Assembly: GCA_947173485.1 (NCBI GenBank)
Contig: CAMWFH010000005.1
Coordinates: 62,001 to 126,000, forward strand
From: an uncultured Clostridia bacterium
GTDB taxonomy: Bacteria; Bacillota; Clostridia; Oscillospirales; Oscillospiraceae
Length of the DNA stretch: 64,000 bases
Direction: 5' to 3'
This document shows, piece by piece, positions 1 through 64,000 of the stretch. How positions within the stretch are numbered: position 1 is the first letter of the stretch; each line of letters starts with the position of its first letter. The position numbers and the translations under genes are program-made. The notes under the pieces are model-generated. The model ran no database searches, had not been told where the DNA came from, and worked only from the letters and a program-made list of their open reading frames with translations.

Positions 1-46
1 TTCATGGCATTTCTTTTTTGTGAAACTTATTTTTTAGGAGAGAGCT

Positions 47-1675
47 ATGAGAAACTTGAGACGCCGTCTCGTGCCGGCACTGCTGCTGCTGGCGTGCATC
101 CTGCTGACGGTCCCCGCCTTTGCCAGCGATGGCGGCGAGGCCGTGTCCAGTATGTACGCCACCTTCTGGGCCCTGGTGCCCCCCATCGTGGCCATTGTAC
201 TGGCCCTGATCACCAAGGAGGCTTATTCCTCCCTGTTCATCGGGGTGCTGGTAGGGGCCCTGTTCCAGTGCAACTTCGCCCCGGTGGATACCCTGGACAC
301 CATCATCAATGACGGCCTGGTGTCTGCCATCGAGGGCAACGCCGGTATCTTCCTGTTCCTGGTGCTGCTGGGCATCATCGTGGCCCTGGTCAACGCCTCC
401 GGCGGTTCCGCTGCCTTTGGCCGCTGGGCGGAGCGCAACATCAAGACCCGGGTGGGCGCCGCTCTGGCCACCTTCGTTCTGGGCATCCTGATCTTCATCG
501 ACGACTACTTCAACTGCCTGACCGTGGGCTCCGTCATGCGGCCCGTCACCGACGGCCACAAGATCTCCCGGCCCAAGCTGGCGTACCTGATCGACGCCAC
601 CGCCGCCCCCGTGTGCATGATCGCCCCGGTGAGCTCCTGGGCCGCCGCCGTTTCCGGCGTGGCCGCGGACCTGGATACCGGCATCAGCGGCATCGAGCTC
701 TTCATCCAGGCTATCCCCTACAACTTCTACTCCCTGCTGACCTTCGTGTTCATCATCGCCCTGTGCGTGATGAAGTTCGACTACGGCCCCATGGCCGCCT
801 ATGAGCAGAAGGCCCTGAAGGACGGCGAACTGGCGGCCCTGCCCGGCAGCGACACCGAGGAGGGCAACAAGAATGGCCGTGTCATGGACCTGATCATCCC
901 CGTGGTCATCCTGTTCATCCTCTGCACCGTGGGCATGATCTATGTAGGCGGCTTCTTCGGTGTGGACGCCTGGGGCGGCACCGACTTTGCCGGCGACTTC
1001 ATCGGTTCCTTCGGCAACACCGACGCCTTCATCGGCCTGCCCTGGGGCGGCCTGGTGGCCCTGGTGCTGATCGTTGTCTATGTAGTGGCCCGCCGGGTGC
1101 TCACCTTCAAGGAGGCCATGGCCTGCGTGCCCAAGGGCTTCATCGCCATGGTGCCCCCCATCACCATCCTGACCCTGGCTGTCAGCCTGAAGAATATGAC
1201 CAGCGCTCTGGGCGCGGACGTGTTCGTAGGCGCCGCCATGGAGGGCGCTTCCAAGGGGCTCTACAGCCTGCTGCCCGCGGTGATCTTCATCGTGGCCTGC
1301 CTGCTGGCCTTCGCCTCCGGCACCAGCTGGGGCACCTTCGGCATCCTGATCCCCATCGTGGTCTCCGTCTTTGAGCCCAGCAGCACCCTGCTGACCATCG
1401 GCATCTCCGCCTGTCTGGCCGGGGCCGTGTGCGGCGACCACTGCTCCCCCATCTCCGATACCACCATCATGGCCTCCGCCGGGGCCCAGTGCGACCATGT
1501 GACCCATGTGTCCACCCAGCTCCCCTACGCCATCACCGTGGCGGCGGTCAGCTTCGTCAGCTTTATCGTGGCCGGTTTCGTCCAGAATGCGGTGATCTGC
1601 CTCGTTTTCGGCGCGGCCCTGACCGTGGGCGTCCTGTTCGTCCTCCGGCAGAGGGAGAACGAAAAGTCCGCTTGA
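47..1675 (+). CDS. nhaC: NhaC-family Na+/H+ antiporter
   Basis: Predicted integral membrane antiporter of 542 residues that would exchange Na+ (or a carboxylate-coupled ion) for protons across the cytoplasmic membrane. The sequence alternates about a dozen hydrophobic segments. It contains the family-typical stretch DDYFNCLTVGSVMRP near residue 152 and GTSWGTFGILIP near residue 425. The first 27 residues look like a cleavable signal peptide ending AFA-SDGG, longer than in most NhaC proteins. The ATG at 47 follows AGGAG at 37-41. The gene is monocistronic here, with a strong terminator directly after it. Family identity is recognised from motifs; the transported ion is not known. Confidence 0.88.
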   Translation: MRNLRRRLVPALLLLACILLTVPAFASDGGEAVSSMYATFWALVPPIVAIVLALITKEAYSSLFIGVLVGALFQCNFAPVDTLDTIINDGLVSAIEGNAGIFLFLVLLGIIVALVNASGGSAAFGRWAERNIKTRVGAALATFVLGILIFIDDYFNCLTVGSVMRPVTDGHKISRPKLAYLIDATAAPVCMIAPVSSWAAAVSGVAADLDTGISGIELFIQAIPYNFYSLLTFVFIIALCVMKFDYGPMAAYEQKALKDGELAALPGSDTEEGNKNGRVMDLIIPVVILFILCTVGMIYVGGFFGVDAWGGTDFAGDFIGSFGNTDAFIGLPWGGLVALVLIVVYVVARRVLTFKEAMACVPKGFIAMVPPITILTLAVSLKNMTSALGADVFVGAAMEGASKGLYSLLPAVIFIVACLLAFASGTSWGTFGILIPIVVSVFEPSSTLLTIGISACLAGAVCGDHCSPISDTTIMASAGAQCDHVTHVSTQLPYAITVAAVSFVSFIVAGFVQNAVICLVFGAALTVGVLFVLRQRENEKSA

Positions 1676-1692
1676 CCCCGCGTTTTACGGAT

Positions 1693-1734
1693 AAAAAGCC
1701 CGGAACGGTACTGCCTGTGCCGTTCCGGCTTTTT
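1693..1734 (+). terminator. Rho-independent terminator after nhaC
   Basis: A GC-rich stem (CCGGAACGG paired with CCGTTCCGG, flanked by AAAAAGC and GCTTTTT) is followed by a T run. It ends the antiporter transcript. Confidence 0.9.
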
Positions 1735-1825
1735 GCTTTGGGCGGAAAGCGCTGGAATAGAAGGAAATTTGTGGAAACATCGCTATTTTACCCGTTAGAT
1801 ATACTATTTTTTCTGAAAAACCTAT

Positions 1826-1853
1826 TTGCAACTGGGGGATGGCGTGGTATAAT
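1826..1853 (+). promoter_or_regulatory. Sigma-A promoter for the large adhesin
   Basis: The -35 TTGCAA (1826-1831), a 16-bp spacer and a perfect -10 TATAAT (1848-1853) with extended TGG lie 70 bp upstream of the adhesin start. The ribosome site AAGGAGG is at 1906-1912. Confidence 0.75.
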
Positions 1854-1922
1854 GGGGGCGGCATGAAAAGGCCCCTTCAGCGGGTGCTTCTGGGGCGTAA
1901 AACGTAAGGAGGCTGATCGATC

Positions 1923-4900
1923 ATGAAGAAGAGACCTTCCCATTTACAGCAGCCCGCCAAGCGGACGGGCCATCAGCTGCTGGCCTGGCTCCTGGTCTGC
2001 GCGATGCTCCTGCCGGTCTGGGGCACGGCGTTCGTCTATGCCGCCGACCTGGAGGAGGGCGTTTTGGAGGACGCAAACTTGGAGGGGGATACTGCCCCTG
2101 CGGAGGGCGAGGACGCGCCCCAGCAGGAGGACGGCACGCCGCCGGACACAGAACAGCCGGGGGATAGTGACGGCACACCGCCGAACAAGGAGCAGCCGGG
2201 GGACGGCACAGAGGTCCCGGCGCTGCGCGCCGGGATGATCATGTCCTGGACATGGCCCGATGAAGACGGCCCGGAGTGGTACGACGATGCCGGATGCTTC
2301 GGCCTGGGGGTCCCGAACATGGACGAGCCCTTGACGGCGGACCTTCTGCGCGCTCTGCTGCCGGAGACTATCATCGCCGCCCTGGACGATGGCCAGAGCG
2401 CGACCGTGCCTCTGACTTGGGACCTGACCATCATCCCCGCGGAGGGGATCCAGGAGGGGCGCTATACCCTCAACGCTATCCTGCCGGAGGGATATGTTTT
2501 GTCGGACGATGCCCCCGCGCTGACCGTTCTGCTGGAGACCGGCGGGGGAGAGGTGTATGCGCCGACAAAAAAATATGTGAACAATTGGGAATATGTTCAC
2601 TATGGTAATGAAAAAGTTTCCGAAAAAGACTACGGCTACTTTGTAGATATATATATTAGAATTCCGCCAGAAAAAACGGAGCTAATCAAAAGATTAGAGG
2701 GATGCCTACCCAGACAAATCTCTGGAATTGGTTATTACAGCCAAGTTTTGATCGATGCAGGCTTTATTTTGCCAGAAGGATCCCCAACTTTAGGGGAGGT
2801 GGGAGGATATGTAAACATTAAATGGAATATTGAGGAAGTCTTGTCTAAAAATCCTGGGTTTAGTTACGGCGGAACTTATACATTTGATGCAAAACCAGTC
2901 TCTAACCCTGGGTATGAACTTTGTATAAATTCAAAAAATAAGGACCTCCCTGAGAACGCAAATGATACTTCGGAAATCGGTGGGATATTGAATCTGACTG
3001 TCACTGTGCATGAATTGCCCTTAGAGAAGCATACCGTAGCCAGTGTGAACCCTGCGAACACAACTGTCAATCTGTTTGATTATTGGGTGGGTACAGATGG
3101 GGCCAGCGGAGATGACCTGCTTCCCAAAAGTGATATTCATGTAAACTCTAATAATGTGGACGTAAAGCGGACCGGGGTGAATGACTGGAATAGTGGTATC
3201 AATAAGGGCCATATCCTCCTTTTCGGTGATGGTATCATCCATGCAGGCTTTTGGAACAAGGGCGCTGGAGCGATCACGCCATTCGGCAAAGCAAATGCCG
3301 GGATGATGGGCATTGTGAAGCCGATTTTGGGTGAAGATGGGTACCCTGTTATCAACACAGATGCCATGAACGATAATGTGCGCGGCTATACAGAAGATAG
3401 TCCAGAGGCGCAGGTCTATAATGCCTATAAAGGCATTATAGACTGGGAGCTTTGCGGAGACCATAACGATACTGCTGGCACAGGTCATACCAGTGACGAT
3501 CCTAAAAATGTAAGCAAAACCGCCCAAGATGCGTGGGACAAAGACCCTTCTTTACAGTATTTGTTTAACCTTGAAGAAGGGAATGGCAAGTACAAGCGGG
3601 CCTATTCTGACGTAAAGGGTCTATTCCAGCTGGATAACTATGGCTATTACTACTACAACATGCGACAAAACTACGCGGAATATGACGAGAAGGAAAACAA
3701 GTTTATTCTGTATGACGCTCCTGCCGTGGACCGGACAGACAGTGCCTATAGAAATGGCGTAGAGGTTACGGATGAACGCAGTATAGGCAATTTCTTTCCT
3801 TTCAATCCTGCCAGCGAAGTATTTGATGGGGTAAAAGACGGAAAACTCACCAGCAGCGAGGCAGTCCAAAGCCACAACGGCCGGAATAAGAGCGTCCGTC
3901 CCATGAACCACCACCTGGGCATGACAGTGGAGATCGCCTTCCGCCAGCCTGTTGATGGGAAGATCACCACTGGTGTGTCCGGTCAAGTCCCCATGACTTT
4001 CCAGTTCTCTGGGGATGATGATGTCTGGGTGTTCATCGATGATGTATTGGTGTTGGACCTGGGCGGTACGCACAGCGAGATCTTCGGTACGATCGATTTC
4101 TCCACTGGTGAGGTACTGATCGGTCAAACTTGGAAAAACAATGGGTTCCCCTACAATGAAAACGGCGTGGTCGATATGCAGGCACTGCGGAACTATATCG
4201 TTGGTAAACCAACTACGCTGAAAGAATTGTTCGAAGCGGCACTATCAGAAGAAGAGTTCAAAAAAATCAACTGGAAGGGCAACACCTTCGCCAGCGACAC
4301 CAACCACACCTTGAAGATGTTCTATCTGGAGCGGGGCAACTACGACTCCAGTCTGGCCCTGCGGTTCAATCTACAGCCCCAGCTGTTCCAGACCATCAAG
4401 AAGGTGGACCAGGAGGGCAAGCCGATCGCGGGCGTGGGATTTGAACTCTATCCGGCGGTGAAGGCCACGAAGGGTGAGACGGGGGCCATCGAGTGCCTGT
4501 ATACGGATGCCAATGTAGAGGGGAATAAGACATTCTACATAAAGCAACAGGACGGCGCGCAGGCCCTGGCTACGCTGACCACAGATGCGCATGGTATGGC
4601 GGTGTTTAAGAATGGTGACGAGCCCTTCGGCTTTGCCGACCAAAAAACGAACTCCTTCTTCATCCTAAAGGAGACCACGACCCCAGCCGGCTATCGTTCC
4701 CAGCCGGTGGATATCGTACTGCATTATGATAGCGCGACCGCTATGCTGACGGTAGCCAACCGGTGGACCACGGGAGCCTATGCTTGCTCCGTATCCAACG
4801 TGCAGGGGACCGGGCGGCTGACCTATGGGGCGTTTGACCCCGATACTGGAAATATCAAACCGGATTCCACCAAACAAGTAGACAGCGAGTGGCAGGAGGC

Positions 4901-7409
4901 TGGACTGGCCGTGGCAGTCCCGATGCTGCGGCAGAAGGAGTCAGGCGATTGGCAGGCGCTGTACGGCAGCAATATCAGCGGATTTAAGGTAGTAGAAGTC
5001 AAAGCAGTGGACGGCAAAGCGGATGCTGCGCAGGACGTGGTGATTTGGCGGAAAGCTGTTTTGACTGCCGCCCTGGAGCAGATCAAGGCGGGAGATGATG
5101 TGCCCCACTGGTATTTTGACTGGGACAAAGAGAACCGGCGTCTGACGGGCGATTTCAGCGACCTGCCCGGCCTGGCCAGCCGCTATCAGATCATCGACCC
5201 CGATGGCGGCGATATGCGCATGGTCTACGGCATGATCGAGGGCAAGGCGTTGATGGAGGCGCTACAAATCAACGAAGCTACTCCGAAAGCGCGGTATGAG
5301 GCGTTGCGGGCGTATTTGGCTACCCACACAGTGGAAGAGACGGTCGCCAAGATCATGGATGTGGAAGTTGGCCACACCGCCAGCGGAAAGGGCTTCAGCT
5401 TTCTGAACACATCCCAGTTCAACCGGAATTTCCGTTCGCTGATCTACATCCCCAACGAACAGCGGGAACTGTGGGTGATGAAGGTGGACCAGAAGGGCGT
5501 CCCCAAGAACGATGCGGAATTTGCCCTGTACAGCGATAAAGACTGCCAGACAGAGGTAGCCCGTGGCAAGACTGCTACCGTAAACGGCCAGGCCGGCCTG
5601 CTGATCTTCAAGCCCCAGCCGCCGAAAGACGGGCAAACTGTCAGGCTGGGCTATGCTGAGATGGTATGGGCCAATGGCTCTGGGAACAACTACTATCTCA
5701 AGGAGACTAAAGCCCCAGACGGTCTGAATCTGAATGATACTGTCATACCTGTAGTGGTGGGGACCTACGCGATCTACGCTGATGCGGGGAACGCGAACGA
5801 TGGTGTCAGCGTGATGGCCGGCGTGGGCCGTCTGACCCAGACCATGCGGCAGTACGCCGGGGATAACAAGGTGGATATCACTCTGCGGGATATCACGGCG
5901 TATGGGCAGTATCAGGAGGCTGGAAAGACGAACGTTCCGCCTGCGGATTGGAAGGACATGAAGTTGCAGACCACTTTGGCTAACGCAGTCCTGCGCTCCA
6001 TGGACCTGCACTATAAGCTGAACGCCACGGTGGACTATGGCCTCCACGACAAAGACGGCGGGAAGATCTACAAGCCCTTCTTCGTCACGGATACCGGGTT
6101 CATCCGCGCTCGCGTGGAGCAGAACTACCCCGCCCTGGTGGGGACTGGCGATTATGAAGGAGAGGCATCGGATACCGATGTCAACAAGGACCAGCTGTCT
6201 GGTGTGGTTGGCAGAGAGAACGTCAACTTGACCAACCTGTTCAGCCTGCTGAACGTGGTGGTGGTGACGGACCGCGCCCCGGAAGGGGAGGAGCCGAACG
6301 TGGGTCAGCTGGCGATCAGCAAGAGGGTGGAAGGTTCGACTGTTCCGGCGGACTACACCCGGAACTTCACCTTCACGATCGAACTGACAAACGCTGATGG
6401 GACCCCCTTGGAGGGCAGCTACTACTTCTGGGGCCAGGACAAGACCGGCGAGATCAAGAATGGCGATGTATTCGTCCTACACAACGACGAGAAGATCACC
6501 ATCCAGGGCCTGCCCACCGGGACAAAGTTCAAGGTGACAGAGAGCAAAGAAAATGGCTGGTACGTCACACCGGCCTCCGGTATCGTTGAGGGTGATATCA
6601 AAAAGGGTGAGACAGCAGAAGCGAAATTCACCAACAGCAAGGACCCCAATACGCCGGTCGAGCCCAAGACGGGCGAGCTGACCATCAGCAAGACGGTCAC
6701 CGGACAGGGCAACAAGGAGAAGGATTTCACCTTCATGATCGTGCTGTCCAAGGACGGCGCAGCGCTTACAGGCGAGTTCTCCTATGATGGCAGCAAGACC
6801 GGGAAGATCAGCAGCGGCGGCACGATCACGCTGAAGCACGGCCAGTCTGTCACGATCCACGGCCTGCCGGAGGGGACGAAGTATACCGTGACCGAGAGCG
6901 GCAGCGAGGGGTATACCGTCACGCCCTCTTCCGGCATCGTCACAGGGACGATCACAGCCGGGGGCAAGGCCACGGCGGCCTTTACCAACCATATCCCCGA
7001 TGATGACGGCCCAGACGATCCCCCGAAGGACCCGCCCAAGGATCCGGAGGAGCCTCCGAAGGATCCCCCCAAGGACCCGGAAGAGCCTCCAAAAGATCCT
7101 CCCAAGGACCCGGACGATCCTCCCGAGGATCCGCCCAAGGAGCCCTGGGACCCGGAGCATCCAGACCTGCCCGACCCCAACGACCCGGACAGCCCGGATG
7201 AGATCACCATCGAGGAGGACGGCGTGCCCAAGACCTACAAGAAGGTCTGGGACCCGGTGGATGAGGAATGGGAGTGGATCCTGGACGAGGAGGTGCCTCT
7301 GGCACCGATGACCGGCGACAGCGGCCGCGCCCTCCTATGGACGGCCCTCTTCGCCGCCTCCGGTGCGGGGCTGGCGCTCCTGGGACGGAAAAAGAAAAAA
7401 GCGGAGTGA
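1923..7409 (+). CDS. Giant cell-wall adhesin: fibro-slime, SpaA-like and DUF7601 repeats with sortase signal
   Basis: Secreted, probably wall-anchored surface protein of 1828 residues. In order: signal peptide (1-40); an acidic Glu/Pro/Thr-rich stretch (45-105); an AT-rich unassigned region (about 215-560); a fibro-slime/PA14-like domain with SGDDDVWVFIDDVLVLDLGG near 690; a SpaA/Cna-B-like domain (about 823-935) with KVDQEG and ETTTPAGY; a second one (1182-1270) with KVDQKG and KETKAPDG; two DUF7601-like repeats (1460-1573 and 1581-1693); a Pro/Asp/Lys-rich stalk of PPKDP repeats (1694-1760); a sorting signal LAPMTGDSG (about 1793), a hydrophobic helix and GRKKKK. This is the layout of a sortase substrate or pilus-tip adhesin. 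The KVD..G and KET.AP elements suggest intramolecular isopeptide bonds. No sortase gene is in the window. The ligand is unknown. Confidence 0.85.
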   Translation: MKKRPSHLQQPAKRTGHQLLAWLLVCAMLLPVWGTAFVYAADLEEGVLEDANLEGDTAPAEGEDAPQQEDGTPPDTEQPGDSDGTPPNKEQPGDGTEVPALRAGMIMSWTWPDEDGPEWYDDAGCFGLGVPNMDEPLTADLLRALLPETIIAALDDGQSATVPLTWDLTIIPAEGIQEGRYTLNAILPEGYVLSDDAPALTVLLETGGGEVYAPTKKYVNNWEYVHYGNEKVSEKDYGYFVDIYIRIPPEKTELIKRLEGCLPRQISGIGYYSQVLIDAGFILPEGSPTLGEVGGYVNIKWNIEEVLSKNPGFSYGGTYTFDAKPVSNPGYELCINSKNKDLPENANDTSEIGGILNLTVTVHELPLEKHTVASVNPANTTVNLFDYWVGTDGASGDDLLPKSDIHVNSNNVDVKRTGVNDWNSGINKGHILLFGDGIIHAGFWNKGAGAITPFGKANAGMMGIVKPILGEDGYPVINTDAMNDNVRGYTEDSPEAQVYNAYKGIIDWELCGDHNDTAGTGHTSDDPKNVSKTAQDAWDKDPSLQYLFNLEEGNGKYKRAYSDVKGLFQLDNYGYYYYNMRQNYAEYDEKENKFILYDAPAVDRTDSAYRNGVEVTDERSIGNFFPFNPASEVFDGVKDGKLTSSEAVQSHNGRNKSVRPMNHHLGMTVEIAFRQPVDGKITTGVSGQVPMTFQFSGDDDVWVFIDDVLVLDLGGTHSEIFGTIDFSTGEVLIGQTWKNNGFPYNENGVVDMQALRNYIVGKPTTLKELFEAALSEEEFKKINWKGNTFASDTNHTLKMFYLERGNYDSSLALRFNLQPQLFQTIKKVDQEGKPIAGVGFELYPAVKATKGETGAIECLYTDANVEGNKTFYIKQQDGAQALATLTTDAHGMAVFKNGDEPFGFADQKTNSFFILKETTTPAGYRSQPVDIVLHYDSATAMLTVANRWTTGAYACSVSNVQGTGRLTYGAFDPDTGNIKPDSTKQVDSEWQEAGLAVAVPMLRQKESGDWQALYGSNISGFKVVEVKAVDGKADAAQDVVIWRKAVLTAALEQIKAGDDVPHWYFDWDKENRRLTGDFSDLPGLASRYQIIDPDGGDMRMVYGMIEGKALMEALQINEATPKARYEALRAYLATHTVEETVAKIMDVEVGHTASGKGFSFLNTSQFNRNFRSLIYIPNEQRELWVMKVDQKGVPKNDAEFALYSDKDCQTEVARGKTATVNGQAGLLIFKPQPPKDGQTVRLGYAEMVWANGSGNNYYLKETKAPDGLNLNDTVIPVVVGTYAIYADAGNANDGVSVMAGVGRLTQTMRQYAGDNKVDITLRDITAYGQYQEAGKTNVPPADWKDMKLQTTLANAVLRSMDLHYKLNATVDYGLHDKDGGKIYKPFFVTDTGFIRARVEQNYPALVGTGDYEGEASDTDVNKDQLSGVVGRENVNLTNLFSLLNVVVVTDRAPEGEEPNVGQLAISKRVEGSTVPADYTRNFTFTIELTNADGTPLEGSYYFWGQDKTGEIKNGDVFVLHNDEKITIQGLPTGTKFKVTESKENGWYVTPASGIVEGDIKKGETAEAKFTNSKDPNTPVEPKTGELTISKTVTGQGNKEKDFTFMIVLSKDGAALTGEFSYDGSKTGKISSGGTITLKHGQSVTIHGLPEGTKYTVTESGSEGYTVTPSSGIVTGTITAGGKATAAFTNHIPDDDGPDDPPKDPPKDPEEPPKDPPKDPEEPPKDPPKDPDDPPEDPPKEPWDPEHPDLPDPNDPDSPDEITIEEDGVPKTYKKVWDPVDEEWEWILDEEVPLAPMTGDSGRALLWTALFAASGAGLALLGRKKKKAE

Positions 7410-7441
7410 CGGCCACCGGCAGCCGCTTTAGGGCATGAGGT

Positions 7442-7480
7442 AGCGGGGCTTTGCTGCTGTGATGGCGGCAAAGTCCCGCT
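7442..7480 (+). terminator. Hairpin after the adhesin gene
   Basis: A 13-nt stem with one mismatch (AGCGGGGCTTTGC with GCAAAGTCCCGCT) lies 32 bp after the stop. There is no clear T run, so termination strength is uncertain. Confidence 0.55.
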
Positions 7481-7499
7481 CTTCGTCCGCCGCCCCCTA

Positions 7500-7529
7500 T
7501 TGACGGGTATGGTATGATATAGATATAGA
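7500..7529 (+). promoter_or_regulatory. Promoter for the aldo/keto reductase
   Basis: TTGACG (7500-7505), an 18-bp spacer and TATAGA (7524-7529) precede the gene by 53 bp. Confidence 0.6.
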
Positions 7530-7582
7530 AGCGGACATCCGTATCGTTTGCGGGAAAATTTGAAGAAAGAGGAGAGGGACCC

Positions 7583-8743
7583 ATGCTCTACAAACAATTC
7601 GCGGACTGCAAGCTCTCCAGGCTGGGCTTTGGCGCCATGCGTCTGCCCACGACGGATACCGGCGCGGTGGACGAGGCCCAGGTGGAGGCGATGGTGCGCT
7701 ACGCCATGGACCACGGCGTCAACTACTTCGACACGGCGTATCCCTATCACAACGGACAGTCGGAGCTGGTCTTGGGCCGCATCCTGCGGCAGTACCCCCG
7801 GGACAGCTTCTACCTGGCGGACAAGTACCCCGGCCATCAGATCGCCGAGCGCTATGACCCGGCGGAGATCTTCGAGGAGCAGCTGAAAAGGTGCCAGGTG
7901 GACTACTTCGACTTCTACCTGCTCCACAACGTCTACGAGAACTCCATCAAGACCTACAACGACCCCCGTTGGGGCATCATGGACTACTTCATCCAGCAGA
8001 AGCGGCAGGGCCGGATCCGGCACCTGGGGTTCTCCTGCCACGGGGGCCTGGACATCCTGGGGGATTTCTTGGACCGGTACGGCAGTGAGCTGGAGTTCTG
8101 TCAGATCCAGCTGAACTACTTAGACTGGACCCTCCAGGACGCCAAGGCCAAGTATGAGCTGCTGACCCAGCGGGGCGTGCCGGTCTGGGTGATGGAGCCG
8201 GTCCGGGGCGGGATGCTGGCGGACCTGGCGAAGGGGGAGGCCCTGCGGGCCATGCGCCCGGAGGAGAGCGTGGCGGCCTGGGGGTTCCGGTGGCTCCAGG
8301 GGCTGCCCAATGTGACAGTGGTCCTCAGCGGTATGTCCAATATGGAGCAGATGGTGGACAACGTCAAGACCTATGAGGAGGAGCGCCCCCTGTCGGCGGC
8401 GGAGACGGAGGCGCTGTTCGCCATCGCGGAGGGGCTGAAGAAGTCCGTGCCCTGCACCAAGTGCGGCTACTGCCTGGAGAGCTGTCCCCAGGGGCTGGCG
8501 ATCCCCATGCTGCTGGCGATCTACAACGAGGTCCGCGTCTCCGCTGGGGTCAACGCCAAGATGCGCATCGAGGCCCTGCCGCCGGAGAAGCAGCCCACCG
8601 CCTGTCTGTCCTGCGGCAGCTGCGCCCAGATGTGCCCCCAGCATATCGACATCCCCGCGGAGCTGGCCCGGCTGACGGGGGAGCTGGAGAAGATCCCCAG
8701 TTGGGTGGAGGTCTCCCGCCAGCGGGCCGCCGCCCAAAAGTAA
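7583..8743 (+). CDS. Aldo/keto reductase with C-terminal two-cluster ferredoxin domain
   Basis: Cytoplasmic oxidoreductase of 386 residues. The N-terminal TIM-barrel keeps the aldo/keto reductase tetrad by eye: D50 and Y55 (FDTAYPY), K81 and H115 (YLLHN). The C-terminal part has CTKCGYCLESCP (from about 291) and CLSCGSCAQMCP (from about 342), each fit to bind a 4Fe-4S cluster. Such fused enzymes are common in anaerobic Firmicutes; physiological substrates are mostly unknown, and electrons may come from or go to ferredoxin-like carriers. The ATG follows GAGGAGAGG. It has its own promoter and terminator, so it stands alone between two surface-protein genes. Confidence 0.88.
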   Translation: MLYKQFADCKLSRLGFGAMRLPTTDTGAVDEAQVEAMVRYAMDHGVNYFDTAYPYHNGQSELVLGRILRQYPRDSFYLADKYPGHQIAERYDPAEIFEEQLKRCQVDYFDFYLLHNVYENSIKTYNDPRWGIMDYFIQQKRQGRIRHLGFSCHGGLDILGDFLDRYGSELEFCQIQLNYLDWTLQDAKAKYELLTQRGVPVWVMEPVRGGMLADLAKGEALRAMRPEESVAAWGFRWLQGLPNVTVVLSGMSNMEQMVDNVKTYEEERPLSAAETEALFAIAEGLKKSVPCTKCGYCLESCPQGLAIPMLLAIYNEVRVSAGVNAKMRIEALPPEKQPTACLSCGSCAQMCPQHIDIPAELARLTGELEKIPSWVEVSRQRAAAQK

Positions 8744-8759
8744 AGAAGCAGAAGGAACA

Positions 8760-8790
8760 GAGTGGAGACCGCCAGGTCTCCGCTCTTTTT
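8760..8790 (+). terminator. Rho-independent terminator after the aldo/keto reductase
   Basis: An 11-bp stem (GAGTGGAGACC / GGTCTCCGCTC, one wobble) and four-base loop are followed by TTTTT. Confidence 0.9.
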
Positions 8791-8862
8791 CGTTGGCCGA
8801 ATCCACAGGGACGCCCCGGCGGCGCTGGGGCAGTGGGCATCTTCTACAAAAACACGGCGGCG

Positions 8863-8872
8863 GTTTAGCTAA
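8863..8872. promoter_or_regulatory. Palindrome TTTAGCTAAA upstream of the GH26 promoter
   Basis: A perfect 10-bp palindrome 25 bp upstream of the -35. It is followed by a further AGCTAA half site (8875-8880). The same half site recurs downstream of the promoter at 8955-8970, so this is a candidate operator pair. Confidence 0.45.
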
Positions 8873-8896
8873 AACAGCTAATTTTTGATTTACCTA

Positions 8897-8925
8897 TTGA
8901 CTAATTTTTAAGAAAAAGTTATCTT
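8897..8925 (+). promoter_or_regulatory. Promoter for the first GH26 gene
   Basis: TTGACT (8897-8902), a 17-bp spacer and TATCTT (8920-8925) in an AT-rich stretch. The leader to the start codon is about 155 nt. Apart from the palindromes listed, nothing else is seen in 8791-9088. Confidence 0.6.
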
Positions 8926-8954
8926 AATAGAAGACTTAAAAATGCGGAGAATAA

Positions 8955-8970
8955 AGCTAAATGTTTAGCT
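8955..8970. promoter_or_regulatory. Inverted repeat AGCTAAA-TG-TTTAGCT downstream of the GH26 promoter
   Basis: A perfect 7-bp inverted repeat with a two-base spacer, 29 bp past the -10. It shares its half site with the palindrome at 8863-8872. Confidence 0.45.
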
Positions 8971-9088
8971 GACTTGTGATGGGAAGAGGGGGTGCTACAG
9001 CTGTTTCGACAGCCTGTCCGGCTGTCCAGACCGTATATCCTGCGCAGAGCCACAGCAGATCGTAATGATGAGAAGGGAGAATGTATCT

Positions 9089-12000
9089 ATGCGACGGCTA
9101 ATCAAGCAAGGACTGTCCGCCCTCCTGGCGGTGGTCATGCTGCTGACACTTTGCCCCGCGCCGCCAACCAGGGCGGCAGATGAAACGGCTATAACGATCT
9201 TCCAGAGCAGTGATGGTCATGGGATCTCCACTGCGATGATCGATTCCCGAACATATGGGATCCAACATGCACCTGCTTCCTATGACACGGAAAATGGAAG
9301 GTTTCGTGTATTCTATGAGCTTCGAGATACAAGTGATACGAAAACTCAGCCTGCGCTGAATTTGGCTCTGAAAGATAAGAGCTGGGATTGGTATGACGCT
9401 CCATTTCCCGGTTCGGAAGTTGCAAGTGAAGGGAAATACTATATAGATTTTCCGTTGAAAGATATATCGAGCAGCGGAGATTTTGATATCAGTACTGGCC
9501 TAACGGAGATCGGCATTAAAGTTCCTAACTGGGACAGCAACAGCCATTGTACAGTCGATGTAGCCAGTATCCTTTACTACGCCAGCGAAACGGATGAAAC
9601 GTCTGTAGAACTCGTCTCTGACCAGGGATGGGAACCTACACCTTATGCCAACAATACGGTCAGCAGTACAGGTGAAATTGCTGCGGTAAAGGAACACATC
9701 AACGAGAATGGCTATTTTGCTATTGAGTATCAAGCCGAAAAAGCGGCAAACCTGGCGTTGGTGCTTGAGCCGGACTGGACTACGGTACAGCCGCCGACAG
9801 ATGGAAACGTGGAGATAAGCGCAGGCAGCTATTGCGCAAAGATCCCCCAGTCCAGTTGCGGTGCATATGATTTTACAAAACTTGAAAAAGTGGGGGTCCA
9901 GATCTGGGATAGCGGTGAAGGGATGTCCTCCAGTGTCAAGATCACAAAGATCACCTACAACTATCCTTCGGAAGGCGGCGAGGACCCTGGCCCTAGTCCT
10001 AGCGGCGGCATCCAGCAGGATACCTGGGTCCAAGCTGGAGACTATGCGGAAATACTTGTTCCGGGTGGATATGTTCGTGTTGAGTTCGCAGCAGCAGATG
10101 TTCCAGAGAATATAACACTGGTACTGCAAGGGAATGGAGATGGCTGGTGGGCACCGGTCTCCCCATCGGTGGCGAATGGAACAGTGCGCACAGGTAAAGT
10201 AGAAGGGCAAAGCGGTCTGTGCTATGCAGAGTTTGCATACAGCGACTGTTTAAAAAAGTGGAAAGAGGTAACGGGAGAAGCGGATCTTACGAATATGAGA
10301 AATATTCGTGCCCAAGTGGATAATAGCGACCTTCCTAAAGATATTTCCATCCAATACATCAAAAACGATCCAACACCGCCGCTTGAAGATGGTGTGCTGA
10401 CTACAAACTGCGTTGCTATCGGCACTGCGGTCACTGCCAGCCTGGAGAGCGGTGCGGGCAGCACCTACCAATGGTATCGCGTAGTGGGCAACGCAACTGT
10501 CAAAGGGACGGCGATCTCCGGTGCAACGAGCGCATCCTACACCCCTACAAATGCCGACAAGGGCTTCTGGCTCTACTGTATGATCGATGATAGTATCGCA
10601 GCTGGCCCGGCGGCGGTGGTCGCGTCTAAGACGGCAAAGACTACGGGGATCTTCACCGGCTCGAAGGAGCTGAAAGAGGGAGAGGACAGCCAGCTCTGGG
10701 CGGATCCGTCCTCTAGCTCCTCCTTTAGCGCGGCTATGATCGTACCGGGCGGCTCCTTCCGTATGAAGTGCGATGGTGCCAATACGGGTATAAAGCTGGT
10801 CCTGCGTCCGGGCTGGGAAGAGGTCACCGGTACAGTGGATGGGGGCTATGTAGTCTTTTCTTTCGATGCTGTTGCCACAAAATGGGCACAGAATCTCGGC
10901 AACGTGAAGGAACTCTGCGTCAAGAACACCGGCAGCGCCACGGTCACGATCCAAGCCCTGGAATGGAGCGGGCCTGATATCGGCGTAGAGGAGGCTCCCT
11001 ACCAGCCTACTGACAGCCTGCCCTTCGGGGGAAGTGCTTGGGAGAAGGACTGGATCACCAAGACCGTGACACAGGATGTGGAAAGGCGCCTGCTGACAGC
11101 CACCGTAGCGTATGATGGCGGCGAGTGGAGCGTAGCCCGGATGAAGACCCACTCCGATACCGGCTTTATCGTTGGCTCGAATAACATGGTCTCGCTGAAC
11201 GTCTACATCGAGAAAGCTGCGATGGATGCCGGTAAGGGCGAGATGCTGTTCCAGATCGTCGATTGCAGCTCGGAGTATAAACTGAACACCTCCGGCGAGG
11301 AAAACACCGTTACCGTGGATGGCAGGGCGTACTACCGGACGGCGCTGAATATCCCCGTCACCTTCCCGGCGCAGTTCAACGATCTCATCCTGGCTATCCG
11401 GGGGAAAAACTCCAAATTCAATGGGACGATTCTGGTGGAGAACATTATCCTGCGGGAGAGCGAGGGAGAAAAAACTGTAGAAGTTGCGAAAAACGTACCG
11501 GTCACGGGCGGCACAGCTACAGTAACTGTTTCAAGCAACAAGCCCAGCGCTTTTTATGGCGATGCGGTGAAGGTGACGCTTGCACTGGATGCACAGCCCA
11601 GCGCGGATGTAAAAGTCAGCGCTACCCTCAATAACAAGGTCACAACAGAGGAAGTCACGATCCCCGCCGGTGACTTCAAGCAGGCGGCGGCCCGCTCCTC
11701 TAAATTTGTAGCGACAGCGGAACTGCCTGTTCCCTGCACCGTGGGCCAGGTCGATTCGATCAAGGTCACCACGAGCACAGCCATTGCGGGGATGACCCTG
11801 ACAGAGCTGTCGATCGTCACCAAAAAACCCGTAGTGCCGCCCACTCCCAGCGGCGGTGGCGGCGGTGTACCGGCGCCGGACCTCTCCCAGATCACGGTCA
11901 AGCTGCCCCACACCTGGAGCTTCGACAGCCGCACGGACGGCTGGAAGTATGACAAGGGCTGGAACAACGACTACTCCGGCACGTCCAACACCCAGGCAGA

Positions 12001-15000
12001 GGCCCGCGGCGGCCGCCTGGCGGTGGAGGTGGACTACTCCAAGGACGGCGATAAGGGCTGGAGCCAGATCGCCATCACCCTGTGGCACGACTACGGCATG
12101 ACCATCCAGTACGCCACCCACGCCTCCCTGGACCTCTATTACCAGCCGGAGAAGCTGGACGGCGCCCTGGCGATCAAGCTCTACTCCGGCGGCGCGGGCA
12201 TCGACACCGAGGGGACTTTCCTCTGGGACGAGGCGGAGGACGTGAAGATCGGCCGGGAGACCTACCGCAAGGTCCCCGTCACCTTCCATTACTCCCCCAT
12301 CGCCGCGGCCAAGGTCCAGGACATGGCCCTGTGCATCATAGGGCGCAACACCACCTATAAGGGCACCCTGCTGATCGACGACCTCACCATCGACGAGGCC
12401 TACGCCGGCAGCTATGTGACCTCCACCCGCCAGCCGAAAGCGGGCAACTCCACCCTGTCCCTCACGGGCCGCGCCCTGACCACCACCTCCGGTGAGCAGG
12501 CGGTCCTGCCCAGCCAGGTGGTCCTGGCCGACGGCAAGGCGGACGCCAGCGTCCGGGCCCTCTATGCCTATCTCCAGGCCATGGGGGAGAGCCAGGACGT
12601 CCTCTTCGGCCAGCAGTACAACTTCGGCAAGAAGGCCGGTTCCGCCGACCTCTCCGACAGCGATACCTATGATGTCGTAGGGGACTACGCCGCCGTGTTC
12701 GGCCTGGATACCCTGTCCCTCAGCGGCAGCGAGTTCACCGCCGATGAGTGCAACAAGCTCTACGGCACCAACTTCCCCTCCACGGCGGAGGGCCATGTGG
12801 TGGCGGCGGCCTATCTGACGAACCTGGCGATCAAGCGGGGCGCCATCGTCACCCTGTCCAGCCATATGCCCAACTTCTCCCAGGTCCAGCCCGCCTCCTC
12901 CAAGGGCGCGGCCACCTATGCCCGCTATGACTTCAGCGGCTATACCCCCAACGTCCTCTCCGGCGACACCGCCAACGAGATCCTCCCCGGCGGCAAGTAC
13001 CACGCGGTCTTTACCGCCTACCTGGACATGATCGCCGACTACGCCAAGCGGGTCAAGGGCGCGGTGCTGTTCCGGCCCTTCCATGAGAACACCGGCAGCT
13101 GGTTCTGGTGGGGCAAGGCCTTCTGTGATGCGGAGACCTATAAGAACATCTACCGCTACACGGTGGAGTACCTCCGGGACGAGAAGGGCGTCCACAACCT
13201 CCTGTATGTCTACGGCCCCGGCAGTGAGGCGGAGACCCAGGCGGACTACGCCGAGCGCTATCCCGGCGACAGCTGGGTAGACATGGTGGGCTTCGATATG
13301 TACAACACCGCCCCCGACCCCAACAGCGGCTGGATGGCCTCCTTTGAGAAGGAGTTGGCCCTGGTGTCCCAGTTCGCCCAGGACCACGGCAAGCTGGTGG
13401 CCGTGACGGAGACCGGCGCGGCCAATGCCACTGTGAAGGGCGACAGCCAGACCGCCCTCCTGCGGACCGGCAACAAGGACCTGGATTGGTATAGACGCAT
13501 CCAGGAGATCGTGTCCAAGTCCCCGGCCTCCTATCTGCTGGTGTGGGCCAACTTCGGCCAGTCCAACGGGTTCTACACCCCCTATGTCATCCGCACCAGC
13601 GGCAGCCGCCTCTACGGCCACGAGATGATGGACCACTTCATCGACTACTACAACGACAGCCGCAGCATCTTCGCCAGCGACCAGAAGGAGGTCCTGACCA
13701 AGATCGCCGGCGTGACGGCCAAGGCGGCCTCTGTCCAGGCGGAGGGCTACATCACCGCCCCGGTCTCCGGCCGGCGGATCCTGGAGGCCACCGTCTTCAC
13801 GGCACGGGTCACCAACGCCAAGGGTGCGGCGGTCCAGTTCGTCCTTCACAGCGGGGACAAGACCGTCACCCTGACGGCCAAGTCCGCCGGCGGCGCGGCC
13901 TACACCGCCCAGCTGAGCAAGGCGGACCTGGAGAGCCTGGGCGAATGCGCCGACGGCAGCGCGGAGCTGCTGGTAGGCGGCAAGAGCCAGCAGACCATCC
14001 GCCTGCTGTTCAACATCGCCGAGCCGGCCCTGGAGCGAAAGACAGCGGACAGCTTCGACACCTACTACGGCGTGGACGCCCTGCTGAACAAGACCTGGAC
14101 GGTGAACAGCGGCACAGGCTGCTCCCTCACCGCTTCGCTGGACCAGACAGTGAAGGACGCGGGCACGGCCCTGCGCCTAAGCTACTCCTTGGTCAAGGAT
14201 GGCTATGCCGGCGTCTCCCGGAGCCGGGAGACCGACTGGTCCGGCTGCAATGCCCTCCGGCTCTGGACCGTCCCCGACGGGAAGGGCCAGAAGGTGGTGG
14301 TCCAGATCACCGCCAACGGCCAGATCTACGAGGCCTATCTGGACCGGTACGATGCCTATCGGACCGCTTCGGAGCCCCTTCTGGTGACCATCCCCTTCGC
14401 CGAGTTTGTCCAGCGGGACGCCGAGGGCCAGCCCAAGGGCGGCCTGGTACGGGACTGCAAGAAGATCTCCGGCGTGGGGCTGTGGGTGAACGCAGTAGGC
14501 AGCGCCCCGGTCTCCGGTACCCTCTGGTATGACAGCATCGCCGCCATCGAGAACGGCCCCAGCCAGGTCACCATCGTCCCGGCAGGGGGACGGTTCAAGG
14601 ATGTGCCGGCTACGGCCTGGTACTTTGCCGCCGTGGAGTACGCGGCGGAGCATCAGCTGATGTCCGGCGTGGGCAGCGGCCTCTTCGCTCCTGACAACAC
14701 CATGACTCGGGCCATGATGGTCCAGGTCCTCTACAACATGGCCGGCCGTCCGGCTGTGTCCGCCGGCGCCTCCTTCCAGGATGTGGCCAAGGACGCCTGG
14801 TACGCCGATGCCGTGGCCTGGGCCTCCTCGAAGGGCATCGTCACCGGCTACTCCGCCGCCACCTTTGGTCCCGAGGACCAAGTGACCCGGGAGCAGATGG
14901 CCGTGATGCTCTGGAAGTACGCCAAGTCCAAGGGCGTCCTGGTGTCCGCGGAGGCGGATCTCAGCGGCTTTGCCGATGCAGGCAGCATCAGCGCCTGGGC

Positions 15001-15133
15001 ACTGGAGGCGGTCCGGTGGGCCAACGGCGAGGGCCTGCTGAACGGCGTGGGCAATAAGTCCCTGGCCCCCGGCGGCAGCGCCACAAGGGCCCAGCTGGCC
15101 ACCATCCTCATGCGTTACCAGCAGAAGGGCTGA
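9089..15133 (+). CDS. SLH-anchored multimodular GH26 glycoside hydrolase (probable beta-mannanase)
   Basis: Secreted enzyme of 2014 residues. I place the start at 9089, with AAGGGAG at 9073-9079 correctly spaced; an in-frame ATG at 9065 has no such site. Order: signal peptide (1-31); several carbohydrate-binding-like beta modules and an Ig-like segment in an AT-richer N-terminal third; a CBM23-like module (about 943-1104, WSFDSRTDGW); the GH26 catalytic domain with putative acid/base E1333 in RPFHENTGSWFWWGKAFC and nucleophile E1441 in VTETG; a CBM11/CIA30-like module (about 1650-1830); three SLH domains (about 1834-2011). SLH domains bind secondary cell-wall polymer, so the enzyme should sit on the surface. 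Beta-1,4-mannan is the usual GH26 substrate; this specific one is inferred. The next gene is a smaller paralogue. Confidence 0.88.
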   Translation: MRRLIKQGLSALLAVVMLLTLCPAPPTRAADETAITIFQSSDGHGISTAMIDSRTYGIQHAPASYDTENGRFRVFYELRDTSDTKTQPALNLALKDKSWDWYDAPFPGSEVASEGKYYIDFPLKDISSSGDFDISTGLTEIGIKVPNWDSNSHCTVDVASILYYASETDETSVELVSDQGWEPTPYANNTVSSTGEIAAVKEHINENGYFAIEYQAEKAANLALVLEPDWTTVQPPTDGNVEISAGSYCAKIPQSSCGAYDFTKLEKVGVQIWDSGEGMSSSVKITKITYNYPSEGGEDPGPSPSGGIQQDTWVQAGDYAEILVPGGYVRVEFAAADVPENITLVLQGNGDGWWAPVSPSVANGTVRTGKVEGQSGLCYAEFAYSDCLKKWKEVTGEADLTNMRNIRAQVDNSDLPKDISIQYIKNDPTPPLEDGVLTTNCVAIGTAVTASLESGAGSTYQWYRVVGNATVKGTAISGATSASYTPTNADKGFWLYCMIDDSIAAGPAAVVASKTAKTTGIFTGSKELKEGEDSQLWADPSSSSSFSAAMIVPGGSFRMKCDGANTGIKLVLRPGWEEVTGTVDGGYVVFSFDAVATKWAQNLGNVKELCVKNTGSATVTIQALEWSGPDIGVEEAPYQPTDSLPFGGSAWEKDWITKTVTQDVERRLLTATVAYDGGEWSVARMKTHSDTGFIVGSNNMVSLNVYIEKAAMDAGKGEMLFQIVDCSSEYKLNTSGEENTVTVDGRAYYRTALNIPVTFPAQFNDLILAIRGKNSKFNGTILVENIILRESEGEKTVEVAKNVPVTGGTATVTVSSNKPSAFYGDAVKVTLALDAQPSADVKVSATLNNKVTTEEVTIPAGDFKQAAARSSKFVATAELPVPCTVGQVDSIKVTTSTAIAGMTLTELSIVTKKPVVPPTPSGGGGGVPAPDLSQITVKLPHTWSFDSRTDGWKYDKGWNNDYSGTSNTQAEARGGRLAVEVDYSKDGDKGWSQIAITLWHDYGMTIQYATHASLDLYYQPEKLDGALAIKLYSGGAGIDTEGTFLWDEAEDVKIGRETYRKVPVTFHYSPIAAAKVQDMALCIIGRNTTYKGTLLIDDLTIDEAYAGSYVTSTRQPKAGNSTLSLTGRALTTTSGEQAVLPSQVVLADGKADASVRALYAYLQAMGESQDVLFGQQYNFGKKAGSADLSDSDTYDVVGDYAAVFGLDTLSLSGSEFTADECNKLYGTNFPSTAEGHVVAAAYLTNLAIKRGAIVTLSSHMPNFSQVQPASSKGAATYARYDFSGYTPNVLSGDTANEILPGGKYHAVFTAYLDMIADYAKRVKGAVLFRPFHENTGSWFWWGKAFCDAETYKNIYRYTVEYLRDEKGVHNLLYVYGPGSEAETQADYAERYPGDSWVDMVGFDMYNTAPDPNSGWMASFEKELALVSQFAQDHGKLVAVTETGAANATVKGDSQTALLRTGNKDLDWYRRIQEIVSKSPASYLLVWANFGQSNGFYTPYVIRTSGSRLYGHEMMDHFIDYYNDSRSIFASDQKEVLTKIAGVTAKAASVQAEGYITAPVSGRRILEATVFTARVTNAKGAAVQFVLHSGDKTVTLTAKSAGGAAYTAQLSKADLESLGECADGSAELLVGGKSQQTIRLLFNIAEPALERKTADSFDTYYGVDALLNKTWTVNSGTGCSLTASLDQTVKDAGTALRLSYSLVKDGYAGVSRSRETDWSGCNALRLWTVPDGKGQKVVVQITANGQIYEAYLDRYDAYRTASEPLLVTIPFAEFVQRDAEGQPKGGLVRDCKKISGVGLWVNAVGSAPVSGTLWYDSIAAIENGPSQVTIVPAGGRFKDVPATAWYFAAVEYAAEHQLMSGVGSGLFAPDNTMTRAMMVQVLYNMAGRPAVSAGASFQDVAKDAWYADAVAWASSKGIVTGYSAATFGPEDQVTREQMAVMLWKYAKSKGVLVSAEADLSGFADAGSISAWALEAVRWANGEGLLNGVGNKSLAPGGSATRAQLATILMRYQQKG

Positions 15134-15140
15134 CAGCTCA

Positions 15141-15173
15141 GGGGGGAAGGGGCAGTCCCTTCCCCCCATTTTA
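15141..15173 (+). terminator. Hairpin between the two GH26 genes
   Basis: A perfect 11-bp stem (GGGGGGAAGGG / CCCTTCCCCCC) with a five-base loop is followed by ATTTTAT. It may be a terminator or an attenuator that lowers expression of the second gene. No separate promoter is visible for that gene. Confidence 0.8.
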
Positions 15174-15204
15174 TAAGGACTGAACAGATCAGGAGGATAC
15201 GATC

Positions 15205-18200
15205 ATGAAGCGATGGACCCAAAAGCTGGCCGCGGTGCTGCTGATGGCGGCCCTGGCGGTCGGGATGGTGGCCTTTGCCGCCGCCCCCCAGCCCACCCGG
15301 CTGTCCGGCCTGGAGGAGCGGGGGAGCTGGTACTTTGCCGCCGGCTGGGAGTACAACTACTCCGGCGCCTCCGCCGTCACCCAGGACAACGGCATGGTCA
15401 AGATCACAGTGGATTTCAGCAATGACGCGGACAAGGGCTACAGCAAGATGTCCTTTTCCTGCTGGAGCGACGAGCCGGTCACCTTCAAGAACGTCACCCA
15501 GGTGGCCTTCGACCTCTACTTTGACGCAGCCGGCATGACCCAGGGCCGTCTGCGCATGGCGGTCAACAGCGAGGCCCTGAACGTGGACGACTACGACCTG
15601 GACCTGGACCAGGCGGAGACCGTGGCGGGCACCCTGAAGAAGCTGCCGGTGGTCATGCCCTGCGAGAACGCCTACGGCGCGGCCCAGAGCATCACCTTCA
15701 GTGTTATCGGCCTCAACACCGACTACGCCGGGGACCTGTGGCTGGATGGGATCCGGTTCATCCCCGCCGGGGAGAATGACGTCTATGTGGACGCCAAGGT
15801 GGCCCCCGCCACCAGGACCGCCCTCAGCGGCTCCACCGCCGCCCTGCTGGTCAACAAGGACCGGGCCGACTACGCCGGGACCGTCCAGCTGGCAGATCCC
15901 AAAGCCGATGCGGCCACGGTGGCCCTGTACCAGTATCTAAAGGCCGTGGGCCAGTCCGGGGCCGCTCTCTATGGCCATATGGAGGACACGGTCCTTAAAG
16001 CCGGCTCCTCCGCCCTCTCTCCCTCCGACACCCTGGACCTGACCGGCTCCCTGGCCGCCATCAACGGCCTGGACTGCGGCGGGCTCTTCAGCGGTTTCGC
16101 CTCCAAGTACAACAGCCGCCACAGCGACTACATCCCCGACACCACCGAGGGCAACATCCGGGCGGCGGCGCTGCTGTCCAACGAGGCGATCGACGGCGGG
16201 GCCATCATGACCCTGTCCTGCCATATGCCCAACTTCGCCTTTGCTGCCGTCAAGGACCCCAACGCCCCCAAGACCTACGACCGCTACGACTACTCCATCG
16301 CCGACTCCTATAACCTCAGCGGCGACTGCATGAATCAGATCCTCCCCGGTGGGGCCTTCCACCCCCAGTTCACTGCCTTCCTGGACCTGATCGCCGAGTA
16401 TGCCCAGCAGGTGAAGGGCCCCATCCTCTTCCGGCCCTTCCATGAGAACACCGGCAGCTGGTTCTGGTGGGGCAAGGCCTTCTGTGACCAGGAGACCTAT
16501 AAGAGCGTGTTCCGCTATACGGTGGAGTACCTCCGGGACGAGAAGGGCATCCACAATATGCTCTACCTCTACGGCCCCGGCTCCGAGGCCGCTACCCTGG
16601 CCGAGTACGCCGAGCGCTATCCGGGTGATGCCTTCGTGGATATGGTGGGCTTCGACACCTACGATGACTCCGCCTCCGCGGGCCCCAATTACACCTTCCA
16701 GCGCAACTTTGAGGCGGTGGTCGAGCTGACGGACCAGTTCGCCAAGGAGCACGGCAAGCTCTTCGCCGTCACCGAGACCGGCATCACCAACAGCGCCATG
16801 AAAAAGACCGGCAACCAGCGGCCGGAGTGGTTCACCGAGATCCTGGATATCATCACCAAGCCGGCGTACGACTGCGCCTACTTCATGGTTTGGAGCAACT
16901 ACGATGCCAAGAGCAACTACTATTCCCCCTATGTGGTCTACCAGACCAAGGAGGGCGTCCGCCACGGCCACGAGCTGATGGACCCCTTCCTTCGGTTCTA
17001 CAACGATGAGCGCTCCATCTTTGCCGCGGACCAGAAGGAGGTCCTCGCCCGCCTGCCGGAGGCCCCTGTCCGCCTGGGCTGGGACGCTACCGGTTACTTC
17101 CTGGCCCCTAACGGCGGTTCCCGCATCCTAGAGCCGGTGACCGTCACGGCGCGGGTGAGCGCGGGGGTCCAGAACGTCTCCGTCACCGCTGCCGGCAACG
17201 GGAAAGAAGTCCCCCTGGAGACCAAGCAGACCGGTCTGGACGTGACCGCCGTCCTGACACAGGAGGCGTTGGACCGGCTGGGGGAGGCCGCTGACGGCCG
17301 GATCCGCCTCCAGGCCGGGGGCGATACCCTGGCGGAGATCACAGCCATCTTCAACATCGCTCCCAAGCCCGTGGACCCCCATCTGGTGGATGACTTCGAG
17401 GGCTACTACGGCGCTGACGCCATGCTCTCCACCGCCTGGGCCACCAACAAGGCCTCCGGCTGCACCATCGACCTGACGCTGGACCAGGCCCAAGCCCAGG
17501 AGGGCTACAGCATGAAGTTCAGCTACATGGAGGTCTCCGGCGGCTATGCCGGCGCCACGATCAACAAGGAGGTGGACTGGTCCGACCGGGACGCCCTCCA
17601 GTTCTGGACCATCCCCGATGGGAAGCGGCAAAAGACCGTGGTCCAGCTCCAGGCCAACGACACCTGCTACGAGGTCTACCTGGAGCGGTACGATGCTTAC
17701 AACGCCCGGGCCGGCCAGCCCACACTGGTGACCATCCCCTTCGCCGAGTTCGTCCAGCGGGACACCCCCGGCAACCCCAAGGGCGGCCTGCCGTCGGACA
17801 GCGCCAAGGTCTCCAGCTTTGGCCTGTGGGTCAACGCGGTGGAGAACGACGCTTTCCAGAACGGCAGCGTCAGCGGCACGATCTGGTATGACGGCATCAC
17901 CGCCGTCACCGCCGGCCTCAGCGCTCCGGCCTTCACCGATGCCGGCAGCGCCGCTCCCAGCGTCCCCACCACCAAGGGGGGCTCTGCCGTAAGCGCCTGG
18001 GCCTTGGAGCGGGTCAATGCCGCTGAGGAGGCCGGCCTGGTCCCCGATGTCCTGGCGGGACGGTCCCTCACCGGGACCATCACCCGCGCCCAGTTCGCCG
18101 CGGTGGCGGTGCGGCTCTATGAGGTCATGGGCGGGGAGGACGCTGCCGCCGCCGGGGAGGGCCCCTTCTCTGATACCGACGATCCCGCCGTCCTCACGGC

Positions 18201-18507
18201 CTATCACCTGGGCCTGGTCAAGGGGATGGGCGATGGGCGGTTCGCCCCGGCGGACCCGGTGACCAGGGAGCAGGCGGCCCAGATGCTCGCCGCCGTCTAT
18301 ACCAAGCTGGGCGGGACCATCCCCGCCGCCGCCACGACCTTTGCCGATGACGGCGCGGTCTCCGGCTGGGCCAGGGACGCGGTGGCCTTCATGTCGGCGC
18401 AGAAGATCGTCAACGGCGTAGGGGGCGGCCGGTTCGACCCCAAGGGCAGCGCCACCTGCGAGCAGGCGGTGATCATCGCCCTGGGGATGCTCCAGAAGCT
18501 GGGGTAA
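15205..18507 (+). CDS. Second SLH-anchored GH26 glycoside hydrolase
   Basis: Secreted paralogue of 1100 residues. Order: signal peptide (1-28, ending AFAAA); a CBM23-like module (about 35-190); the GH26 domain (about 225-610) with E414 in RPFHENTGSWFWWGKAFC and E524 in VTETG; a CBM11/CIA30-like module (about 725-905); three SLH-like domains (about 925-1100), the first degenerate and lacking a clear FxD motif. It matches the C-terminal half of the upstream enzyme module for module, including long identical peptides, so a tandem duplication is likely. It lacks the extra N-terminal binding modules. AGGAGG at 15191-15196 sets the start. It probably acts with the first enzyme on mannan at the cell surface. 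Confidence 0.87.
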   Translation: MKRWTQKLAAVLLMAALAVGMVAFAAAPQPTRLSGLEERGSWYFAAGWEYNYSGASAVTQDNGMVKITVDFSNDADKGYSKMSFSCWSDEPVTFKNVTQVAFDLYFDAAGMTQGRLRMAVNSEALNVDDYDLDLDQAETVAGTLKKLPVVMPCENAYGAAQSITFSVIGLNTDYAGDLWLDGIRFIPAGENDVYVDAKVAPATRTALSGSTAALLVNKDRADYAGTVQLADPKADAATVALYQYLKAVGQSGAALYGHMEDTVLKAGSSALSPSDTLDLTGSLAAINGLDCGGLFSGFASKYNSRHSDYIPDTTEGNIRAAALLSNEAIDGGAIMTLSCHMPNFAFAAVKDPNAPKTYDRYDYSIADSYNLSGDCMNQILPGGAFHPQFTAFLDLIAEYAQQVKGPILFRPFHENTGSWFWWGKAFCDQETYKSVFRYTVEYLRDEKGIHNMLYLYGPGSEAATLAEYAERYPGDAFVDMVGFDTYDDSASAGPNYTFQRNFEAVVELTDQFAKEHGKLFAVTETGITNSAMKKTGNQRPEWFTEILDIITKPAYDCAYFMVWSNYDAKSNYYSPYVVYQTKEGVRHGHELMDPFLRFYNDERSIFAADQKEVLARLPEAPVRLGWDATGYFLAPNGGSRILEPVTVTARVSAGVQNVSVTAAGNGKEVPLETKQTGLDVTAVLTQEALDRLGEAADGRIRLQAGGDTLAEITAIFNIAPKPVDPHLVDDFEGYYGADAMLSTAWATNKASGCTIDLTLDQAQAQEGYSMKFSYMEVSGGYAGATINKEVDWSDRDALQFWTIPDGKRQKTVVQLQANDTCYEVYLERYDAYNARAGQPTLVTIPFAEFVQRDTPGNPKGGLPSDSAKVSSFGLWVNAVENDAFQNGSVSGTIWYDGITAVTAGLSAPAFTDAGSAAPSVPTTKGGSAVSAWALERVNAAEEAGLVPDVLAGRSLTGTITRAQFAAVAVRLYEVMGGEDAAAAGEGPFSDTDDPAVLTAYHLGLVKGMGDGRFAPADPVTREQAAQMLAAVYTKLGGTIPAAATTFADDGAVSGWARDAVAFMSAQKIVNGVGGGRFDPKGSATCEQAVIIALGMLQKLG

Positions 18508-18516
18508 AAGATAGAA

Positions 18517-18558
18517 TAAAAGGCAAGTAGGGGCCGATATGCCCCTACTTACCTTTTT
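18517..18558. terminator. Bidirectional terminator between convergent genes
   Basis: A perfect 10-bp core stem (AAGTAGGGGC / GCCCCTACTT) is extended by AAAAGG and CCTTTTT. A tracts on one side and T tracts on the other suit termination in both directions. Confidence 0.9.
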
Positions 18559-19216
18559 AAGTAAACAATTCTTTCATAAAGCCTTTCAAAGGGGCTAATT
18601 TGATATGCTCCCAGTCAAAGGCACCTGCTCTCGCAGCTTCACCTAATTTAAGAGAGACATACTCATCTGTGACAGACAGATAGGTATGCAGCTCCGTTTT
18701 GAATCTTCTTGGGAAGTCTCGAATGCCTTGGTCCTGCAATCGGTACAGGAATGCATCGATCTCATCAAAGATAGGAGGATCTGGGGGCTCTTTCAAGATC
18801 TTGCAACACAAATTCTCTAATGTACCCTCTGTAGGCGCTGTATCGCAGGTGGGGAACAGTAGGAACCCGACCTTGGGCACACCATCTTCCACGATGCCAG
18901 GCCCCAGAGGGGCAGGAAGATCACTTTTTTGCAGTGCGGATATGATCTGCTGGACTGCGCCTGTGGAGTCCCTCTCGGCATCGCGGATGATCAGCAGCGA
19001 CTGCACCATCTCATATCCAGGCGTGAGTTTGAAGAGTGCCAGCTTTTGGTGAAGGTCTTGGATGCCGCCAAAATCGAATACCTGAACATCGCGGGAAAAA
19101 ACAGGATCTTCAGAGAGCGCGGCGCTGTTGAGATACCAGATCATGAATAGCTTTGCGTCCAATCCCTCGCAAAGGATCACAAAAGGATGCCTGATCTTCT
19201 CTTTTTCTGAAGCCAT
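18557..19216 (-). CDS. DUF3226-like TOPRIM-fold protein, partner of the ATPase
   Basis: Protein of 219 residues resembling the DUF3226/TOPRIM-like family. FVILCEGLDAKLF (12-24) gives the conserved acidic residue E17, and LLIIRDAERD (74-83) gives D79 and E81; these would form a metal site. The start codon overlaps the ATPase stop (TGATG), so the two are translationally coupled. TOPRIM proteins paired with this sort of ATPase occur in OLD, Gabija and PARIS antiphage systems, where the TOPRIM part is the nuclease effector. That role is inferred, not shown. The gene is AT-richer than its neighbours and next to a tRNA array. Full nuclease motif conservation cannot be judged by eye. Confidence 0.7.
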   Translation of the reverse strand: MASEKEKIRHPFVILCEGLDAKLFMIWYLNSAALSEDPVFSRDVQVFDFGGIQDLHQKLALFKLTPGYEMVQSLLIIRDAERDSTGAVQQIISALQKSDLPAPLGPGIVEDGVPKVGFLLFPTCDTAPTEGTLENLCCKILKEPPDPPIFDEIDAFLYRLQDQGIRDFPRRFKTELHTYLSVTDEYVSLKLGEAARAGAFDWEHIKLAPLKGFMKELFT

Positions 19217-20286
19217 CAGCGTACCTCCATATTCATAGAGATCGCGGAATCCAACAGTTCACCGGAATATCGATGCGCAAGGGTATTTTGGCCATCCCGG
19301 CTGATTCGGTAGTAGCAAAAGTCTTGCGCCCTACCGGCCTTCCTGATTCCCTCGACAGCGCCTACGATACATTCGTAACTATGCGTGCTCGCGATCACTT
19401 GGCAGCGGCCTTCCCGAGCAGTGCGTGCGATCGTCTCCCACAGCGCAGTATACATGGAGTAGTGGAGGCCGGAATCGATCTCATCGATCAGAATCACGGA
19501 GTCGGGGTTTGCGACGATCGACAGGATGATAAAGAGCAACCGGTTCAGCCCATCGCCCGCCAGACCTAATGGCAGCAATTTGCTGCCTAGCTTGACATAT
19601 AGCTGGATCTGACCACCCTTTGGAATGATAGAGATATCCGATACTGCTGGATCGAGAATCTGAAGAGCTTGAATGATCTGCTCCTTTTTTCCGTCTAGTT
19701 CCAGCTTGCCGATCCATTCCGCGACTATAGTATCGTTTCTGACAGCCATAGGGGAGATGAACTGGGTAAAGGGCATCTCTTTTATATGATTCCCTGGCTC
19801 TGTAGTCTCAATGTTCCTTAATACCCCGGAGGGGCCGGCAACGAAGTGTCCGTCCTCTTGGTATGGACCAAACATGTATTTGAATTTTAACGTGTAGGAA
19901 TTTTTAGCGGAGGATACGAACTGGTTGAATAGGTCTTGGGGGGTATCCGCGATATCTGTCGGGACAAAGGAAGTATCCATCATGTAGCTAAGGTCTGTTT
20001 GGGTACCATCGAGCTTGAGGGAGATACGCAGGCCGTTTTTTACATCTAAATTGTAGAAGGCCGGCTCCCAGAAAGCGGTAGTCTCCCCAGATAAGGGCAT
20101 TTTTCTAAAATTATTGATCTTAGCAAAGGAATCCGGGGCGGCATGATCGAAATATAAGAACAGTCCCTCTAAAATAGAGCTTTTCCCCGCATTGTTTTTC
20201 CCTGATAATACGGTGAGCGGCTGAATATCATCTAGCTTCAGATCCTTGAAACCGCGAAAGTTCTTCAATTCCATGCTTTCGACCAT
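19216..20286 (-). CDS. OLD/RecF-type AAA ATPase (AAA_15/AAA_21-like)
   Basis: ATPase of 356 residues related to SMC/OLD ABC-type ATPases. Walker A is GKNNAGKSS (29-37), a signature-like segment LGLAGDGLNR is at 240-249, Walker B VILIDEIDSGLH at 264-275 and the switch His in ASTHSYE at 302. The N-terminus MELKNFRGFKDL is typical of the family. The ribosome site GGAGGTG lies at 20294-20300. It is the first gene of a two-gene operon with the DUF3226 protein. It would sense a trigger and control the partner if this is a defence module. A 14-bp stem hairpin sits just upstream. Confidence 0.82.
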   Translation of the reverse strand: MVESMELKNFRGFKDLKLDDIQPLTVLSGKNNAGKSSILEGLFLYFDHAAPDSFAKINNFRKMPLSGETTAFWEPAFYNLDVKNGLRISLKLDGTQTDLSYMMDTSFVPTDIADTPQDLFNQFVSSAKNSYTLKFKYMFGPYQEDGHFVAGPSGVLRNIETTEPGNHIKEMPFTQFISPMAVRNDTIVAEWIGKLELDGKKEQIIQALQILDPAVSDISIIPKGGQIQLYVKLGSKLLPLGLAGDGLNRLLFIILSIVANPDSVILIDEIDSGLHYSMYTALWETIARTAREGRCQVIASTHSYECIVGAVEGIRKAGRAQDFCYYRISRDGQNTLAHRYSGELLDSAISMNMEVR

Positions 20287-20315
20287 AGGATCACACCTCC
20301 AAGCAGATAATACCA

Positions 20316-20349
20316 GATAGAGCCAAGGTGCTGTGACCTTGGCTCTATC
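20316..20349 (-). terminator. Long hairpin between the tRNA array and the ATPase gene
   Basis: A perfect 14-bp inverted repeat (GATAGAGCCAAGGT / ACCTTGGCTCTATC) with a six-base loop, and a third partial copy CTTGGCTAT just beyond. It lies 54 bp downstream of the last tRNA and 30 bp before the ATPase start. No T run follows, so it could be a processing or attenuating element as well as a terminator. A second inverted repeat TATATC-GCA-GATATA is at 20356-20370. Confidence 0.55.
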
Positions 20350-20403
20350 CTTGGCTATATCGCAGATATATCCTGTATAAAAAAGTCTATACCTGCGACC
20401 TTT

Positions 20404-20479
20404 TGGTGACCCGTCGGGGATTCGAACCCCGGACCCACTGCTTAAAAGGCAGTTGCTCTGCCGACTGAGCTAACGAGTC
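20404..20479 (-). tRNA. tRNA-Lys (TTT)
   Basis: A cloverleaf of 76 nt with CCA encoded. Acceptor arms GACTCGT and ACGGGTC pair with one wobble; the anticodon loop is read from CTGCCTTTTAAGCAG; the T loop is TTCGAAT. It is the last gene of the array. Confidence 0.95.
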
Positions 20480-20482
20480 GAA

Positions 20483-20557
20483 TGGCAGGGATGGCAGGAT
20501 TCGAACCTACGGATGTCGGAGTCAAAGTCCGATGCCTTACCACTTGGCTACACCCCC
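20483..20557 (-). tRNA. tRNA-Gln (TTG)
   Basis: 75 nt with encoded CCA. The anticodon arm is TCGGA-CTTTGAC-TCCGA; the first acceptor pair is a G-U wobble. Only three bases separate it from tRNA-Lys. Confidence 0.93.
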
Positions 20558-20615
20558 GTATAAAGAAGGGGCCCGGGGCCGGGAATCTCTTCCCGATCCC
20601 GAGCGCGCCTGTCTT

Positions 20616-20693
20616 TGGGGTGGGTAATGGGACTCGAACCCACGACACCCGGAACCACAATCCGGTGCTACTACCAACTGAGCTATACCCACC
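20616..20693 (-). tRNA. tRNA-His (GTG)
   Basis: The anticodon arm is CCGGA-TTGTGGT-TCCGG. The extra 5' G (G-1) faces C73, the tRNA-His identity pair, and CCA is encoded. 58 bp of spacer containing a GC-rich stretch separates it from tRNA-Gln. Confidence 0.93.
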
Positions 20694-20733
20694 ACATATG
20701 AACACTGGGGCCTGCCGACGGCGGCCTGACAAA

Positions 20734-20810
20734 TGGCACGCCTGAAGGGATTCGAACCCCTGGCCCACTGCTTAGAAGGCAGTTGCTCTATCCGACTGAG
20801 CTACAGGCGC
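20734..20810 (-). tRNA. tRNA-Arg (TCT)
   Basis: 77 nt with encoded CCA. The anticodon arm is ACTGC-CTTCTAA-GCAGT; acceptor GCGCCTG pairs with CAGGCGT. Confidence 0.94.
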
Positions 20811-20837
20811 GTATCCCTATCCCGTCCGGGGGTCAAG

Positions 20838-20912
20838 TGGAGCGGGTGACGGGAATCGAACCCGCATCCCCAGCTTGGAAGGCTGGTGCCCTGGCCATTG
20901 TGCTACACCCGC
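20838..20912 (-). tRNA. tRNA-Gly (TCC)
   Basis: 75 nt with encoded CCA and discriminator U73. The anticodon arm is CCAGC-CTTCCAA-GCTGG. It is the first gene of the array. Confidence 0.94.
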
Positions 20913-20945
20913 ATACGCCCTCCGCCGCGATCCGCCAGCTCAAGT

Positions 20946-20974
20946 ATAATAGCATGGCCCGCCGTCCTTGTCAA
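20946..20974 (-). promoter_or_regulatory. Strong promoter of the tRNA array
   Basis: Read on the minus strand: perfect -35 TTGACA (20969-20974), a 17-bp spacer and -10 TATTAT (20946-20951), 33 bp upstream of tRNA-Gly. Confidence 0.88.
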
Positions 20975-21076
20975 GCTGTTTTTCGCAGATTCCCCGAAAA
21001 TTTTGGGCATTGCGATAGATGTGGGGTAGAGACGGCCGGACCGGGGGGCCTGCGCATTTTCGAGGGCGGGGACCTC

Positions 21077-21105
21077 TTGACAATAGGAGACGATCTTGCT
21101 AAGAT
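21077..21105 (+). promoter_or_regulatory. Promoter of the HAD gene
   Basis: Perfect TTGACA (21077-21082), a 17-bp spacer and TAAGAT (21100-21105). Confidence 0.7.
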
Positions 21106-21109
21106 CGTC
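21089..21109. promoter_or_regulatory. Operator-like inverted repeat over the HAD promoter -10
   Basis: A perfect 9-bp inverted repeat GACGATCTT-gct-AAGATCGTC covers the -10 box. A repressor bound here would block the promoter; alternatively it forms a short 5' hairpin. Confidence 0.5.
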
Positions 21110-21163
21110 AAGGATATGGACCGGCCTGTTCTGCCGCCGGTACAAGATAGGAGGATAGAGACC

Positions 21164-21808
21164 ATGCCCATCGAGAACTTTGCGATCTTCGATATCGACG
21201 GGACGCTCCACAAGACGGAGGTCATGTCCCTGGCGGCCTATGAGGTGGTCATGAGGGAGTATGGCCGCCCTGTGCCGGACAGGGAGACCCTCTTCTCCAC
21301 CTACGGGGCCAATACCGAGACCATCCTGCACATCCTGGGGATCGAGGCGGCCTTCGCCCAGGACTTTATTGACCGCATCACCCAGGAGGAGGGGCGGCAG
21401 ATGGCCCGAATCGGCGAGTGCTACGAGGGCGTCCTGCCCGCGCTCCGCCGTCTGGCTGCGGAAGGCGTCACCCTGGGCATCTGCTCCATGTGCAGCGAGC
21501 CCTATATGCAGGTCTTTCTGGACTGCTTCGGCCTGCGGGAGCTGGTCCCCTTCTGCCGCAACGAGTCGGCGGGCACGGACAAGCGGCTGGTCCTCCGGGA
21601 GATGGTGGAGACCTACCGGCCCCGGCGGGCGGTCATGGTGGGGGACCGGGCCTACGACAAGGCCGCCGCAGCCTACAGCGGTATCCCCTTCGTGGGCTGT
21701 ACATATGGCTACGCCCCGGAGGAGGTCTCCGATGCGCCTATTTTGGCCGCCAGCGGTGCGGAGCTGTATAGTGCTGTCCGGCAGGCCCTGGACGCCCAAA
21801 GGCCCTAG
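21164..21808 (+). CDS. HAD-superfamily phosphatase
   Basis: Cytoplasmic HAD hydrolase of 214 residues. Motif I is FDIDGT (D10 nucleophile, D12 acid/base), a helical cap follows, motif II is around ICSMC, and motif IV is GDRAYD. The layout is that of phosphoglycolate-phosphatase/beta-phosphoglucomutase-like enzymes; the substrate is not deducible. The start at 21164 is set by AGGAGG (21149-21154). A longer in-frame reading to 20783 would run through tRNA genes and the promoter and is wrong. It stands alone between the tRNA array and an XRE regulator. Confidence 0.82.
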   Translation: MPIENFAIFDIDGTLHKTEVMSLAAYEVVMREYGRPVPDRETLFSTYGANTETILHILGIEAAFAQDFIDRITQEEGRQMARIGECYEGVLPALRRLAAEGVTLGICSMCSEPYMQVFLDCFGLRELVPFCRNESAGTDKRLVLREMVETYRPRRAVMVGDRAYDKAAAAYSGIPFVGCTYGYAPEEVSDAPILAASGAELYSAVRQALDAQRP

Positions 21809-21824
21809 GGCCCCATAAAAGCAG

Positions 21825-21849
21825 ATCCCCCAGACGCTGTCTGGGGGAT
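21825..21849 (+). terminator. Terminator hairpin after the HAD gene
   Basis: A perfect 11-bp stem (ATCCCCCAGAC / GTCTGGGGGAT) with loop GCT, followed by only a weakly T-rich tail. Confidence 0.75.
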
Positions 21850-21934
21850 GTTCGTTTGGATCGCATGGCAAGATCAGGTTGCCAAGGCAGATCGATAGGT
21901 GTATAATAGAGCCTGATGTTGTGGATAAGGGCTG

Positions 21935-22195
21935 TCAGCTATCTTCCGTATCATCATCGAATGAGTAGTCGTTCAATTCTGGGTAATCAAGAAATTCTGC
22001 CAGTGTCATATTGAAGGCGATAGCGATCTTATGCAATGTGCGGATCGTAGGATTAGCAGAAGCTCCGCATACTAAGTTGTAAATAGTAGATTGTCTGACG
22101 CCGCTCATCTCAGCAAGCTTATTGATCGTAATACCCCGCTTTTCGCACAACAAAAGTATCCTGTTCAAAATGATATTCGAGTAATTAGCGTTCAT
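21935..22195 (-). CDS. XRE-family helix-turn-helix regulator
   Basis: Small DNA-binding protein of 86 residues. The HTH spans about 20-50 (ITINKLAEMSGVRQSTIYNLVCG), followed by PTIRTLHKIAIAFNMTLAEFL, the usual fifth-helix segment of Cro/cI-type proteins, and a short acidic tail. AAGGAT precedes the start. The gene is AT-richer than its neighbours. It is divergent from the SLOG-protein gene. A 14-bp palindrome in the shared intergenic region is its likely operator, implying control of both genes (inference). Confidence 0.88.
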   Translation of the reverse strand: MNANYSNIILNRILLLCEKRGITINKLAEMSGVRQSTIYNLVCGASANPTIRTLHKIAIAFNMTLAEFLDYPELNDYSFDDDTEDS

Positions 22196-22273
22196 AATAT
22201 CCTTCTGCTATCGTGAAATGATCGTACTCTGGAGTGTATTGTTTTCATGATAGCAGTAAAAAATCCGCTAATT

Positions 22274-22287
22274 AACTATGTATAGTT
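22274..22287. promoter_or_regulatory. Palindrome AACTAT-GT-ATAGTT between divergent genes
   Basis: A perfect 6-bp inverted repeat with a two-base spacer in the AT-rich gap between the XRE gene and the DUF1273 gene. It is a candidate operator for the XRE protein. Confidence 0.55.
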
Positions 22288-22326
22288 TACCGAAGATGAT
22301 TTTACACATTGAACGGAGGGTATCAT

Positions 22327-22860
22327 ATGGCATCAAACACATTTTGCGCCATCACGGGCCACCGGCCCAAAAGCTTTCCCTGGGGATACGACGAGACTAC
22401 CCAGGACTGCGTGCTGCTGAAACAGATCCTGGCAGAACAGATTGGAGCGCTGGCGGACAGGGGCGTGACGGACTTCCTCTCCGGCATGGCCATGGGGGTG
22501 GACCTCTGGGCGGCACAGATCGTCCTGGACCTCCAAAAGAGCGTCCCCGCCGTAAAGCTCCGCTGCGTCCTGCCCTGCGAGGGGCAGGAGAGCGGATGGC
22601 CCGCCCCGGCTCAGGAGCAATACAACTCCCTTTTGCAGCAGGCCGATGAAGTGATCTATGTGAATAGGGCGTATCACAAGGACTGTATGCTGGAGCGCAA
22701 CCGCTATCTGGTGGATAACGCCGCCATCCTGCTGGCGGTCTATGGCGGGACCCGCCGGAGCGGGACAGGCATGACGGTGCGGTACGCGAAAAAGCAGGGG
22801 AGGGAGATCATCGTGATCGATCCCGCGGCCAGGAGCATCACACATATAGGAGAAGCATGA
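22327..22860 (+). CDS. DUF1273/YspA-like SLOG-fold protein
   Basis: Protein of 177 residues of the DUF1273 (SLOG superfamily) group. ITGHRPKSF (about 8-16) and SGMAMGVDLWAA (about 52-63) are the expected nucleotide-binding elements, followed by a Rossmann-like pattern to VYGGTRRSGTGMTVRYAKK. SLOG proteins bind or hydrolyse nucleotide-derived ligands and often occur in prophages and conflict islands. Function here is unknown. The start at 22327 is chosen because GGAGGG (22315-22320) is well placed; an in-frame TTG at 22309 overlaps that site. It overlaps the next gene by ATGA. Confidence 0.8.
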   Translation: MASNTFCAITGHRPKSFPWGYDETTQDCVLLKQILAEQIGALADRGVTDFLSGMAMGVDLWAAQIVLDLQKSVPAVKLRCVLPCEGQESGWPAPAQEQYNSLLQQADEVIYVNRAYHKDCMLERNRYLVDNAAILLAVYGGTRRSGTGMTVRYAKKQGREIIVIDPAARSITHIGEA

Positions 22861-23288
22861 TGGAGAATTATGTATATGAGAAAGCATATCCCATAAGGGA
22901 GGAATTGGAGGCGGCGGTCCGCTCTGACGATAAGGAAGAGGTCGCAGAGTACCTGCGGCGGTGCAGGCGCTCCAAGCGAAAGACGGCCCATCTGGTCATC
23001 CCGCCGACCCCGCAGATCTTCGAGCGGCTGATTGCGGACTGTGAGATGCTCGTAAAAGAGTTTTGCGGAAAGATACGGGCGACGATCGACTATTCAGCCT
23101 TCAGCGCCACCATCGAGCTGTGGTGCGACTATGTCGAGTTCCGAGACGACGAATTTTTGTGTATCCTGCAAAGGGTCGCTTTTTATGCAACGACGATACG
23201 CATCTCGCCCCTCGTAACAGGTACACTGCACATTTGGATAGACATACCATACTTTTTCCCGCTGCCAGAAGCAAAAGACCTGCGCTGA
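22857..23288 (+). CDS. Hypothetical protein coupled to the SLOG protein
   Basis: Protein of 143 residues that I do not recognise. It starts with an acidic helical stretch (REELEAAVRSDDKEEVAEYLRRCRRSKRKTAH) and ends with a hydrophobic beta-like part (TLHIWIDIPYFFPLP). There is no signal peptide or membrane helix. Its ATG overlaps the stop of the DUF1273 gene by four bases, so they are translated together and probably act together. A second ATG at 22860 is an equally possible start. The stop codon lies inside a long hairpin. Confidence 0.65.
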   Translation: MMENYVYEKAYPIREELEAAVRSDDKEEVAEYLRRCRRSKRKTAHLVIPPTPQIFERLIADCEMLVKEFCGKIRATIDYSAFSATIELWCDYVEFRDDEFLCILQRVAFYATTIRISPLVTGTLHIWIDIPYFFPLPEAKDLR

Positions 23289-23346
23289 CGCTCCACCGCG
23301 GCCTTCCCTGGGGGATAGGGGAAGGGGGTGGAGACGTTCAGCGCAG
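23280..23346. terminator. Very long imperfect hairpin between convergent genes
   Basis: CTGCGCTGACGCTCCACC and CCTTCCC on the left pair with GGGAAGG, GGTGGAG and CGTTCAGCGCAG on the right, interrupted by small bulges, for a stem of about 25 pairs. There is no T run. It may act as a bidirectional terminator or RNA stabiliser, or be a small mobile repeat. Confidence 0.55.
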
Positions 23347-23416
23347 GAGCTGTCGTTCTGTCTATCTTGCGGGGCCACGGGAGCTTAGGGACGAGGTCCG
23401 TTCCCGCTTTGATGCT

Positions 23417-23812
23417 CTATCTCTTTTTCTTCTTATCACTGAGCCGGCGCAGCCAGAGGAAGATCCCTGCCAGCAGCGCCACGACACCCAGACTCAGAAA
23501 AGAGCTGATGGAGGAGAGCAGGCCGTAGGACAGGAAGGGGAGGCCCTCCAAGGTGAAATTCTGCGTGATCTGTACGCCTTCCTCCGTCACTGTGCGGGTG
23601 AACATGCTGTTTTGCAGCGCACAGAGTCCGAACTCCGCCAGCGCCAGCACGGCCCCCAGGGCATAGAGCAGGCGCAGGGGCCTCTGGACCCGCTGCTGGT
23701 CCTCCTCGGCCAGGTCCATAAAGCGGTACATCTGCCCGGAACCCTTGATGGCTACATATAAAAGATATAGGCCGATGACGAGCTGGAAGGAGTCCAGAAA
23801 CGAATTTGGCAT
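23417..23812 (-). CDS. Small membrane protein of unknown function
   Basis: Protein of 131 residues with about three membrane helices (near 8-25, 48-68 and 95-121) and a basic tail (RRLSDKKKKR). It is not a family I recognise. It lies 13 bp downstream of the zinc dehydrogenase gene on the same strand, with its own AAAGGGAG, and so appears to be the last gene of the KDPG-aldolase operon. Confidence 0.65.
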   Translation of the reverse strand: MPNSFLDSFQLVIGLYLLYVAIKGSGQMYRFMDLAEEDQQRVQRPLRLLYALGAVLALAEFGLCALQNSMFTRTVTEEGVQITQNFTLEGLPFLSYGLLSSISSFLSLGVVALLAGIFLWLRRLSDKKKKR

Positions 23813-23825
23813 AGCGCTCCCTTTC

Positions 23826-24827
23826 TTATATGAAACGGTACATGACCTTGACTGCGTCGGTGGGGGTAGTCAGCAGGTCGAAGCCACGTTTCGCCTCCGC
23901 CGCGGGCAGTTCATAGTTGATAAGTTTTTCATACAGGGGCTCTTGGGATGCCAGCTGCGCGGCGATCTGGAAGTCCTTGAAGCGGTATACCCGGGTGAAC
24001 TGGATCGAGAACTCCTTGAACATCCCCTTCTGGTAATTCACTGCCGGCGGCTTCTTATACCCGGCCACGATCGTGATCCGGCCCCGGATCTTCACCACAT
24101 CCGGCAGGATGTCCGCAACGGATTGATGGCCGGCGCAGTCGAACACATGGTCATAGCCGTTGCCGCCGGTCTCCTCCATCAGCCGCTCCAGCAGATGCTC
24201 ATCGCTCTGGAAGCAGCGGAAGCCCAGTTCCTCCGCGAGCTTCAGCCGGACCGGGTTCGGCTCACAGACAGTGACGGAGGAGGCGCCAGACCGCCGCAGG
24301 GTGATGGCGGTAGCCAGGCCGATGGCCCCTGCGCCGAACACCAGAGCGTGGTCGCCGGGCAGGAATGCCGCCATGCGCACCGCGTGGACCGTCACCGCGA
24401 TGGGCTCGATGAAAGCGCCCAGCTTGGGGGATACCCCCTGGGGCACAGGGACGATCATGGGGATAGGCGCGATGGCATATTCCGCCATGCCGCCGTCACA
24501 GTCGATGCCCAGCAGGCCCAGCGTGCGGCAGACATGGCTGTTGCCCTCCCGGCAGGGGGCACAGGTCCCGCAGGAGAGGAGGGGGTCCACCGTGACGAGG
24601 GTCCCCTTGGGTAGACCAGGGATATCCTGCTCTAAGTAGCCGGAAAATTCATGGCCCATCACCAGGGGGGCCTTGGCCCGGGGGTGAGCGCCTAAGTAGA
24701 TGGTCAGGTCGCTGCCGCAGATGCCCGCGTGGGACACCTTGATGAGCGCCCAGTCCTCTGGAGCCTGGGGGACCGGCTTGTCCCACAGCTCCACCTGGTT
24801 TTGTCCGGTAAAAACGATCGCCTGCAT
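23826..24827 (-). CDS. Zinc-dependent medium-chain alcohol/polyol dehydrogenase
   Basis: NAD(P)-dependent oxidoreductase of 333 residues of the sorbitol/threonine-dehydrogenase type. Catalytic-zinc ligands are visible in GICGSD (C37) and GHEFSG; the structural zinc is held by CGTCAPCREGNSHVC. The Rossmann motif is GAGAIG. Together with its operon partners it likely oxidises or reduces a polyol or sugar-acid intermediate feeding 2-keto-3-deoxygluconate. The exact substrate is unknown. It follows the hydroxyacid dehydrogenase gene by 19 bp. Confidence 0.85.
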   Translation of the reverse strand: MQAIVFTGQNQVELWDKPVPQAPEDWALIKVSHAGICGSDLTIYLGAHPRAKAPLVMGHEFSGYLEQDIPGLPKGTLVTVDPLLSCGTCAPCREGNSHVCRTLGLLGIDCDGGMAEYAIAPIPMIVPVPQGVSPKLGAFIEPIAVTVHAVRMAAFLPGDHALVFGAGAIGLATAITLRRSGASSVTVCEPNPVRLKLAEELGFRCFQSDEHLLERLMEETGGNGYDHVFDCAGHQSVADILPDVVKIRGRITIVAGYKKPPAVNYQKGMFKEFSIQFTRVYRFKDFQIAAQLASQEPLYEKLINYELPAAEAKRGFDLLTTPTDAVKVMYRFI

Positions 24828-24846
24828 ACTATCCTTTTTCCTTTCT

Positions 24847-25794
24847 TTAGTTTACCCGGTTCTTCAGCGGCTGGCCCGTCAGGTAGCGGGCCGCTTCCTC
24901 GGCCGTCTTGGTCTTCAGATCGGAGGAAGCCTCCTCAGAATACCAGGCGATATGGGGGGTCAGGATGATATTTTTTGCGGTCCGCAGGGGACTATCGGCC
25001 TCCAGCGGCTCCTGGGCGGTGACATCGATGCCGGCGCCGGCGATGATCCCGGCGTTGAGAGCTTGGGCCAGCGCCGCCTCGTCGATGATCCCGCCTCGGG
25101 ACACATTGATCAGGAAAGCGGTGGGCTTCATCATCCTGAGCCGCTCCGCGTCGATCAGATGGCGGGAGGTCTCCAGATTGCTGTGGATCGAGATCACATC
25201 GCTCTCCCGCAGCAGGGTGCCCAGCTCCACCCGCTCCACAAAGTCCGGGCCCCGGCGGGCCTGGTCGATGTCGCAGCCCAAGATCCGTCCCCCAAAGGGG
25301 CGCACCAGCTCCGCGAAGCAGCTGCCGATCCGTCCCAGGCCGATGATACCCACAGTGGTCTCCCGGCCCCGTTTGATCGGTACGCCCGCGCCGTAGTCCC
25401 AGCCGCCGGACCGGACCTGCGCGTCCATCTGGACGATCTTCCGGGTCAGCGCCATCATCAGCGCCAGGGCATGGCTGGCCACCTCCTGGATGCCGTAATC
25501 CGGCACATTGCACACGGCGACGCCGTGGCGGGCGGCAGCGGCCAGGTCGATATTGTTGACCCCCACGCCGTAGCGGACCACCAGCTCCAGCTCCGGCAGT
25601 CCGGCAAAGACTTTCTCCGTAAAGGGGGCGTACTGGTTGAGCACCGCCGGATACCCCGGCAGATCCCGAATCAGGTCCTCCTCCGTCTGGCATTGGAACT
25701 GGACCATCGTCAAGCCATATTTTTCACAGACCGCCTGTTCCTCGTACATATGGAGATGGTCACAGTCACTGACCGCGATCACGTTCCTTTTCAC
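24847..25794 (-). CDS. D-2-hydroxyacid dehydrogenase (phosphoglycerate dehydrogenase-like)
   Basis: NAD(P)-dependent dehydrogenase of 315 residues. It has GIIGLGRIG for cofactor binding, the catalytic Arg in NVSRGGIIDE, and the catalytic His in TPHIAWYSEEA. I choose GTG at 25792-25794 because GGAGGA (25801-25806 on the reverse strand) precedes it. A reading from 25902 would add an untypical 36-residue extension. It sits in the IclR-controlled operon and could reduce a 2-keto sugar acid. It resembles glyoxylate/ketogluconate reductases and CtBP-like enzymes; substrate unknown. Confidence 0.83.
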   Translation of the reverse strand: MKRNVIAVSDCDHLHMYEEQAVCEKYGLTMVQFQCQTEEDLIRDLPGYPAVLNQYAPFTEKVFAGLPELELVVRYGVGVNNIDLAAAARHGVAVCNVPDYGIQEVASHALALMMALTRKIVQMDAQVRSGGWDYGAGVPIKRGRETTVGIIGLGRIGSCFAELVRPFGGRILGCDIDQARRGPDFVERVELGTLLRESDVISIHSNLETSRHLIDAERLRMMKPTAFLINVSRGGIIDEAALAQALNAGIIAGAGIDVTAQEPLEADSPLRTAKNIILTPHIAWYSEEASSDLKTKTAEEAARYLTGQPLKNRVN

Positions 25795-25831
25795 AACAGC
25801 TCCTCCATTCTCCGCGCTCTCCGGCGCGCTC

Positions 25832-26669
25832 TTATCGCTGGATACGCCCAGCCCCGCCGTCCCGGAGCAGCGCTTCCACTTCCTCCGGGTAGGACAGACC
25901 AAAGTCCTGCTCCATCGTCTGCTTCAGACAGCTGGCCGCTGCGGCGAAGTCCACCGTGTGCTGCGGGTCGTAGCCCTGGATCATGCCGTAGAGCAGGCCG
26001 GCCGAGAAGGCGTCGCCGCCGCCTACCCGGTCCACCAGATGGATGGCATACTCCCTAGACCGGAACACCTGGCCGTCTTGGTAGAGCATCCCGCTCCAGA
26101 TATTGTCTGAGGCAGATAGACTCTGGCGGAGGGTGAAGGCCACGGCTTTGAAGCTGTAGCGGCCGGTCAATACCGCCGCCACCTCCTCGTAGGCCGCCTT
26201 ATCCAGCTGCCCGCGGCTCACATCCGTATTTTGCGGCTTCACGCCCAGCAGCTTCTCAGGATCCTCCTCATTGCCGATGAGGATATCCACCTCCAAAAAT
26301 ACGCTCCCAGTCCAGATCTCCCGGCTGGGTCGTGGCCAGAGAAGTAAATTTTCGGTCATAGACCAGGCGGGACGGCCGCTGGGAGGCGCCCTTTTCCAGG
26401 TAGTAGACTCCGATTCGGTCGCCGCCTAGGACGACATGATCCACCCCCACCCGGTAGCGGCGGAGATTGTTCAGGGCACAGTCGGTGACCAGATTGTCCG
26501 GCAGCCGGGTGACGAACTGGGTGTCCACCCCGAACAAGGCCAGGCTGACCAGCGTATTGGCCTCCGCGCCGGTATAGTTCACGTCAAAGTGATCCGCCTG
26601 CATCAGCCGCTGGTAGCCGGGCGGACTGAGATGGACCAGCAGGTCCCCGAATCCAATGACCCGGCTCAC
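25832..26669 (-). pseudogene. kdgK: 2-keto-3-deoxygluconate kinase, broken by an internal frameshifting deletion
   Basis: PfkB-family sugar kinase remnant. The 5' part (26669 down to about 26300) reads MSRVIGFGDLLVHLSPPGYQ to DLDWERIFGG. The 3' part continues in another frame from VDILIGNEEDPEKLLG to the C-terminus with GGGDAFSAG. Against the intact paralogue at 34524-35546, about 63 residues between F125 and V189 are missing, including the SCDLNYRKNLW segment. The total is 838 nt against 1023 nt, so the frame is lost at about 26300. The 5' end overlaps the aldolase stop by ATGA, as in an intact operon. No active kinase can be made. Confidence 0.85.
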
Positions 26670-27322
26670 GACCTGGCCTCCTGCACGATGGCGGCAAAGC
26701 GCCTCGCCCGCTCTGTCAGGCCGGACCAGTCCTTTGCCTGGAGCAGTGCCTTGTCACACAGCGCGCCGCCCAGTCCCGCGCCGCAGCAGCCGGCCCGGAG
26801 CATGGCGCCGAAATTCTCCAGCGTCACCCCGCCGGTAGCCAGCAGCTGGATATGGCCCAAGGGCCCTCTGATCTCTCGGATATACCGCTCTCCCAGGGCG
26901 CCGGCGGGAAAGAGCTTGACGATATCCGCTCCGGCATAGTGGGCGGCGGCGATCTCCGAGGGGGTCATAGCCCCAGGGATGGACACCATACCCAGCTCCT
27001 TTGTCCGCCGGATCACGGTCAGGTCCGTGCTGGGGGAGATGATGAACGTTCCGCCGGCGGCACGGGCCGCCTCCGCCTGCTCCACGGTCAGCACAGTCCC
27101 CGCGCCAAAGTCCATCTCCGGGAAGCGGCCGCACAGGTCACAGATCGCCTCGGCTGTCCGCTGGACGCCGCCGGCGTCCGATTGGTCGAAGGTGACCTCC
27201 AGCTGCCGGATCCCGCCTTCCGCCAGGGCCTCTGTCAGGCGGCGCAGGTCGTCCTGATAGATCTTCCGGCAGATCGCGATGATACCGCTGGAGAGGATGC
27301 GCTCCTTCAGCTGCTCTGCCAT
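26666..27322 (-). CDS. eda: KDPG/KHG aldolase
   Basis: 2-dehydro-3-deoxy-6-phosphogluconate aldolase of 218 residues, which cleaves KDPG to pyruvate and glyceraldehyde 3-phosphate. The Schiff-base lysine is K136 in IVKLFPAG; E42 in LEVTFDQ is the expected catalytic Glu; GAGTV, PGAMTPSEI and ATGGV are family motifs. Length is usual. AAGGAGG precedes the ATG at 27322. It is the first gene of the leftward operon, with a good promoter and an IclR-type motif in the leader. With a KDG kinase it completes the Entner-Doudoroff-type branch for hexuronates or aldonates. Confidence 0.93.
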   Translation of the reverse strand: MAEQLKERILSSGIIAICRKIYQDDLRRLTEALAEGGIRQLEVTFDQSDAGGVQRTAEAICDLCGRFPEMDFGAGTVLTVEQAEAARAAGGTFIISPSTDLTVIRRTKELGMVSIPGAMTPSEIAAAHYAGADIVKLFPAGALGERYIREIRGPLGHIQLLATGGVTLENFGAMLRAGCCGAGLGGALCDKALLQAKDWSGLTERARRFAAIVQEARS

Positions 27323-27355
27323 AACGAGCCTCCTTATCCTTTATCGTGAAACGGT

Positions 27356-27372
27356 GTTTCGTATCGTGGAAT
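27356..27372. promoter_or_regulatory. IclR-type motif in the aldolase operon leader
   Basis: On the minus strand ATTCCACGATACGAAAC matches the motif at 28513-28529 in 12 of 17 positions. It lies 15-31 bp past the -10, a repression position. An adjacent perfect repeat GAAAC-ACC-GTTTC (27348-27360) overlaps it. Confidence 0.55.
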
Positions 27373-27386
27373 ATTTTGTGAGCATC

Positions 27387-27415
27387 ATTATATACCCCGC
27401 CGCAAGGATCGTCAA
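27387..27415 (-). promoter_or_regulatory. Promoter of the KDPG aldolase operon
   Basis: TTGACG (27410-27415), a 17-bp spacer and TATAAT (27387-27392), read on the minus strand. Confidence 0.85.
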
Positions 27416-27445
27416 CCGGACACAGACATATTTGGCGGACAGCAC

Positions 27446-27483
27446 AAAAGATCCGGCAAACCCCTGGTAGGTTCGCCGGATCT
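27446..27483 (-). terminator. Terminator of the IclR gene
   Basis: AGATCCGGC pairs with GCCGGATCT around a partly paired loop and is followed on the minus strand by TTTTG. Confidence 0.8.
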
Positions 27484-27487
27484 GTCC

Positions 27488-28273
27488 CTATTTCTCCTGC
27501 CCCAAACGGGGGGGCTCGGTGTAGCCCATCCGTTTGGACAACTCTATAGATGCCTCCTGCAGCTCCGTAAAGATCTCTTCCTCCGTGTATGTGTCCAAAA
27601 GCCCCCGGCTGGATACGCTCATGGCCGCCATCACCTTCCGGGTATAGTCGTAGATGGGGACGGCCACGCACTCGATATCCGGGTCCCGCTCATCTCTGTC
27701 CACGGCGTAGCCCCGGGCCCGGACCACTTCCATCTCCTCCCGAAAGGCCTCATAGGAGGTGATGGTGTTGGGGGTGTAACGCTCATAGGTCAGCTGCCGG
27801 GCGATGTACTCGAACTCCGCCTCCGGGAGGGCAGCCATCAGCACCTTGCCCAGGCCCGTGCAGTGCAGGGGCTCCCGCTTGCCGATCTGAGTGTAGAGGC
27901 GGAGGCTGTTGAACTGCTCGGCCCGCTCCAGATAGGTGACCTCGTTGTTCTCCAGGATCCCCAGATAGGAGGTGGCCCCGAACCGGGTGGCCAATTTGTG
28001 CATCAGGGGCGTCGCCTCCGTTTTCAAAATGATCTTGTTCAGATAGATGCTGGCGATCTCCACGAATTTGTGGCCAAGGAAATAGGTGCTGGTCTCCCGG
28101 TCCTTCTCCACATAGTGCCTGGCGGCATAGGTGGAGAGGATGCGGTGGATCGTGCTTTTAGGCAGCTGGGAGGCGGCGGAGAGCTCCGCGATGGTACACC
28201 CGCCCTCGCTGGTCGCCAGCAGCTCGATCAGATCCAGCGCCCGGTCCAATACTTGTACACGAGAAGTATTCAT
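27488..28273 (-). CDS. IclR-family transcriptional regulator
   Basis: Regulator of 261 residues: N-terminal winged HTH (about 10-65, TIAELSAASQLPKSTIHRILSTY) and C-terminal IclR effector domain (about 80-255). Readings from 28342 or 28291 are less likely: 28342 lies upstream of the promoter -10, and ATG 28273 is preceded by GGGGGATGGAG. Its gene sits between the KDPG-aldolase operon and the LIV/kinase operon. A shared 17-bp motif at all three promoters suggests it controls both and itself, in the manner of KdgR. The effector is probably a keto-deoxy sugar acid (inference). Confidence 0.88.
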   Translation of the reverse strand: MNTSRVQVLDRALDLIELLATSEGGCTIAELSAASQLPKSTIHRILSTYAARHYVEKDRETSTYFLGHKFVEIASIYLNKIILKTEATPLMHKLATRFGATSYLGILENNEVTYLERAEQFNSLRLYTQIGKREPLHCTGLGKVLMAALPEAEFEYIARQLTYERYTPNTITSYEAFREEMEVVRARGYAVDRDERDPDIECVAVPIYDYTRKVMAAMSVSSRGLLDTYTEEEIFTELQEASIELSKRMGYTEPPRLGQEK

Positions 28274-28309
28274 CCCACTTACACGCTCCATCCCCCAAAT
28301 GTTACGATG

Positions 28310-28338
28310 ATTATACCGTATCCGGCAAAGGATTTCAA
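28310..28338 (-). promoter_or_regulatory. Promoter of the IclR gene
   Basis: TTGAAA (28333-28338), a 17-bp spacer and TATAAT (28310-28315), on the minus strand. Confidence 0.8.
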
Positions 28339-28344
28339 CCATTC

Positions 28345-28361
28345 ATTTCACATTGCGGAAC
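28345..28361. promoter_or_regulatory. IclR-type motif upstream of the iclR promoter
   Basis: ATTTCACATTGCGGAAC, an imperfect palindrome of the form TTnCnCA-N-TGnGnAA, lies 6 bp upstream of the iclR -35. It could mediate autoregulation. Confidence 0.6.
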
Positions 28362-28461
28362 TGACAGGACGCTTTTTTCCCTGCTCGCCGCGGAATAAAC
28401 AATTCCTTTCCCTATAAACTGTATAGATCCCACAAAGCGACAGAATTTTTTGCAATAGTTA

Positions 28462-28491
28462 TTGACAGTATGCCTCCCTATGGAGTACAAT
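28462..28491 (+). promoter_or_regulatory. Promoter of the LIV/KDG kinase operon
   Basis: Perfect TTGACA (28462-28467), an 18-bp spacer and TACAAT (28486-28491). Confidence 0.82.
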
Positions 28492-28492
28492 G

Positions 28493-28529
28493 GTTCCACA
28501 CAAAAGAACGAAATTCCACATTGTGAAAC
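28493..28529. promoter_or_regulatory. Tandem IclR-type operators at the LIV operon start
   Basis: Two 17-bp sites, GTTCCACACAAAAGAAC (28493-28509) and ATTCCACATTGTGAAAC (28513-28529), have centres exactly 20 bp apart. They directly follow the -10 and cover the expected transcription start, as expected for repression. Confidence 0.65.
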
Positions 28530-28605
28530 GACTGCGGCCTGCCTTTCCGGCATCAAGGGGATCGTCATTCCCTTTTTGTAAAAAATTTTTTCACGGGAGG
28601 ATGTT

Positions 28606-29772
28606 ATGAAAAGAATTCTTGCGCTGCTTGTGACCCTGGCTATGGTGTTTGCCCTGGCCGCCTGTAACAACGATTCCAGCGGCAACAAGGACGGTGATGT
28701 CGAGACCATCAAGATCGGTGTGGTGTGCCCCATCTCCGGCAACTCCGCCATTGCCGGCAAGTACATCACCCACGGCGTCGAGGTCATCGAGAATGAGCTC
28801 GGCGGCAAGATCGAGATCAAAGGCAAAGAGTACGATATCGAGTTCATCTACATGGACAATGAGGCCAGCGAGGAAAAGACTACCAACGTCTTCCAGAAGC
28901 TGATCGAGGAGGAGAAGGTCATCGCCATCGTGGGCCCGGATATGTCCAAATGCGCCCTGGCCGCCGGCCCCATCGCCCAGAATGCCAAGTGCCCCGTCGT
29001 GGCCACCTTTGCGACCAACACCGCTGTCACTGAGGTGGGCGACTATATCTTCCGCGCCTGCTTCATCGATCCCTTCCAGGGCCAGATGGCCGCGCAGTAC
29101 ATCTGGGACAGCGGCTATAAGACCACCGCGATCATGTTCAATAACGCCGACGCCTACGCCACCGGTCTGACCGATGCCTTTAAGGAGGTCTACACCTCCC
29201 TGGGCGGCACCGTGGTGGCTGTGGAGGAGTACTCCGGCTCCGACGTGAAGGACTACAATGTCCAGCTGACCAAGTTGGCCGCCGCTGATCCCGAGTGCGT
29301 GTTCTTCCCCAACCTGCTGGGCGAGCTGGGCCTCCAGATCCAGCAGGCCCGCGGTGTGGGCATCACCTGCCCCATCGTCTGCGGCGATTCCGCTGATACC
29401 CCTGAGGTCGGCGAGGTGGCTGGCCCCGCGGTGAAGGACGTTGCCTATGTGTCCGCCTTCTCCGCCGAGTCCACCGCGCCTGTAGCTGTGGAGTTCGTTG
29501 AGAAGTATACTGCCCTCCACAATGGCGAGAGCCCCAACTCCAACGCGGAGCTGGCTTATGAGGCCACTCAGATGGTCCTCTACGCCCTCCAGAACGCTGA
29601 CAGCCTCACCCGTGAGAGCGTCCGCAATGCCCTGGCCAATATCAACGGCCTGGAGCTGCCCTCCGGCGCTATGACCATGGGCGACGACCGCAACCCCATC
29701 AAGGGCGGTGTCGTGATGCAGTATGACGCTGACGGTGTGTCCCACTTCGTGTCCTCCGTCAACCCCAGCTGA
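28606..29772 (+). CDS. LIV-type ABC transporter substrate-binding lipoprotein
   Basis: Extracytoplasmic solute receptor of 388 residues (periplasmic-binding-protein type I, LivJ/LivK-like). The signal peptide ends in lipobox LAAC with Cys20. The sequence runs IKIGVVCPISGNSAIAGKY to the C-terminal GGVVMQYDADG typical of the family. GGGAGG precedes the ATG. First gene of a seven-gene operon; its partners (kinase, aminotransferase) argue for a sugar-acid or amino-sugar-acid ligand rather than a branched-chain amino acid (inference). Confidence 0.88.
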   Translation: MKRILALLVTLAMVFALAACNNDSSGNKDGDVETIKIGVVCPISGNSAIAGKYITHGVEVIENELGGKIEIKGKEYDIEFIYMDNEASEEKTTNVFQKLIEEEKVIAIVGPDMSKCALAAGPIAQNAKCPVVATFATNTAVTEVGDYIFRACFIDPFQGQMAAQYIWDSGYKTTAIMFNNADAYATGLTDAFKEVYTSLGGTVVAVEEYSGSDVKDYNVQLTKLAAADPECVFFPNLLGELGLQIQQARGVGITCPIVCGDSADTPEVGEVAGPAVKDVAYVSAFSAESTAPVAVEFVEKYTALHNGESPNSNAELAYEATQMVLYALQNADSLTRESVRNALANINGLELPSGAMTMGDDRNPIKGGVVMQYDADGVSHFVSSVNPS

Positions 29773-29819
29773 TCGAAGGACCCACAATTTACAGCAGCAC
29801 CGTTCAAAATTGGCATAAC

Positions 29820-29859
29820 GGAATGTGCCGGCTGCGTTTCGTGCCAGCCGGCACATTCC
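29820..29859 (+). terminator. Stem-loop after the binding-protein gene (attenuator or stabiliser)
   Basis: A perfect 15-bp stem (GGAATGTGCCGGCTG / CAGCCGGCACATTCC) with a ten-base loop and little T run. Hairpins here commonly raise binding-protein mRNA relative to permease mRNA. Confidence 0.75.
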
Positions 29860-29887
29860 TTATCTACCACCGATAGGAGGCGTTTCA

Positions 29888-30799
29888 GTGGCTACGATCC
29901 TGCAATATCTGGTCTATGGCCTGCAGCTGGGCAGCGTGTATGCCCTGCTGGCTCTGGGCTACACGATGGTCTACGGTATCGTTGGCATGATCAACTTTGC
30001 TCATGGCGATTTCCTGATGATCGGCGCGATGGGTACATATTTTATCGCGAAGCTCTTTGAGGGGCAGCGGATAGATGGGACCTACCCCATGCTGATCGTG
30101 GGAGTCATCATCCTCATCGCCATGCTGGGCACCGGCGGCATCGCCGTGGGCACCGAGGCTATCGCCTACCGCCCGCTGCGCAACAAGCCCCGGATGATCG
30201 CCCTCATCACCGCTGTGGGCGTGTCCATGTTCCTGGAGAACTTCCCGCGGGCCCTGCCCTTCATCGGCCCTAATCCCCGTTCCTTCCCCACCTTGTTCAC
30301 GCCCACCTCCTTCTTGGTCCTGGGGGCGTCTATCACCAGCACCCAGATCATTATGATCCTTCTGGCCGCTATCACCATGGCCGCCCTGTATTTCGTGGTC
30401 AACCGGACCAAGATCGGCGGCCAGATGCGGGCAGTGAGCATGGATAAGGACGCGGCCTCCCTGATGGGCATCAATGTCAACCGCGTCATCTCCATCACCT
30501 TCTTTATCGGCGGTGCCCTGGCCGCGGTCTCCGGCATCTGCTATGCCAGCGCCTATCCCCAGGTAGACGTCTATATGGGCTCCTGGCTGGGCAATATGTC
30601 CTTCGTGGCCGCCGTGTTGGGGGGCATCGGCGACATCCGCGGCGCTATGCTGGGCGGGTTCATCCTGGGGATCGCCCAGATCTTTGCCACTGCCATCAAT
30701 TCCACCTTTGGCTATGCTGTCGGCTTTATCATCTTGATCATCATCCTCCTGGTCAAGCCTGCCGGGATCATGGGCAAGCTGGTCGTTGAGAAAGTGTAA
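29888..30799 (+). CDS. livH: LIV-type ABC transporter permease LivH-like
   Basis: Inner-membrane permease of 303 residues with about eight hydrophobic helices. SVYALLALGYTMVYGIVGMINFAHGDFLM is a LivH hallmark. GTG 29888 is chosen because AGGAGG (29875-29880) precedes it; an in-frame ATG at 29825 lies inside the upstream hairpin. It pairs with LivM. Confidence 0.9.
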   Translation: MATILQYLVYGLQLGSVYALLALGYTMVYGIVGMINFAHGDFLMIGAMGTYFIAKLFEGQRIDGTYPMLIVGVIILIAMLGTGGIAVGTEAIAYRPLRNKPRMIALITAVGVSMFLENFPRALPFIGPNPRSFPTLFTPTSFLVLGASITSTQIIMILLAAITMAALYFVVNRTKIGGQMRAVSMDKDAASLMGINVNRVISITFFIGGALAAVSGICYASAYPQVDVYMGSWLGNMSFVAAVLGGIGDIRGAMLGGFILGIAQIFATAINSTFGYAVGFIILIIILLVKPAGIMGKLVVEKV

Positions 30800-30811
30800 G
30801 GAGGGAAGGAC

Positions 30812-31825
30812 ATGAAAAAGCTCCTAAAGACCTTTTATCCCGCCCTGCTGGTGGTAGCGCTGTACATCGCCGTCACCCTCCTGCGTTCTGTCGGTATCCT
30901 GAACGGCTACTACATCCAGGTGATGATGTTTGCCGGCATCAATATTATGATGACCGCCAGCTTGAACCTGGTCAATGGCTTTACCGGGCAGTTCTGTATC
31001 GGTCATGCCGGCTTTATGTCCCTGGGGGCGTATGGCGCGGCCATCGTCACCACCATGCTCTTCAAAAACGTGCCCGCCTTTGCCCAGATCCCCGTGTTCT
31101 TGCTGGGACTGTTCGTAGGCGGCTGTGTCGCGGCCCTGATCGGGGCGTTGATCGGCCTGCCCTCTCTGAAGCTGAAGGGGGACTATCTGGCCATCGTGAC
31201 GCTGGCCTTTGGAGAGATCGTCCGGGCCATCCTCCGGCTGATCCAGCCCATCGGCGGCGCCCGCGGGATGATCGGGATCCCCAACTACGCCAACCTGGCG
31301 TGGATCCTGTTCTTTATGACCTTGACCCTCTATCTCCTGCGCAATCTGATCTACTCCCCCTATGGCCGGGCCTTCATCGCTATCCGGGACAACGAGATCG
31401 CCGCCGACGCTATGGGGATCGACACCACCCGCTACAAGATCACATCCTTCTGCATCGCCGCCTTTATCGCCGGCGTGGCTGGCGGGCTCTATGCCCATGT
31501 GCTGGCCTTCATCCAGCCCGACTCCTTCTCCTTTACCAAGAGCTCCGACTTCCTGGTCTACCTCTATGCCGGCGGCTCCGGGTCTCTCACCGGCTCTATC
31601 CTGGGAGCGGCCCTGCTGACGGTGCTGCCGGAGATCCTCCGGTTCCTCACCGACTGGCGTCTGGCTGTCTATGCGGCCATCCTGGTGATCGTGATGCTCT
31701 ACCGGTCCGAGGGCTTGTGCGGCGGGAAGGAGCTGCCCTTCATGCGCATCTCCCGTGCCGCCCTTTATGAGAAGCCCCTCTTTGGCGGCAGGAAAAAGGA
31801 CTCCGCCGTCAGCGGCAAGCAGTGA
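30812..31825 (+). CDS. livM: LIV-type ABC transporter permease LivM-like
   Basis: Inner-membrane permease of 337 residues. Typical motifs are NGFTGQFCIGHAGFMSLGAYGAA, KLKGDYLAIVTLAFGEI and GGARGMIGIP. It starts 12 bp after livH with AAGGAGGG. The C-terminal 30 residues extend beyond the last helix. Confidence 0.9.
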   Translation: MKKLLKTFYPALLVVALYIAVTLLRSVGILNGYYIQVMMFAGINIMMTASLNLVNGFTGQFCIGHAGFMSLGAYGAAIVTTMLFKNVPAFAQIPVFLLGLFVGGCVAALIGALIGLPSLKLKGDYLAIVTLAFGEIVRAILRLIQPIGGARGMIGIPNYANLAWILFFMTLTLYLLRNLIYSPYGRAFIAIRDNEIAADAMGIDTTRYKITSFCIAAFIAGVAGGLYAHVLAFIQPDSFSFTKSSDFLVYLYAGGSGSLTGSILGAALLTVLPEILRFLTDWRLAVYAAILVIVMLYRSEGLCGGKELPFMRISRAALYEKPLFGGRKKDSAVSGKQ

Positions 31826-31840
31826 GGAGGGATACATCGT

Positions 31841-32609
<769 letters not shown>

Positions 32610-32623
<14 letters not shown>

Positions 32624-33320
32624 GATCTCGGACCTCCATGTGTCCTATGGCGCGATCAACGCGGTGCGGGGCGTCTCCTTTCAGATGGATAAAGGGGAGA
32701 TCGTGGCGCTGATCGGATCCAACGGCGCCGGGAAATCCACCATCCTGCGCACGATCTCCGGCCTGGAGCACGCCAGGAGCGGCTCTATCAAGTTCCAAGG
32801 CACGGAGCTGACCAAGATGAAGGCCCACAAGATCGTAGAGCTGGGCATCGCCCATGTCCCTGAGGGCCGGCGCGTGTTCCCCAAGCTGACTGTCACGGAG
32901 AACCTCCATATGGGCGCCAATCTGATCAAGGACAAGCAGGTCATCAAGGACAGCCTGGAGCGGGTGTTCACCATCTTCCCCCGGCTGAAGGAACGGGAAA
33001 AGCAGGCGGCCGGCACACTGTCCGGCGGCGAGCAGCAGATGCTGGCCCTGGGCCGGGCGCTGATGACCAACGGCAGCCTGCTGATGCTGGATGAGCCCTC
33101 CATGGGCCTGGCGCCCATTATCGTGGAAGATATCTTCCGCATCATCCGGCAGATCAACGAATCCGGCACCAGTATCCTGCTCATCGAGCAGAACGCCTTC
33201 CTGGCGCTGAACACGGCCTCTCATGCGTATGTGCTGGAGACCGGGCGCATCTCGATGGAGGGCCCGTCCAAGGAGCTGCTGGCTGACGACCGGGTCAAAG
33301 CGGCTTACTTAGGCGCATAA
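32610..33320 (+). CDS. livF: LIV-type ABC transporter ATPase LivF-like
   Basis: ATP-binding subunit of 236 residues. Walker A is GSNGAGKST, the signature LSGGEQQ and Walker B LLMLDEPSMGLAP. Start at 32610 follows GGAGGAGG inside livG; the upstream in-frame extension belongs to the livG frame. It forms the heterodimer with LivG. Confidence 0.92.
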
Positions 33321-33344
33321 AGATCGATCAAGGAGAGATATGTT

Positions 33345-34508
33345 ATGGAATTATCAAATCTGGCCCGCTCTTTGGGCGGCTCTGTGATTCGGGAGATGTT
33401 CAACGAGGCGCTGAAGCTGGAGGACACCATCAGCTTCACCGTCGGGGAGCCTGATTTTATCACGCCCCAGCCCATCATCGACGAGGCCTGCCGCCGCTGG
33501 CAGGACGGTCTGACTCATTATACCCCCAACAGCGGCGTGATCGAGCTGCGCCGGGCGATCGCGTCGTATCACGCGAACGACCTGCGGCCTGACCCGGAAA
33601 ACCAGATCATGGTCTCCTGCGGCGCTACGGAGGCGATCCAGATGGCGCTGTTCACCCTGGTCGATCCGGGGGACGAGGTGATCGTCATCACCCCGGCCTG
33701 GCCCAACTACTTTGGGCAGATCGGTATGTGCGGCGCCGTTCTGAAGGTGGTGCCGGCGCGGGAGGAGAACGATTTTGTCCCCGATCCGGACGATATCAAG
33801 AGGGCTATCACCGACAAGACCAAGCTCATCATCCTCAACTCCCCCTCCAATCCCACCGGCGCTGTGATCGACCGCGACACCTGCGCCGCCATCGCGGCAC
33901 TGCTGCGGGAGCGGGATATCTACATCATCACCGATGAGATCTACAGCAAGCTGGTCTACGATGAGGCCGGCTACACCAGCATCACCTCCTTCGAGGGGCT
34001 GGCGGACAAGACGGTCTATATCAGCGGCTTTTCCAAGATGTTCGCCATGACCGGCTGGCGTCTGGGGTATGCCATAGCCCGCCCCGACATCATCCGCAAC
34101 ATGACCAAGCTCCATGAGAACGGCGCCTCCTGCCTGCCGGCTCCCAGCCAGATGGCCGCGGCCTATGGCCTGCGCAACTGCCTGCCGGAGATCGATGCCA
34201 TGCGGGAGAGCTACCGCCGCCGCCGGGATCTGATCTGTTCCCTGGTGGACGAGACGAAGGGCCTCTCCATCCGGCCCCCCAAGGGCGCTTTCTATGCCTT
34301 CGTCAACGCAAAGCCCCTCTGCCAGGCCACCGGCATGACCTCCCGCCAGCTGTGTATGGACCTGCTGAAGAAGACCGGCGTGGTCACGGTCCCCGGTTCC
34401 GGATTCGGCGACCAGGGCGAGGGCTACATCCGCATCACCTATGCTACCTCTGACGAGAATATCCGCCGGGGCTTTGCCCGCATCCAGGCGTATACGGCGG
34501 AGCTGTGA
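33345..34508 (+). CDS. PLP-dependent class I/II aminotransferase
   Basis: Fold-type I aminotransferase of 387 residues. The PLP lysine is in SGFSKMFAMTGWRLGY; NSPSNPTGAV and DEIYSKLVYD are cofactor-binding motifs; the substrate-carboxylate arginine is likely in GYIRITYA. It belongs to the AspC/aromatic aminotransferase group. The location between a LIV importer and KDG kinase suggests it removes or adds an amino group on the imported compound, for example an amino-sugar acid (inference). Confidence 0.88.
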   Translation: MELSNLARSLGGSVIREMFNEALKLEDTISFTVGEPDFITPQPIIDEACRRWQDGLTHYTPNSGVIELRRAIASYHANDLRPDPENQIMVSCGATEAIQMALFTLVDPGDEVIVITPAWPNYFGQIGMCGAVLKVVPAREENDFVPDPDDIKRAITDKTKLIILNSPSNPTGAVIDRDTCAAIAALLRERDIYIITDEIYSKLVYDEAGYTSITSFEGLADKTVYISGFSKMFAMTGWRLGYAIARPDIIRNMTKLHENGASCLPAPSQMAAAYGLRNCLPEIDAMRESYRRRRDLICSLVDETKGLSIRPPKGAFYAFVNAKPLCQATGMTSRQLCMDLLKKTGVVTVPGSGFGDQGEGYIRITYATSDENIRRGFARIQAYTAEL

Positions 34509-34523
34509 GAAAAGGAGGATAGG

Positions 34524-35546
34524 ATGGGGAAAGTCATCACCTTTGGGGAGATCATGCTGCGCCTGATGCCGGAGGACGGCCACCGGCTGCTGCAAAATGA
34601 GCATCTGGAGGCCACGTTCGGCGGCGGTGAGGCCAATGTGGCGGTCTCCCTGGCCAATTACGGCATGGACGCCGCGTTCGTCACCGTGCTGCCCCAAAAC
34701 CCCGTGGGCCAGGCCGCTATCAACGCCCTGCGCTACTTCGGAGTGGATACCAGCCGCATCCTCCGCCAGGGGGACAGGGTGGGCGTCTACTATGTAGAAA
34801 AGGGCCAGGCCCAGCGGCCCTCTACGGTCCTCTATGACCGGAAGCATTCCTCCATCGCCGAGGCGGCCCGGAGCGATCTGGACTGGGATGCGATCTTCGA
34901 CGGCGCCTCCTGGTTCCATTTCACCGGCATCACGCCCGCCCTCTCGCCCGCTCTGCGCAGCGCCTGTCTGGATGCCTGCCAGACGGCCAAGCGGCTGGGC
35001 ATCACCGTCAGCTGCGACCTCAACTACCGCAAGAACCTATGGAGCACTGCGGAGGCCTATGAGACCATGACGAAGCTGATGCCCTATGTGGACGTCTGCA
35101 TCGCCAACGAGGAGGACGCGGAAAAGGTGCTGGGCATCAAGGCCAGCGATACGGATGTGGACAGCGGCAAGCTCTCCTATGAGGGATACAAGGCGGTCGC
35201 CAGTGAGATCATGGCCAGGTATGGCTGTGAGAAGGTGGCCATCACGCTGCGCACCTCCATCTCCGCTAACGACAACAAGTGGGCGGCGATGCTCTGCTGC
35301 GGCGGGGCCTGCTACTTCTCCCGCAGCTACGATATCCATATCTGGGACCGCGTGGGCGGCGGCGACAGCTTCGGCGGCGGCTTGATCTACGCGATCGGCC
35401 GGGGCTACGCGCCGCAGGACGCGATCGAGTTCGCGGTAGCGGCCTCCTGCCTGAAGCACTCCATCCAGGGCGATTTCAACCGGGTCACCGTGGCGGAGGT
35501 GGAGGCGCTGATGCGCGGCGGCGGCAGCGGCCGTGTCCAGCGGTAG
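34524..35546 (+). CDS. kdgK: 2-keto-3-deoxygluconate kinase (PfkB family)
   Basis: Sugar kinase of 340 residues that would phosphorylate KDG to KDPG. It has the N-terminal GGGEANVAVSLA, SCDLNYRKNLW (163-173) and the catalytic/ATP motif RVGGGDSFGGGLIYA, where the usual GAGD is GGGD. It is the intact version of the broken copy at 25832-26669 and presumably supplies KDPG for the aldolase at 26666. It follows the aminotransferase by 15 bp with AAGGAGG and ends the operon. Confidence 0.87.
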   Translation: MGKVITFGEIMLRLMPEDGHRLLQNEHLEATFGGGEANVAVSLANYGMDAAFVTVLPQNPVGQAAINALRYFGVDTSRILRQGDRVGVYYVEKGQAQRPSTVLYDRKHSSIAEAARSDLDWDAIFDGASWFHFTGITPALSPALRSACLDACQTAKRLGITVSCDLNYRKNLWSTAEAYETMTKLMPYVDVCIANEEDAEKVLGIKASDTDVDSGKLSYEGYKAVASEIMARYGCEKVAITLRTSISANDNKWAAMLCCGGACYFSRSYDIHIWDRVGGGDSFGGGLIYAIGRGYAPQDAIEFAVAASCLKHSIQGDFNRVTVAEVEALMRGGGSGRVQR

Positions 35547-35558
35547 AACATGATGATA

Positions 35559-35592
35559 GGGGAGGGGCAGGCCGCTGCCCCTCCTCTTCTTT
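35559..35592 (+). terminator. Terminator of the LIV/kdgK operon
   Basis: Stem GGAGGGGCAG / CTGCCCCTCC with loop GCCG, followed by TCTTCTTT. Confidence 0.85.
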
Positions 35593-35620
35593 ACCGCCTG
35601 TTTTGAGCAGAGAGACAGAG

Positions 35621-35658
35621 AACGTCCGCCAAGATCTCATGACCTGGGCGGACGTTTT
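35621..35658. terminator. Second hairpin between convergent operons
   Basis: AACGTCCGCC pairs with GGCGGACGTT across a 16-base loop and TT follows. It probably protects both convergent transcripts. Confidence 0.6.
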
Positions 35659-35690
35659 GCGCAGATGGCGGGCATATGCGGTATAACAGC

Positions 35691-36389
35691 CTAACGGAAG
35701 AGCCGGTTGTCCTGGCGGCTGGGGCGGCCGGTGTCGATGCTGAGGTCGATGCCGGAGGTGCGCTCGTTGGGCTGGATCACGACAGTGGTCCGTGGGTCGT
35801 TGAACTCCAGGAAGTAGGATTCGCCGGACGCCTGCCCGATGAAGTTTTTCCAGCTGAGCTGGGTGCGGAACTGGGGATCCTCCTGGCCGACATAGAACAC
35901 GAAGGCGTCCGGGTCCACGCTGCACGGGGCGTTCAGCGCGATGGGGTTGCCGTTGCACAGAAGGGCGCACTGGCCGGGGCCTGTAAGGATGGAGGTGAAC
36001 AGGCCCTTCTGGCTGATGACGCCCGCGCCCATAAAGCGCACATTATATTGGCAGGACTCAGTAAAGGCCAGGATGTTCTCGCTCTCCACGCTGACCCGCT
36101 CGCCCTGCTGGAGGTCCAGGACCACCACATGCTGGGCCAGATCGGCAAAATAGCCCACCGAGCGCCCCTGGGGGGTGACCAGCATCAGGGGGAGGTTCTC
36201 CCCGGTCAGCCGGCGGGTGATCTGGCCCATCAGGGCGTTCCCAACGCCGCGGCCCGGGCCCAGCAGCTCCTTGTCGAAGGTCAGGCTGCCCTGGAAGCCG
36301 ATCATGGCGCCCGCTTTCGTATGTACCCGCTCTCCGTTGTCGAAGGTCACCTTCAGGGTCAGCTCGTTCACTACCTCAAAAAATGCCAT
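35691..36389 (-). CDS. AIM24-family protein
   Basis: Protein of 232 residues of the AIM24/DUF124 beta-sandwich family. It shows the family pattern MAFFEVVNELTLKVTF, KAGAMIGFQGSLTFDK, QHVVVLDLQQGERVSVESENILAF and GLFTSILTGPGQCALLCNGNP. The start at 36389 follows AGGAGTG; a reading from 36515 would add an untypical tail overlapping the TerD gene. AIM24 proteins are associated with membranes and stress but have no defined bacterial activity. It is downstream of a TerD-type gene by 47 bp, so they are likely co-expressed. Confidence 0.82.
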   Translation of the reverse strand: MAFFEVVNELTLKVTFDNGERVHTKAGAMIGFQGSLTFDKELLGPGRGVGNALMGQITRRLTGENLPLMLVTPQGRSVGYFADLAQHVVVLDLQQGERVSVESENILAFTESCQYNVRFMGAGVISQKGLFTSILTGPGQCALLCNGNPIALNAPCSVDPDAFVFYVGQEDPQFRTQLSWKNFIGQASGESYFLEFNDPRTTVVIQPNERTSGIDLSIDTGRPSRQDNRLFR

Positions 36390-36436
36390 ATGCCCACTCC
36401 TGTTCTTTGCAGTCGCTCGTTCCTGTCCGGCGGCGG

Positions 36437-37276
36437 TCACACATCCACGCCATAGCGCGTACACAGACCGGCCAGGTCGTCCCCAGTGCCGTTGCCCACG
36501 GGGTTGAAGCGCCATTCGTCTTTATACCGGTAGATCTCTCCCACTACCATGCTGCATACGCTGCTGTAGTAGTCGGTCAGCTGGAAGCGGACCAGCTCGC
36601 GATGGGCAGAGCGGTCCATGATGCGCACATAGGCGCTGGATACGCCGCCAAAGTGGTAGCCATGGGCGCGCGCCTCGTTGATCGTCAGGATGAACGCGAT
36701 CCTGGCCACATTGGGACTGAGCCGGCGGAGATCGACCTGGATCACCTGGTCGTCACCGGGGGCGGCGGAGGGCGGACCGGCCTCCAGCAGGCGGACCGCG
36801 CCATCAGGGCTGGCGGGCTGGTTGTAGAACACGAACCAGTCGTCCCCCGGGACCTTGCCGTCCGGGCCAAGGAGGAAGGCCTCCACGTCCAGCTCATAGC
36901 CGTGGCTGCTGGGCGCCAGGTCCCAGCCCAGGCCCACATCGACCTGCTCCAGGCCGGGGGCCAGCTGGGATAGGGAGATCTTTTGTCCCTTTTGCAGGGC
37001 CGTCCCGGTGGCCGGCGGATGGGGGCGGCAGGGGACCGGCGGGGCGCTCTGCCGGGTGCTGGTGGGCGGGGCGCTGCTGGCCGGCGGGGGCGCACTTGGG
37101 CTCCTGCCGGCAGGCGGTGGGCTCTGCCGGACGTCTGGGGGCGGCGTACTGCCCGCGCTCCTGCCGGCGGCAGGCTGGCGCAGGGTCTGGAGCGTTTGGG
37201 TCCTGCCGGTCCGGTTGATCTGGGTGAGCTCGGGGGTGCGCATCGGCTTTTTTGCTACCATCGGGATATTGACCAT
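36437..37276 (-). CDS. TerD-family stress protein with proline-rich N-terminal extension
   Basis: Protein of 279 residues. Residues about 95-279 are a TerD domain (LQKGQKISLSQLAPGLEQVDVGLGWD, then DDWFVFYNQ, GDDQVIQVDL and the GEIYRYKDEWRFNPVG tail). TerD domains bind calcium and occur in tellurite and stress-response systems. The first 95 residues are Pro/Ser/Ala/Arg-rich and disordered, unlike normal TerD proteins of about 190 residues. AAGGAGG precedes the start. It is upstream of AIM24. Confidence 0.83.
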   Translation of the reverse strand: MVNIPMVAKKPMRTPELTQINRTGRTQTLQTLRQPAAGRSAGSTPPPDVRQSPPPAGRSPSAPPPASSAPPTSTRQSAPPVPCRPHPPATGTALQKGQKISLSQLAPGLEQVDVGLGWDLAPSSHGYELDVEAFLLGPDGKVPGDDWFVFYNQPASPDGAVRLLEAGPPSAAPGDDQVIQVDLRRLSPNVARIAFILTINEARAHGYHFGGVSSAYVRIMDRSAHRELVRFQLTDYYSSVCSMVVGEIYRYKDEWRFNPVGNGTGDDLAGLCTRYGVDV

Positions 37277-37351
37277 ACGGACCTCCTTGCCTGCCTGTAG
37301 GGCATTCTTACTGTCTGCCTATGTAGATCATACCATATGCCGCCCGCAAAA

Positions 37352-37474
37352 TCAATCCAATTTATCACGGGACCGACGGTATTTGCCGCTGCCCGGCCAG
37401 CAGGCGTCACCGTCCAAAAACTGCTGGATGTCCTCGTATAAAGACATGGCCCAGTTCCCCGCCGGACAGGCCAT
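37352..37474 (-). CDS. Possible small protein of 40 residues
   Basis: The reading frame MACPAGNWAMSLYEDIQQFL... ends at LD-stop; an inner ATG begins at MSLYED. The composition looks protein-like, but there is only a weak ribosome site and no promoter. It lies just past the hairpin of the methyltransferase operon. It may be a gene remnant. Confidence 0.25.
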   Translation of the reverse strand: MACPAGNWAMSLYEDIQQFLDGDACWPGSGKYRRSRDKLD

Positions 37475-37487
37475 TTCCCGATAGAAC

Positions 37488-37513
37488 GGGGGCGCTCCAT
37501 AAGGAGCGCCCCC
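37488..37513 (-). terminator. Hairpin after the MtmB-like gene
   Basis: A perfect 11-bp stem (GGGGGCGCTCC / GGAGCGCCCCC) and four-base loop, 22 bp past the stop. It has no T run downstream on this strand. Confidence 0.65.
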
Positions 37514-37534
37514 GCCAAAAAGTCTCTCGATGTT

Positions 37535-38926
37535 TTAGCTCAGGATGCCGTCGCCGGGCATGGGGATGCCCAGATCCTCGGCGTACTTGCGCATCTTCAT
37601 GTACATCTCCACATACTCCTTGCAGGGAGTCAGGGTGGGGATATCGTACAGCTCGGGGAAGGTCAGGCCCTTCGGAGGATCGAACAGGTCGTTCTCGAAC
37701 TTGGGGATGACTTCTTTCACGATGCGGTTGGCATCGGCACGGGTCAGGCCCGCCGCGCCCTTGAACACGGAGGCGTTGTACCAGCACTCGATGGGGGTCA
37801 GGCCGTTCTTCTTCGAGCCGCCGGCGCTGCGGGGGCTGATGGTGAAGGTCTGGCCGGAGGCGGAGGCGGCGGTCATGCCCACGATGGATTCCAGGAAGAA
37901 CATCTCGGTCATGGGGCCGGCCACCTGGTTGATGGTCTTCATCTGGAGGATATTGCTGTTGCGGGTGATGGCCTGGGTCGCGATGGACTGGGTCCACACG
38001 CCGTGGCGGCCGCAGTTGCCCGCGTAGCGGATATCATAGGACGGGGAACCGGGCAGGCCAGCGCCGCACATGGGGTACTGGAGCAGGTCGGTGGCGATGG
38101 AGGCGATCGCGGTGGTCTCGGGACCGCCGGTGTAGCCGCCGATCATGGTGGGGGACTCGCTGCGGACCACGCCGCCCAGCTCATAGGCCACGATGCACTT
38201 GTGCAGGGTGGTGTAGTTGATCTTCAGGGACGCCGGGTTCAGGCACAGGCACAGCTGCGGCTGCTCATAGAGGTTGAAGGCGGCCAGGAAACCGAAATGG
38301 GTGCTGGCGCTGGACACCAGGGAGTTGCCCATGCCCACGCGCCCGGCCCGCCACTGGGCCTCCTTGCGCATATGGTACTCATAGATTCCGGCAAAGGTCT
38401 CATAGGGGGAGTCCGCCAGCAGGGGGCTGCCGAACACGGTATCCAGGGAGGGGCCTTCCTGCATATCGACCAGGCGGCTGCTGACGATGCCCTCCACCAG
38501 GGGGATGTACAGCTCCTCGCTCATCTGGATGGACAGCGGCGCGCAGAAGATGGGGGGACGCTTGTCCTCGGGACGGCGCGCCACCACATGGGTCTGCTCC
38601 GCGCCCTGGCCCACCACGAACTCGGGGGAGTTCTTCTTGAACTCGCGCTCCAACTCGTCGGCATCGATCTTGATCACCGACTCAGTGTCCGGGCAGAAGA
38701 AGCCCAGACGCAGGGCGGCCTCCCAGCCGGCCTTGAAGAAGCGGTCGGCCAGCTCGTCGTCGCAGTTGACGGGGTTATCAGGATCGCAGGTGCCCAGCAG
38801 GCCAAACTCCTTGGCCACTTCCTTCAGGGTCCTGGGGACGATCTTCTGATCCCACTCTTTTTCGGTGACGCGCTCGCCCAGGCGCGCCCGGTCTAATGTC
38901 CTCAGGATCTTTTTTTGCTTCTCCAT
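37535..38926 (-). CDS. MtmB-like methyltransferase lacking pyrrolysine
   Basis: Protein of 463 residues that I recognise as a homologue of monomethylamine methyltransferase MtmB (about 458 residues). Shared features are the N-terminal LDRARLGERVTEKEWD, DRFFKAGWEAALRLGFFC, AGRVGMG, GGYTGGPETTAIASIAT, QVAGPMTEMFFLESI and the C-terminal FPELYDIPTLTPCKEYVEMY. In archaeal MtmB the GMG motif is followed by the amber-encoded pyrrolysine at residue 202. Here that region reads GMGNSLVSS with Ser202, and the frame has no internal TAG. MtmB transfers a methyl group from an N-methyl compound to a corrinoid protein; the cognate corrinoid gene is 48 bp upstream in the same operon. The substrate is therefore probably not methylamine and is unknown. 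Confidence 0.82.
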   Translation of the reverse strand: MEKQKKILRTLDRARLGERVTEKEWDQKIVPRTLKEVAKEFGLLGTCDPDNPVNCDDELADRFFKAGWEAALRLGFFCPDTESVIKIDADELEREFKKNSPEFVVGQGAEQTHVVARRPEDKRPPIFCAPLSIQMSEELYIPLVEGIVSSRLVDMQEGPSLDTVFGSPLLADSPYETFAGIYEYHMRKEAQWRAGRVGMGNSLVSSASTHFGFLAAFNLYEQPQLCLCLNPASLKINYTTLHKCIVAYELGGVVRSESPTMIGGYTGGPETTAIASIATDLLQYPMCGAGLPGSPSYDIRYAGNCGRHGVWTQSIATQAITRNSNILQMKTINQVAGPMTEMFFLESIVGMTAASASGQTFTISPRSAGGSKKNGLTPIECWYNASVFKGAAGLTRADANRIVKEVIPKFENDLFDPPKGLTFPELYDIPTLTPCKEYVEMYMKMRKYAEDLGIPMPGDGILS

Positions 38927-38974
38927 TGATTTGCCTCCCTTATTTCATTCGAGCAACACTCTTGTGTACCGTTC

Positions 38975-39643
38975 TTACACTTCTACGACCAGGGGATCGC
39001 CGGGCTTGTGTACCATGAGCCGGTCGGCCATCTTCACAGACAGGCCGGCGGTGCGGGAATAGCCGTCCGCGCCGATCTTCTCGGCATACTCCGGGCCGAT
39101 GGGGCCGCCGCCTACGGCGATGCGGAACTTATCCCGCTTCCCCTCGTGGGTCAGACGGGTGATCAGCTCTTCCATGTAGTACTGGGATGTGGTGAGCAGG
39201 GAGGAGACCGCGATGATGTCCGCGCCCTCGGCCATAGCGGTGTCGATGAACTTGTTGGTGGGGACGTCGGTGCCCAGGTCCACCACCTCGTAGCCGTTGA
39301 TGGCCAGCTGGGTGGCCACCAGGCTCTTGCCGATGTCGTGGAGATCGCCCTTCGCGCAGCCGATCACGATCTTGCCCTTGAAGGCGCTCTTGCCGCCCTT
39401 GAGGTGGGGGCTGCACAGCTGGATCAGATGCTTCATGCACTCGCCGCCGATCATCAGCTCCGGCAGGAACGCCATCATGTTGTTGAAGTCATCGCCCAGA
39501 CGGTTCAGAGCGGCCACGCCGCCATCCTGGATGATCGCTTCAGGGTCGACGCCGTCAGCCAGCGCCTTTTCTACCAGTTCGACTACCAGATCCTCGTCGC
39601 CGTCATATACGGCTTCCTCGATTTGAGACAAATAGTCCGCCAT
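38975..39643 (-). CDS. Corrinoid (B12-binding) protein, MtmC/MtbC-like
   Basis: Methyl-carrier protein of 222 residues. An N-terminal helical cap (1-85) is followed by a B12-binding Rossmann domain with the cobalt-ligand motif DLHDIG (H102), SSLLTTSQ and GGGPIGPEYAEKIGADGY. The start at 39643 is set by ACAGGAGGT. It would accept the methyl group from the MtmB-like protein and hand it to an MtbA-like enzyme, for which 43321-44667 is the obvious candidate. First gene of a two-gene operon. Confidence 0.92.
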   Translation of the reverse strand: MADYLSQIEEAVYDGDEDLVVELVEKALADGVDPEAIIQDGGVAALNRLGDDFNNMMAFLPELMIGGECMKHLIQLCSPHLKGGKSAFKGKIVIGCAKGDLHDIGKSLVATQLAINGYEVVDLGTDVPTNKFIDTAMAEGADIIAVSSLLTTSQYYMEELITRLTHEGKRDKFRIAVGGGPIGPEYAEKIGADGYSRTAGLSVKMADRLMVHKPGDPLVVEV

Positions 39644-39716
39644 TTCAAAACCTCCTGTCGTTTTTGTTCGGGATATTCGGGCCTGCGCACAGTCAAGTCT
39701 TACAACTGCTGTACTA

Positions 39717-39745
39717 AGCATAGCCTACATTTTGGTAATTGTCAA
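39717..39745 (-). promoter_or_regulatory. Promoter of the corrinoid methyltransferase operon
   Basis: Perfect TTGACA (39740-39745), a 17-bp spacer and TATGCT (39717-39722). The same -10 is used at 43067-43072. Confidence 0.82.
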
Positions 39746-39808
39746 CACTTTTTCTAAAAAACTTTTAGGCGACCTGAAAAAGTTTGTTTACTCTAACAGG
39801 GCACGGGC

Positions 39809-41272
39809 TCATTTCCCGTCCCCGGCGTTGGCCGCCTCATTGGCGACACGCTCCTCCTCCTCGGCCTCCAGGTCGATGGCGTCCTTGGGCAGCACCAGGT
39901 TCAGGATGGTGGCCACGATCGCAGCGGGCACCACGCCGGAGCCGCCAAAGATCAGGGACACGAAGGAGGGAAGGCCCGCCAGTACGGCGCTGTTGGCGCC
40001 GATGGCATACCCCACGCCGATGGCTACCGCCACGATAGTGAAGCTCCGGGAGGTGAAGCGGGACTTGGCGATGATCTGCATACCGCTGACGGAGATGGAG
40101 GCGAACAGCATGGCCGAAGCGCCGCCCAGCACGCTCTGGGGCATGATGGAGATCAGGGCCACCAGCTTAGGCAGGAAGCCGCAGATGACCAGGAAGATCG
40201 CGCCCGTAGAGATTCCGAAGCGGTTGATGGCCTTGGTCATCGCCACCATACCGGAGTTCTGGGTAGCGGAGGTGTTGGGCAGCACGCCGAAGAGCACGGC
40301 GAAGGAGGAGCCAACACCGTCGCACATGATGCCGCCCACCGTCTCACGGTTGGTGGGATTGCGGCCTAAGCCCCCGTTGGCCACGGCGGCCACGTTGCCC
40401 ATGGTGATGACCGTCGTCACCACGAACATGATCGTGATGGGCACGATGGCCTGGAGGTCGAATACCGGCTTTACGGGCAGGAGCTTGGGCAGGGAGAACC
40501 AGCTGGCCTCCGCCACCTTCCCCCAGTTCAGGACCCAGGACTTGGTGACCTCGGTGACCACGCCGGTGGCGGGGTCGGTATACAGAAAGGTCGTGGGCAG
40601 GACCAGTCCCATCAGCGCCGCCAGGATGTAGCCGATGATGATTCCGAAGAAGATGGCCGAATAGCTGGTGACGCCCTTGGTGAAGTGCTTGAAGCCCAGG
40701 ATCACGGCCAGCACCGCCAGGGCCAGGAGCACGTTCTCCACCGAGCCGAAGTCCTTCACGCCGGAGCCGCCGCCGAAGGAGTTGATGCCCACGTTCATCA
40801 GGGACAATCCGATGGTCAGCACCACCGTACCGATGACCACCGGCGGGAAGAAGCGCTGCATCGGCCGCAGGAACAAGCCCAGCACTGCCTCCACCAGGCC
40901 GCCGATCAGCGATGCGCCCAGCAGGGCGGCATAGGCGTTCAGCCCGCCGCCTACGGCCGGCACCACGCTGCCGAAGATCCCCAGGAAGCCGGCCGCCGTG
41001 ACCATAAAGATCGGCAGGCCGCTGCCCACCGGGCCCACGGGATATAGCTGCACGAAGGTGACCACGCCGGCCACCAGCATAGCGTTTTGCAGCAGCGCGA
41101 TCTGCAGCGCACCGCCGGCCTCGATGCCGCACAAGGTGGACAGTACCAGGATCGGCGTCAGGTTGCCCACGAACATGGCCAGCACATGCTGCATACCCAG
41201 TGGCAGCGCCTGGTGCATCGGGAGCCGCCCCTCCAGGGTATAGGGCGTCCCCATTTTCATTTCACGTTTCAT
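39809..41272 (-). CDS. NCS2-family nucleobase permease (xanthine/uracil type), copy 2
   Basis: Membrane transporter of 487 residues with about 14 hydrophobic segments. The NCS2 signature QNSGMVAMTKAINR and the N-terminal LPLGMQHVLAMFVGN are clear. Such proteins import purines or pyrimidines with H+ or Na+. GGAGGT precedes ATG 41272. It is second in an operon with a close paralogue. The next genes in the same direction are the corrinoid methyltransferase pair, so its cargo may be a methylated nucleobase (inference). Confidence 0.88.
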   Translation of the reverse strand: MKREMKMGTPYTLEGRLPMHQALPLGMQHVLAMFVGNLTPILVLSTLCGIEAGGALQIALLQNAMLVAGVVTFVQLYPVGPVGSGLPIFMVTAAGFLGIFGSVVPAVGGGLNAYAALLGASLIGGLVEAVLGLFLRPMQRFFPPVVIGTVVLTIGLSLMNVGINSFGGGSGVKDFGSVENVLLALAVLAVILGFKHFTKGVTSYSAIFFGIIIGYILAALMGLVLPTTFLYTDPATGVVTEVTKSWVLNWGKVAEASWFSLPKLLPVKPVFDLQAIVPITIMFVVTTVITMGNVAAVANGGLGRNPTNRETVGGIMCDGVGSSFAVLFGVLPNTSATQNSGMVAMTKAINRFGISTGAIFLVICGFLPKLVALISIMPQSVLGGASAMLFASISVSGMQIIAKSRFTSRSFTIVAVAIGVGYAIGANSAVLAGLPSFVSLIFGGSGVVPAAIVATILNLVLPKDAIDLEAEEEERVANEAANAGDGK

Positions 41273-41305
41273 GTCGATAAGACCTCCACCTCATGAGACT
41301 GTCTG

Positions 41306-42808
41306 CTACTTCACACTTGCTTGCTTTGCTTTTAGTTCCTTCTCGGCAGCGGCGCTGGCGGCCTCGTCGGCCAGACGCGCCCGCTCCTCCACCTCCAAGT
41401 CCTCCTTGCCCTTGGGCAGGACGGCGTTGAGCAGGATGGCCAGGAACGCGCAGGGGATGATGCCGGAGCCACCCACGACCAGGTTGATGAAATCGGGCAT
41501 ACCGCTCAGAGCCGCGGAATCGGCACCGATGCCATAGCCCAGGCCGATGGCGGCGGCAACGATCACATTGGCACGGGAGGTGAAGCCGCCCTTGGCGATC
41601 AGGTCGATACCGCCGCACAGGATCTGGCCGAACATCATGACCGTAGCGCCGCCCAGCACCGCATTGGGCATGATGGAGACGATGGCCACCAGCTTAGGCA
41701 GGAAGCCGCACAGGATCAGGAAAACGGCGCCGGTGGCCACGGACATCCGGTTGACCACCTTGGTCATGTTCACCAGGCCCACGTTCTGGCTGAAGGTGGT
41801 GTTGGGCAGCACGCCGAAGATGGCAGCACCGCTGGAGCCCAGGGCGTCGCAGAACAGACCGCCGGTCATCTCCTTGTTGGTGACATGACGGCCCAGACCC
41901 ACCTCGGTGATCGCGTTGATGCTGGCCATGCTCTCGATGGTCATGGAGATATAGATCAGGCAGATGGGCAGGATGGCCCGGATATCAAAGCGCAGATGTA
42001 CGGGCATCAGCTTCGGCAGGGACAGCCAGGAGGCCCCCGCCACGGCGCCCCAGTCCAGTGCCCAGGAGGCGGTGACGGCGTTGCCGGCGGCATCGATGAA
42101 GGTGGTGTCCATGGTGGCGGTCATGATGCCGGCCACCACATAGCCCACCGCGATGCCGATGAGCATACTGCAGTTCTGCACCATGCCCTTGCCCCACCGG
42201 TTGAGCACCAGGCTGACGGCAAAGACGATGAAGGCGATCGCCAGGTTCTGGGCGGAGCCGTAGTCGGGCACGCCGGAGCCACCGGCAAAGCTGTTGATGG
42301 CGATGGGGACCAGGGAGATGCCCACGGCCGTCAGCACCGTGCCGATGACCAGGGGTGGGAACAGGGGCTTCACCTTGTCGTAGACGCAGGCGATCACGAT
42401 CTCCACCAGGCCGCCGATGAGCGTTGCGCCCAGGATGGCCTCATAGGACGGGAGCCCGCCTCCCAGCAGGACGGAGACGCTGATGTAGACGCCGATGTAG
42501 CCGGCTGCGGTGCCCATCACGATGGGCAGGCGCGCACCGAATTTCCACACCGGGTAGAGCTGGAGCAGGGTGGTGAGACCGGCCACCATCATGGCATTTT
42601 GCAGGATGGTGACCATCAGCGGGCTGCCGGCCTCGATGCCGCAGAACGCGCAGACGATCAGCGGTGCGGTGATATTGCCCAGGAACATCGCCAGCACATG
42701 CTGCATACCCAAGGGGATCGCTGTCCGCATCGGCAGATAGCCGTCCAGGGTATAGGGGGAACCGAGCGTTTTTTCCTTTTTCAACTGTGTAGACCCTCCT
42801 AAATTCAT
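41306..42808 (-). CDS. NCS2-family nucleobase permease, copy 1
   Basis: Membrane transporter of 500 residues, paralogous to the next gene. Signature: SQNVGLVNMTKVVNR; N-terminal IPLGMQHVLAMFLGN. The start is ambiguous: ATG 42808 has GGAGG at suitable distance, but a TTG at 42784 also follows AGGAGG inside the frame. The C-terminus is a charged Ala/Glu/Lys tail. It is the first gene of a two-permease operon; no convincing promoter is seen upstream. Confidence 0.88.
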   Translation of the reverse strand: MNLGGSTQLKKEKTLGSPYTLDGYLPMRTAIPLGMQHVLAMFLGNITAPLIVCAFCGIEAGSPLMVTILQNAMMVAGLTTLLQLYPVWKFGARLPIVMGTAAGYIGVYISVSVLLGGGLPSYEAILGATLIGGLVEIVIACVYDKVKPLFPPLVIGTVLTAVGISLVPIAINSFAGGSGVPDYGSAQNLAIAFIVFAVSLVLNRWGKGMVQNCSMLIGIAVGYVVAGIMTATMDTTFIDAAGNAVTASWALDWGAVAGASWLSLPKLMPVHLRFDIRAILPICLIYISMTIESMASINAITEVGLGRHVTNKEMTGGLFCDALGSSGAAIFGVLPNTTFSQNVGLVNMTKVVNRMSVATGAVFLILCGFLPKLVAIVSIMPNAVLGGATVMMFGQILCGGIDLIAKGGFTSRANVIVAAAIGLGYGIGADSAALSGMPDFINLVVGGSGIIPCAFLAILLNAVLPKGKEDLEVEERARLADEAASAAAEKELKAKQASVK

Positions 42809-43043
42809 TTACACACGCCTCCAGGACGGGAGGAGCCGGGGCCGGTGTGCCGCCTGCCGCGCCATCCCACAGGGGGCAGGATCCCAGGATCGCTGCGCAC
42901 CTCCTCTTTACCATGATCGTCCGCGCCCAAACGCTCGGCCTGGGCAGGCCGGACATCCATAAAAACGACCAGAGCCGCCCCACAGATCGGGAGCGTCCCG
43001 TTTGGCCGTTTTTGAAAAAACCTCGATCCGACCACAGAAATAC

Positions 43044-43072
43044 TTGACGGATCGGCAAAAATCGGTTATGCT
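43044..43072 (+). promoter_or_regulatory. Promoter for the MtbA-like gene
   Basis: TTGACG (43044-43049), a 17-bp spacer and TATGCT (43067-43072). It gives a leader of about 240 nt before the gene. No known riboswitch was recognised in the leader. The rest of 42809-43043 holds only GC-rich sequence without clear signals. Confidence 0.7.
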
Positions 43073-43203
43073 GATACCTGAGCTGAGATGTACGAGTGTA
43101 CGATCGCACCTTGGCTCGATAGCTGCTCATTGTTATGCATTCTAACAGTTGTCGTGAGAATTGACAATAGAGATTTTGGAAATTCACCAAATTTTGTTAG
43201 GTT

Positions 43204-43219
43204 GCACAAAGATTTGTGC
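43204..43219. promoter_or_regulatory. Palindrome GCACAAA-GA-TTTGTGC in the leader
   Basis: A perfect 7-bp inverted repeat with a two-base centre, followed by a similar half site TTTGCGCAC (43222-43230). A candidate operator roughly 100 bp upstream of the start codon. Confidence 0.45.
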
Positions 43220-43320
43220 GGTTTGCGCACATAATCACCAGGGATACCATGCCAATACATGGCAAATACCCGGCAGATACCCAGAGGAGAACGATACCAT
43301 ATTTGGAGGAGGAAAAACAA

Positions 43321-44667
43321 ATGACCGGAAAAGAACTGATCCAAAAGACCTTGCGGCATGAGGAGACGCCCCGTGTGCCCTGGGTCCCCTTCACCGGCGT
43401 ACACGCCGGTAAGCTGAAGGGCTACACCGCCACCGAGGTCCTCAAGGACGGCGACAAGCTCTTCGACTCCCTGATGGAGGTCCACCGCCTGTATACCCCC
43501 GACGGTATGCCGGTAGCTTTTGACCTCCAGCTGGAGGCGGAGATCCTGGGCTGCAGCCTGATGTGGGCCGATGACAATCCCCCCAGCGTCACCTCTCACC
43601 CCCTGGAGGGCACCGATGAGATCCCCCAGCATCTGGTGGGCCCCAACGATGGGCGCATCCCCCTGGTGCTGGACGTGTGCCGCCGGCTGAAGAAGGCGGT
43701 GGGCGACGACACCGCCATCTACGGCCTGTTCTGCGGTCCCTTCACCCTGGCCTCCCACCTGCGGGGCACGAAGCTGTTCATGGGCATGAAGAAGGACCCG
43801 GCCTATGTGGAGGCCCTGATGGACTACACCTGCCGGGTCGGCATGGCCATGGTGGATATGTACGCCGAGGCCGGCGCCGATGTCATCGCCCCGGTGGATC
43901 CCCTGGTGTCCCAGATCTCTCCCAAGCACTTCGAGGCCTACCTCACCAAGGTCTACACCAAGCTCTTCGATCATATCCGCGAGAAGGGGCTCCAGTCCGC
44001 CTTCTTCGTCTGCGGCAACGCCATGCGCAACCTGGACCTGATGTGCCAGACCAAGCCCGACAGCCTGTCCATCGATGAGAACATCCCCATGAAGGACGCC
44101 AAGGCCATCACCGACAAGTACAACATCGCCATCGGCGGCAACATCCCCCTGACCACGACCATGCTCTTCGGCAACCAGCAGGACAACATGAAGTTCGTGG
44201 TGGATATGATCGACAGCGTGGACCGGCGCAACCTGATCGTTTCCCCCGGCTGCGATATGCCCTATGATATCCCCATCGAGAACACCATCGCTGCCGTGCA
44301 GGCCGTCCACGATGTGGATAAGTATCGGGAGTTGCTGCGGGACTACGAGGGCGGTGCCGATGATGTGGAGATCGAGCTGCCCGACTACGAGCATCTGGAG
44401 CGCCCCCTGGTGGAGGCCTTCACCCTGGATTCCATCGCCTGCGCCGCCTGCACCTATATGTGGGCCTCCGCCTGCGATGCCAAGGAGGCCTATGGCGACA
44501 AGATCGATGTGGTCGAGTACAAGTACACCACCCGCGAAGGCGTGGCCCGCTGCAAGAAGATGGGCGTGAAGAACCTGCCCTCCCTGTATATCAACGGCAA
44601 GCTCTACTATGCCTCCATCATCCCCAGCCGGGACGAGTTCTTCGCTGAGATCGATAAGCTCCTGTAA
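43321..44667 (+). CDS. MtbA/UroD-like methyltransferase fused to a thioredoxin-like domain
   Basis: Protein of 448 residues. Residues 1-345 are a uroporphyrinogen-decarboxylase-fold domain of the methylcobamide:CoM methyltransferase type. C231 (FVCGN) and C311 (SPGCDMP) match the zinc cysteines of the HxC...C motif, but the usual His is Phe229. Residues 363-448 are a thioredoxin-like domain with CAAC (374-377) and the cis-Pro segment NLPSLYINGKLYY. The start at 43321 follows GGAGGAGG; a reading from 43216 would add an untypical leader peptide. Likely role: demethylation of the corrinoid protein encoded at 38975, passing the methyl group to a thiol or folate acceptor (inference). It is divergent from the permease operon. 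Confidence 0.82.
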   Translation: MTGKELIQKTLRHEETPRVPWVPFTGVHAGKLKGYTATEVLKDGDKLFDSLMEVHRLYTPDGMPVAFDLQLEAEILGCSLMWADDNPPSVTSHPLEGTDEIPQHLVGPNDGRIPLVLDVCRRLKKAVGDDTAIYGLFCGPFTLASHLRGTKLFMGMKKDPAYVEALMDYTCRVGMAMVDMYAEAGADVIAPVDPLVSQISPKHFEAYLTKVYTKLFDHIREKGLQSAFFVCGNAMRNLDLMCQTKPDSLSIDENIPMKDAKAITDKYNIAIGGNIPLTTTMLFGNQQDNMKFVVDMIDSVDRRNLIVSPGCDMPYDIPIENTIAAVQAVHDVDKYRELLRDYEGGADDVEIELPDYEHLERPLVEAFTLDSIACAACTYMWASACDAKEAYGDKIDVVEYKYTTREGVARCKKMGVKNLPSLYINGKLYYASIIPSRDEFFAEIDKLL

Positions 44668-44695
44668 GCGTCTCTTCCTTAAAAGGCTGTCCTGA

Positions 44696-44736
44696 AAAGG
44701 CCGTCCTGCGCGATGTGCGCAGGACGGCCTTTGTTT
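44696..44736. terminator. Strong terminator between convergent genes
   Basis: A 16-bp perfect stem (AAAGGCCGTCCTGCGC / GCGCAGGACGGCCTTT) with a five-base loop and a T-rich tail. Confidence 0.93.
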
Positions 44737-44748
44737 GCTCTATCGATG

Positions 44749-45678
44749 TCACATGAGGGGGCAGGGGACATGGAAGGCCTGCTCCCAGGCGGTCTCCAGC
44801 TCCTGGTCGAAGTAGTCGGAGCCCTTGCCGATCAGGACCAGGGTCCCCTGGGGCATATGCTCCGGGGCGGGGGCCAGCTCCAGCTGGGAGCAGACGCCGT
44901 CTACGAACAGCGTCCCCTCCTCTGTCACCAGCGTGCCCTTGATCCGCAGGGTCAGCGGGGCGATGGCCTGGCAGAACTGCCGGACCGCCTCCTGCCCCCC
45001 TTGGAGCGGGGGCGTCTCCAGGGTGTAGACCGCCGGACGGTTCCAGGGGGTGTTGCTGGAGTCGCCGGACCGGCCGTGGTTGACCAGGCCCTCCAGCAGC
45101 TCCGCCGGCACATCGGAGTAGGTGGTGCGGTAGACGGCGGCCTCTGGATTGAAGGTCCGCACGGACTGCTGGATCTCCTGGACCTGCTCCTCAGAGACCA
45201 GATCGGTCTTGTTGAGCACGATCAGATCCGCCGTAGCCACCTGGTTCTGGAGGGGCAGCAGCATATCCAGATAGTCCAGGACCGTGGTGCAGTCCACCAG
45301 GCACACCGCGCCCCGGTAGTCGTAGGGCCTGGGGAGATAGGGCGCCAGCCGCTCCAGCACCGCCGGCATAGAGGCCGGGTCGGCCATACCGGAGGCTTCG
45401 ATCAGCAATAGGTCGATGGGGGTGTCGCTGAAGGCCTTCAGGGTCTTGACGAAGCTGTCCTTCAGGCAGGCGCAGAAGATCGAGCCGTTGTTCAGCTCCG
45501 CCATCTGGATGCCATTCCGCTGGAGCAGGGCCCCATCGATGCCCACGCTGCCAAATTCGTTCACCAAAAGGCCAGTCTTCCGGTCCGCGAGGCGCTCCAG
45601 CAGGCGGCGCAGGAAGGTCGTCTTGCCGGCGCCCAGAAAGCCGCTGACCAGATAGAGGGCGATAGGCTGTTGTGTCAT
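44749..45678 (-). CDS. G3E-family GTPase (CobW/COG0523-type)
   Basis: Metal-chaperone-like GTPase of 309 residues. Walker A is GFLGAGKTT (13-21), NKTD gives the guanine-specificity motif, and the metal site CxCC appears as C69-A-C71-L, with the third Cys missing. The CobW C-terminal domain follows. The start at 45678 is set by GGAGGA. It lies downstream of a PadR regulator with a palindrome in between, and is convergent with the MtbA-like gene. It may deliver zinc or cobalt to a nearby metalloenzyme, but family members are diverse. Confidence 0.85.
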   Translation of the reverse strand: MTQQPIALYLVSGFLGAGKTTFLRRLLERLADRKTGLLVNEFGSVGIDGALLQRNGIQMAELNNGSIFCACLKDSFVKTLKAFSDTPIDLLLIEASGMADPASMPAVLERLAPYLPRPYDYRGAVCLVDCTTVLDYLDMLLPLQNQVATADLIVLNKTDLVSEEQVQEIQQSVRTFNPEAAVYRTTYSDVPAELLEGLVNHGRSGDSSNTPWNRPAVYTLETPPLQGGQEAVRQFCQAIAPLTLRIKGTLVTEEGTLFVDGVCSQLELAPAPEHMPQGTLVLIGKGSDYFDQELETAWEQAFHVPCPLM

Positions 45679-45729
45679 AGTGATCCTCCTTTTGGCACAG
45701 GCCCCGCCTGTGCGCTGTGTGTCTCTCAT

Positions 45730-45747
45730 CCCTATAGAGCTATAGGG
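45730..45747. promoter_or_regulatory. Palindrome CCCTATAG-AG-CTATAGGG upstream of the G3E gene
   Basis: A perfect 8-bp inverted repeat with a two-base centre, 52 bp upstream of the GTPase start and just below the PadR gene. A candidate PadR operator. Confidence 0.5.
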
Positions 45748-45787
45748 GGAAAAGCGGGCCCTTGGGCCGGCGGCAGCTGCTGCGGAC

Positions 45788-46156
45788 TCAGGGATCGCCG
45801 GCCTCGCAGGCCTCCAAGGCGTCTATCATCTCCTCCAGGCCCAGCTGGTACGTTCGGAGCGTGCGGAGCCAGGTGGAGCGGCAGCGCGCCCCCTCCTCCG
45901 TCAAATGAAAGACCTTTCGTCCCTCCTCCGTCTGGGAGGCGATCAGTCCCCGGCTCTCCATGTCCCGCAGGGCCCGGTAGACCCCGGCGGGATCTGGCGC
46001 CTCCGTCTGCCAGAGGCGGGTCTGTCCGACCCGCTGTAACAGCATATAGCCGTGGCAGGGCTCCTGGCTGAGGATGGTCAGGATCGCCGGCTGCAAGAAC
46101 CTGACCAGTGTCCCGCCCTGGCAGGGACATAGCCGGACGTTCACCTTCTTGACCAT
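45788..46156 (-). CDS. PadR-family transcriptional regulator
   Basis: Regulator of 122 residues. FLQPAILTILSQEPCHGYMLLQRV and GVYRALRDMESRGLI form the PadR winged helix, followed by a dimerisation helix. The N-terminus carries CPCQGG (residues 10-15) before the HTH, which could bind metal or sense redox. Its ATG is three bases past the ferredoxin stop, and no separate ribosome site is clear, so it is probably coupled to it. Likely controls this ABC operon and perhaps the G3E gene. Confidence 0.85.
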   Translation of the reverse strand: MVKKVNVRLCPCQGGTLVRFLQPAILTILSQEPCHGYMLLQRVGQTRLWQTEAPDPAGVYRALRDMESRGLIASQTEEGRKVFHLTEEGARCRSTWLRTLRTYQLGLEEMIDALEACEAGDP

Positions 46157-46159
46157 CGC

Positions 46160-46399
46160 TCAGGTCAGATGCGGGGGCTTCCAGCCGGTCTTGTCCCCGT
46201 TGTAGGTGATGGCCCCCTTGGGGCAGAGGTCGCCGCAGCCGTGACAGAAGTCCACGCAGTTCCCTGGCCTGGTCACTACGGGCCGGGGAGCCAGCTGCGG
46301 GTCGTAGGCGAAGTGCCCTCCCTCCACGCACAGCTTGATGCACTGGCCGCACTGGACGCAGCGCTCCTCATTGATGATTGGATACCAAGTCCTTCCCAT
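46160..46399 (-). CDS. Small ferredoxin-like 4Fe-4S protein
   Basis: Protein of 79 residues. CVQCGQCIKLC and then CVDFCHGCGDLCPKGAI fit two iron-sulfur clusters, the second with altered spacing. The start at 46399 follows GGAGGA; a longer reading from 46438 would add 13 residues. It lies between an ABC permease gene and a PadR gene in one operon, which is an unusual place for a ferredoxin. Confidence 0.8.
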   Translation of the reverse strand: MGRTWYPIINEERCVQCGQCIKLCVEGGHFAYDPQLAPRPVVTRPGNCVDFCHGCGDLCPKGAITYNGDKTGWKPPHLT

Positions 46400-46450
46400 G
46401 ATCGTTCTCCTCCATTCTTTATCATGAACTCTCCCCACTTGGGAAGATGC

Positions 46451-47365
46451 TCACTGCCATCGAATCAAATGCCCCTGGAGCCATGTGACCGCCGCGCTCA
46501 GGACCGTCACCACCGCCCCGATCACCAGGATCCCCGCTACGGCGTGGGCATAGTTGGCGTAGGCGATGCTGTTCTGCACATAGTAGCCCATCCCGTGGGT
46601 CGCCCCCATCAGCTCCGCGAAATTCAGCATCAGCAGGGAGGTGGTCATGGACACCTTCAGTCCCGACACGATCCCCGGCAGCACATAGGGCAGCAGGATG
46701 CGGAAGAGCATCACCGGTGTGGAGGGCTCCAGGGTCCGGGCCGCGTCCAGGATCTGGGGCTCTATAGCGCCTACCCGGTTGATGGTGGTCAAAAAGGTGG
46801 GCCAGAACACCCCCAGCACGATGACCAGCATGGACGCGCTCCGAAAGGAGGGCATCAGCGCCACCAGGTAGGGGGAGATGACCACCGGCGGGATGGGGGC
46901 CATCACATTGGCGATGGGATAGGTCACCCGCCGCAGCCTGGGCAGCCAGGCGCAGGGCAGGCCCAGGAGCACTGCCAGCACCAGCCCCGTCGTGAAGCCC
47001 GCGGCCAGCAGGCCCATGGAATAGCCGATGTTCAGCAGCATCACCCGCCATTGGAGGCGGAACGTGTGGAACACGTTCTCCGGCGGGGGGACCAGCACCG
47101 GGTGGGCGATGTTGCACACCGGGGCCGCCAGCTCCCAGGCCAGCAGCAGCGCCCACACCAGGGCGATGATATCATAGGCGCCCGTCTCCCGTCCCCTTGC
47201 CCTCCTGGCCGCGGCCAGGAAAGCGCCCTCGAACAGGGCGAGCCCCACCAGCAGCGCGGTCGCGCTCTCCACGTTCGGGCGGCTCTTGGGCAGGCACACG
47301 ATGGCGTATACCAGCGCCGCCAGCAGCAGGTGGGGCAGGAGGAGCCGCCGCGTCTCAGCACGCAT
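46451..47365 (-). CDS. ABC transporter permease (TauC/SsuC-like)
   Basis: Inner-membrane permease of 304 residues with about eight helices, including the EAA-type loop DAARTLEPSTPVMLFRILLPYVLPGI. This is the type used by sulfonate, nitrate, taurine and pyrimidine importers. It overlaps the ATPase gene by 11 nt. The two N-terminal helices (8-60) are additional to the core domain. Confidence 0.85.
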   Translation of the reverse strand: MRAETRRLLLPHLLLAALVYAIVCLPKSRPNVESATALLVGLALFEGAFLAAARRARGRETGAYDIIALVWALLLAWELAAPVCNIAHPVLVPPPENVFHTFRLQWRVMLLNIGYSMGLLAAGFTTGLVLAVLLGLPCAWLPRLRRVTYPIANVMAPIPPVVISPYLVALMPSFRSASMLVIVLGVFWPTFLTTINRVGAIEPQILDAARTLEPSTPVMLFRILLPYVLPGIVSGLKVSMTTSLLMLNFAELMGATHGMGYYVQNSIAYANYAHAVAGILVIGAVVTVLSAAVTWLQGHLIRWQ

Positions 47366-48101
47366 AGCGCTGTTCCGCTTCCCGGTAGAAGAGCGCCATC
47401 AGCTCCCGCTCCAGGCCCTCCCGGTCCTCCGGCGCGGGCAGGTCGGCGGCGATCTGTCCCGGCGACATATAGAGGATGCGGCTGGCCAGGCTGGCCGCGT
47501 CCCGCAGGTCGTGGGTGATGAGGACGACGGTCTTTTTCCGTCCGCCCCGGGCCCAAAGTGCGTGGAGCAGCCCTTGCAGCTCCTGGCGGATCCGGGCGTC
47601 CAGCGCGGAGAAGGGCTCATCCAGGAGCAGTATCTCCGCGTCTACCGCCAGGGCCCGGGCGATGGCCACCCGCTGGCACATCCCGCCGGACATCTGCCGC
47701 GGATAGAGGGCCGCCGCGTCCAGCATATCCACCTCTTCCAGGTACCGGTCCGCCGCCAGCCGGGCCTCCCGGCGGCTCAGGCGCTTGTGGGCCTGCCGCA
47801 GGCCGAAGCAGACGTTCTCTCGCGCCGTCATCCAGGGGAACAGCGTGCTGCTCTGAAAGACCACCGCCCGGTCCAGCCCCGGCCCGGTCACGGGCCGCCC
47901 GTCTATACGGATCTGCCCCTGGCTGGGCAGCTGCAAGCCCGCCAGCAGCCGGAGCAGGGTGGTCTTCCCGCAGCCGGACTTGCCCAGGACGCAGACGAAC
48001 TCGCCGTCGCCGATGGTGACGCTGATGTCCCGCAGGGCCTGGAAGGCGCTGTCGTGCCGGTGGTAGCAGAAGGAGACGTGCTCCAGCTCGATGGATGCCA
48101 T
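47355..48101 (-). CDS. ABC transporter ATPase (TauB/SsuB-like)
   Basis: ATP-binding subunit of 248 residues. Walker A is GKSGCGKTT, the signature MSGGMCQRVAIARAL, Walker B ILLLDEPFSALD and the H-loop LITHD. AGAGGAG precedes the start. It lies between the receptor and permease genes and forms a complete importer with them. Confidence 0.9.
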   Translation of the reverse strand: MASIELEHVSFCYHRHDSAFQALRDISVTIGDGEFVCVLGKSGCGKTTLLRLLAGLQLPSQGQIRIDGRPVTGPGLDRAVVFQSSTLFPWMTARENVCFGLRQAHKRLSRREARLAADRYLEEVDMLDAAALYPRQMSGGMCQRVAIARALAVDAEILLLDEPFSALDARIRQELQGLLHALWARGGRKKTVVLITHDLRDAASLASRILYMSPGQIAADLPAPEDREGLERELMALFYREAEQRYAC

Positions 48102-48116
48102 GCCGTATCTCCTCTC

Positions 48117-49217
48117 TCAGCTGTTATGCGCCTGGAAGTAGTCTGTCAGCTCCTGCCAGACGGCCCGGTCCGGCTCCCGCTGGGCCAGGCCCTCCAGCGC
48201 CGTCTGGTAGACATCGGTCACCACATACTGGTCCCAGTCGATGCCCTCTCCGTTCTGGATGCCGCCGATGTTGGCCATGGCCTCATAGAAGTGGACGCAG
48301 GCATCCTTATCCGGGTCTAAGGACAGCCGCATCACCGGCGTATAATCCGCCGTGCCATAGATCTGTCCTCGGAGGAAGTCCCGGTCCTCACCGGAATAGC
48401 TCTCCAAAATGTCCAGCGTCTCCTCCGGGTGTTCCTGGCTGTAGGCATAGCCCCGGAGGGCCGCGGTCTCGAACCGGACCAGCGCGTCAAAATTCGTCTC
48501 ATAGGTGGTCAGGTTGCACGTCTGGCGGCAGCATGGATAGGTCTCCACGAAGTCCCGCACCGCCGCGACCACGTCCACCCCGTACCGATCGGCATAGTAG
48601 CCCAGGCTGGCGTTGGTGATGCACAGGTCGTACTCCCCCTTCCGGCAGCCCTCGATGGCGGTGTTGGAATCGTTGACATAGAGGAAGCTCACGTCCGCCC
48701 CGCTCCCGGGCTCGCCGATGGTGTACCCCTGGCGGAGCAGATAGTCCTTCAGCACCATCTGGCCTGTTTCCGGCATCTGGCAGGCGATGGTCAGCCCCAC
48801 CAGGTCCTCTGCGGAGGAGATGGTCAGGTCCCGGTCCTTGGCCGCCATGATCTCCGAGCCCTCGCCGGCCGTGCCGCCAAAGACCCGCAGGGTGGTCGTC
48901 CCCTGGCTGATGAAGGTGGCGGCGGCGGTGCTGCTGAATAAGTATACATCCAGGTCCCCGGTGGAGACGGCCAGATAGGCATCGTTCATGCTGGACACCT
49001 TCTGGAACTCCACCGCGACCCCTTCCTCCTCAAAGTAGCCCAGTGCCTGGGCTGTCAGGACCCCCACCGGCTTGATGGACGTGCCCAGCAGGCCCACCTG
49101 GAGCGTGGCTGGCTCCTGCGCCGTCTGGCCTTCTGTACCGCCGTCCGTGTCACCGTCCGTGCCGCAGGCAGCCAGGACCAATAGGAGCAAAAGTGCCGGC
49201 AAGATCTTCTTCCACAT
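48117..49217 (-). CDS. NMT1/TauA-type substrate-binding lipoprotein
   Basis: Extracytoplasmic receptor of 366 residues. The signal peptide ends in lipobox LAAC (Cys18), followed by a Gly/Asp/Thr linker. It carries the NMT1/SsuA pattern LQVGLLGTSIKPVGVLTAQALGYFEEEGVAVEFQ. Ligands of the family include sulfonates, nitrate, thiamine pyrimidines and riboflavin; this one cannot be assigned. Four Cys in the middle (YPCCRQTCN and others) are unusual. First gene of the operon, with a good promoter and a palindromic operator. Confidence 0.85.
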   Translation of the reverse strand: MWKKILPALLLLLVLAACGTDGDTDGGTEGQTAQEPATLQVGLLGTSIKPVGVLTAQALGYFEEEGVAVEFQKVSSMNDAYLAVSTGDLDVYLFSSTAAATFISQGTTTLRVFGGTAGEGSEIMAAKDRDLTISSAEDLVGLTIACQMPETGQMVLKDYLLRQGYTIGEPGSGADVSFLYVNDSNTAIEGCRKGEYDLCITNASLGYYADRYGVDVVAAVRDFVETYPCCRQTCNLTTYETNFDALVRFETAALRGYAYSQEHPEETLDILESYSGEDRDFLRGQIYGTADYTPVMRLSLDPDKDACVHFYEAMANIGGIQNGEGIDWDQYVVTDVYQTALEGLAQREPDRAVWQELTDYFQAHNS

Positions 49218-49257
49218 CCATTTATCCTCCCATTTCTGCCCTGCCGGTATGCAGGGT

Positions 49258-49274
49258 ATTTGACTTAGTCAAAT
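49258..49274. promoter_or_regulatory. Operator-like palindrome at the NMT1 ABC operon
   Basis: A perfect 8-bp inverted repeat ATTTGACT-t-AGTCAAAT directly downstream of the -10, covering the likely transcription start. Confidence 0.65.
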
Positions 49275-49277
49275 GGC

Positions 49278-49306
49278 ATGATACCCTATCCCTGCCCTTT
49301 TGTCAA
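49278..49306 (-). promoter_or_regulatory. Promoter of the NMT1 ABC operon
   Basis: Perfect TTGACA (49301-49306), a 17-bp spacer and TATCAT (49278-49283), on the minus strand. Confidence 0.85.
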
Positions 49307-49356
49307 GCCCCAGCCTGGGAGAAATGGCCAAAAGCCATGTGGATGGAATGGGCCTA

Positions 49357-49584
49357 TCAGACGATCTTGTGATCAAGATACACCCTGGATCTTCTTATAA
49401 AAACAATTCGTTCCGCTTCGATCCTGCGCAGGCCTTCTTCTGGGCAGCATGAAAAGCGCGTGTCCTCTGCCGCGGCGTTGGTCAGGTCGATCTCCTGCAC
49501 TTCCGGTCCAAAGTTCTTGGCAAGACGATCCGCGACCTTTTTCGTCCCTCCGGTGGGACTGAATGAGATCGTATAAATGGCCAT
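49357..49584 (-). pseudogene. Truncated flavodoxin-domain gene
   Basis: The 75-residue frame begins like flavodoxins of the EFR1-type: MAIYTISFSPTGGTKKVADRLAKNFG, with the FMN phosphate loop SPTGGT, and a good AGGAGAGAG. After about residue 50 the sequence no longer follows the fold and stops, where family members are much longer. No FMN-binding domain could form. It is likely a decayed gene. Confidence 0.65.
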
Positions 49585-49611
49585 TTTGTCTCTCTCCTAT
49601 CGCACTATGTA

Positions 49612-49700
49612 CTATGCTGCCCGTTTTCTGATCGTCAGCAGCCGTAAAATGATCCATACGCCTGTCAGGATATGTCCGACCCCCGCGACCCCGAAAAAAG
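49612..49700 (-). pseudogene. Possible C-terminal remnant of a membrane protein
   Basis: An open frame ending at TAG (49612-49614) encodes a hydrophobic peptide GHILTGVWIILRLLTIRKRA with no start. It looks like the last helix and basic tail of a lost membrane protein, next to the flavodoxin remnant. Confidence 0.3.
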
Positions 49701-49740
49701 GTGCAGGGGCTCGCGCCTGTCACGAGCCCCTGCATTTTTT
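49694..49740 (-). terminator. Terminator of glycogen synthase
   Basis: A perfect 12-bp stem (TGCAGGGGCTCG / CGAGCCCCTGCA) is flanked by A and T runs on both sides. It starts 3 bp after the glgA stop. Confidence 0.93.
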
Positions 49741-49742
49741 CG

Positions 49743-51539
49743 TTAGGTCAAGCTCAGGTACAGATCCTTATACTGTTTCGCGGAGTTCTCCCAGGACAGG
49801 TCCTTTTCCATGTCCCGCAGGACCATTTGGTCCCAATACATACGCTGGTCAAAATAGAACGCTTTTGCCCGGTTGATAGCGTCCAGCAGCAATCCGGCGT
49901 CATAGCGGTCGAAGGTGAAGCCGTTTCCAGAGTTGAGGCGCATATCATAGGGCGCCACCGTATCCTTCAAGCCGCCGGTCTCCCGGACGATGGGGATGGT
50001 GCCGTAGTGCATGGCGATCAGCTGCGTCAGCCCGCAGGGCTCGAACTGGGATGGGACCAGCAGGGCGTCCGCCCCCGCGTAGATCTTATGGGACCGCGCC
50101 TCATCATACATGATATTCGCGCACACGCGCCCCTTGAAGGCGTTTTCATAGTACCGGAAGGAGTCCTCATACACATGGTCCCCGCTGCCCAGCACCACCA
50201 CCTGCGTGTAGTCATCCACGACCTGGGAAAGGATGGCGTTGACCAGATCCAATCCCTTCTGATTCGTCAGCCGGGAGATCAGTCCGATCACGAATTTGCT
50301 GTCATCCTGGACCAGGCCCAATTCCTCCTGTAGCTTCCGCTTGTTCTCCTTTTTCTTCTCCAGCACGCTGCCCATGTTGTAAGTTGCGTACAGGCAGGCA
50401 TCGGTATCTGGATTCCAAATATCATAGTCGATGCCGTTCACGATGCCCCGCAGCTTGCCGGAATGGTACCGCAGGTGGGCGTCCAGCCCCTCTCCGTAGT
50501 AGGCGCTCTGAATCTCGCCCGCGTAGGTCTGGCTCACGGTAGTGATGATATTTGCGTAGGTCAGACCGCCCTTGAGCATATTCGCGTCGTTGTAGCCCGT
50601 CTTTAAGGCGTCCATTTCGAAGACGTACTCCGGCAGACCGGACCAGTAGCGGATGGTGGGGATATCGTAGATCCCCTGGAAGCGGAGGTTATGGATGGTC
50701 AAGACGGTCTTAGCGGTGGTCAGCTTGGTGTTGACGAACAAGGTCCGCAGATAGACCGGGACCAGGGCGGCCTGCCAGTCGTGGCAGTGGATGATATCGG
50801 GGATCCAATCCATGTAGTTCAGCGCCGCGAGAGCCGCTTTTGCAAAGTAGCAGTATTTGGGTATATCATCAATAAGATTGGTGTATGGATTTCCCCAGCT
50901 GAAAAACTCTTCGTTGTCAATGAAATCGTATACCACGCCGTCCCAGACATACTCCATGATGCCCACATAATAGGACCGGCCGTCGGCGCAGAGGTCCATC
51001 TCAAAGGAGCCCCGGTAGATCATTTTCTGCTGATACTCCCAGGGGATGCACTTGTAGCGGGGGAGGATGACCTTCACGTCGCAGTTCTGCTTCACCAGCG
51101 CCTTGGGGAGCGCGTACATCACATCGCCCAGGCCGCCGGTCTTGACGAAGGGATAGCATTCCGAGCCGATGAACACGACGCTCCTTCTGGGGGACGTGTC
51201 GGCCTGTTCCGGCGTGGGTGCTTCCGCAGGCGCCGCCGCCGGAGCCTCCTCTGGTGTGGACACTTCCACGGGCTCTGCTGTCGGAGCAGCCTCTTCAGCA
51301 GCTTCTGTGTGCGTCGCCTCGGGCTGTTCCTCCTGGACCGGCTGGACCGCCTTTACAGGCTCAGCCTGCGGGAGCGCTTCCGCCTGCTCTTCCACGACCT
51401 TGGGAGCTTCCACTTTGACCTCTTCCGCCATCTGGTCCGCACTGTCCTTCTGGGCAGCTTGCACCTTGTGTTCCGCAGCTGTGGATCTCAATGGGGCTTT
51501 GCTCTTTTTGCCAGTCTTCGCGTTTTTCTTTTTTTCCAT
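49743..51539 (-). CDS. glgA: Glycogen synthase (GT5) with acidic N-terminal extension
   Basis: ADP-glucose-dependent glycogen synthase of 598 residues; members are usually about 480. Residues 119-598 form the GT5 enzyme: VVFIGSECYPFVKTGGLGDVMYALPKAL with the KTGGL ADP-glucose motif, HCHDWQAALVP, GIVNGIDYDIWNP, SRLTNQKGLDL and PSQFEPCGLTQLIAM. The first 118 residues are a Lys-rich start followed by an Ala/Glu/Pro/Val-rich low-complexity tail with no recognisable domain. AAGGTGATG precedes the ATG. The gene is monocistronic with its own promoter. No other glycogen gene is in the window. Confidence 0.93.
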   Translation of the reverse strand: MEKKKNAKTGKKSKAPLRSTAAEHKVQAAQKDSADQMAEEVKVEAPKVVEEQAEALPQAEPVKAVQPVQEEQPEATHTEAAEEAAPTAEPVEVSTPEEAPAAAPAEAPTPEQADTSPRRSVVFIGSECYPFVKTGGLGDVMYALPKALVKQNCDVKVILPRYKCIPWEYQQKMIYRGSFEMDLCADGRSYYVGIMEYVWDGVVYDFIDNEEFFSWGNPYTNLIDDIPKYCYFAKAALAALNYMDWIPDIIHCHDWQAALVPVYLRTLFVNTKLTTAKTVLTIHNLRFQGIYDIPTIRYWSGLPEYVFEMDALKTGYNDANMLKGGLTYANIITTVSQTYAGEIQSAYYGEGLDAHLRYHSGKLRGIVNGIDYDIWNPDTDACLYATYNMGSVLEKKKENKRKLQEELGLVQDDSKFVIGLISRLTNQKGLDLVNAILSQVVDDYTQVVVLGSGDHVYEDSFRYYENAFKGRVCANIMYDEARSHKIYAGADALLVPSQFEPCGLTQLIAMHYGTIPIVRETGGLKDTVAPYDMRLNSGNGFTFDRYDAGLLLDAINRAKAFYFDQRMYWDQMVLRDMEKDLSWENSAKQYKDLYLSLT

Positions 51540-51722
51540 TTTACATCACCTTACATTCAGATTCAGAAGTCCTTACTGCCTGACGCCCGCGCAAAGCACG
51601 CCCGGGCACGATCTAAGATCTCCTGATCCACTTTTGTGTCCCCAGCGGTTCTTGCCCCATCTTGGCCTTGGCGTGATGGTTTGGATCCTGCCAAAGGGGA
51701 GGAGTTGGATCAAGGTGGTATC

Positions 51723-51751
51723 ATTATATATCATAAACAACTGTAAAACAA
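51723..51751 (-). promoter_or_regulatory. Promoter of glgA
   Basis: TTGTTT (51746-51751), a 17-bp spacer and TATAAT (51723-51728) on the minus strand. The leader is about 175 nt. Confidence 0.75.
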
Positions 51752-51839
51752 GGTGAGCTGGGAAATTTTTGGTGAACTATCGCACCCTATGTCATTATAG
51801 TGGATGGTGTGTTATACTACGGTCAGGAGGTGTATGCAC

Positions 51840-51971
51840 ATGATACAAGGCGCAAAGAGCAAACAACGCCGGGAGGCGTTTGGGCTGACACAGCAGGAAC
51901 TAGTAGATAAAAAGGGGGTATGGCCGTATGTCCAGCCGAATCGATCTACATATGCACTCTACCGCCTCTGA
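51840..51971 (+). CDS. Short HTH-like leader ORF overlapping the PHP gene
   Basis: A frame of 43 residues with a good AGGAGG at 51826-51831. Its middle, RREAFGLTQQELVDKKGV, matches the first helices of XRE regulators, but it then diverges and stops 44 bp inside the PHP gene. It could be a truncated regulator retained as a leader peptide coupling translation, or simple decay. Confidence 0.4.
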   Translation: MIQGAKSKQRREAFGLTQQELVDKKGVWPYVQPNRSTYALYRL

Positions 51972-52779
51972 CGGCACGGATAGTCCGGCTCAGCTGGCAG
52001 AAAAGGTCAAAGCCGCAGGCATCCAGGTGTTTGCCCTCACCGACCACGACACGGTGACTGGAGCAGAGCAGTTAGCTGAACATCTGCCGGAGGGCGTGAC
52101 CTTTATCCCAGGCATCGAGTTTTCCTGCCGTATGGTCTCCGGCAAGTGTCACATCCTGGGCTATCGCTGCGATATGGCGCATTCGGCGTTTCAGGAGGCG
52201 CTGGTCCAGGGGACGGCGCTGCGCAGGGCCAAATTTGAAAAAAGGATCGATCGTCTCCGTGAAAAGGGGATATGTTTCCCGGAAGATGAACTGGACAGAC
52301 TTCGCCAGATCCCCGGCGTTGGAAAACCCCACCTTGGGAACCTGATGGTGAGATATGGCTATGCACCCGATAGGCAGACGGCCATCACCGAGGTCATCGA
52401 TCGCTGCGCCACAGGGAGCAGCCGTATCGCCGCAGAGACTGCTGTCACAGCTATCCTGGCCTCCGGCGGTATCCCCGTCTGGGCGCACCCTCTAGGCGGT
52501 GAGGGGGAGAAGACGATCGGGCCGGAGCAGTTTGAGTCCATGCTGGACGAGCTGACCGGCTATGGCCTGATGGGCTTGGAATGCTGGTATTCCAAATATC
52601 CTCTGTCCCTTTGTGAGAAGCTGGCCAGAGTCGCGCAGCAACACAGACTGCTGATCTCAGGCGGAAGCGATCACCACGGGACGAACAAGACTATCCCGCT
52701 GGGGACCTTGAATGCGGAGGGACGCGAGATATCCCTGGAGCAGGTCACGCTTTTGCGTGCTTTAAGTGAAGAAAAATAA
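51928..52779 (+). CDS. PHP-domain phosphoesterase
   Basis: Metal-dependent phosphoesterase of 283 residues (PHP family, YciV/RNase AM-like). Metal-binding motifs are DLHMHSTASDGTDSP at the start, ALTDHDTV, GIEFSC, WAHPLGG and SGGSDHHG. Related enzymes hydrolyse 3',5'-nucleoside bisphosphates or trim short RNAs. AAAGGGGG precedes the ATG. The 5' end overlaps a short HTH-like frame. Confidence 0.87.
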   Translation: MSSRIDLHMHSTASDGTDSPAQLAEKVKAAGIQVFALTDHDTVTGAEQLAEHLPEGVTFIPGIEFSCRMVSGKCHILGYRCDMAHSAFQEALVQGTALRRAKFEKRIDRLREKGICFPEDELDRLRQIPGVGKPHLGNLMVRYGYAPDRQTAITEVIDRCATGSSRIAAETAVTAILASGGIPVWAHPLGGEGEKTIGPEQFESMLDELTGYGLMGLECWYSKYPLSLCEKLARVAQQHRLLISGGSDHHGTNKTIPLGTLNAEGREISLEQVTLLRALSEEK

Positions 52780-52837
52780 GCAGACCGTGGATCCGCCTAC
52801 AGGTCCTTCCAAGAATGACCTGCACACGCAATGAATA

Positions 52838-52892
52838 AAGCCGCCCGCTGCCTTACCAGGTGCTCCTGGCAGGACAAGAGGCGGCCTTTTTC
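52838..52892 (+). terminator. Terminator after the PHP gene
   Basis: An outer stem AAGCCGCC / GGCGGCCTT with an inner CTGCC / GGCAG pair is followed by TTTTTC. A smaller repeat CAGGTC / GACCTG lies at 52800-52822. The rest of 52893-53120 is AT-rich and shows no clear promoter. Confidence 0.7.
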
Positions 52893-53120
52893 ACTTTTTG
52901 AATGCGCGGGAGGTCGAGAGGAGCATCACATACTATTTTGTAAGATCCAGCAAAACTGTGATAAAAATTCAGCAAAAATGACGACAAGAAAAATCAAAAA
53001 AGCTGTCCTGATCCATACTTTGGACGGATACCGCAAAAAGATCTTGTATGATAAAATACAGTCAGCCCGCCAAGCACAGACATGACTACACATAGAAAGA
53101 TCTCGGCAGGGAGGTGAGGT

Positions 53121-55469
53121 ATGGAACAGAACATCGTATTGACGGCGGCGCTCCAGGAAAAATTTAAGACGGCATGGGCACAGCGGCAGGTGATCCTATT
53201 CAGCGCCCCCTGCGGCTGTGGGAAGAGCGCCGCGGCCTCGGTCCTGCTGGAGCCCTACACTGTCTGCCGGTGGGATGCCCTGTCCGAACCGCCGGGACCG
53301 GCACCGGACTTTACCTGTGACGCGGTATTGCTGGACAATGTGCAGACACTCAAAAGCCCAGATGCACAGCGGGCTCTCTGCGCCCTGATTCAGGAGCGGC
53401 CTGAAACACATTTTGTCCTTCTGACCCGCGGGACGGTCCCCAACTGGCTGATGTCCTTCCGCTACGAGCGCCGGATGCAGGTCTTTGAGACCCAGGACCT
53501 GCTGTTGGATCAGGAGACCTCTGAAAAGCTGCTGGCCCTCTCCGGTATCTCACCGATGCCTGCGGAGATGGCTGCCATGCAAAAGAACTGCGAGGGCTAC
53601 CCGCTGGCCTTTGGCATCCTCTGCCACCAGATGCGGGGCGGCAGGCCCTATGATGAGACCGTGGACGCGGACGTGCGGCGGGAGCTGTTCTCCCATTTCC
53701 AGGCGGCGGTGTACCACCGCTTCGAGCCGGCGGCCCGCCGTCTGCTCCTGGACCTGGCCCCCTTTGAACCCTTTGATGTGGAATTTGCCCGTATCCTCTC
53801 CGGCAACAGCCGCGCCGGGGAACTGCTGGGGGGATTGCAGCAGGACACGTCCATGTTCCGCTATGACGATCTCCACCGCTGCCGGTTCCATCCGGTGTTC
53901 CGCCAATATCTGCTCTGGCAGCAGGAGCGGGAATACAGCGCCGAGGAACAAGACCGGCTCTATGGCCGCGCTGCTCTCTATTACGAGCTGCACGACGACT
54001 ACAAAAACGCTCTGGACTGCTACGCCCGCAGCGGGGAGTATCAGAAGGTGTCCGGGCTGTTGATAAAAAACAGCGAGCTCCACCCCGGCCTTGCCCACTA
54101 TAACGAGATGGAGGACTACTACCGCACTCTGCCCAGGGAGCAGGTCTTATCCTCTCCTGCGCTGATCGCGGGGATGAGTATGCTTTCTTCCATCTGCATG
54201 GAGTATGACGCTTCCGAGACGTGGTATCAGGAGCTGGAACGCTATGCAGGGACGCTGAAACGGTCGGATGCGGAGTACAGATCCGTTCATGGCTGGCTGG
54301 CGTGGCTGGACATCAGCCTGCCCCAGCGGAGCGTAGGCGACATCTTGACCAAGCTCTCCAGCGTGGTGAGCCTGCTGACCAGCAAGGAGATCGTTATGCC
54401 GGAGTTTTCCGTCACCAGCCGTCTGCCCAGCATCATGAACGGCGGCAAGGATTTTTGCGAGTGGAGCAGAGACGACGACGAGCTTTACCGCAGATACCGT
54501 GTCCCCGTCAGCTTCCTGCTGAAACGGGACGGCGTGGCCCTCCCGGAGTGCGCTGTCGCGGAGAGCAAGTTTGAAAAGGGGGAGGAGATATCCGGGCGGA
54601 TGCTGGACCTGCTGGGCCGTCTGGAGAAGATCCAGAAGAAGGGGACCCCGGATATCGAGTTCGCCCTCATCGGCTTGCTGGTGCGGCTACGTATCGACCA
54701 GGGGGAGGCGGACCGGGCCATGGAGCATCTGGAAGCTCTGCGGGAGCGGTTCCAGCAGCCTGAGTGCCAGCGTTTCCTGCCGAATCTGGACGCGCTGATC
54801 TGCCGGACGGCCATGTATCAGGGGAAGGACGAGGCCGTTGACGCGTGGTACAGGGAGAAGGCCCCCAAGGACCTGCTGAAGCTGCGGGTGATGCTGCGCT
54901 ACCAGTACATGACCCGCGCCATGGCGGAGATCGTCTATGGCCGCTATCAGGAGGCCCTTTTGATCCTGGCCCCCCTGCGGCCCTACTTCAAAGCCGCCCA
55001 CCGGGTGATGGACAGCATCTACCTGGAGCTGCTGACGGCGATCTGTTATTACCGGGCCAGGGACGGCGATTGGCAGACACCGCTGCACAGCGCCCTGGAC
55101 GCATGCCGGGACTATCAGTTCATCCGGCCCGTGTCCCAATACGGCGCGGCCATCCTGCCCCTGCTGGACAAGGGCGGCTGGAGAGCGGACCCGGCCTTTC
55201 TGGACCGGCTGGCCGCCGCCACCCGGAAACAGGCGGCGCAGTACCCGGACTTCCTGCGCTTCCGTGGGGAGCTGCTGGAGCCGCTGTCCCCGGCGGAGAT
55301 GAACGTGCTGCGGCTATTGTGCCACCACAAGAGCAACGCGGAGATCGGGGAGATCTTGGGCATCAAGCTGCCCACCGTGAAGACCTATGTCAGTAACGTC
55401 CTGCGGAAGCTGGGCGTGAAAAATCGAGGCGCGGTGAAGGACGCCGCCGTCAAATTGCATTTGATCTAG
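53121..55469 (+). CDS. LuxR-family regulator, MalT-like (STAND ATPase)
   Basis: Regulator of 782 residues. P-loop SAPCGCGKSAA (about 29-39), a Walker-B-like DAVLLDNVQ (about 68-76), a MalT-type NTPase region (to about 330), TPR-like helices (about 340-690) and a C-terminal LuxR HTH (LSPAEMNVLRLLCHHKSNAEIGEIL, about 720-782). Large LuxR proteins of this kind are signal-activated transcription factors. AGGGAGGTG precedes the ATG. The adjacent SLH surface-protein gene, separated by tandem palindromes, is its likely target (inference). Confidence 0.87.
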   Translation: MEQNIVLTAALQEKFKTAWAQRQVILFSAPCGCGKSAAASVLLEPYTVCRWDALSEPPGPAPDFTCDAVLLDNVQTLKSPDAQRALCALIQERPETHFVLLTRGTVPNWLMSFRYERRMQVFETQDLLLDQETSEKLLALSGISPMPAEMAAMQKNCEGYPLAFGILCHQMRGGRPYDETVDADVRRELFSHFQAAVYHRFEPAARRLLLDLAPFEPFDVEFARILSGNSRAGELLGGLQQDTSMFRYDDLHRCRFHPVFRQYLLWQQEREYSAEEQDRLYGRAALYYELHDDYKNALDCYARSGEYQKVSGLLIKNSELHPGLAHYNEMEDYYRTLPREQVLSSPALIAGMSMLSSICMEYDASETWYQELERYAGTLKRSDAEYRSVHGWLAWLDISLPQRSVGDILTKLSSVVSLLTSKEIVMPEFSVTSRLPSIMNGGKDFCEWSRDDDELYRRYRVPVSFLLKRDGVALPECAVAESKFEKGEEISGRMLDLLGRLEKIQKKGTPDIEFALIGLLVRLRIDQGEADRAMEHLEALRERFQQPECQRFLPNLDALICRTAMYQGKDEAVDAWYREKAPKDLLKLRVMLRYQYMTRAMAEIVYGRYQEALLILAPLRPYFKAAHRVMDSIYLELLTAICYYRARDGDWQTPLHSALDACRDYQFIRPVSQYGAAILPLLDKGGWRADPAFLDRLAAATRKQAAQYPDFLRFRGELLEPLSPAEMNVLRLLCHHKSNAEIGEILGIKLPTVKTYVSNVLRKLGVKNRGAVKDAAVKLHLI

Positions 55470-55497
55470 GACGGCCCTTCTACAGCGAACGGTCCAT

Positions 55498-55540
55498 TGC
55501 ACACGGGACATGTCCCGTGTGCAGCCCCCATGGGGGCTGC
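55498..55540. promoter_or_regulatory. Two adjoining perfect palindromes upstream of the SLH protein
   Basis: A 26-bp perfect palindrome (55498-55523, half site TGCACACGGGACA) overlaps a 20-bp perfect palindrome (55521-55540, GCAGCCCCCATGGGGGCTGC). They lie between the LuxR stop and the SLH gene start. They may be a LuxR operator, a pair of RNA hairpins, or a terminator without a T run. Confidence 0.55.
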
Positions 55541-55574
55541 ACAAAAACTCATGACGAACATAGGAGGCTTTTTC

Positions 55575-58500
55575 ATGAAACAAAAATTTCTTAGCATCCT
55601 TATCGCTCTGGCCCTGTGTCTGGGACTGCTCCCGGGAACGGCCCTGGCGGCGGAGGACGGTCTGGAGACGCGGTCCGCATCTATCAATATGGATTATACC
55701 AACTTTGTCTTTGCCCAAGGTGTTCCCATTGTGATCAAGCAAAATGGAAACATTACCAGTATTTATGATACAGACAACAACCTGCTCTCTGGCGAGACAG
55801 ATGTCAGCAGCTACGCGATCTACGGCGGCTGGTTTGATGGGGATAACACGCATACAGCCAACACATCTGTCACCATGGAGAGCGGAACGGTCAAGGAGAT
55901 CTACGGCGGCAGCTATAGCGGGACACTGGAAGGGGACACCAATATCACCATCCAGGGAGGCACAGCAGTCAATGTCAGCGGCGGCGGCGTTTCCTCTACT
56001 GTCACAGGGACCGCCCATGTTGACTTTTACGGCGGAAATGTTACCAACCTCACGGGTGGAGGCTATCAGGACAACTGCGCTAAAACCCATGTGAGATTTA
56101 TGGGCCAAGCGGATGGCTTTATATTCGTCTGCGGCGGTGGCAACAGCGGGACTGTGGGGACTGCGACTGTGGAGTTCCACGGGCAGGGCACCAGTGCCAA
56201 TAATCAGAGTATATATGTCTATGGCAGCGGCTGGGGGGACCATGTGGACGAGGTCAAAATGATCATCGGCAAGGAGTGTGAACCCCCTGCTACCCCCATC
56301 CGTTTCTCCGCGAAAAATCCCGATGACGAAACATCCACCGTGGGTTCCGCCAGCTTTGACGTGACCATGGACCCTGCCCGGCCCAGCATGATGAACAGCA
56401 GCGGCCTGGACGGGACCGGCGTCACCGGAAAAGTATCTGCTTACATCCACTCGGACGCCAGCATGGACCATTTTATTTACACCTCCCTAACGGAAATAGA
56501 CGAGCTGATTTTGGAGGGGGTCCATTACACGACCGCCGCAGATGATCTCGATCTGGACCGGCTGGAGATTCAGGAGACCGCCGCCATCGCCGTTTCGGCG
56601 ATAGCGGGTAAAACGCGGACAGTCAGGGAACTGGCAGGCGGCGGGCGTATCTATTTTGAAAAGCGCCTTAACATGGAGGCGAGCATCACGCCCATCACCG
56701 TAGGCAAAATCACAACCGCCGAGGGTGCACGGCTCCAGGTGGACCGCTTGGGGGGCCTGCCCGATACAGCATGGACAGGCGCGGCCCTGTTCACGGGCCC
56801 CGGCGTTACGGCGCTGGAAACCCTGGATGGCCTTGTCTGTGTCAATGAAAACTACGCTCTGACCAAAGAGGGCAGTACGATCAAGGTCAAAGAGAATGAC
56901 GGCCAGCGGCAGGCATATTTGGACCCCACGCCCAGCTTTGACCGGCAAGACAAGACCTACCGCTACGGCGAGACCATCAACATCGCCACGGGCCTGCAAT
57001 GCGGTGGGGTGCCCCTGCCTGGATTGACAGTCTCGATAACGGGCGGCGCCAGCGGCAGCCAGACCTTTGCCACCGGCGTGACGGACGAGGACGGGCGGGT
57101 GACCATCCCCGTCCCGGTGAACGACATGGTCTGGAACAGCCGGACCCGCGCCCTTGGCGCCTATTTTGCCGGGACAGAGGAATACAAAGGGAACGCCTAC
57201 GGCGTTTCCGTTGGTGGAGATCTCAACTATACCATCCTGCCTGCCCAAGTGACCCTCAGCGGTGAGATCACGGCTCCGGCCAGGGGCGGTGTGCCTGTAA
57301 AGACTCTGACTGTAGGTGGGGCCGATGTCTGCACCGCCGAAGTGCTGTGGTCCCCGGCGGACGCGGCCTTCCGGCCCGAGGTGAGCTATACCGCCTCCAT
57401 CCGGCTGGTCCCCAAGGCGGGCTATGGCCTGGACAAAGGGCAGATCGGCGACAGCGTCACCTACAAGGGCCAGTCTTTGGCCCTACCCGCCCAGGCGGAG
57501 GCCGATGGCAGTCTCATCATCGCCGATGTCCAGACCTTCCCGGCTTTCCCCGCCATCCACCCCACCGGTGTCACGCTGAACAAGACCGAATGCAGCCTGA
57601 CCGTGGGCGGCTCGGAACAGCTCACGGCCACCGTAGCCCCGGCGGATGCGGACAACAAGTCTGTGACATGGACCTCCAGCGACCCCGCTGTTGCTACAGT
57701 TGTTGACGGCACCGTCACTGCCGTCAGCGCGGGCACAGCCACCATCACAGTCACCACGGCGGATGGGAACAAGACCGACACCTGCACCGTCACCGTCAGG
57801 AGCAGCGGCGGCGGAGGCGGCGGGGGCAGCAGCACACTCAGTGTCACCGTCCCTGTGTCCGGCGACAAGGACACGGTCCGCGTCAGCGCCAGCGTGTCCG
57901 GCACCACCGCCACAGTGAGCAAGATCGACACCAAGCAGATCGACAGCGTGGTCGGAGACAGCGCAAAGACCAGCATGGTGGAGATCGACTTTACCGGTCT
58001 GAACAAGACCATCGACACGGTAAAGCTGCCCGCCGCCGCTATCAAGGACATCGCGGCCAAGGCGCAGGATGAGAAGGCCGGGGGCCTGACCGTCAAGCTC
58101 CCAGGGGCCGAGATATCCTTTGACGCTCCCGCCCTCTCCGCGGTCCAGGCCCAGGTAGGCAGTCAGATCACGCTGACCGTCACCCCGGCCAAGCCCGCTG
58201 CCCTGAACAGCCGCCAGAAAAAGGTCGTAGGCGCCTCCCCGGTGTTCGACCTGACACTGCGGAGCAGCAGCGGAGCCATCACCGACTTCCGGGGCGGCTG
58301 CGTCACCGTGTCCCTGCCCTACACCCTGGCAGCGGGGCAGGACCCCTCCGGCGTGGTCGTCTACTACCTGGACAGTACCGGCAATATCACCCCCTGCGCC
58401 ACCGTGTACGATGCTGGCCGCAAGTCAGCCGTCTTCACCACCGGCCACCTGTCCTTGTACTTTGTGGGCTATGACCCTGCGGCGGTATGGACGGACCCAT

Positions 58501-59024
58501 ATACCGATGTGGCCAAGGACGCCTGGTACTATGACGCAGTGCGGTACGTCAGCGAGAACGGCTTGATGGGCGGCTACGGGAACGGCCTGTTCGGACCGGA
58601 CGATGTTCTCTCCCGTGCCCAATTCGCCCAGATCCTCTACAACAAGGAGGGCAAACCCACTGTGACAGGCGGCAGCGTCTTTACCGATGTGGCTCCCGGC
58701 GCATGGTATGCCAACGCTGTCACTTGGGCGGCGGCACAGGGCATCGTGAACGGCTATGGTAGCAGGACGTTCGGTCCCAACGACGATATCACCCGTGAGC
58801 AGCTGATCGTTATGCTCTGGCGGTATGCCGGAAGCCCCACCGCCGCCGGTAGAGAACTGCGCTTTGCCGACGCGGACAAAGCCGGCGCCTGGGCGGAGGA
58901 GGCCCTGTGCTGGGCTGTGGAGAACGGCATCATCCACGGACAAGGAAACGGGAAGTTAGACCCCCAGGGACTGGCGACCCGGGCGCAGGTGGCGCAAATG
59001 CTGCAAAATTTCCTGGAAAGATAA
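55575..59024 (+). CDS. SLH-domain surface protein with Big_2 domain
   Basis: Secreted S-layer-type protein of 1149 residues. Signal peptide (1-26, ALAAEDG); a Gly/Ser/Thr-rich beta-helix-like region (about 75-260) with repeated YGGxxxG units; an unassigned middle; a bacterial Ig-like Big_2 domain (about 661-745, GVTLNKTECSLTVGGSEQLTATV...VTWTSSDPAVATV); a poly-Gly linker (about 745); a further beta domain; three SLH domains (975-1148). The start at 55575 is set by AGGAGG at 55562-55567. It is a surface scaffold or adhesin, not an evident enzyme. Confidence 0.85.
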   Translation: MKQKFLSILIALALCLGLLPGTALAAEDGLETRSASINMDYTNFVFAQGVPIVIKQNGNITSIYDTDNNLLSGETDVSSYAIYGGWFDGDNTHTANTSVTMESGTVKEIYGGSYSGTLEGDTNITIQGGTAVNVSGGGVSSTVTGTAHVDFYGGNVTNLTGGGYQDNCAKTHVRFMGQADGFIFVCGGGNSGTVGTATVEFHGQGTSANNQSIYVYGSGWGDHVDEVKMIIGKECEPPATPIRFSAKNPDDETSTVGSASFDVTMDPARPSMMNSSGLDGTGVTGKVSAYIHSDASMDHFIYTSLTEIDELILEGVHYTTAADDLDLDRLEIQETAAIAVSAIAGKTRTVRELAGGGRIYFEKRLNMEASITPITVGKITTAEGARLQVDRLGGLPDTAWTGAALFTGPGVTALETLDGLVCVNENYALTKEGSTIKVKENDGQRQAYLDPTPSFDRQDKTYRYGETINIATGLQCGGVPLPGLTVSITGGASGSQTFATGVTDEDGRVTIPVPVNDMVWNSRTRALGAYFAGTEEYKGNAYGVSVGGDLNYTILPAQVTLSGEITAPARGGVPVKTLTVGGADVCTAEVLWSPADAAFRPEVSYTASIRLVPKAGYGLDKGQIGDSVTYKGQSLALPAQAEADGSLIIADVQTFPAFPAIHPTGVTLNKTECSLTVGGSEQLTATVAPADADNKSVTWTSSDPAVATVVDGTVTAVSAGTATITVTTADGNKTDTCTVTVRSSGGGGGGGSSTLSVTVPVSGDKDTVRVSASVSGTTATVSKIDTKQIDSVVGDSAKTSMVEIDFTGLNKTIDTVKLPAAAIKDIAAKAQDEKAGGLTVKLPGAEISFDAPALSAVQAQVGSQITLTVTPAKPAALNSRQKKVVGASPVFDLTLRSSSGAITDFRGGCVTVSLPYTLAAGQDPSGVVVYYLDSTGNITPCATVYDAGRKSAVFTTGHLSLYFVGYDPAAVWTDPYTDVAKDAWYYDAVRYVSENGLMGGYGNGLFGPDDVLSRAQFAQILYNKEGKPTVTGGSVFTDVAPGAWYANAVTWAAAQGIVNGYGSRTFGPNDDITREQLIVMLWRYAGSPTAAGRELRFADADKAGAWAEEALCWAVENGIIHGQGNGKLDPQGLATRAQVAQMLQNFLER

Positions 59025-59030
59025 AAAACG

Positions 59031-59065
59031 AGGAGCCGCAGACGGGTGACCGCCTGCGGCTCCTT
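59031..59065. terminator. Bidirectional terminator between SLH gene and CSD/zinc gene
   Basis: A perfect 11-bp stem (AGGAGCCGCAG / CTGCGGCTCCT), AAAAAA before it on one side and weak T content on the other. Confidence 0.8.
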
Positions 59066-59105
59066 GCTGTATCCGAGAGATCTGGCAGTGCCTTGGATGA
59101 AAGTC

Positions 59106-62100
59106 TTATGATAGCTCTTCCTCTTCCTCGAATTTGCTGCAAAATTCGGAGGAATGATAGCCGCATTCTTTACAGACGACCCCGCCCTTTCGTGTCCGCT
59201 CCACAAGCTCCGAATCGGCACAGCCGCACTTAGGGCAGACCACAGCAACTCGGGGATCGATGTTCCTCGATCCTCCGCAGTGCATACAGAGGTACTGTCC
59301 ATATTGGCTCCCAGAGCCGGTCAGGGTCTCCTCCACGGAGATCACACCCTCAAACGCCCCGGAGTCCGACAGCTTTTCCCGCTGGCAGCATTCCCGGCTG
59401 TCGATGATCTCATGGCAGCGGTAGCAGAAATTCAAATATACGTCCTGATCGTGTTCTCCCTCCTGGTCGGAGTTTGAGCAGTGGAACACGGTGATCGGCA
59501 GTCTGGCCGTGATCAGTTTCGCATACTGGAATTCCGGGTGGAACAGCTCGCCGCAATGGCTGCACTTCATATGGGGGCGCAGGCGGATCAGGCTGTTGAC
59601 ATAAGCGGAGATGCGGAAGGGGTACTCCTCCTTCACGCTTATACCGACATCGTACCGGTCGAGATCTGGGATCCCTCCGATGTTCAGCAGGAAGTCCATA
59701 AAGGACAGATCCTTGTGATCCACCGCTCTGCCTTGCTGGCGGGCGGCACGGAATTTGGTCTTTGTCAGGTCCATATCCTCGTAGTATGGACAGGAGCGCC
59801 CTAGCCCGGGGCAATAGACGCAGTTCTGATTTCTCCAGCACCTTCCGTCGCAGAAATACTTGCCCGAATCGCTGTTGCTGCGGCAGTGCTCCAGCAGAGC
59901 GGACAGCCCCGGCGTCACATCGATCCTCTGGGTGAAGCAGTCTGTGATGTATCCCATCAGCATCCTGTGGGCCTGCAAGAAATTGTTTTGATACGGGGTA
60001 CCGGCCTCTATATAGATACCGGCAAAAAATTGCAGCACCGCACAGACAAGGTGGTCATCTTCCCCGGCCTCCCACTGCCGGATCTTTTCCAGCTTCTCGA
60101 ACCACCTGCGCTCGGTCCTCTCGTTCCCTGCAAGATCGGAGAGGTACATCAGCAGCCGAATCTTCATGCTGTCTGTCATCCTCTGCCACCAGCACAGCTC
60201 CAGCCCCTGCTCACGGAGGGAGACCGTCGCGGCCACGACCTCCTCAAGGGCCGTATCCCAGTGGAGCTTTGCGAGTAGGGGACGATAGTCCTCCAAATTT
60301 CCCTCGCTGGTATCCGTCCAGTCGGCCCCGGTGAGAAGGGCGCGGAGCTGGCCTTTGGTGATGCCGTCCATGGCCCTCTTGCAATGGAGCAGGACCTTGC
60401 CGGATAATTTCGGGGCAATAGCGTCCCAGGTGTCTTCTTTGGCGTGCTCTGCTAAAAACGCCGCCTGTTCATCCGTTTGGACCAACTGCCCCAGGGGCAG
60501 ACTTATGATATCGGCCTGGCAGACGCAGGCACAGACCTCTGGATGGGTCCAGAGCAGCTCCGGCCTCCACGCAAGCAGAACAGAAACGCCTCTTCCTGCC
60601 GCCCGTGTCTTTGTGACCAGCGAGACCAGGTCCTCCTCCGTTTCCCGTTCCAGCAGGGGCCGGACAGCATCGATCTGGACATCCTCTGGCCAGTCCCAGC
60701 GGATCTTTGCCAGCAGAGCGCGGCCGCGCTCCAGATCCTCCTCCCCGGCAGACGCCCAGTCGATTCGGGACAGAAGGGCGCACATTCGAATCTCAGAGAT
60801 AGCGTCCAGGGCCCTCGGGCAGCGGAGCAGTATAGGATCGGGCAGCTGCGGGGCGATACGGCTCCAAGCGCTGTCTCCGGCGTGTTCCGCCAAAAATGCC
60901 ACCTGTTCATCCGTCTGGATCAGCGCCGTCAAAGACTGGATATTCTTGATATCGTCTTCCTCAACACAAGCGCAGACTTCCGGGCTGGTCAGGAGCAGCT
61001 CCGGCTTCCATTGGAGCGGCAGGGCGATGCTCCTCCCTTCCGCCTTCATTTTGGTGAGGAGAGAGATGATGTATTCGTCTGGCTCCCGTTCCCACATCGG
61101 CCGGACCGTGTTGATGTAGCGGGGGACGTGGTAGCGGAAGTCGAACTTTGCCAGCAGGGTGTGGCGGCACACCGTTTCGTCTGCCGGGATGAGCTGATCC
61201 AGGGGCAGCTCCCCGATATCGTTCCATTCGACACAGGCACAGACCTCTGGATCGGTCCAGAGCAGCGCCGGCCTGCATCCGATAAGGGCGGCGACCGACT
61301 GCCTCACCCCGCGGAACTGCTCGACCAGAGAAGGCTTCTCCCCTCGGAGCTGCACGATCAGAGAGGCGATATATGCGTCCGGTTTCTGCTCCAGCAGCGG
61401 GCGGAGCATGTCGATGTCGGCTTCCTTGAGCCTGCCCCAGTCAACGCGTGTCAGCAGCGTGTAAAAGCGCGCCTGCTCCTCTTCGCTGTCAGAGGTGCTG
61501 TCAACAAGGGGCAGGAGAGAGATCGCCCTGTCGGAGGGGACAGCGGCCAGCGCCCGCGGACAGCCCAGCACAAGACTGTCCGGCAATTTATGAACGATCC
61601 TGTTCCAAGCATTCTCCTTCGCCACATACTGGGCTAAAAACGCTGCCTGTTCGTCTGTCGTGACCAATTCCAGGGACAGGTCTGCGATATCCCAGTGATC
61701 GATACAGCCGCAGACCTCCGGGCTGCGCAGAAGCAGCTCCGGCCTCTGTTCCAGGATCTTGGAAACGCGATGCTCTCCGGCTCTCATCATCAGGATGAGA
61801 AAGATGAGATCCTCATCCGATTCCTGCTCCAAGGACATCTGCGTATGATCGAACAGCCACTCCAGCTCACGCCCCTGGTCCCTGTCACGCCATTCCTGAT
61901 AAAGCGCGAGCAGCTTATCCTCGCTCAGTTCTTCCGGCAGCTGGACGTGAACGACCGACCACCTGTTGTTGGTCCAACGTTCCTGGTAGATGACAAAACG
62001 ATTCTCCAGGAAGAGCTTCCGGCTGCGGCGGCTCCTGAGGGCTTGCTCATTACGGTAGAGCCTGCGTAAGCCTTGTGAGAGGCAGATCGAGTCAAAACGG

Positions 62101-62543
62101 AACTCGCTTCCTCCCTTTGCACTTGCCAGGAATCCAAACAGAGATCCATGCCTGTCCGGCAGACCGAACTTTGTTATGACCCCTGTCTGCACACGCTGAT
62201 CCGCTCTTTTGGGACGCCGCCAATACTTGCACAGCAGCTCCCGTTCCGCGTCCCGGCCTTCGCCGCAGCATTCCCGGTAGAGAAGGAGCTGCTCCTTTCG
62301 GTCCAGTTCCTCCAACAGCCTGACGTTAAAGGCTTCCGACCTGCCGTCCCTAAAACGCCGCACCTCATAAACGACCAGACTGTCCCTGCGGTGAGCCTCC
62401 TGAAAGTTAGAGGTGGGGGCGATCCCTTTTTCGTTAAAATAGATCTCTCCCGCTGCTTCATCCGCCTCTGCCAGAAATCCAAAAGGGACCCCGCTCCCAT
62501 CCCGTTTTTTCAGACCAAATCTTTTCAAAACTCCGATCTTCAT
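59106..62543 (-). CDS. Large protein: two cold-shock-like domains, four repeats, zinc-ribbon tail
   Basis: A 1145-residue protein that I cannot assign to a named family. Residues 3-80 (GVLKRFG...FGFLAE...NVRLLEEL) and 120-207 (GVITKFG...FGFLAS...VHVQLPEEL) resemble cold-shock/OB-fold domains. Residues 244-742 hold four divergent repeats with the core RPELLxxSPEVCACV at about 267, 424, 513 and 660, plus TTDEQxAFLAEH and LP..L..CPRAL. Residues about 925-1145 are Cys-rich, with CSHCGELF, CYRCHE, CMHCGG, CPKCGC and CKECGYHSSEFC, likely several zinc sites. There is no ATPase or nuclease motif, signal peptide or membrane helix. AGGAGGAGAGG precedes the ATG. It is probably a nucleic-acid-binding cytoplasmic protein. 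Confidence 0.75.
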   Translation of the reverse strand: MKIGVLKRFGLKKRDGSGVPFGFLAEADEAAGEIYFNEKGIAPTSNFQEAHRRDSLVVYEVRRFRDGRSEAFNVRLLEELDRKEQLLLYRECCGEGRDAERELLCKYWRRPKRADQRVQTGVITKFGLPDRHGSLFGFLASAKGGSEFRFDSICLSQGLRRLYRNEQALRSRRSRKLFLENRFVIYQERWTNNRWSVVHVQLPEELSEDKLLALYQEWRDRDQGRELEWLFDHTQMSLEQESDEDLIFLILMMRAGEHRVSKILEQRPELLLRSPEVCGCIDHWDIADLSLELVTTDEQAAFLAQYVAKENAWNRIVHKLPDSLVLGCPRALAAVPSDRAISLLPLVDSTSDSEEEQARFYTLLTRVDWGRLKEADIDMLRPLLEQKPDAYIASLIVQLRGEKPSLVEQFRGVRQSVAALIGCRPALLWTDPEVCACVEWNDIGELPLDQLIPADETVCRHTLLAKFDFRYHVPRYINTVRPMWEREPDEYIISLLTKMKAEGRSIALPLQWKPELLLTSPEVCACVEEDDIKNIQSLTALIQTDEQVAFLAEHAGDSAWSRIAPQLPDPILLRCPRALDAISEIRMCALLSRIDWASAGEEDLERGRALLAKIRWDWPEDVQIDAVRPLLERETEEDLVSLVTKTRAAGRGVSVLLAWRPELLWTHPEVCACVCQADIISLPLGQLVQTDEQAAFLAEHAKEDTWDAIAPKLSGKVLLHCKRAMDGITKGQLRALLTGADWTDTSEGNLEDYRPLLAKLHWDTALEEVVAATVSLREQGLELCWWQRMTDSMKIRLLMYLSDLAGNERTERRWFEKLEKIRQWEAGEDDHLVCAVLQFFAGIYIEAGTPYQNNFLQAHRMLMGYITDCFTQRIDVTPGLSALLEHCRSNSDSGKYFCDGRCWRNQNCVYCPGLGRSCPYYEDMDLTKTKFRAARQQGRAVDHKDLSFMDFLLNIGGIPDLDRYDVGISVKEEYPFRISAYVNSLIRLRPHMKCSHCGELFHPEFQYAKLITARLPITVFHCSNSDQEGEHDQDVYLNFCYRCHEIIDSRECCQREKLSDSGAFEGVISVEETLTGSGSQYGQYLCMHCGGSRNIDPRVAVVCPKCGCADSELVERTRKGGVVCKECGYHSSEFCSKFEEEEELS

Positions 62544-62579
62544 ACAGCCGCCCTCTCCTCCTGTTTTCTCGTGAGCATT

Positions 62580-62588
62580 ATTATATCA
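62580..62588 (-). promoter_or_regulatory. Extended -10 promoter of the CSD/zinc protein gene
   Basis: TGA-TATAAT on the minus strand, 37 bp upstream of the start, with no good -35. Confidence 0.55.
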
Positions 62589-62958
62589 TAAGATCTTCAT
62601 TTAGAGCACCCCATCCAGCCGCAGAGATCGATTTTGGCAAAAAGCACAAAAAGGGCGTATGAGCTGAAGAGGAGTTTGAGCATGATGCAACAACTCCGGC
62701 GCGGCCGGCCTCTGGCCGGAGATGTAAAGGAGGTCCCGTACCACTGCGACAGACCTACGCATTCACTGGCCTGGTTTCCCCCTCTCCAACGCCTAGAGTC
62801 TTTTTGGGGGCCACATCGTTTTAACATATACAAAATAAGCAAGGATTTTTATGCAAAATGTAGAAATCACATGAACGGTCGAAAACGTGCATGAGCGGTA
62901 AGGCGGAGGTATTGCGCTCCCTTCAGGTATAGGATAAAATGTATGCAAAAGGACTGAT

Positions 62959-63002
62959 GACCGCTGCGGGTGCAGCGGTCATGTGCGTATATACGCACAT
63001 GA
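62959..63002. promoter_or_regulatory. Hairpin plus 24-bp perfect palindrome upstream of the sensor kinase
   Basis: A 9-bp stem (GACCGCTGC / GCAGCGGTC, 62959-62980) is followed at once by a 24-bp perfect palindrome (62979-63002, core ATGTGCGTATATACGCACAT). Either an operator or two successive RNA hairpins. The rest of 62589-63033 has a small GGCCGGCC-TCT-GGCCGG repeat (62703-62719) and no convincing gene. Confidence 0.55.
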
Positions 63003-63033
63003 AACACCGGATAGTTTTTAAGGAGGCGGGCCT

Positions 63034-64000
63034 GTGATCAAACCTGTTTTCCTTCTCATGCGCTGGCTGCAAACGATCCCCATAGCCCTGCTGATGTTTG
63101 CCCCCTTTTCAGATCTGGAACTGCGGAGAGAACGGCGGCGCTGTCATCTGCTCTCCGTGGCCTATCTGCTCGTTGGCTGTGTGGCGCTGGCGCTGTTGAG
63201 CGCCGCCGTCAGTATGGGAGGACAGCGGAATATCGCTGTGCGGGATATGAGCCTTGCGGTGATGCTCGTGGTCTATCTCTCCGGGTGGGCCAGCACCCTC
63301 CGCGTCCCCACTGTCCGAAAACTTCTAGTAGGCGGTATGATGCTCCACTACGCCGCTATGCTCAACGCCATGAGCAACGTGTTCGCGGCGTTTGCGCTGG
63401 GTGAGGACTATGTGGCAAACACCAATGCTGACAGCGGGAGCTTGATGCTCTGCCTGTGCCTATTGGTATCAACGATCCTTACCTGGCCGCTGGTCTGGTA
63501 CTTCCTCCGGCACGTCTTACGGGAGAGCCTGCCTGTCCTGGAGGAGCGAGAGGCCAAACGGGGCCTTATCTATCTATGCGTCATGTTCGTGCTGTTCTGT
63601 CTGGCGACGTATGCCCCCCGCTATGAATCAAAGCCGGAAACGCCGCTCCTCATCGCTGCTCTGGTCGTAACGAATATGGTCGCTTACTTTATCTTCTTTC
63701 GGGAGATCGCCACGGTGCGCAAGCAGGCGGAGACGGCCCGTGAACTGGCGGTCTGGCAGACTCAGTACCAGCAGCTCAGTCAGCGGATGGAGGAGACCCG
63801 CCGCCTGCGTCACGATATGCGCCACCACCTCAACACCCTGGGGGCGCTGAACGCCCAGGGCAGGCAGGAGGAGATCGGGGACTACCTCAAACAGTACGGC
63901 ACGGTCTACGACCGGCTGGAGGAACAGCGATTCAGCGGCGACCCGGTGGTGGACAGCGTATTGGAATACTATCTGGCCCAGGCCGGAGAGGAAGGGATAC
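63034..64000 (+). CDS. GHKL sensor histidine kinase (AgrC-like), 5' part
   Basis: N-terminal 322 residues of a membrane sensor kinase; the gene runs off the window. Six to seven membrane helices span about 1-225, followed by a coiled-coil stretch and the phosphoacceptor region RRLRHDMRHHLNTL with His260 as the likely phosphorylated residue. This layout is that of AgrC/peptide-sensing kinases. GTG start at 63034 with AAGGAGG at 63020-63026. A LytTR-type response regulator would be expected beyond the edge. Confidence 0.85.
   Translation, partial: MIKPVFLLMRWLQTIPIALLMFAPFSDLELRRERRRCHLLSVAYLLVGCVALALLSAAVSMGGQRNIAVRDMSLAVMLVVYLSGWASTLRVPTVRKLLVGGMMLHYAAMLNAMSNVFAAFALGEDYVANTNADSGSLMLCLCLLVSTILTWPLVWYFLRHVLRESLPVLEEREAKRGLIYLCVMFVLFCLATYAPRYESKPETPLLIAALVVTNMVAYFIFFREIATVRKQAETARELAVWQTQYQQLSQRMEETRRLRHDMRHHLNTLGALNAQGRQEEIGDYLKQYGTVYDRLEEQRFSGDPVVDSVLEYYLAQAGEEGI

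Follow-up and report, generated by a model that had tools for sequence, protein, structure and literature searches.

The locus analysed here raises the question of what a relative of the methyltransferase MtmB acts on when it lacks pyrrolysine and is encoded beside two NCS2 permeases. It lies within a window of 64,000 nucleotides from an uncultured, gut-type anaerobic Clostridia bacterium of the Oscillospiraceae. The published MtmB tree holds 1,061 sequences, with function unknown for most, and the only characterised pyrrolysine-free MtmB that we found is MtqB, which acts on tetramethylammonium and choline (PMC13044021). Judging from sequence and gene context, we consider it likely that the locus (Table 1) specifies a corrinoid methyltransferase of three components whose substrate is an N-methylated purine, with the product passing to purine catabolism and the methyl group to C1 metabolism. 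A described corrinoid route for methylated purines was not found in the literature searched, where the coverage of subscription journals was thin.

Table 1. Features of the locus and its adjoining genes, in window coordinates.
Feature	Position	Strand	Basis
Pyrrolysine-free MtmB-family methyltransferase (substrate:corrinoid, MTI), clade A	37535..38926	-	PF05369, 236 bits; no in-frame stop; tree; active site
Cognate corrinoid protein, B12-binding motif GDLHDIG	38975..39646	-	PF02310 and PF02607; TIGR02370, 175 bits
Promoter-like site TTGACA-17-TATGCT, 5' of corrinoid gene	39717..39745	-	weak
NCS2 permease 1, xanthine-permease-like	39809..41272	-	PF00860; pbuX, 313 bits; placed among permeases without MtmB linkage
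NCS2 permease 2, in MtmB-linked permease clade	41306..42808	-	PF00860; pbuX, 350 bits; permease tree
Promoter-like site TTGACG-17-TATGCT, 5' of URO-D gene	43044..43072	+	weak
URO-D/MtaA-like methyltransferase fused to a C-terminal thioredoxin-like domain; MTII candidate or accessory	43321..44667	+	PF01208; TIGR01463 below cut-off
CobW-type GTPase, probably a system member	44749..45729	-	PF02492; CobW homologues recurrent next to MtmB loci
PadR-family regulator	45788..46156	-	PF03551; syntenic in L093/L095, 54-56% identity
Small ferredoxin-like protein	46160..46438	-	Fer4 domains; syntenic in L093/L095, 59-64% identity
ABC transporter permease	46451..47365	-	PF00528; syntenic in L093/L095, 68% identity
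ABC transporter ATPase	47355..48101	-	syntenic in L093/L095, 56-57% identity
NMT1-like substrate-binding lipoprotein	48117..49217	-	PF09084; syntenic in L093/L095, 72-74% identity

The original prediction placed an MtmB homologue, its corrinoid protein, an MtbA-like methyltransferase and two NCS2 permeases at this locus, and all five genes were found at the predicted coordinates, the MtmB-family gene being intact. The MtmB-like product of 463 amino acids belongs to the PF05369 superfamily (236 bits against a gathering score of 25, residues 7 to 454 aligning with positions 3 to 450 of 450). It is homologous over its full length to MtmB (168 bits; PDB 1L2Q/1NTH), and the two-gene layout with a corrinoid protein is the same as that of MtmB/MtmC. 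It is not MtmB proper: there is no in-frame TAG, serine occupies the position of pyrrolysine 202, and Glu229, Glu259, Gln333 and Tyr335 correspond to Leu, Glu, Thr and Asn. The corrinoid gene is separated from it by 48 bp, and its product has the B12-binding and cap domains (PF02310 and PF02607) of methyltransferase corrinoid proteins, with GDLHDIG at the DxHxxG motif and a TIGR02370 score of 175 bits versus a cut-off of 215. AlphaFold2 prediction of the MtmB-like protein with four relatives gave a pLDDT of 31, too low for the model to be used.

In the pyrrolysine-free proteins, Pyl202, Glu229, Gln333 and Tyr335 of MtmB are replaced and a new set of polar residues is invariant; Glu259 is retained in only part of clade A. 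Clades A and B differ from each other at residues 261, 266 and 331. The window family differs from MtmB/MtmC in lacking pyrrolysine and the residues at 229, 333 and 335, and also in a gene context of purine rather than methylamine genes. Clade A and its sister, clade B, tend to occur together: nine genomes carry one gene of each, a co-occurrence test gave 6 genomes versus 0.2 expected, and both clades are represented in the host genome. The enzymes of the two clades may act on different ring positions. One genome contained at least 13 matches to MtmB.

Inside the window, the evidence for purines comes only from the permeases. Both are NCS2 proteins (PF00860, 210 and 223 bits versus a gathering score of 27) and both fall short of the curated PbuX cut-off of 414 (TIGR03173; 313 and 350 bits), which the MtmB-linked permease of L130 clears at 414.6. 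Permease 2 and its counterparts at L012, L008 and L009 form a cluster with 100% SH-aLRT support, and every other sampled member of its clade is located at an MtmB locus. A second locus in the same genome, C2, adds xanthine dehydrogenase (XDH), in the order CorP-MtmB-(TetR)-RACo-DUF1638-NCS2-XdhA-XdhB-XdhC-deaminase. Its NCS2 protein is 70% identical to one of the window permeases, and its XdhA and XdhB score above the NCBIfam equivalog cut-offs.

The association with purine genes recurs well beyond this genome. Among 37 pyrrolysine-free MtmB loci from Bacillota and one Coriobacteriales genome, the XDH large subunit was encoded within 10 kb at 16 (1.5 expected, p=5e-14) and NCS2 at 7 (0.9 expected, p=3e-5). 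Counted per genome, the linkage was present in 14 of 20 (2.3 expected, p=5e-11), and none of 10 pyrrolysine MtmB loci had such purine neighbours. The purine-type genes near MtmB were predominantly on its strand (69 versus 9). Seven distinct PucR regulators were found at these loci, along with adenosine deaminase, CDA-type deaminases, guanine/8-oxoguanine-type deaminases, NCS1 and PnrA/BMP proteins; the type of XDH varied by lineage. Synteny of MtmB with NCS2, predicted from the window, was recovered at the genome's own paralogous locus and in three further MAGs, two from Oscillospiraceae and one from Coriobacteriales. The proposal of an N-methylated nucleobase as substrate therefore gains support from NCS2 synteny together with the linkage to XDH, purine-type deaminases and PucR, which is missing at pyrrolysine MtmB loci; methylxanthine, named in that proposal, is one candidate only. 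Some clade A/B loci count against this reading: L085 and L088, both on long contigs, had neither NCS2 nor XDH nor a purine deaminase in the surrounding 10 kb. Purine linkage of all MtmB relatives was rejected, with such a gene at 1 of 8 loci among divergent pyrrolysine-free sequences. A 12-sequence profile scan detected no relative in viral contigs, and a plasmid search gave no match.

The divergent gene was expected to be MtbA-like, and here the prediction held in part. A divergent URO-D methyltransferase is present, but it is not MtbA since it is fused to a thioredoxin-like domain (with the motif CAAC) and the zinc site H-x-C...C reads F-x-C...C in the window protein and its close homologues. 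Its scores were below all curated cut-offs (MtbA 125/600, MtaA 133/400, TIGR01463 151/235). URO-D-thioredoxin fusions that are 58 to 74% identical adjoin other pyrrolysine-free MtmB loci. On the far side of this gene, the CobW, PadR, ferredoxin and ABC transporter genes have syntenic counterparts at the MtmB loci of two related genomes, and because of this synteny the system is larger than the five genes and extends to about position 49217.

The following route would account for these genes. One or both NCS2 permeases, perhaps also the adjoining ABC transporter, would import the base, which could be methylxanthine, methylguanine, methyladenine or something closely related. The MtmB-like protein would position the base, and Co(I) of the corrinoid protein would attack the N-methyl carbon. 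We propose that pyrrolysine is unnecessary because the demethylated purine would leave as a stabilised anion. The base could then enter purine catabolism via XdhABC and deaminases, which are co-clustered at C2 and in relatives, while the methyl group would pass to a second methyltransferase (in this locus the URO-D-thioredoxin protein, in some relatives one of pterin type) and on to C1/Wood-Ljungdahl metabolism. Co(II) would be re-activated by the RACo-type activase encoded at C2. C1 use of the methyl group is plausible because the host genome encodes two CdhC (acetyl-CoA synthase) genes and FTHFS; counting against it, CdhC was absent in 5 of 10 genomes tested and the URO-D protein lacks the zinc-motif His. 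The sequence itself shows the genes and their synteny, that the MtmB active site has been lost, that clades A and B pair and that CdhC and FTHFS are present; from there we infer the substrate, direction, ring positions and methyl acceptor.

Several other readings have to be weighed against a purine substrate. Both the molybdenum hydroxylase and the amidohydrolase families are broad, L081 holds a hydantoinase-like amidohydrolase and a dihydroorotate/dihydropyrimidine-dehydrogenase-like gene, and L083 has a QRPTase-family gene, so the substrate could be another N-methyl heterocycle or breakdown product (N-methylhydantoin/creatinine, N-methylnicotinate, an N-methylated pyrimidine or an N-methyl fragment after purine ring opening) that the purine genes supply or process. 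We regard this as unlikely, since XdhA and XdhB pass xanthine dehydrogenase cut-offs and purines are indicated by PucR, adenosine deaminase, the guanine-deaminase-like and 8-oxoguanine-deaminase-like enzymes, the xanthine-type permeases and the PnrA-like binding proteins. That the permeases are ordinary xanthine permeases next to an unrelated methyltransferase by chance could be argued from the window, where they alone point to purines, and from the fact that NCS2 genes are common. This is the least probable reading of all and already contradicted, both by the family-wide linkage to NCS2 and XDH and by the host genome, in which the two MtmB loci hold three of the five NCS2 genes.

The precedent of MtqB, the sole pyrrolysine-free MtmB homologue with demonstrated function, would favour a quaternary-amine or choline demethylase with incidental permeases. 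MtqBC of Methanococcoides methylutens does resemble the window system in pairing a pyrrolysine-free MtmB-superfamily protein with its cognate corrinoid protein, but it is from a methanogen, transfers methyl groups from tetramethylammonium and choline to coenzyme M and has no reported link to purines (PMC13044021). Such an activity is quite improbable here, as purine synteny recurs far above expectation and we recognised no genes for betaine or choline in the neighbourhoods examined. Kinship with MtmB could point to monomethylamine, or another simple methylamine freed during the breakdown of methylated purines, but we give this very little credence: pyrrolysine has been lost together with its surrounding residues, and the genome G1174 keeps a true pyrrolysine MtmB alongside pyrrolysine-free ones, so the two types are not interchangeable. 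An Actinobacteria-wide survey around G1174 found pyrrolysine MtmB only, G1174 itself excepted.

Returning to purine demethylation, we put forward tentatively, as something possible rather than probable, that clades A, B and C are position-specific B12-dependent purine N-demethylases and that bacteria with several paralogues subsist mainly on methylated purines that come from the diet or from the turnover of nucleic acids. They would then be the oxygen-free counterpart of NdmA/B/C, the aerobic caffeine N-demethylases of Pseudomonas, which as Rieske oxygenases require O2 and give off formaldehyde. The predicted net result and the use of separate enzymes per ring position would be the same, but no homology between those oxygen-dependent enzymes and the window system is expected. 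The MttB-superfamily quaternary amine demethylases belong to PF06253, which is distinct from PF05369. Within that superfamily, MtgB, MtcB and MtyB likewise combine a pyrrolysine-free MTI with a corrinoid protein and an MTII to tetrahydrofolate, but they act on other substrates (PMC8604678, PMC12155760). In the chloromethane system CdmBCA, the MTI is thought to serve as a scaffold on which Co(I) attacks, as could be the case here, but it is of the URO-D family and the substrate is a haloalkane (PMC13222342). The synteny gives the bacterial pyrrolysine-free clades a concrete candidate substrate class, in a large family with one characterised member. If the purine reading is correct, corrinoid methyltransferases would gain a new chemistry, on N-methyl amides and imidazoles of purines, and anaerobes would have an oxygen-independent means of removing methyl groups from methylxanthines and methylated nucleobases, which would bear on gut microbial handling of caffeine, theobromine, theophylline and RNA-derived methylpurines. 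A family of position-specific demethylases would mean that the gut has a route, so far overlooked, for processing methylated nucleobases and compounds of the caffeine type.

Regulation offers a few further observations. The corrinoid and URO-D genes were predicted to share a TATGCT -10 element; both sites do carry it, but as evidence it is weak because the number of promoter-like sites (4 versus 2.3 expected) is not above chance. A comparison of the two upstream regions for a candidate operator found no common 10-mer. Rfam detected no riboswitch in the window and two cobalamin riboswitches at L096, and a cobalamin riboswitch lies immediately 5' of a CorP-MtmB-XDH-deaminase gene run.

Pyrrolysine-free MtmB genes lie close to purine-type genes far more often than chance placement would give. 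With a gene for xanthine dehydrogenase (XDH), an NCS2 permease or a purine-type amidohydrolase at most 10 kb from MtmB as the criterion, linkage was found at 22 of 30 clade A and B loci, 6 of 7 clade C loci and 1 of 8 divergent loci, absence being uncertain where contigs are short, versus none of 10 pyrrolysine MtmB loci (clades A and B against pyrrolysine loci, Fisher p = 5e-5). Surveys of Bacillota (398 genomes) and of the family (400 genomes) had yielded about forty more loci without pyrrolysine and ten whose MtmB gene contains an in-frame TAG. Against a baseline of such genes per genome, the XDH large subunit was observed at 16 of 37 loci (1.5 expected, p = 5e-14), and either this gene or NCS2 in 14 of 20 genomes (2.3 expected, p = 5e-11), in a test that assumes uniform placement and independent loci, although related loci are partly dependent, and that uses counts entered by hand from tables. 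The synteny with NCS2 expected from the original prediction recurs at the second locus of this genome and in relatives (L008/L009 and L011), 7 of 37 loci having the permease compared to 0.9 expected (p = 3e-5, same baseline). Strand agrees with MtmB for 69 of 78 purine-type genes. XDH types and gene orders differ between lineages, which argues for repeated assembly rather than a single inherited block.

At the window locus, the predicted MtmB homologue, corrinoid protein (CorP), two NCS2 permeases and divergent methyltransferase are all present. No stop codon interrupts the MtmB reading frame, which is therefore pyrrolysine-free. The shared -10 element TATGCT does precede both the corrinoid and URO-D methyltransferase genes, but we give it little weight because promoter-like sites in the region are no commoner than in shuffled sequences. 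A whole-genome search found one further MtmB gene (44% identity) on another contig, C2, in the order CorP, MtmB, divergent TetR, RACo-type corrinoid activase, DUF1638, NCS2, XDH large, FAD and 2Fe-2S subunits, and deaminase. Its permease is 70% identical to window permease 2, its XdhA and XdhB score above the curated NCBIfam cut-offs (824 versus 780 and 341 versus 310), and the two MtmB loci hold three of the five NCS2 genes of the genome. The near-palindrome TGTACGGTCGTACA ahead of the C2 corrinoid gene resembles TGTACGAGTGTACGA between the divergent window genes, and both are possible operators.

Two Oscillospiraceae MAGs (L008/L009, 95% identity) carry GntR, NCS2, a gene read as DUF1638, CorP and MtmB, with an inverted repeat, GTGATATTGCA...GCAATATTAC, directly upstream of the corrinoid gene and close to GntR as another possible operator. 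In a Clostridiales MAG (L010, 78%), the genes around the MtmB/CorP pair encode two XDH-type complexes, a guanine-deaminase-like protein, TetR and a PnrA-like binding protein, and in a Coriobacteriales MAG (L011, 75%) the pair is followed by a pterin methyltransferase and NCS2. At L096, a same-strand run of CorP, MtmB, Xdh, deaminase, CobW and DUF1638 begins immediately 3' of a cobalamin riboswitch. Sharper hints to purines come from PucR-domain (purine catabolism) regulators adjoining MtmB at L081, L083/L084 (overlapping stretches), L092, L130, L131 (slightly under the gathering score), L132 and L136, from adenosine deaminase and an NCS1 permease at L129, from CDA-type deaminases at L131, L134 and L136, and from a permease above the xanthine-permease cut-off at L130. 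One genome, G995 (L063-L066, L129-L136), has at least 13 MtmB and 24 molybdenum-hydroxylase matches, with a PnrA/BMP-like binding protein close to most MtmB copies. DUF1638-family genes recur at corrinoid methyltransferase loci, and at L014 a GntR/UTRA regulator and RACo are fused in one 790-aa reading frame, while in its close relative L013 they are two adjacent genes.

Features of the window and of stretches (L-numbers) around other corrinoid methyltransferase loci
Feature	Stretch	Position	Strand
Five-tRNA-gene cluster	window	20407-20912	minus
MtmB-family gene	window	37535-38926	minus
Corrinoid-protein gene	window	38975-39646	minus
NCS2 permease gene 1	window	39809-41272	minus
NCS2 permease gene 2	window	41306-42808	minus
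Possible operator	window	about 43085-43110	
URO-D methyltransferase gene	window	43321-44667	plus
CobW, PadR, ferredoxin, ABC transporter block	window	44749-49217	
Upstream region with near-palindrome	L012 (C2)	about 11560-11900	
DUF1638	L012 (C2)	6289-6975	
DUF1638	L013	10317-10976	
DUF1638	L014	7132-7800	
DUF1638 (by eye, not Pfam)	L008	5890-6570	
DUF1638 (by eye, not Pfam)	L009	5293-5973	
DUF1638	L096	4315-5001	
GntR/UTRA-RACo fusion	L014	13577-15949	
Cobalamin riboswitch	L096	11476-11664	
Cobalamin riboswitch	L096	14167-14347	
MttB-family gene	L074	19203-19901	

The tree places the window gene in clade A and the C2 gene in clade B, the two branches of a single clade of thirty sequences (100/100). 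Nine genomes have at least one gene of each, and in the Bacillota sample both occur in 6 genomes versus 0.2 expected, one of the six being assigned by identity and not by the tree. In alignment to MtmB, clade A has Ser, Met or Ala at position 202 and clade B mostly Thr; neither clade keeps Glu229, Gln333 or Tyr335 of MtmB, and Glu259 is retained in part of A. Fixed or nearly fixed residues include Lys330, Asp298, Arg322, Arg366, Gln318 and Trp311. The clades differ at 261, 266, 313 and 331, of which 331 corresponds to Gln333 of MtmB. Judged from these residues, the pattern fits a bigger, different substrate than that of MtmB and would fit two specificities for A and B.

In the proposed B12-dependent N-demethylation, NCS2 would import a methylated purine, the MtmB-like protein would hold it while Co(I) attacks the N-methyl carbon, and the purine would leave as an anion. 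Ring NH groups of xanthines greatly exceed ammonia in acidity, and with such a leaving group pyrrolysine would be unnecessary. The freed purine would then be oxidised and deaminated, and the methyl group would pass to C1 metabolism. This last step, also part of the original prediction, is in keeping with the presence in this genome of FTHFS and of CdhC in two copies, but CdhC is absent from 5 of 10 genomes tested and the methyl sink may thus vary. MtqB, which acts on tetramethylammonium and choline, was the only characterised pyrrolysine-free MtmB found in the literature searched; its authors list the others as of unknown function (PMC13044021). The most induced protein of a dichloromethane-fermenting culture is likewise a pyrrolysine-free family member of unknown function (PMC9768040). 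No corrinoid route for methylated purines was found in the literature searched, where subscription journals were thinly covered.

The divergent methyltransferase, predicted to be MtbA-like, is a URO-D methyltransferase that ends in a thioredoxin-like domain (CAAC). Phe replaces the zinc-binding His of this protein, whose reaction may therefore differ from that of MtbA. Homologues with CAAC and Phe occur at L068, L076, L083/L084, L086, L093, L095 and L106; these genes adjoin pyrrolysine-free MtmB loci and in one case lie close to a pyrrolysine locus. The adjacent window block of CobW, PadR, ferredoxin and ABC transporter genes is probably part of the system, since high-identity copies recur upstream of clade B MtmB loci in two genomes (G1171 and G1172), followed there by a URO-D-thioredoxin gene with 73-74% identity to that of the window, a deaminase and XDH. 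An MttB-family gene lies within an XDH/MtmB cluster at L074, and a second corrinoid methyltransferase family may thus share this setting.

Follow-up and report, generated by a model that had tools for sequence, protein, structure and literature searches.

Pyrrolysine-free MtmB homologues among purine genes: a possible role in corrinoid-dependent N-demethylation

MtmB relies on pyrrolysine (Pyl) to activate an amine whose leaving group is poor. What an MtmB-family protein might do once this residue is gone is the question raised by a gene in a 64,000-nucleotide stretch (henceforth termed the window) from the genome of an uncultured Clostridia bacterium of the Oscillospiraceae. The gene, at 37535..38926 on the reverse strand, encodes 463 amino acids. 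An original prediction, made from the sequence alone, had placed a serine at the Pyl position of an MtmB homologue and proposed another chemistry or substrate, in parallel to non-Pyl members of the MttB family. Here, we compare this protein with its relatives and their gene neighbourhoods and propose that it may take part in the demethylation of purines.

An MtmB homologue without pyrrolysine

The window protein matches the Pfam MtmB family (PF05369) and no other Pfam family, covering positions 3-450 of 450 with 236 bits (cut-off 25), and in a phmmer search its alignment with MtmB of M. barkeri (1L2Q/1TV2; E ~1e-48) extends over the full length, from residue 11 to 454, in agreement with the predicted homology at the sequence level. 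In this alignment, GMG-N-S of the window protein lies over M. barkeri GMG-V-X (X = Pyl202), gap-free nearby. A 27-sequence alignment that includes three TAG-containing bacterial MtmB sequences (L009, L010, L027) agrees, again placing Ser202 in the Pyl column, as had been read by eye. The residue is encoded by a TCC codon (38321..38323, reverse strand), and the open reading frame is stop-free inside, with no in-frame TAG at position 202. A search of the window's genome (G000) for PylS (TIGR02367), the sole pyl gene searched, gave no match; among 15 carrier genomes, PylS scores above cut-off in G771, G772 and G779 only, exactly those with a TAG-containing MtmB. The predicted absence of Pyl is thus borne out by the codon and by the PylS part of the suggested genome check. 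Compared with its 95%-identical orthologue in L011, the window gene has a dN of 0.030 and a dS of 0.469, which indicates an intact gene under purifying selection.

Like Pyl MtmB (PDB 1L2Q, 1NTH, 1TV2), the window protein matches the family over its full length (~28% identity), has an adjacent corrinoid protein, and carries GRxGMG before position 202. Unlike Pyl MtmB, it lacks Pyl, resides in a genome without PylS, has Glu229, Gln333 and Tyr335 replaced, and occurs in a purine gene context. Loss of Pyl together with a new substrate has a conceptual parallel in the non-Pyl MttB superfamily (MtgB, MtpB, MtcB, MtyB; COG5598), which differs in belonging to another Pfam family; a Pfam search found no MttB (PF06253) in the window's genome. 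A non-methylamine substrate, suggested from this parallel, remains the best inference.

The novelty that the original prediction saw in a non-Pyl MtmB as such did not hold, MtqB (PMC13044021) and an MtmB of strain DCMF (PMC9768040) having already been published. MtqB of Methanococcoides methylutens Q3c demethylates tetramethylammonium and choline, and the remaining non-Pyl MtmB proteins are marked as of unknown function in the same 2026 report (PMC13044021). MtqB and the window protein are both non-Pyl MtmB homologues with a cognate corrinoid protein; from its published description, MtqB differs from the two clades introduced below in being archaeal, close to the Pyl MtmB clade, and in acting on quaternary amines. 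The DCMF protein, Ga0180325_111810, is the most induced protein on dichloromethane and 30.32% identical to a D. formicoaceticum homologue (PMC9768040), and it shares with the window protein that both are non-Pyl MtmB homologues in anaerobic bacteria. Because our sequences L061_9752 and L102 are likewise 30.32% identical, Ga0180325_111810 is probably L061_9752, if, as we infer, the genome of L102 is that of D. formicoaceticum. This gene, at position 9752 of L061 (G779:C1:1864500-1884400), has a clade B gene ~7 kb away and belongs to another lineage than clades A and B, so we rejected its induction as expression evidence for them.

Two clades and their pocket residues

Relatives were obtained mostly from a scan of GTDB species genomes, which returned 18 loci and, being built on clade A and B sequence patterns, is biased towards near relatives. 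Within the window's own order and class, a search with the window protein recovered no more than a single distant homologue and two genes with TAG; a scan of viral contigs found none. Most of the 18 loci fall into two groups. Clade A comprises the window gene's orthologues (53-95% identity). The window's genome also has a second copy (L006:9437-10882), whose product is 44% identical to the window protein, and the orthologues of that copy make up clade B. In a tree of 52 rows, the 28 A and B proteins form one clade with 100/100 support, set on a branch of ~1 change per site and apart from both the Pyl clade (also 100/100) and the other non-Pyl lineages, so that the phylogeny proposed as a check separates the window protein from Pyl members.

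The two clades co-occur: 11 of 12 clade A genomes also carry a clade B gene, counting the more divergent copies of DCMF. An A-like gene stands alone in G774, and B occurs without A in G775, G776 and G778. Carriers span Oscillospiraceae, Lachnospiraceae, Coriobacteriales, Treponema and other Spirochaetaceae (Bacillota, Coriobacteriales, Spirochaetota), which suggests horizontal spread. Two further loci are recorded here as side observations. L071 (G767:C131), a short contig on which no purine neighbours could be recognised, holds a third, B-like MtmB homologue of its genome with 40% identity to B, and in L008 a distant non-Pyl MtmB adjoins a 527-aa membrane-type protein (L008:5041-6624) for which Pfam gave no match at E 0.01.

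Residue 202 itself varies. In clade A (n=12) it is Ser in four proteins, Ala in three, Pro and Met in two each, and Thr in one, flanked by invariant Asn201 and Leu203; in clade B it is Thr in 13 and Val in one. In the MtmB structures, Glu229, Glu259, Gln333 and Tyr335 are residues around Pyl. The alignment shows Glu229, Gln333 and Tyr335 to be invariant in TAG-containing MtmB and replaced in A and B, whereas the Glu259 position still holds Glu in most A proteins and Gly in B. Both clades share an unvarying Lys (column 332) and Asn (column 335), which are Lys330 and Asn333 in the numbering of the window protein. Pyl and most of its contacts have thus been lost, and the predicted change relative to Pyl MtmB is a remodelling of the whole pocket under purifying selection. 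A serine-dependent MtmB, in which Ser202 itself stands in for Pyl chemistry, would account for the Ser in the Pyl column of the window protein and three orthologues, yet in the remaining clade A proteins this position, between invariant neighbours, is taken by Ala, Pro, Met or Thr, which makes this reading extremely improbable. With S, A, P, M or T at one position of 12 orthologues, serine is no meaningful replacement, and we rejected Ser202 as a catalytic substitute; the emphasis that the original prediction laid on serine shifts to the pocket as a whole.

Corrinoid proteins and transporters at the two MtmB loci

The window MtmB gene lies downstream of two NCS2 transporter genes and a corrinoid protein gene, all on the same strand. 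The cognate corrinoid protein (38975..39646, reverse strand; 223 aa), encoded 48 bases upstream of the MtmB gene and in the same direction, contains Pfam domains B12-binding_2 (PF02607) and B12-binding (PF02310) and matches an NCBIfam pyl_corrinoid/MtgC-like model under cut-off. All clade A genes examined have an orthologue of it upstream. One transporter of the apparent operon, a xanthine permease-family protein (39809..41272, reverse strand), matches Xan_ur_permease in Pfam with 210 bits and TIGR03173 pbuX with 313 bits, under the cut-off of 414. The other (41306..42808, reverse strand), assigned to the same family by Pfam and NCBIfam matches, is 68-72% identical to NCS2 proteins at four other A/B loci (L006, L011, L012, L023) and 48% identical to a separate NCS2 copy on C10 of the same genome. 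Permeases are the only purine-type genes in the window operon itself, which holds no purine enzymes.

Further genes of the window also have counterparts near A or B. At 43216..44667 on the forward strand, an MtaA/CmuA-like (URO-D) protein whose C-terminal part weakly matches a thioredoxin-like domain is a candidate second methyltransferase; in L020, L021 and L026, relatives with 66-74% identity are encoded beside clade B genes. The window's candidate has FFVCGN (FxCG) where the MtaA relatives of this set have HICG (HxCG), a substitution that makes its role as second methyltransferase uncertain. As a separate observation, L018, L020 and L021 likewise carry the FFVCGN variant close to a clade A or B gene. 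A CobW-family GTPase (44749..45729, reverse strand) is an accessory candidate; homologues of it lie close to the B genes of L020, L021, L025 and L026. At 46160..49217 on the reverse strand follow a ferredoxin-like open reading frame and an NMT1/THI5-type ABC transporter (permease, ATPase, binding protein). Two clade B loci, L021 and L026, have homologues of the permease, and L021 also has one of the binding protein; their link to the methyl-transfer system is tentative.

The B paralogue, too, has its corrinoid protein gene immediately upstream (L006:10882-11586). Nearby are genes for a RACo-type activator, DUF1638, an NCS2 permease, xanthine-dehydrogenase-type Mo and FAD subunits, an FeS protein and an 8-oxoguanine-deaminase-like protein. 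Of a putative three-component system, the genome encodes corrinoid proteins beside both MtmB copies and a RACo homologue at the B locus. The genome holds five NCS2 genes, three of them at the two MtmB loci; this proportion (binomial ~7e-6) and the recurrence of the pattern in other genomes make chance closeness of permeases to MtmB genes unlikely. Away from these loci, the genome also encodes SsnA and YgfK. It further has two copies of acetyl-CoA synthase (CdhC; G000:C9:45848-46309 and C3:91980-92435), for which the 14 other carrier genomes gave matches in G768 and G779 only.

A reading in which the MtmB-fold protein is non-catalytic or repurposed, for example as a corrinoid-linked sensor or chaperone, draws on the replacement of much of the known MtmB active site. 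The corrinoid proteins, activator and second-methyltransferase-like genes at A/B loci fit a working methyl transfer instead, and the strong purifying selection on the window gene likewise speaks against such a role, which we consider very unlikely.

Purine context and proposed function

The strongest clue, which the original prediction missed while being right about homology and Pyl loss and probably about a different substrate, is the company that A and B genes keep. We scored NCS2 permeases, xanthine-dehydrogenase subunits, guanine and 8-oxoguanine deaminases, PnrA-type transporters, PucR, SsnA and YgfK as purine genes. At least one lies within 10 kb of 25 of the 28 superclade genes. For TAG-containing MtmB genes the count is 0/8, and for the remaining non-Pyl ones it is 3/15 (Fisher p 3e-8, a value that is indicative only and overstates independence because the sequences are kin). 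Where at least 4 kb were available on both sides, purine neighbours were found at 18/18 superclade loci versus 2/17 others. The three superclade genes without a purine neighbour (L015, L019, L071) are all on short or truncated contigs. Recurring at A/B loci are guanine deaminase, 8-oxoguanine deaminase-like amidohydrolases, SsnA, NCS2, xanthine-dehydrogenase subunits, PucR, Bmp/PnrA transporters and YgfK. In L016, a single strand carries B, an 8-oxoguanine deaminase-like gene, a Mo-hydroxylase, an amidohydrolase, guanine deaminase and then A, followed by two PALP (YgeX-like) genes, SsnA, YgfK and an XdhD-like gene. This arrangement matches the reductive urate cluster XdhD-YgfK-SsnA-HyuA-YgeX (PMC12507026) in the YgfK, SsnA, PALP and XdhD-like genes beside A and B, and the cluster's SsnA and YgfK are those also encoded in the window's genome; the text of PMC12507026 makes no mention of corrinoid, methyltransferase or caffeine. 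It is this purine context, not the non-Pyl MtmB as such, that looks new.

The presence of purine transport and breakdown genes around A and B suggests methylated purines, such as methylxanthines and methylguanines, as substrates. We therefore favour, with moderate confidence, the reading that the window protein is the methyltransferase of a three-part corrinoid system that would N-demethylate purines before anaerobic purine catabolism. An NCS2 permease would bring the methylated purine into the cell, where the MtmB-fold protein (MT1) may position it above the corrinoid, in its Co(I) state, that the neighbouring B12 protein carries. The Co(I) would then accept the N-methyl group with the purine as leaving group, and a second methyltransferase would hand the methyl group on, probably to tetrahydrofolate. 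The demethylated purine could enter anaerobic purine or urate catabolism, with the RACo-like activator presumably reducing the corrinoid. Compared with ammonia, a purine leaves far more readily, and substrates of the 7-methylguanine type can carry a positive charge, so that A and B may be able to do without Pyl. The paralogues probably differ in the methyl position or the purine acted on.

Two alternatives name other substrates. The window protein might be a quaternary-amine or choline methyltransferase like MtqB, with the purine genes incidental, in line with the substrates of the sole non-Pyl MtmB of demonstrated function (PMC13044021). Against this stand the purine-type neighbours at the window gene and at the A/B loci examined, and also the published position of MtqB near Pyl MtmB (PMC13044021), to be set against the long A+B branch of a tree whose rows do not include MtqB; we regard an MtqB-like role as improbable. 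Co-localisation points to a pathway context and not to a substrate, and another N-methyl compound of purine-rich settings is possible, such as a methylurea, a methylated pyrimidine or a compound of the N-methylhydantoin/creatinine type, in which case the purine genes would help the cell to scavenge nitrogen in general. The families of NCS2 carriers and of amidohydrolases are broad, and the deaminase matches at A/B loci mostly fall under equivalog cut-offs. The recurrence of independent purine-specific families (guanine deaminase, xanthine-dehydrogenase subunits, PucR, SsnA, YgfK) nevertheless renders this alternative rather unlikely.

Extending the favoured purine demethylation to both clades, we tentatively propose, as a possibility still open to considerable doubt, that A and B form a Pyl-free corrinoid N-demethylase pair of differing regiospecificity. 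The pair would act on methylated purines (caffeine-type compounds or methylated RNA bases) as a horizontally spread cassette feeding anaerobic urate and purine catabolism and the one-carbon pool, a route that would be undescribed. The CC-licensed PMC literature that we searched yielded no report of corrinoid-dependent purine or methylxanthine demethylation and no link of the MtmB family or corrinoid proteins to purine demethylation. For some members of the non-Pyl MtmB family, the proposal names a specific class of substrates that can be tested. If it is true, anaerobic purine N-demethylation would have its first enzymes in A and B, the papers searched having yielded none, and the two clades would bear on the turnover of caffeine, theobromine and methylated RNA bases in guts and sediments. 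The notion that Pyl loss goes with a better leaving group would then extend from quaternary amines to aromatic N-methyl compounds.

Outside the superclade, the non-Pyl MtmB genes of L062 and L063 have one purine-type neighbour each. In L063 (G775:C72), the MtmB gene at 1558 represents a separate non-Pyl lineage and adjoins an 8-oxoguanine deaminase-like gene (54%); this lineage is possibly a third purine-linked group.
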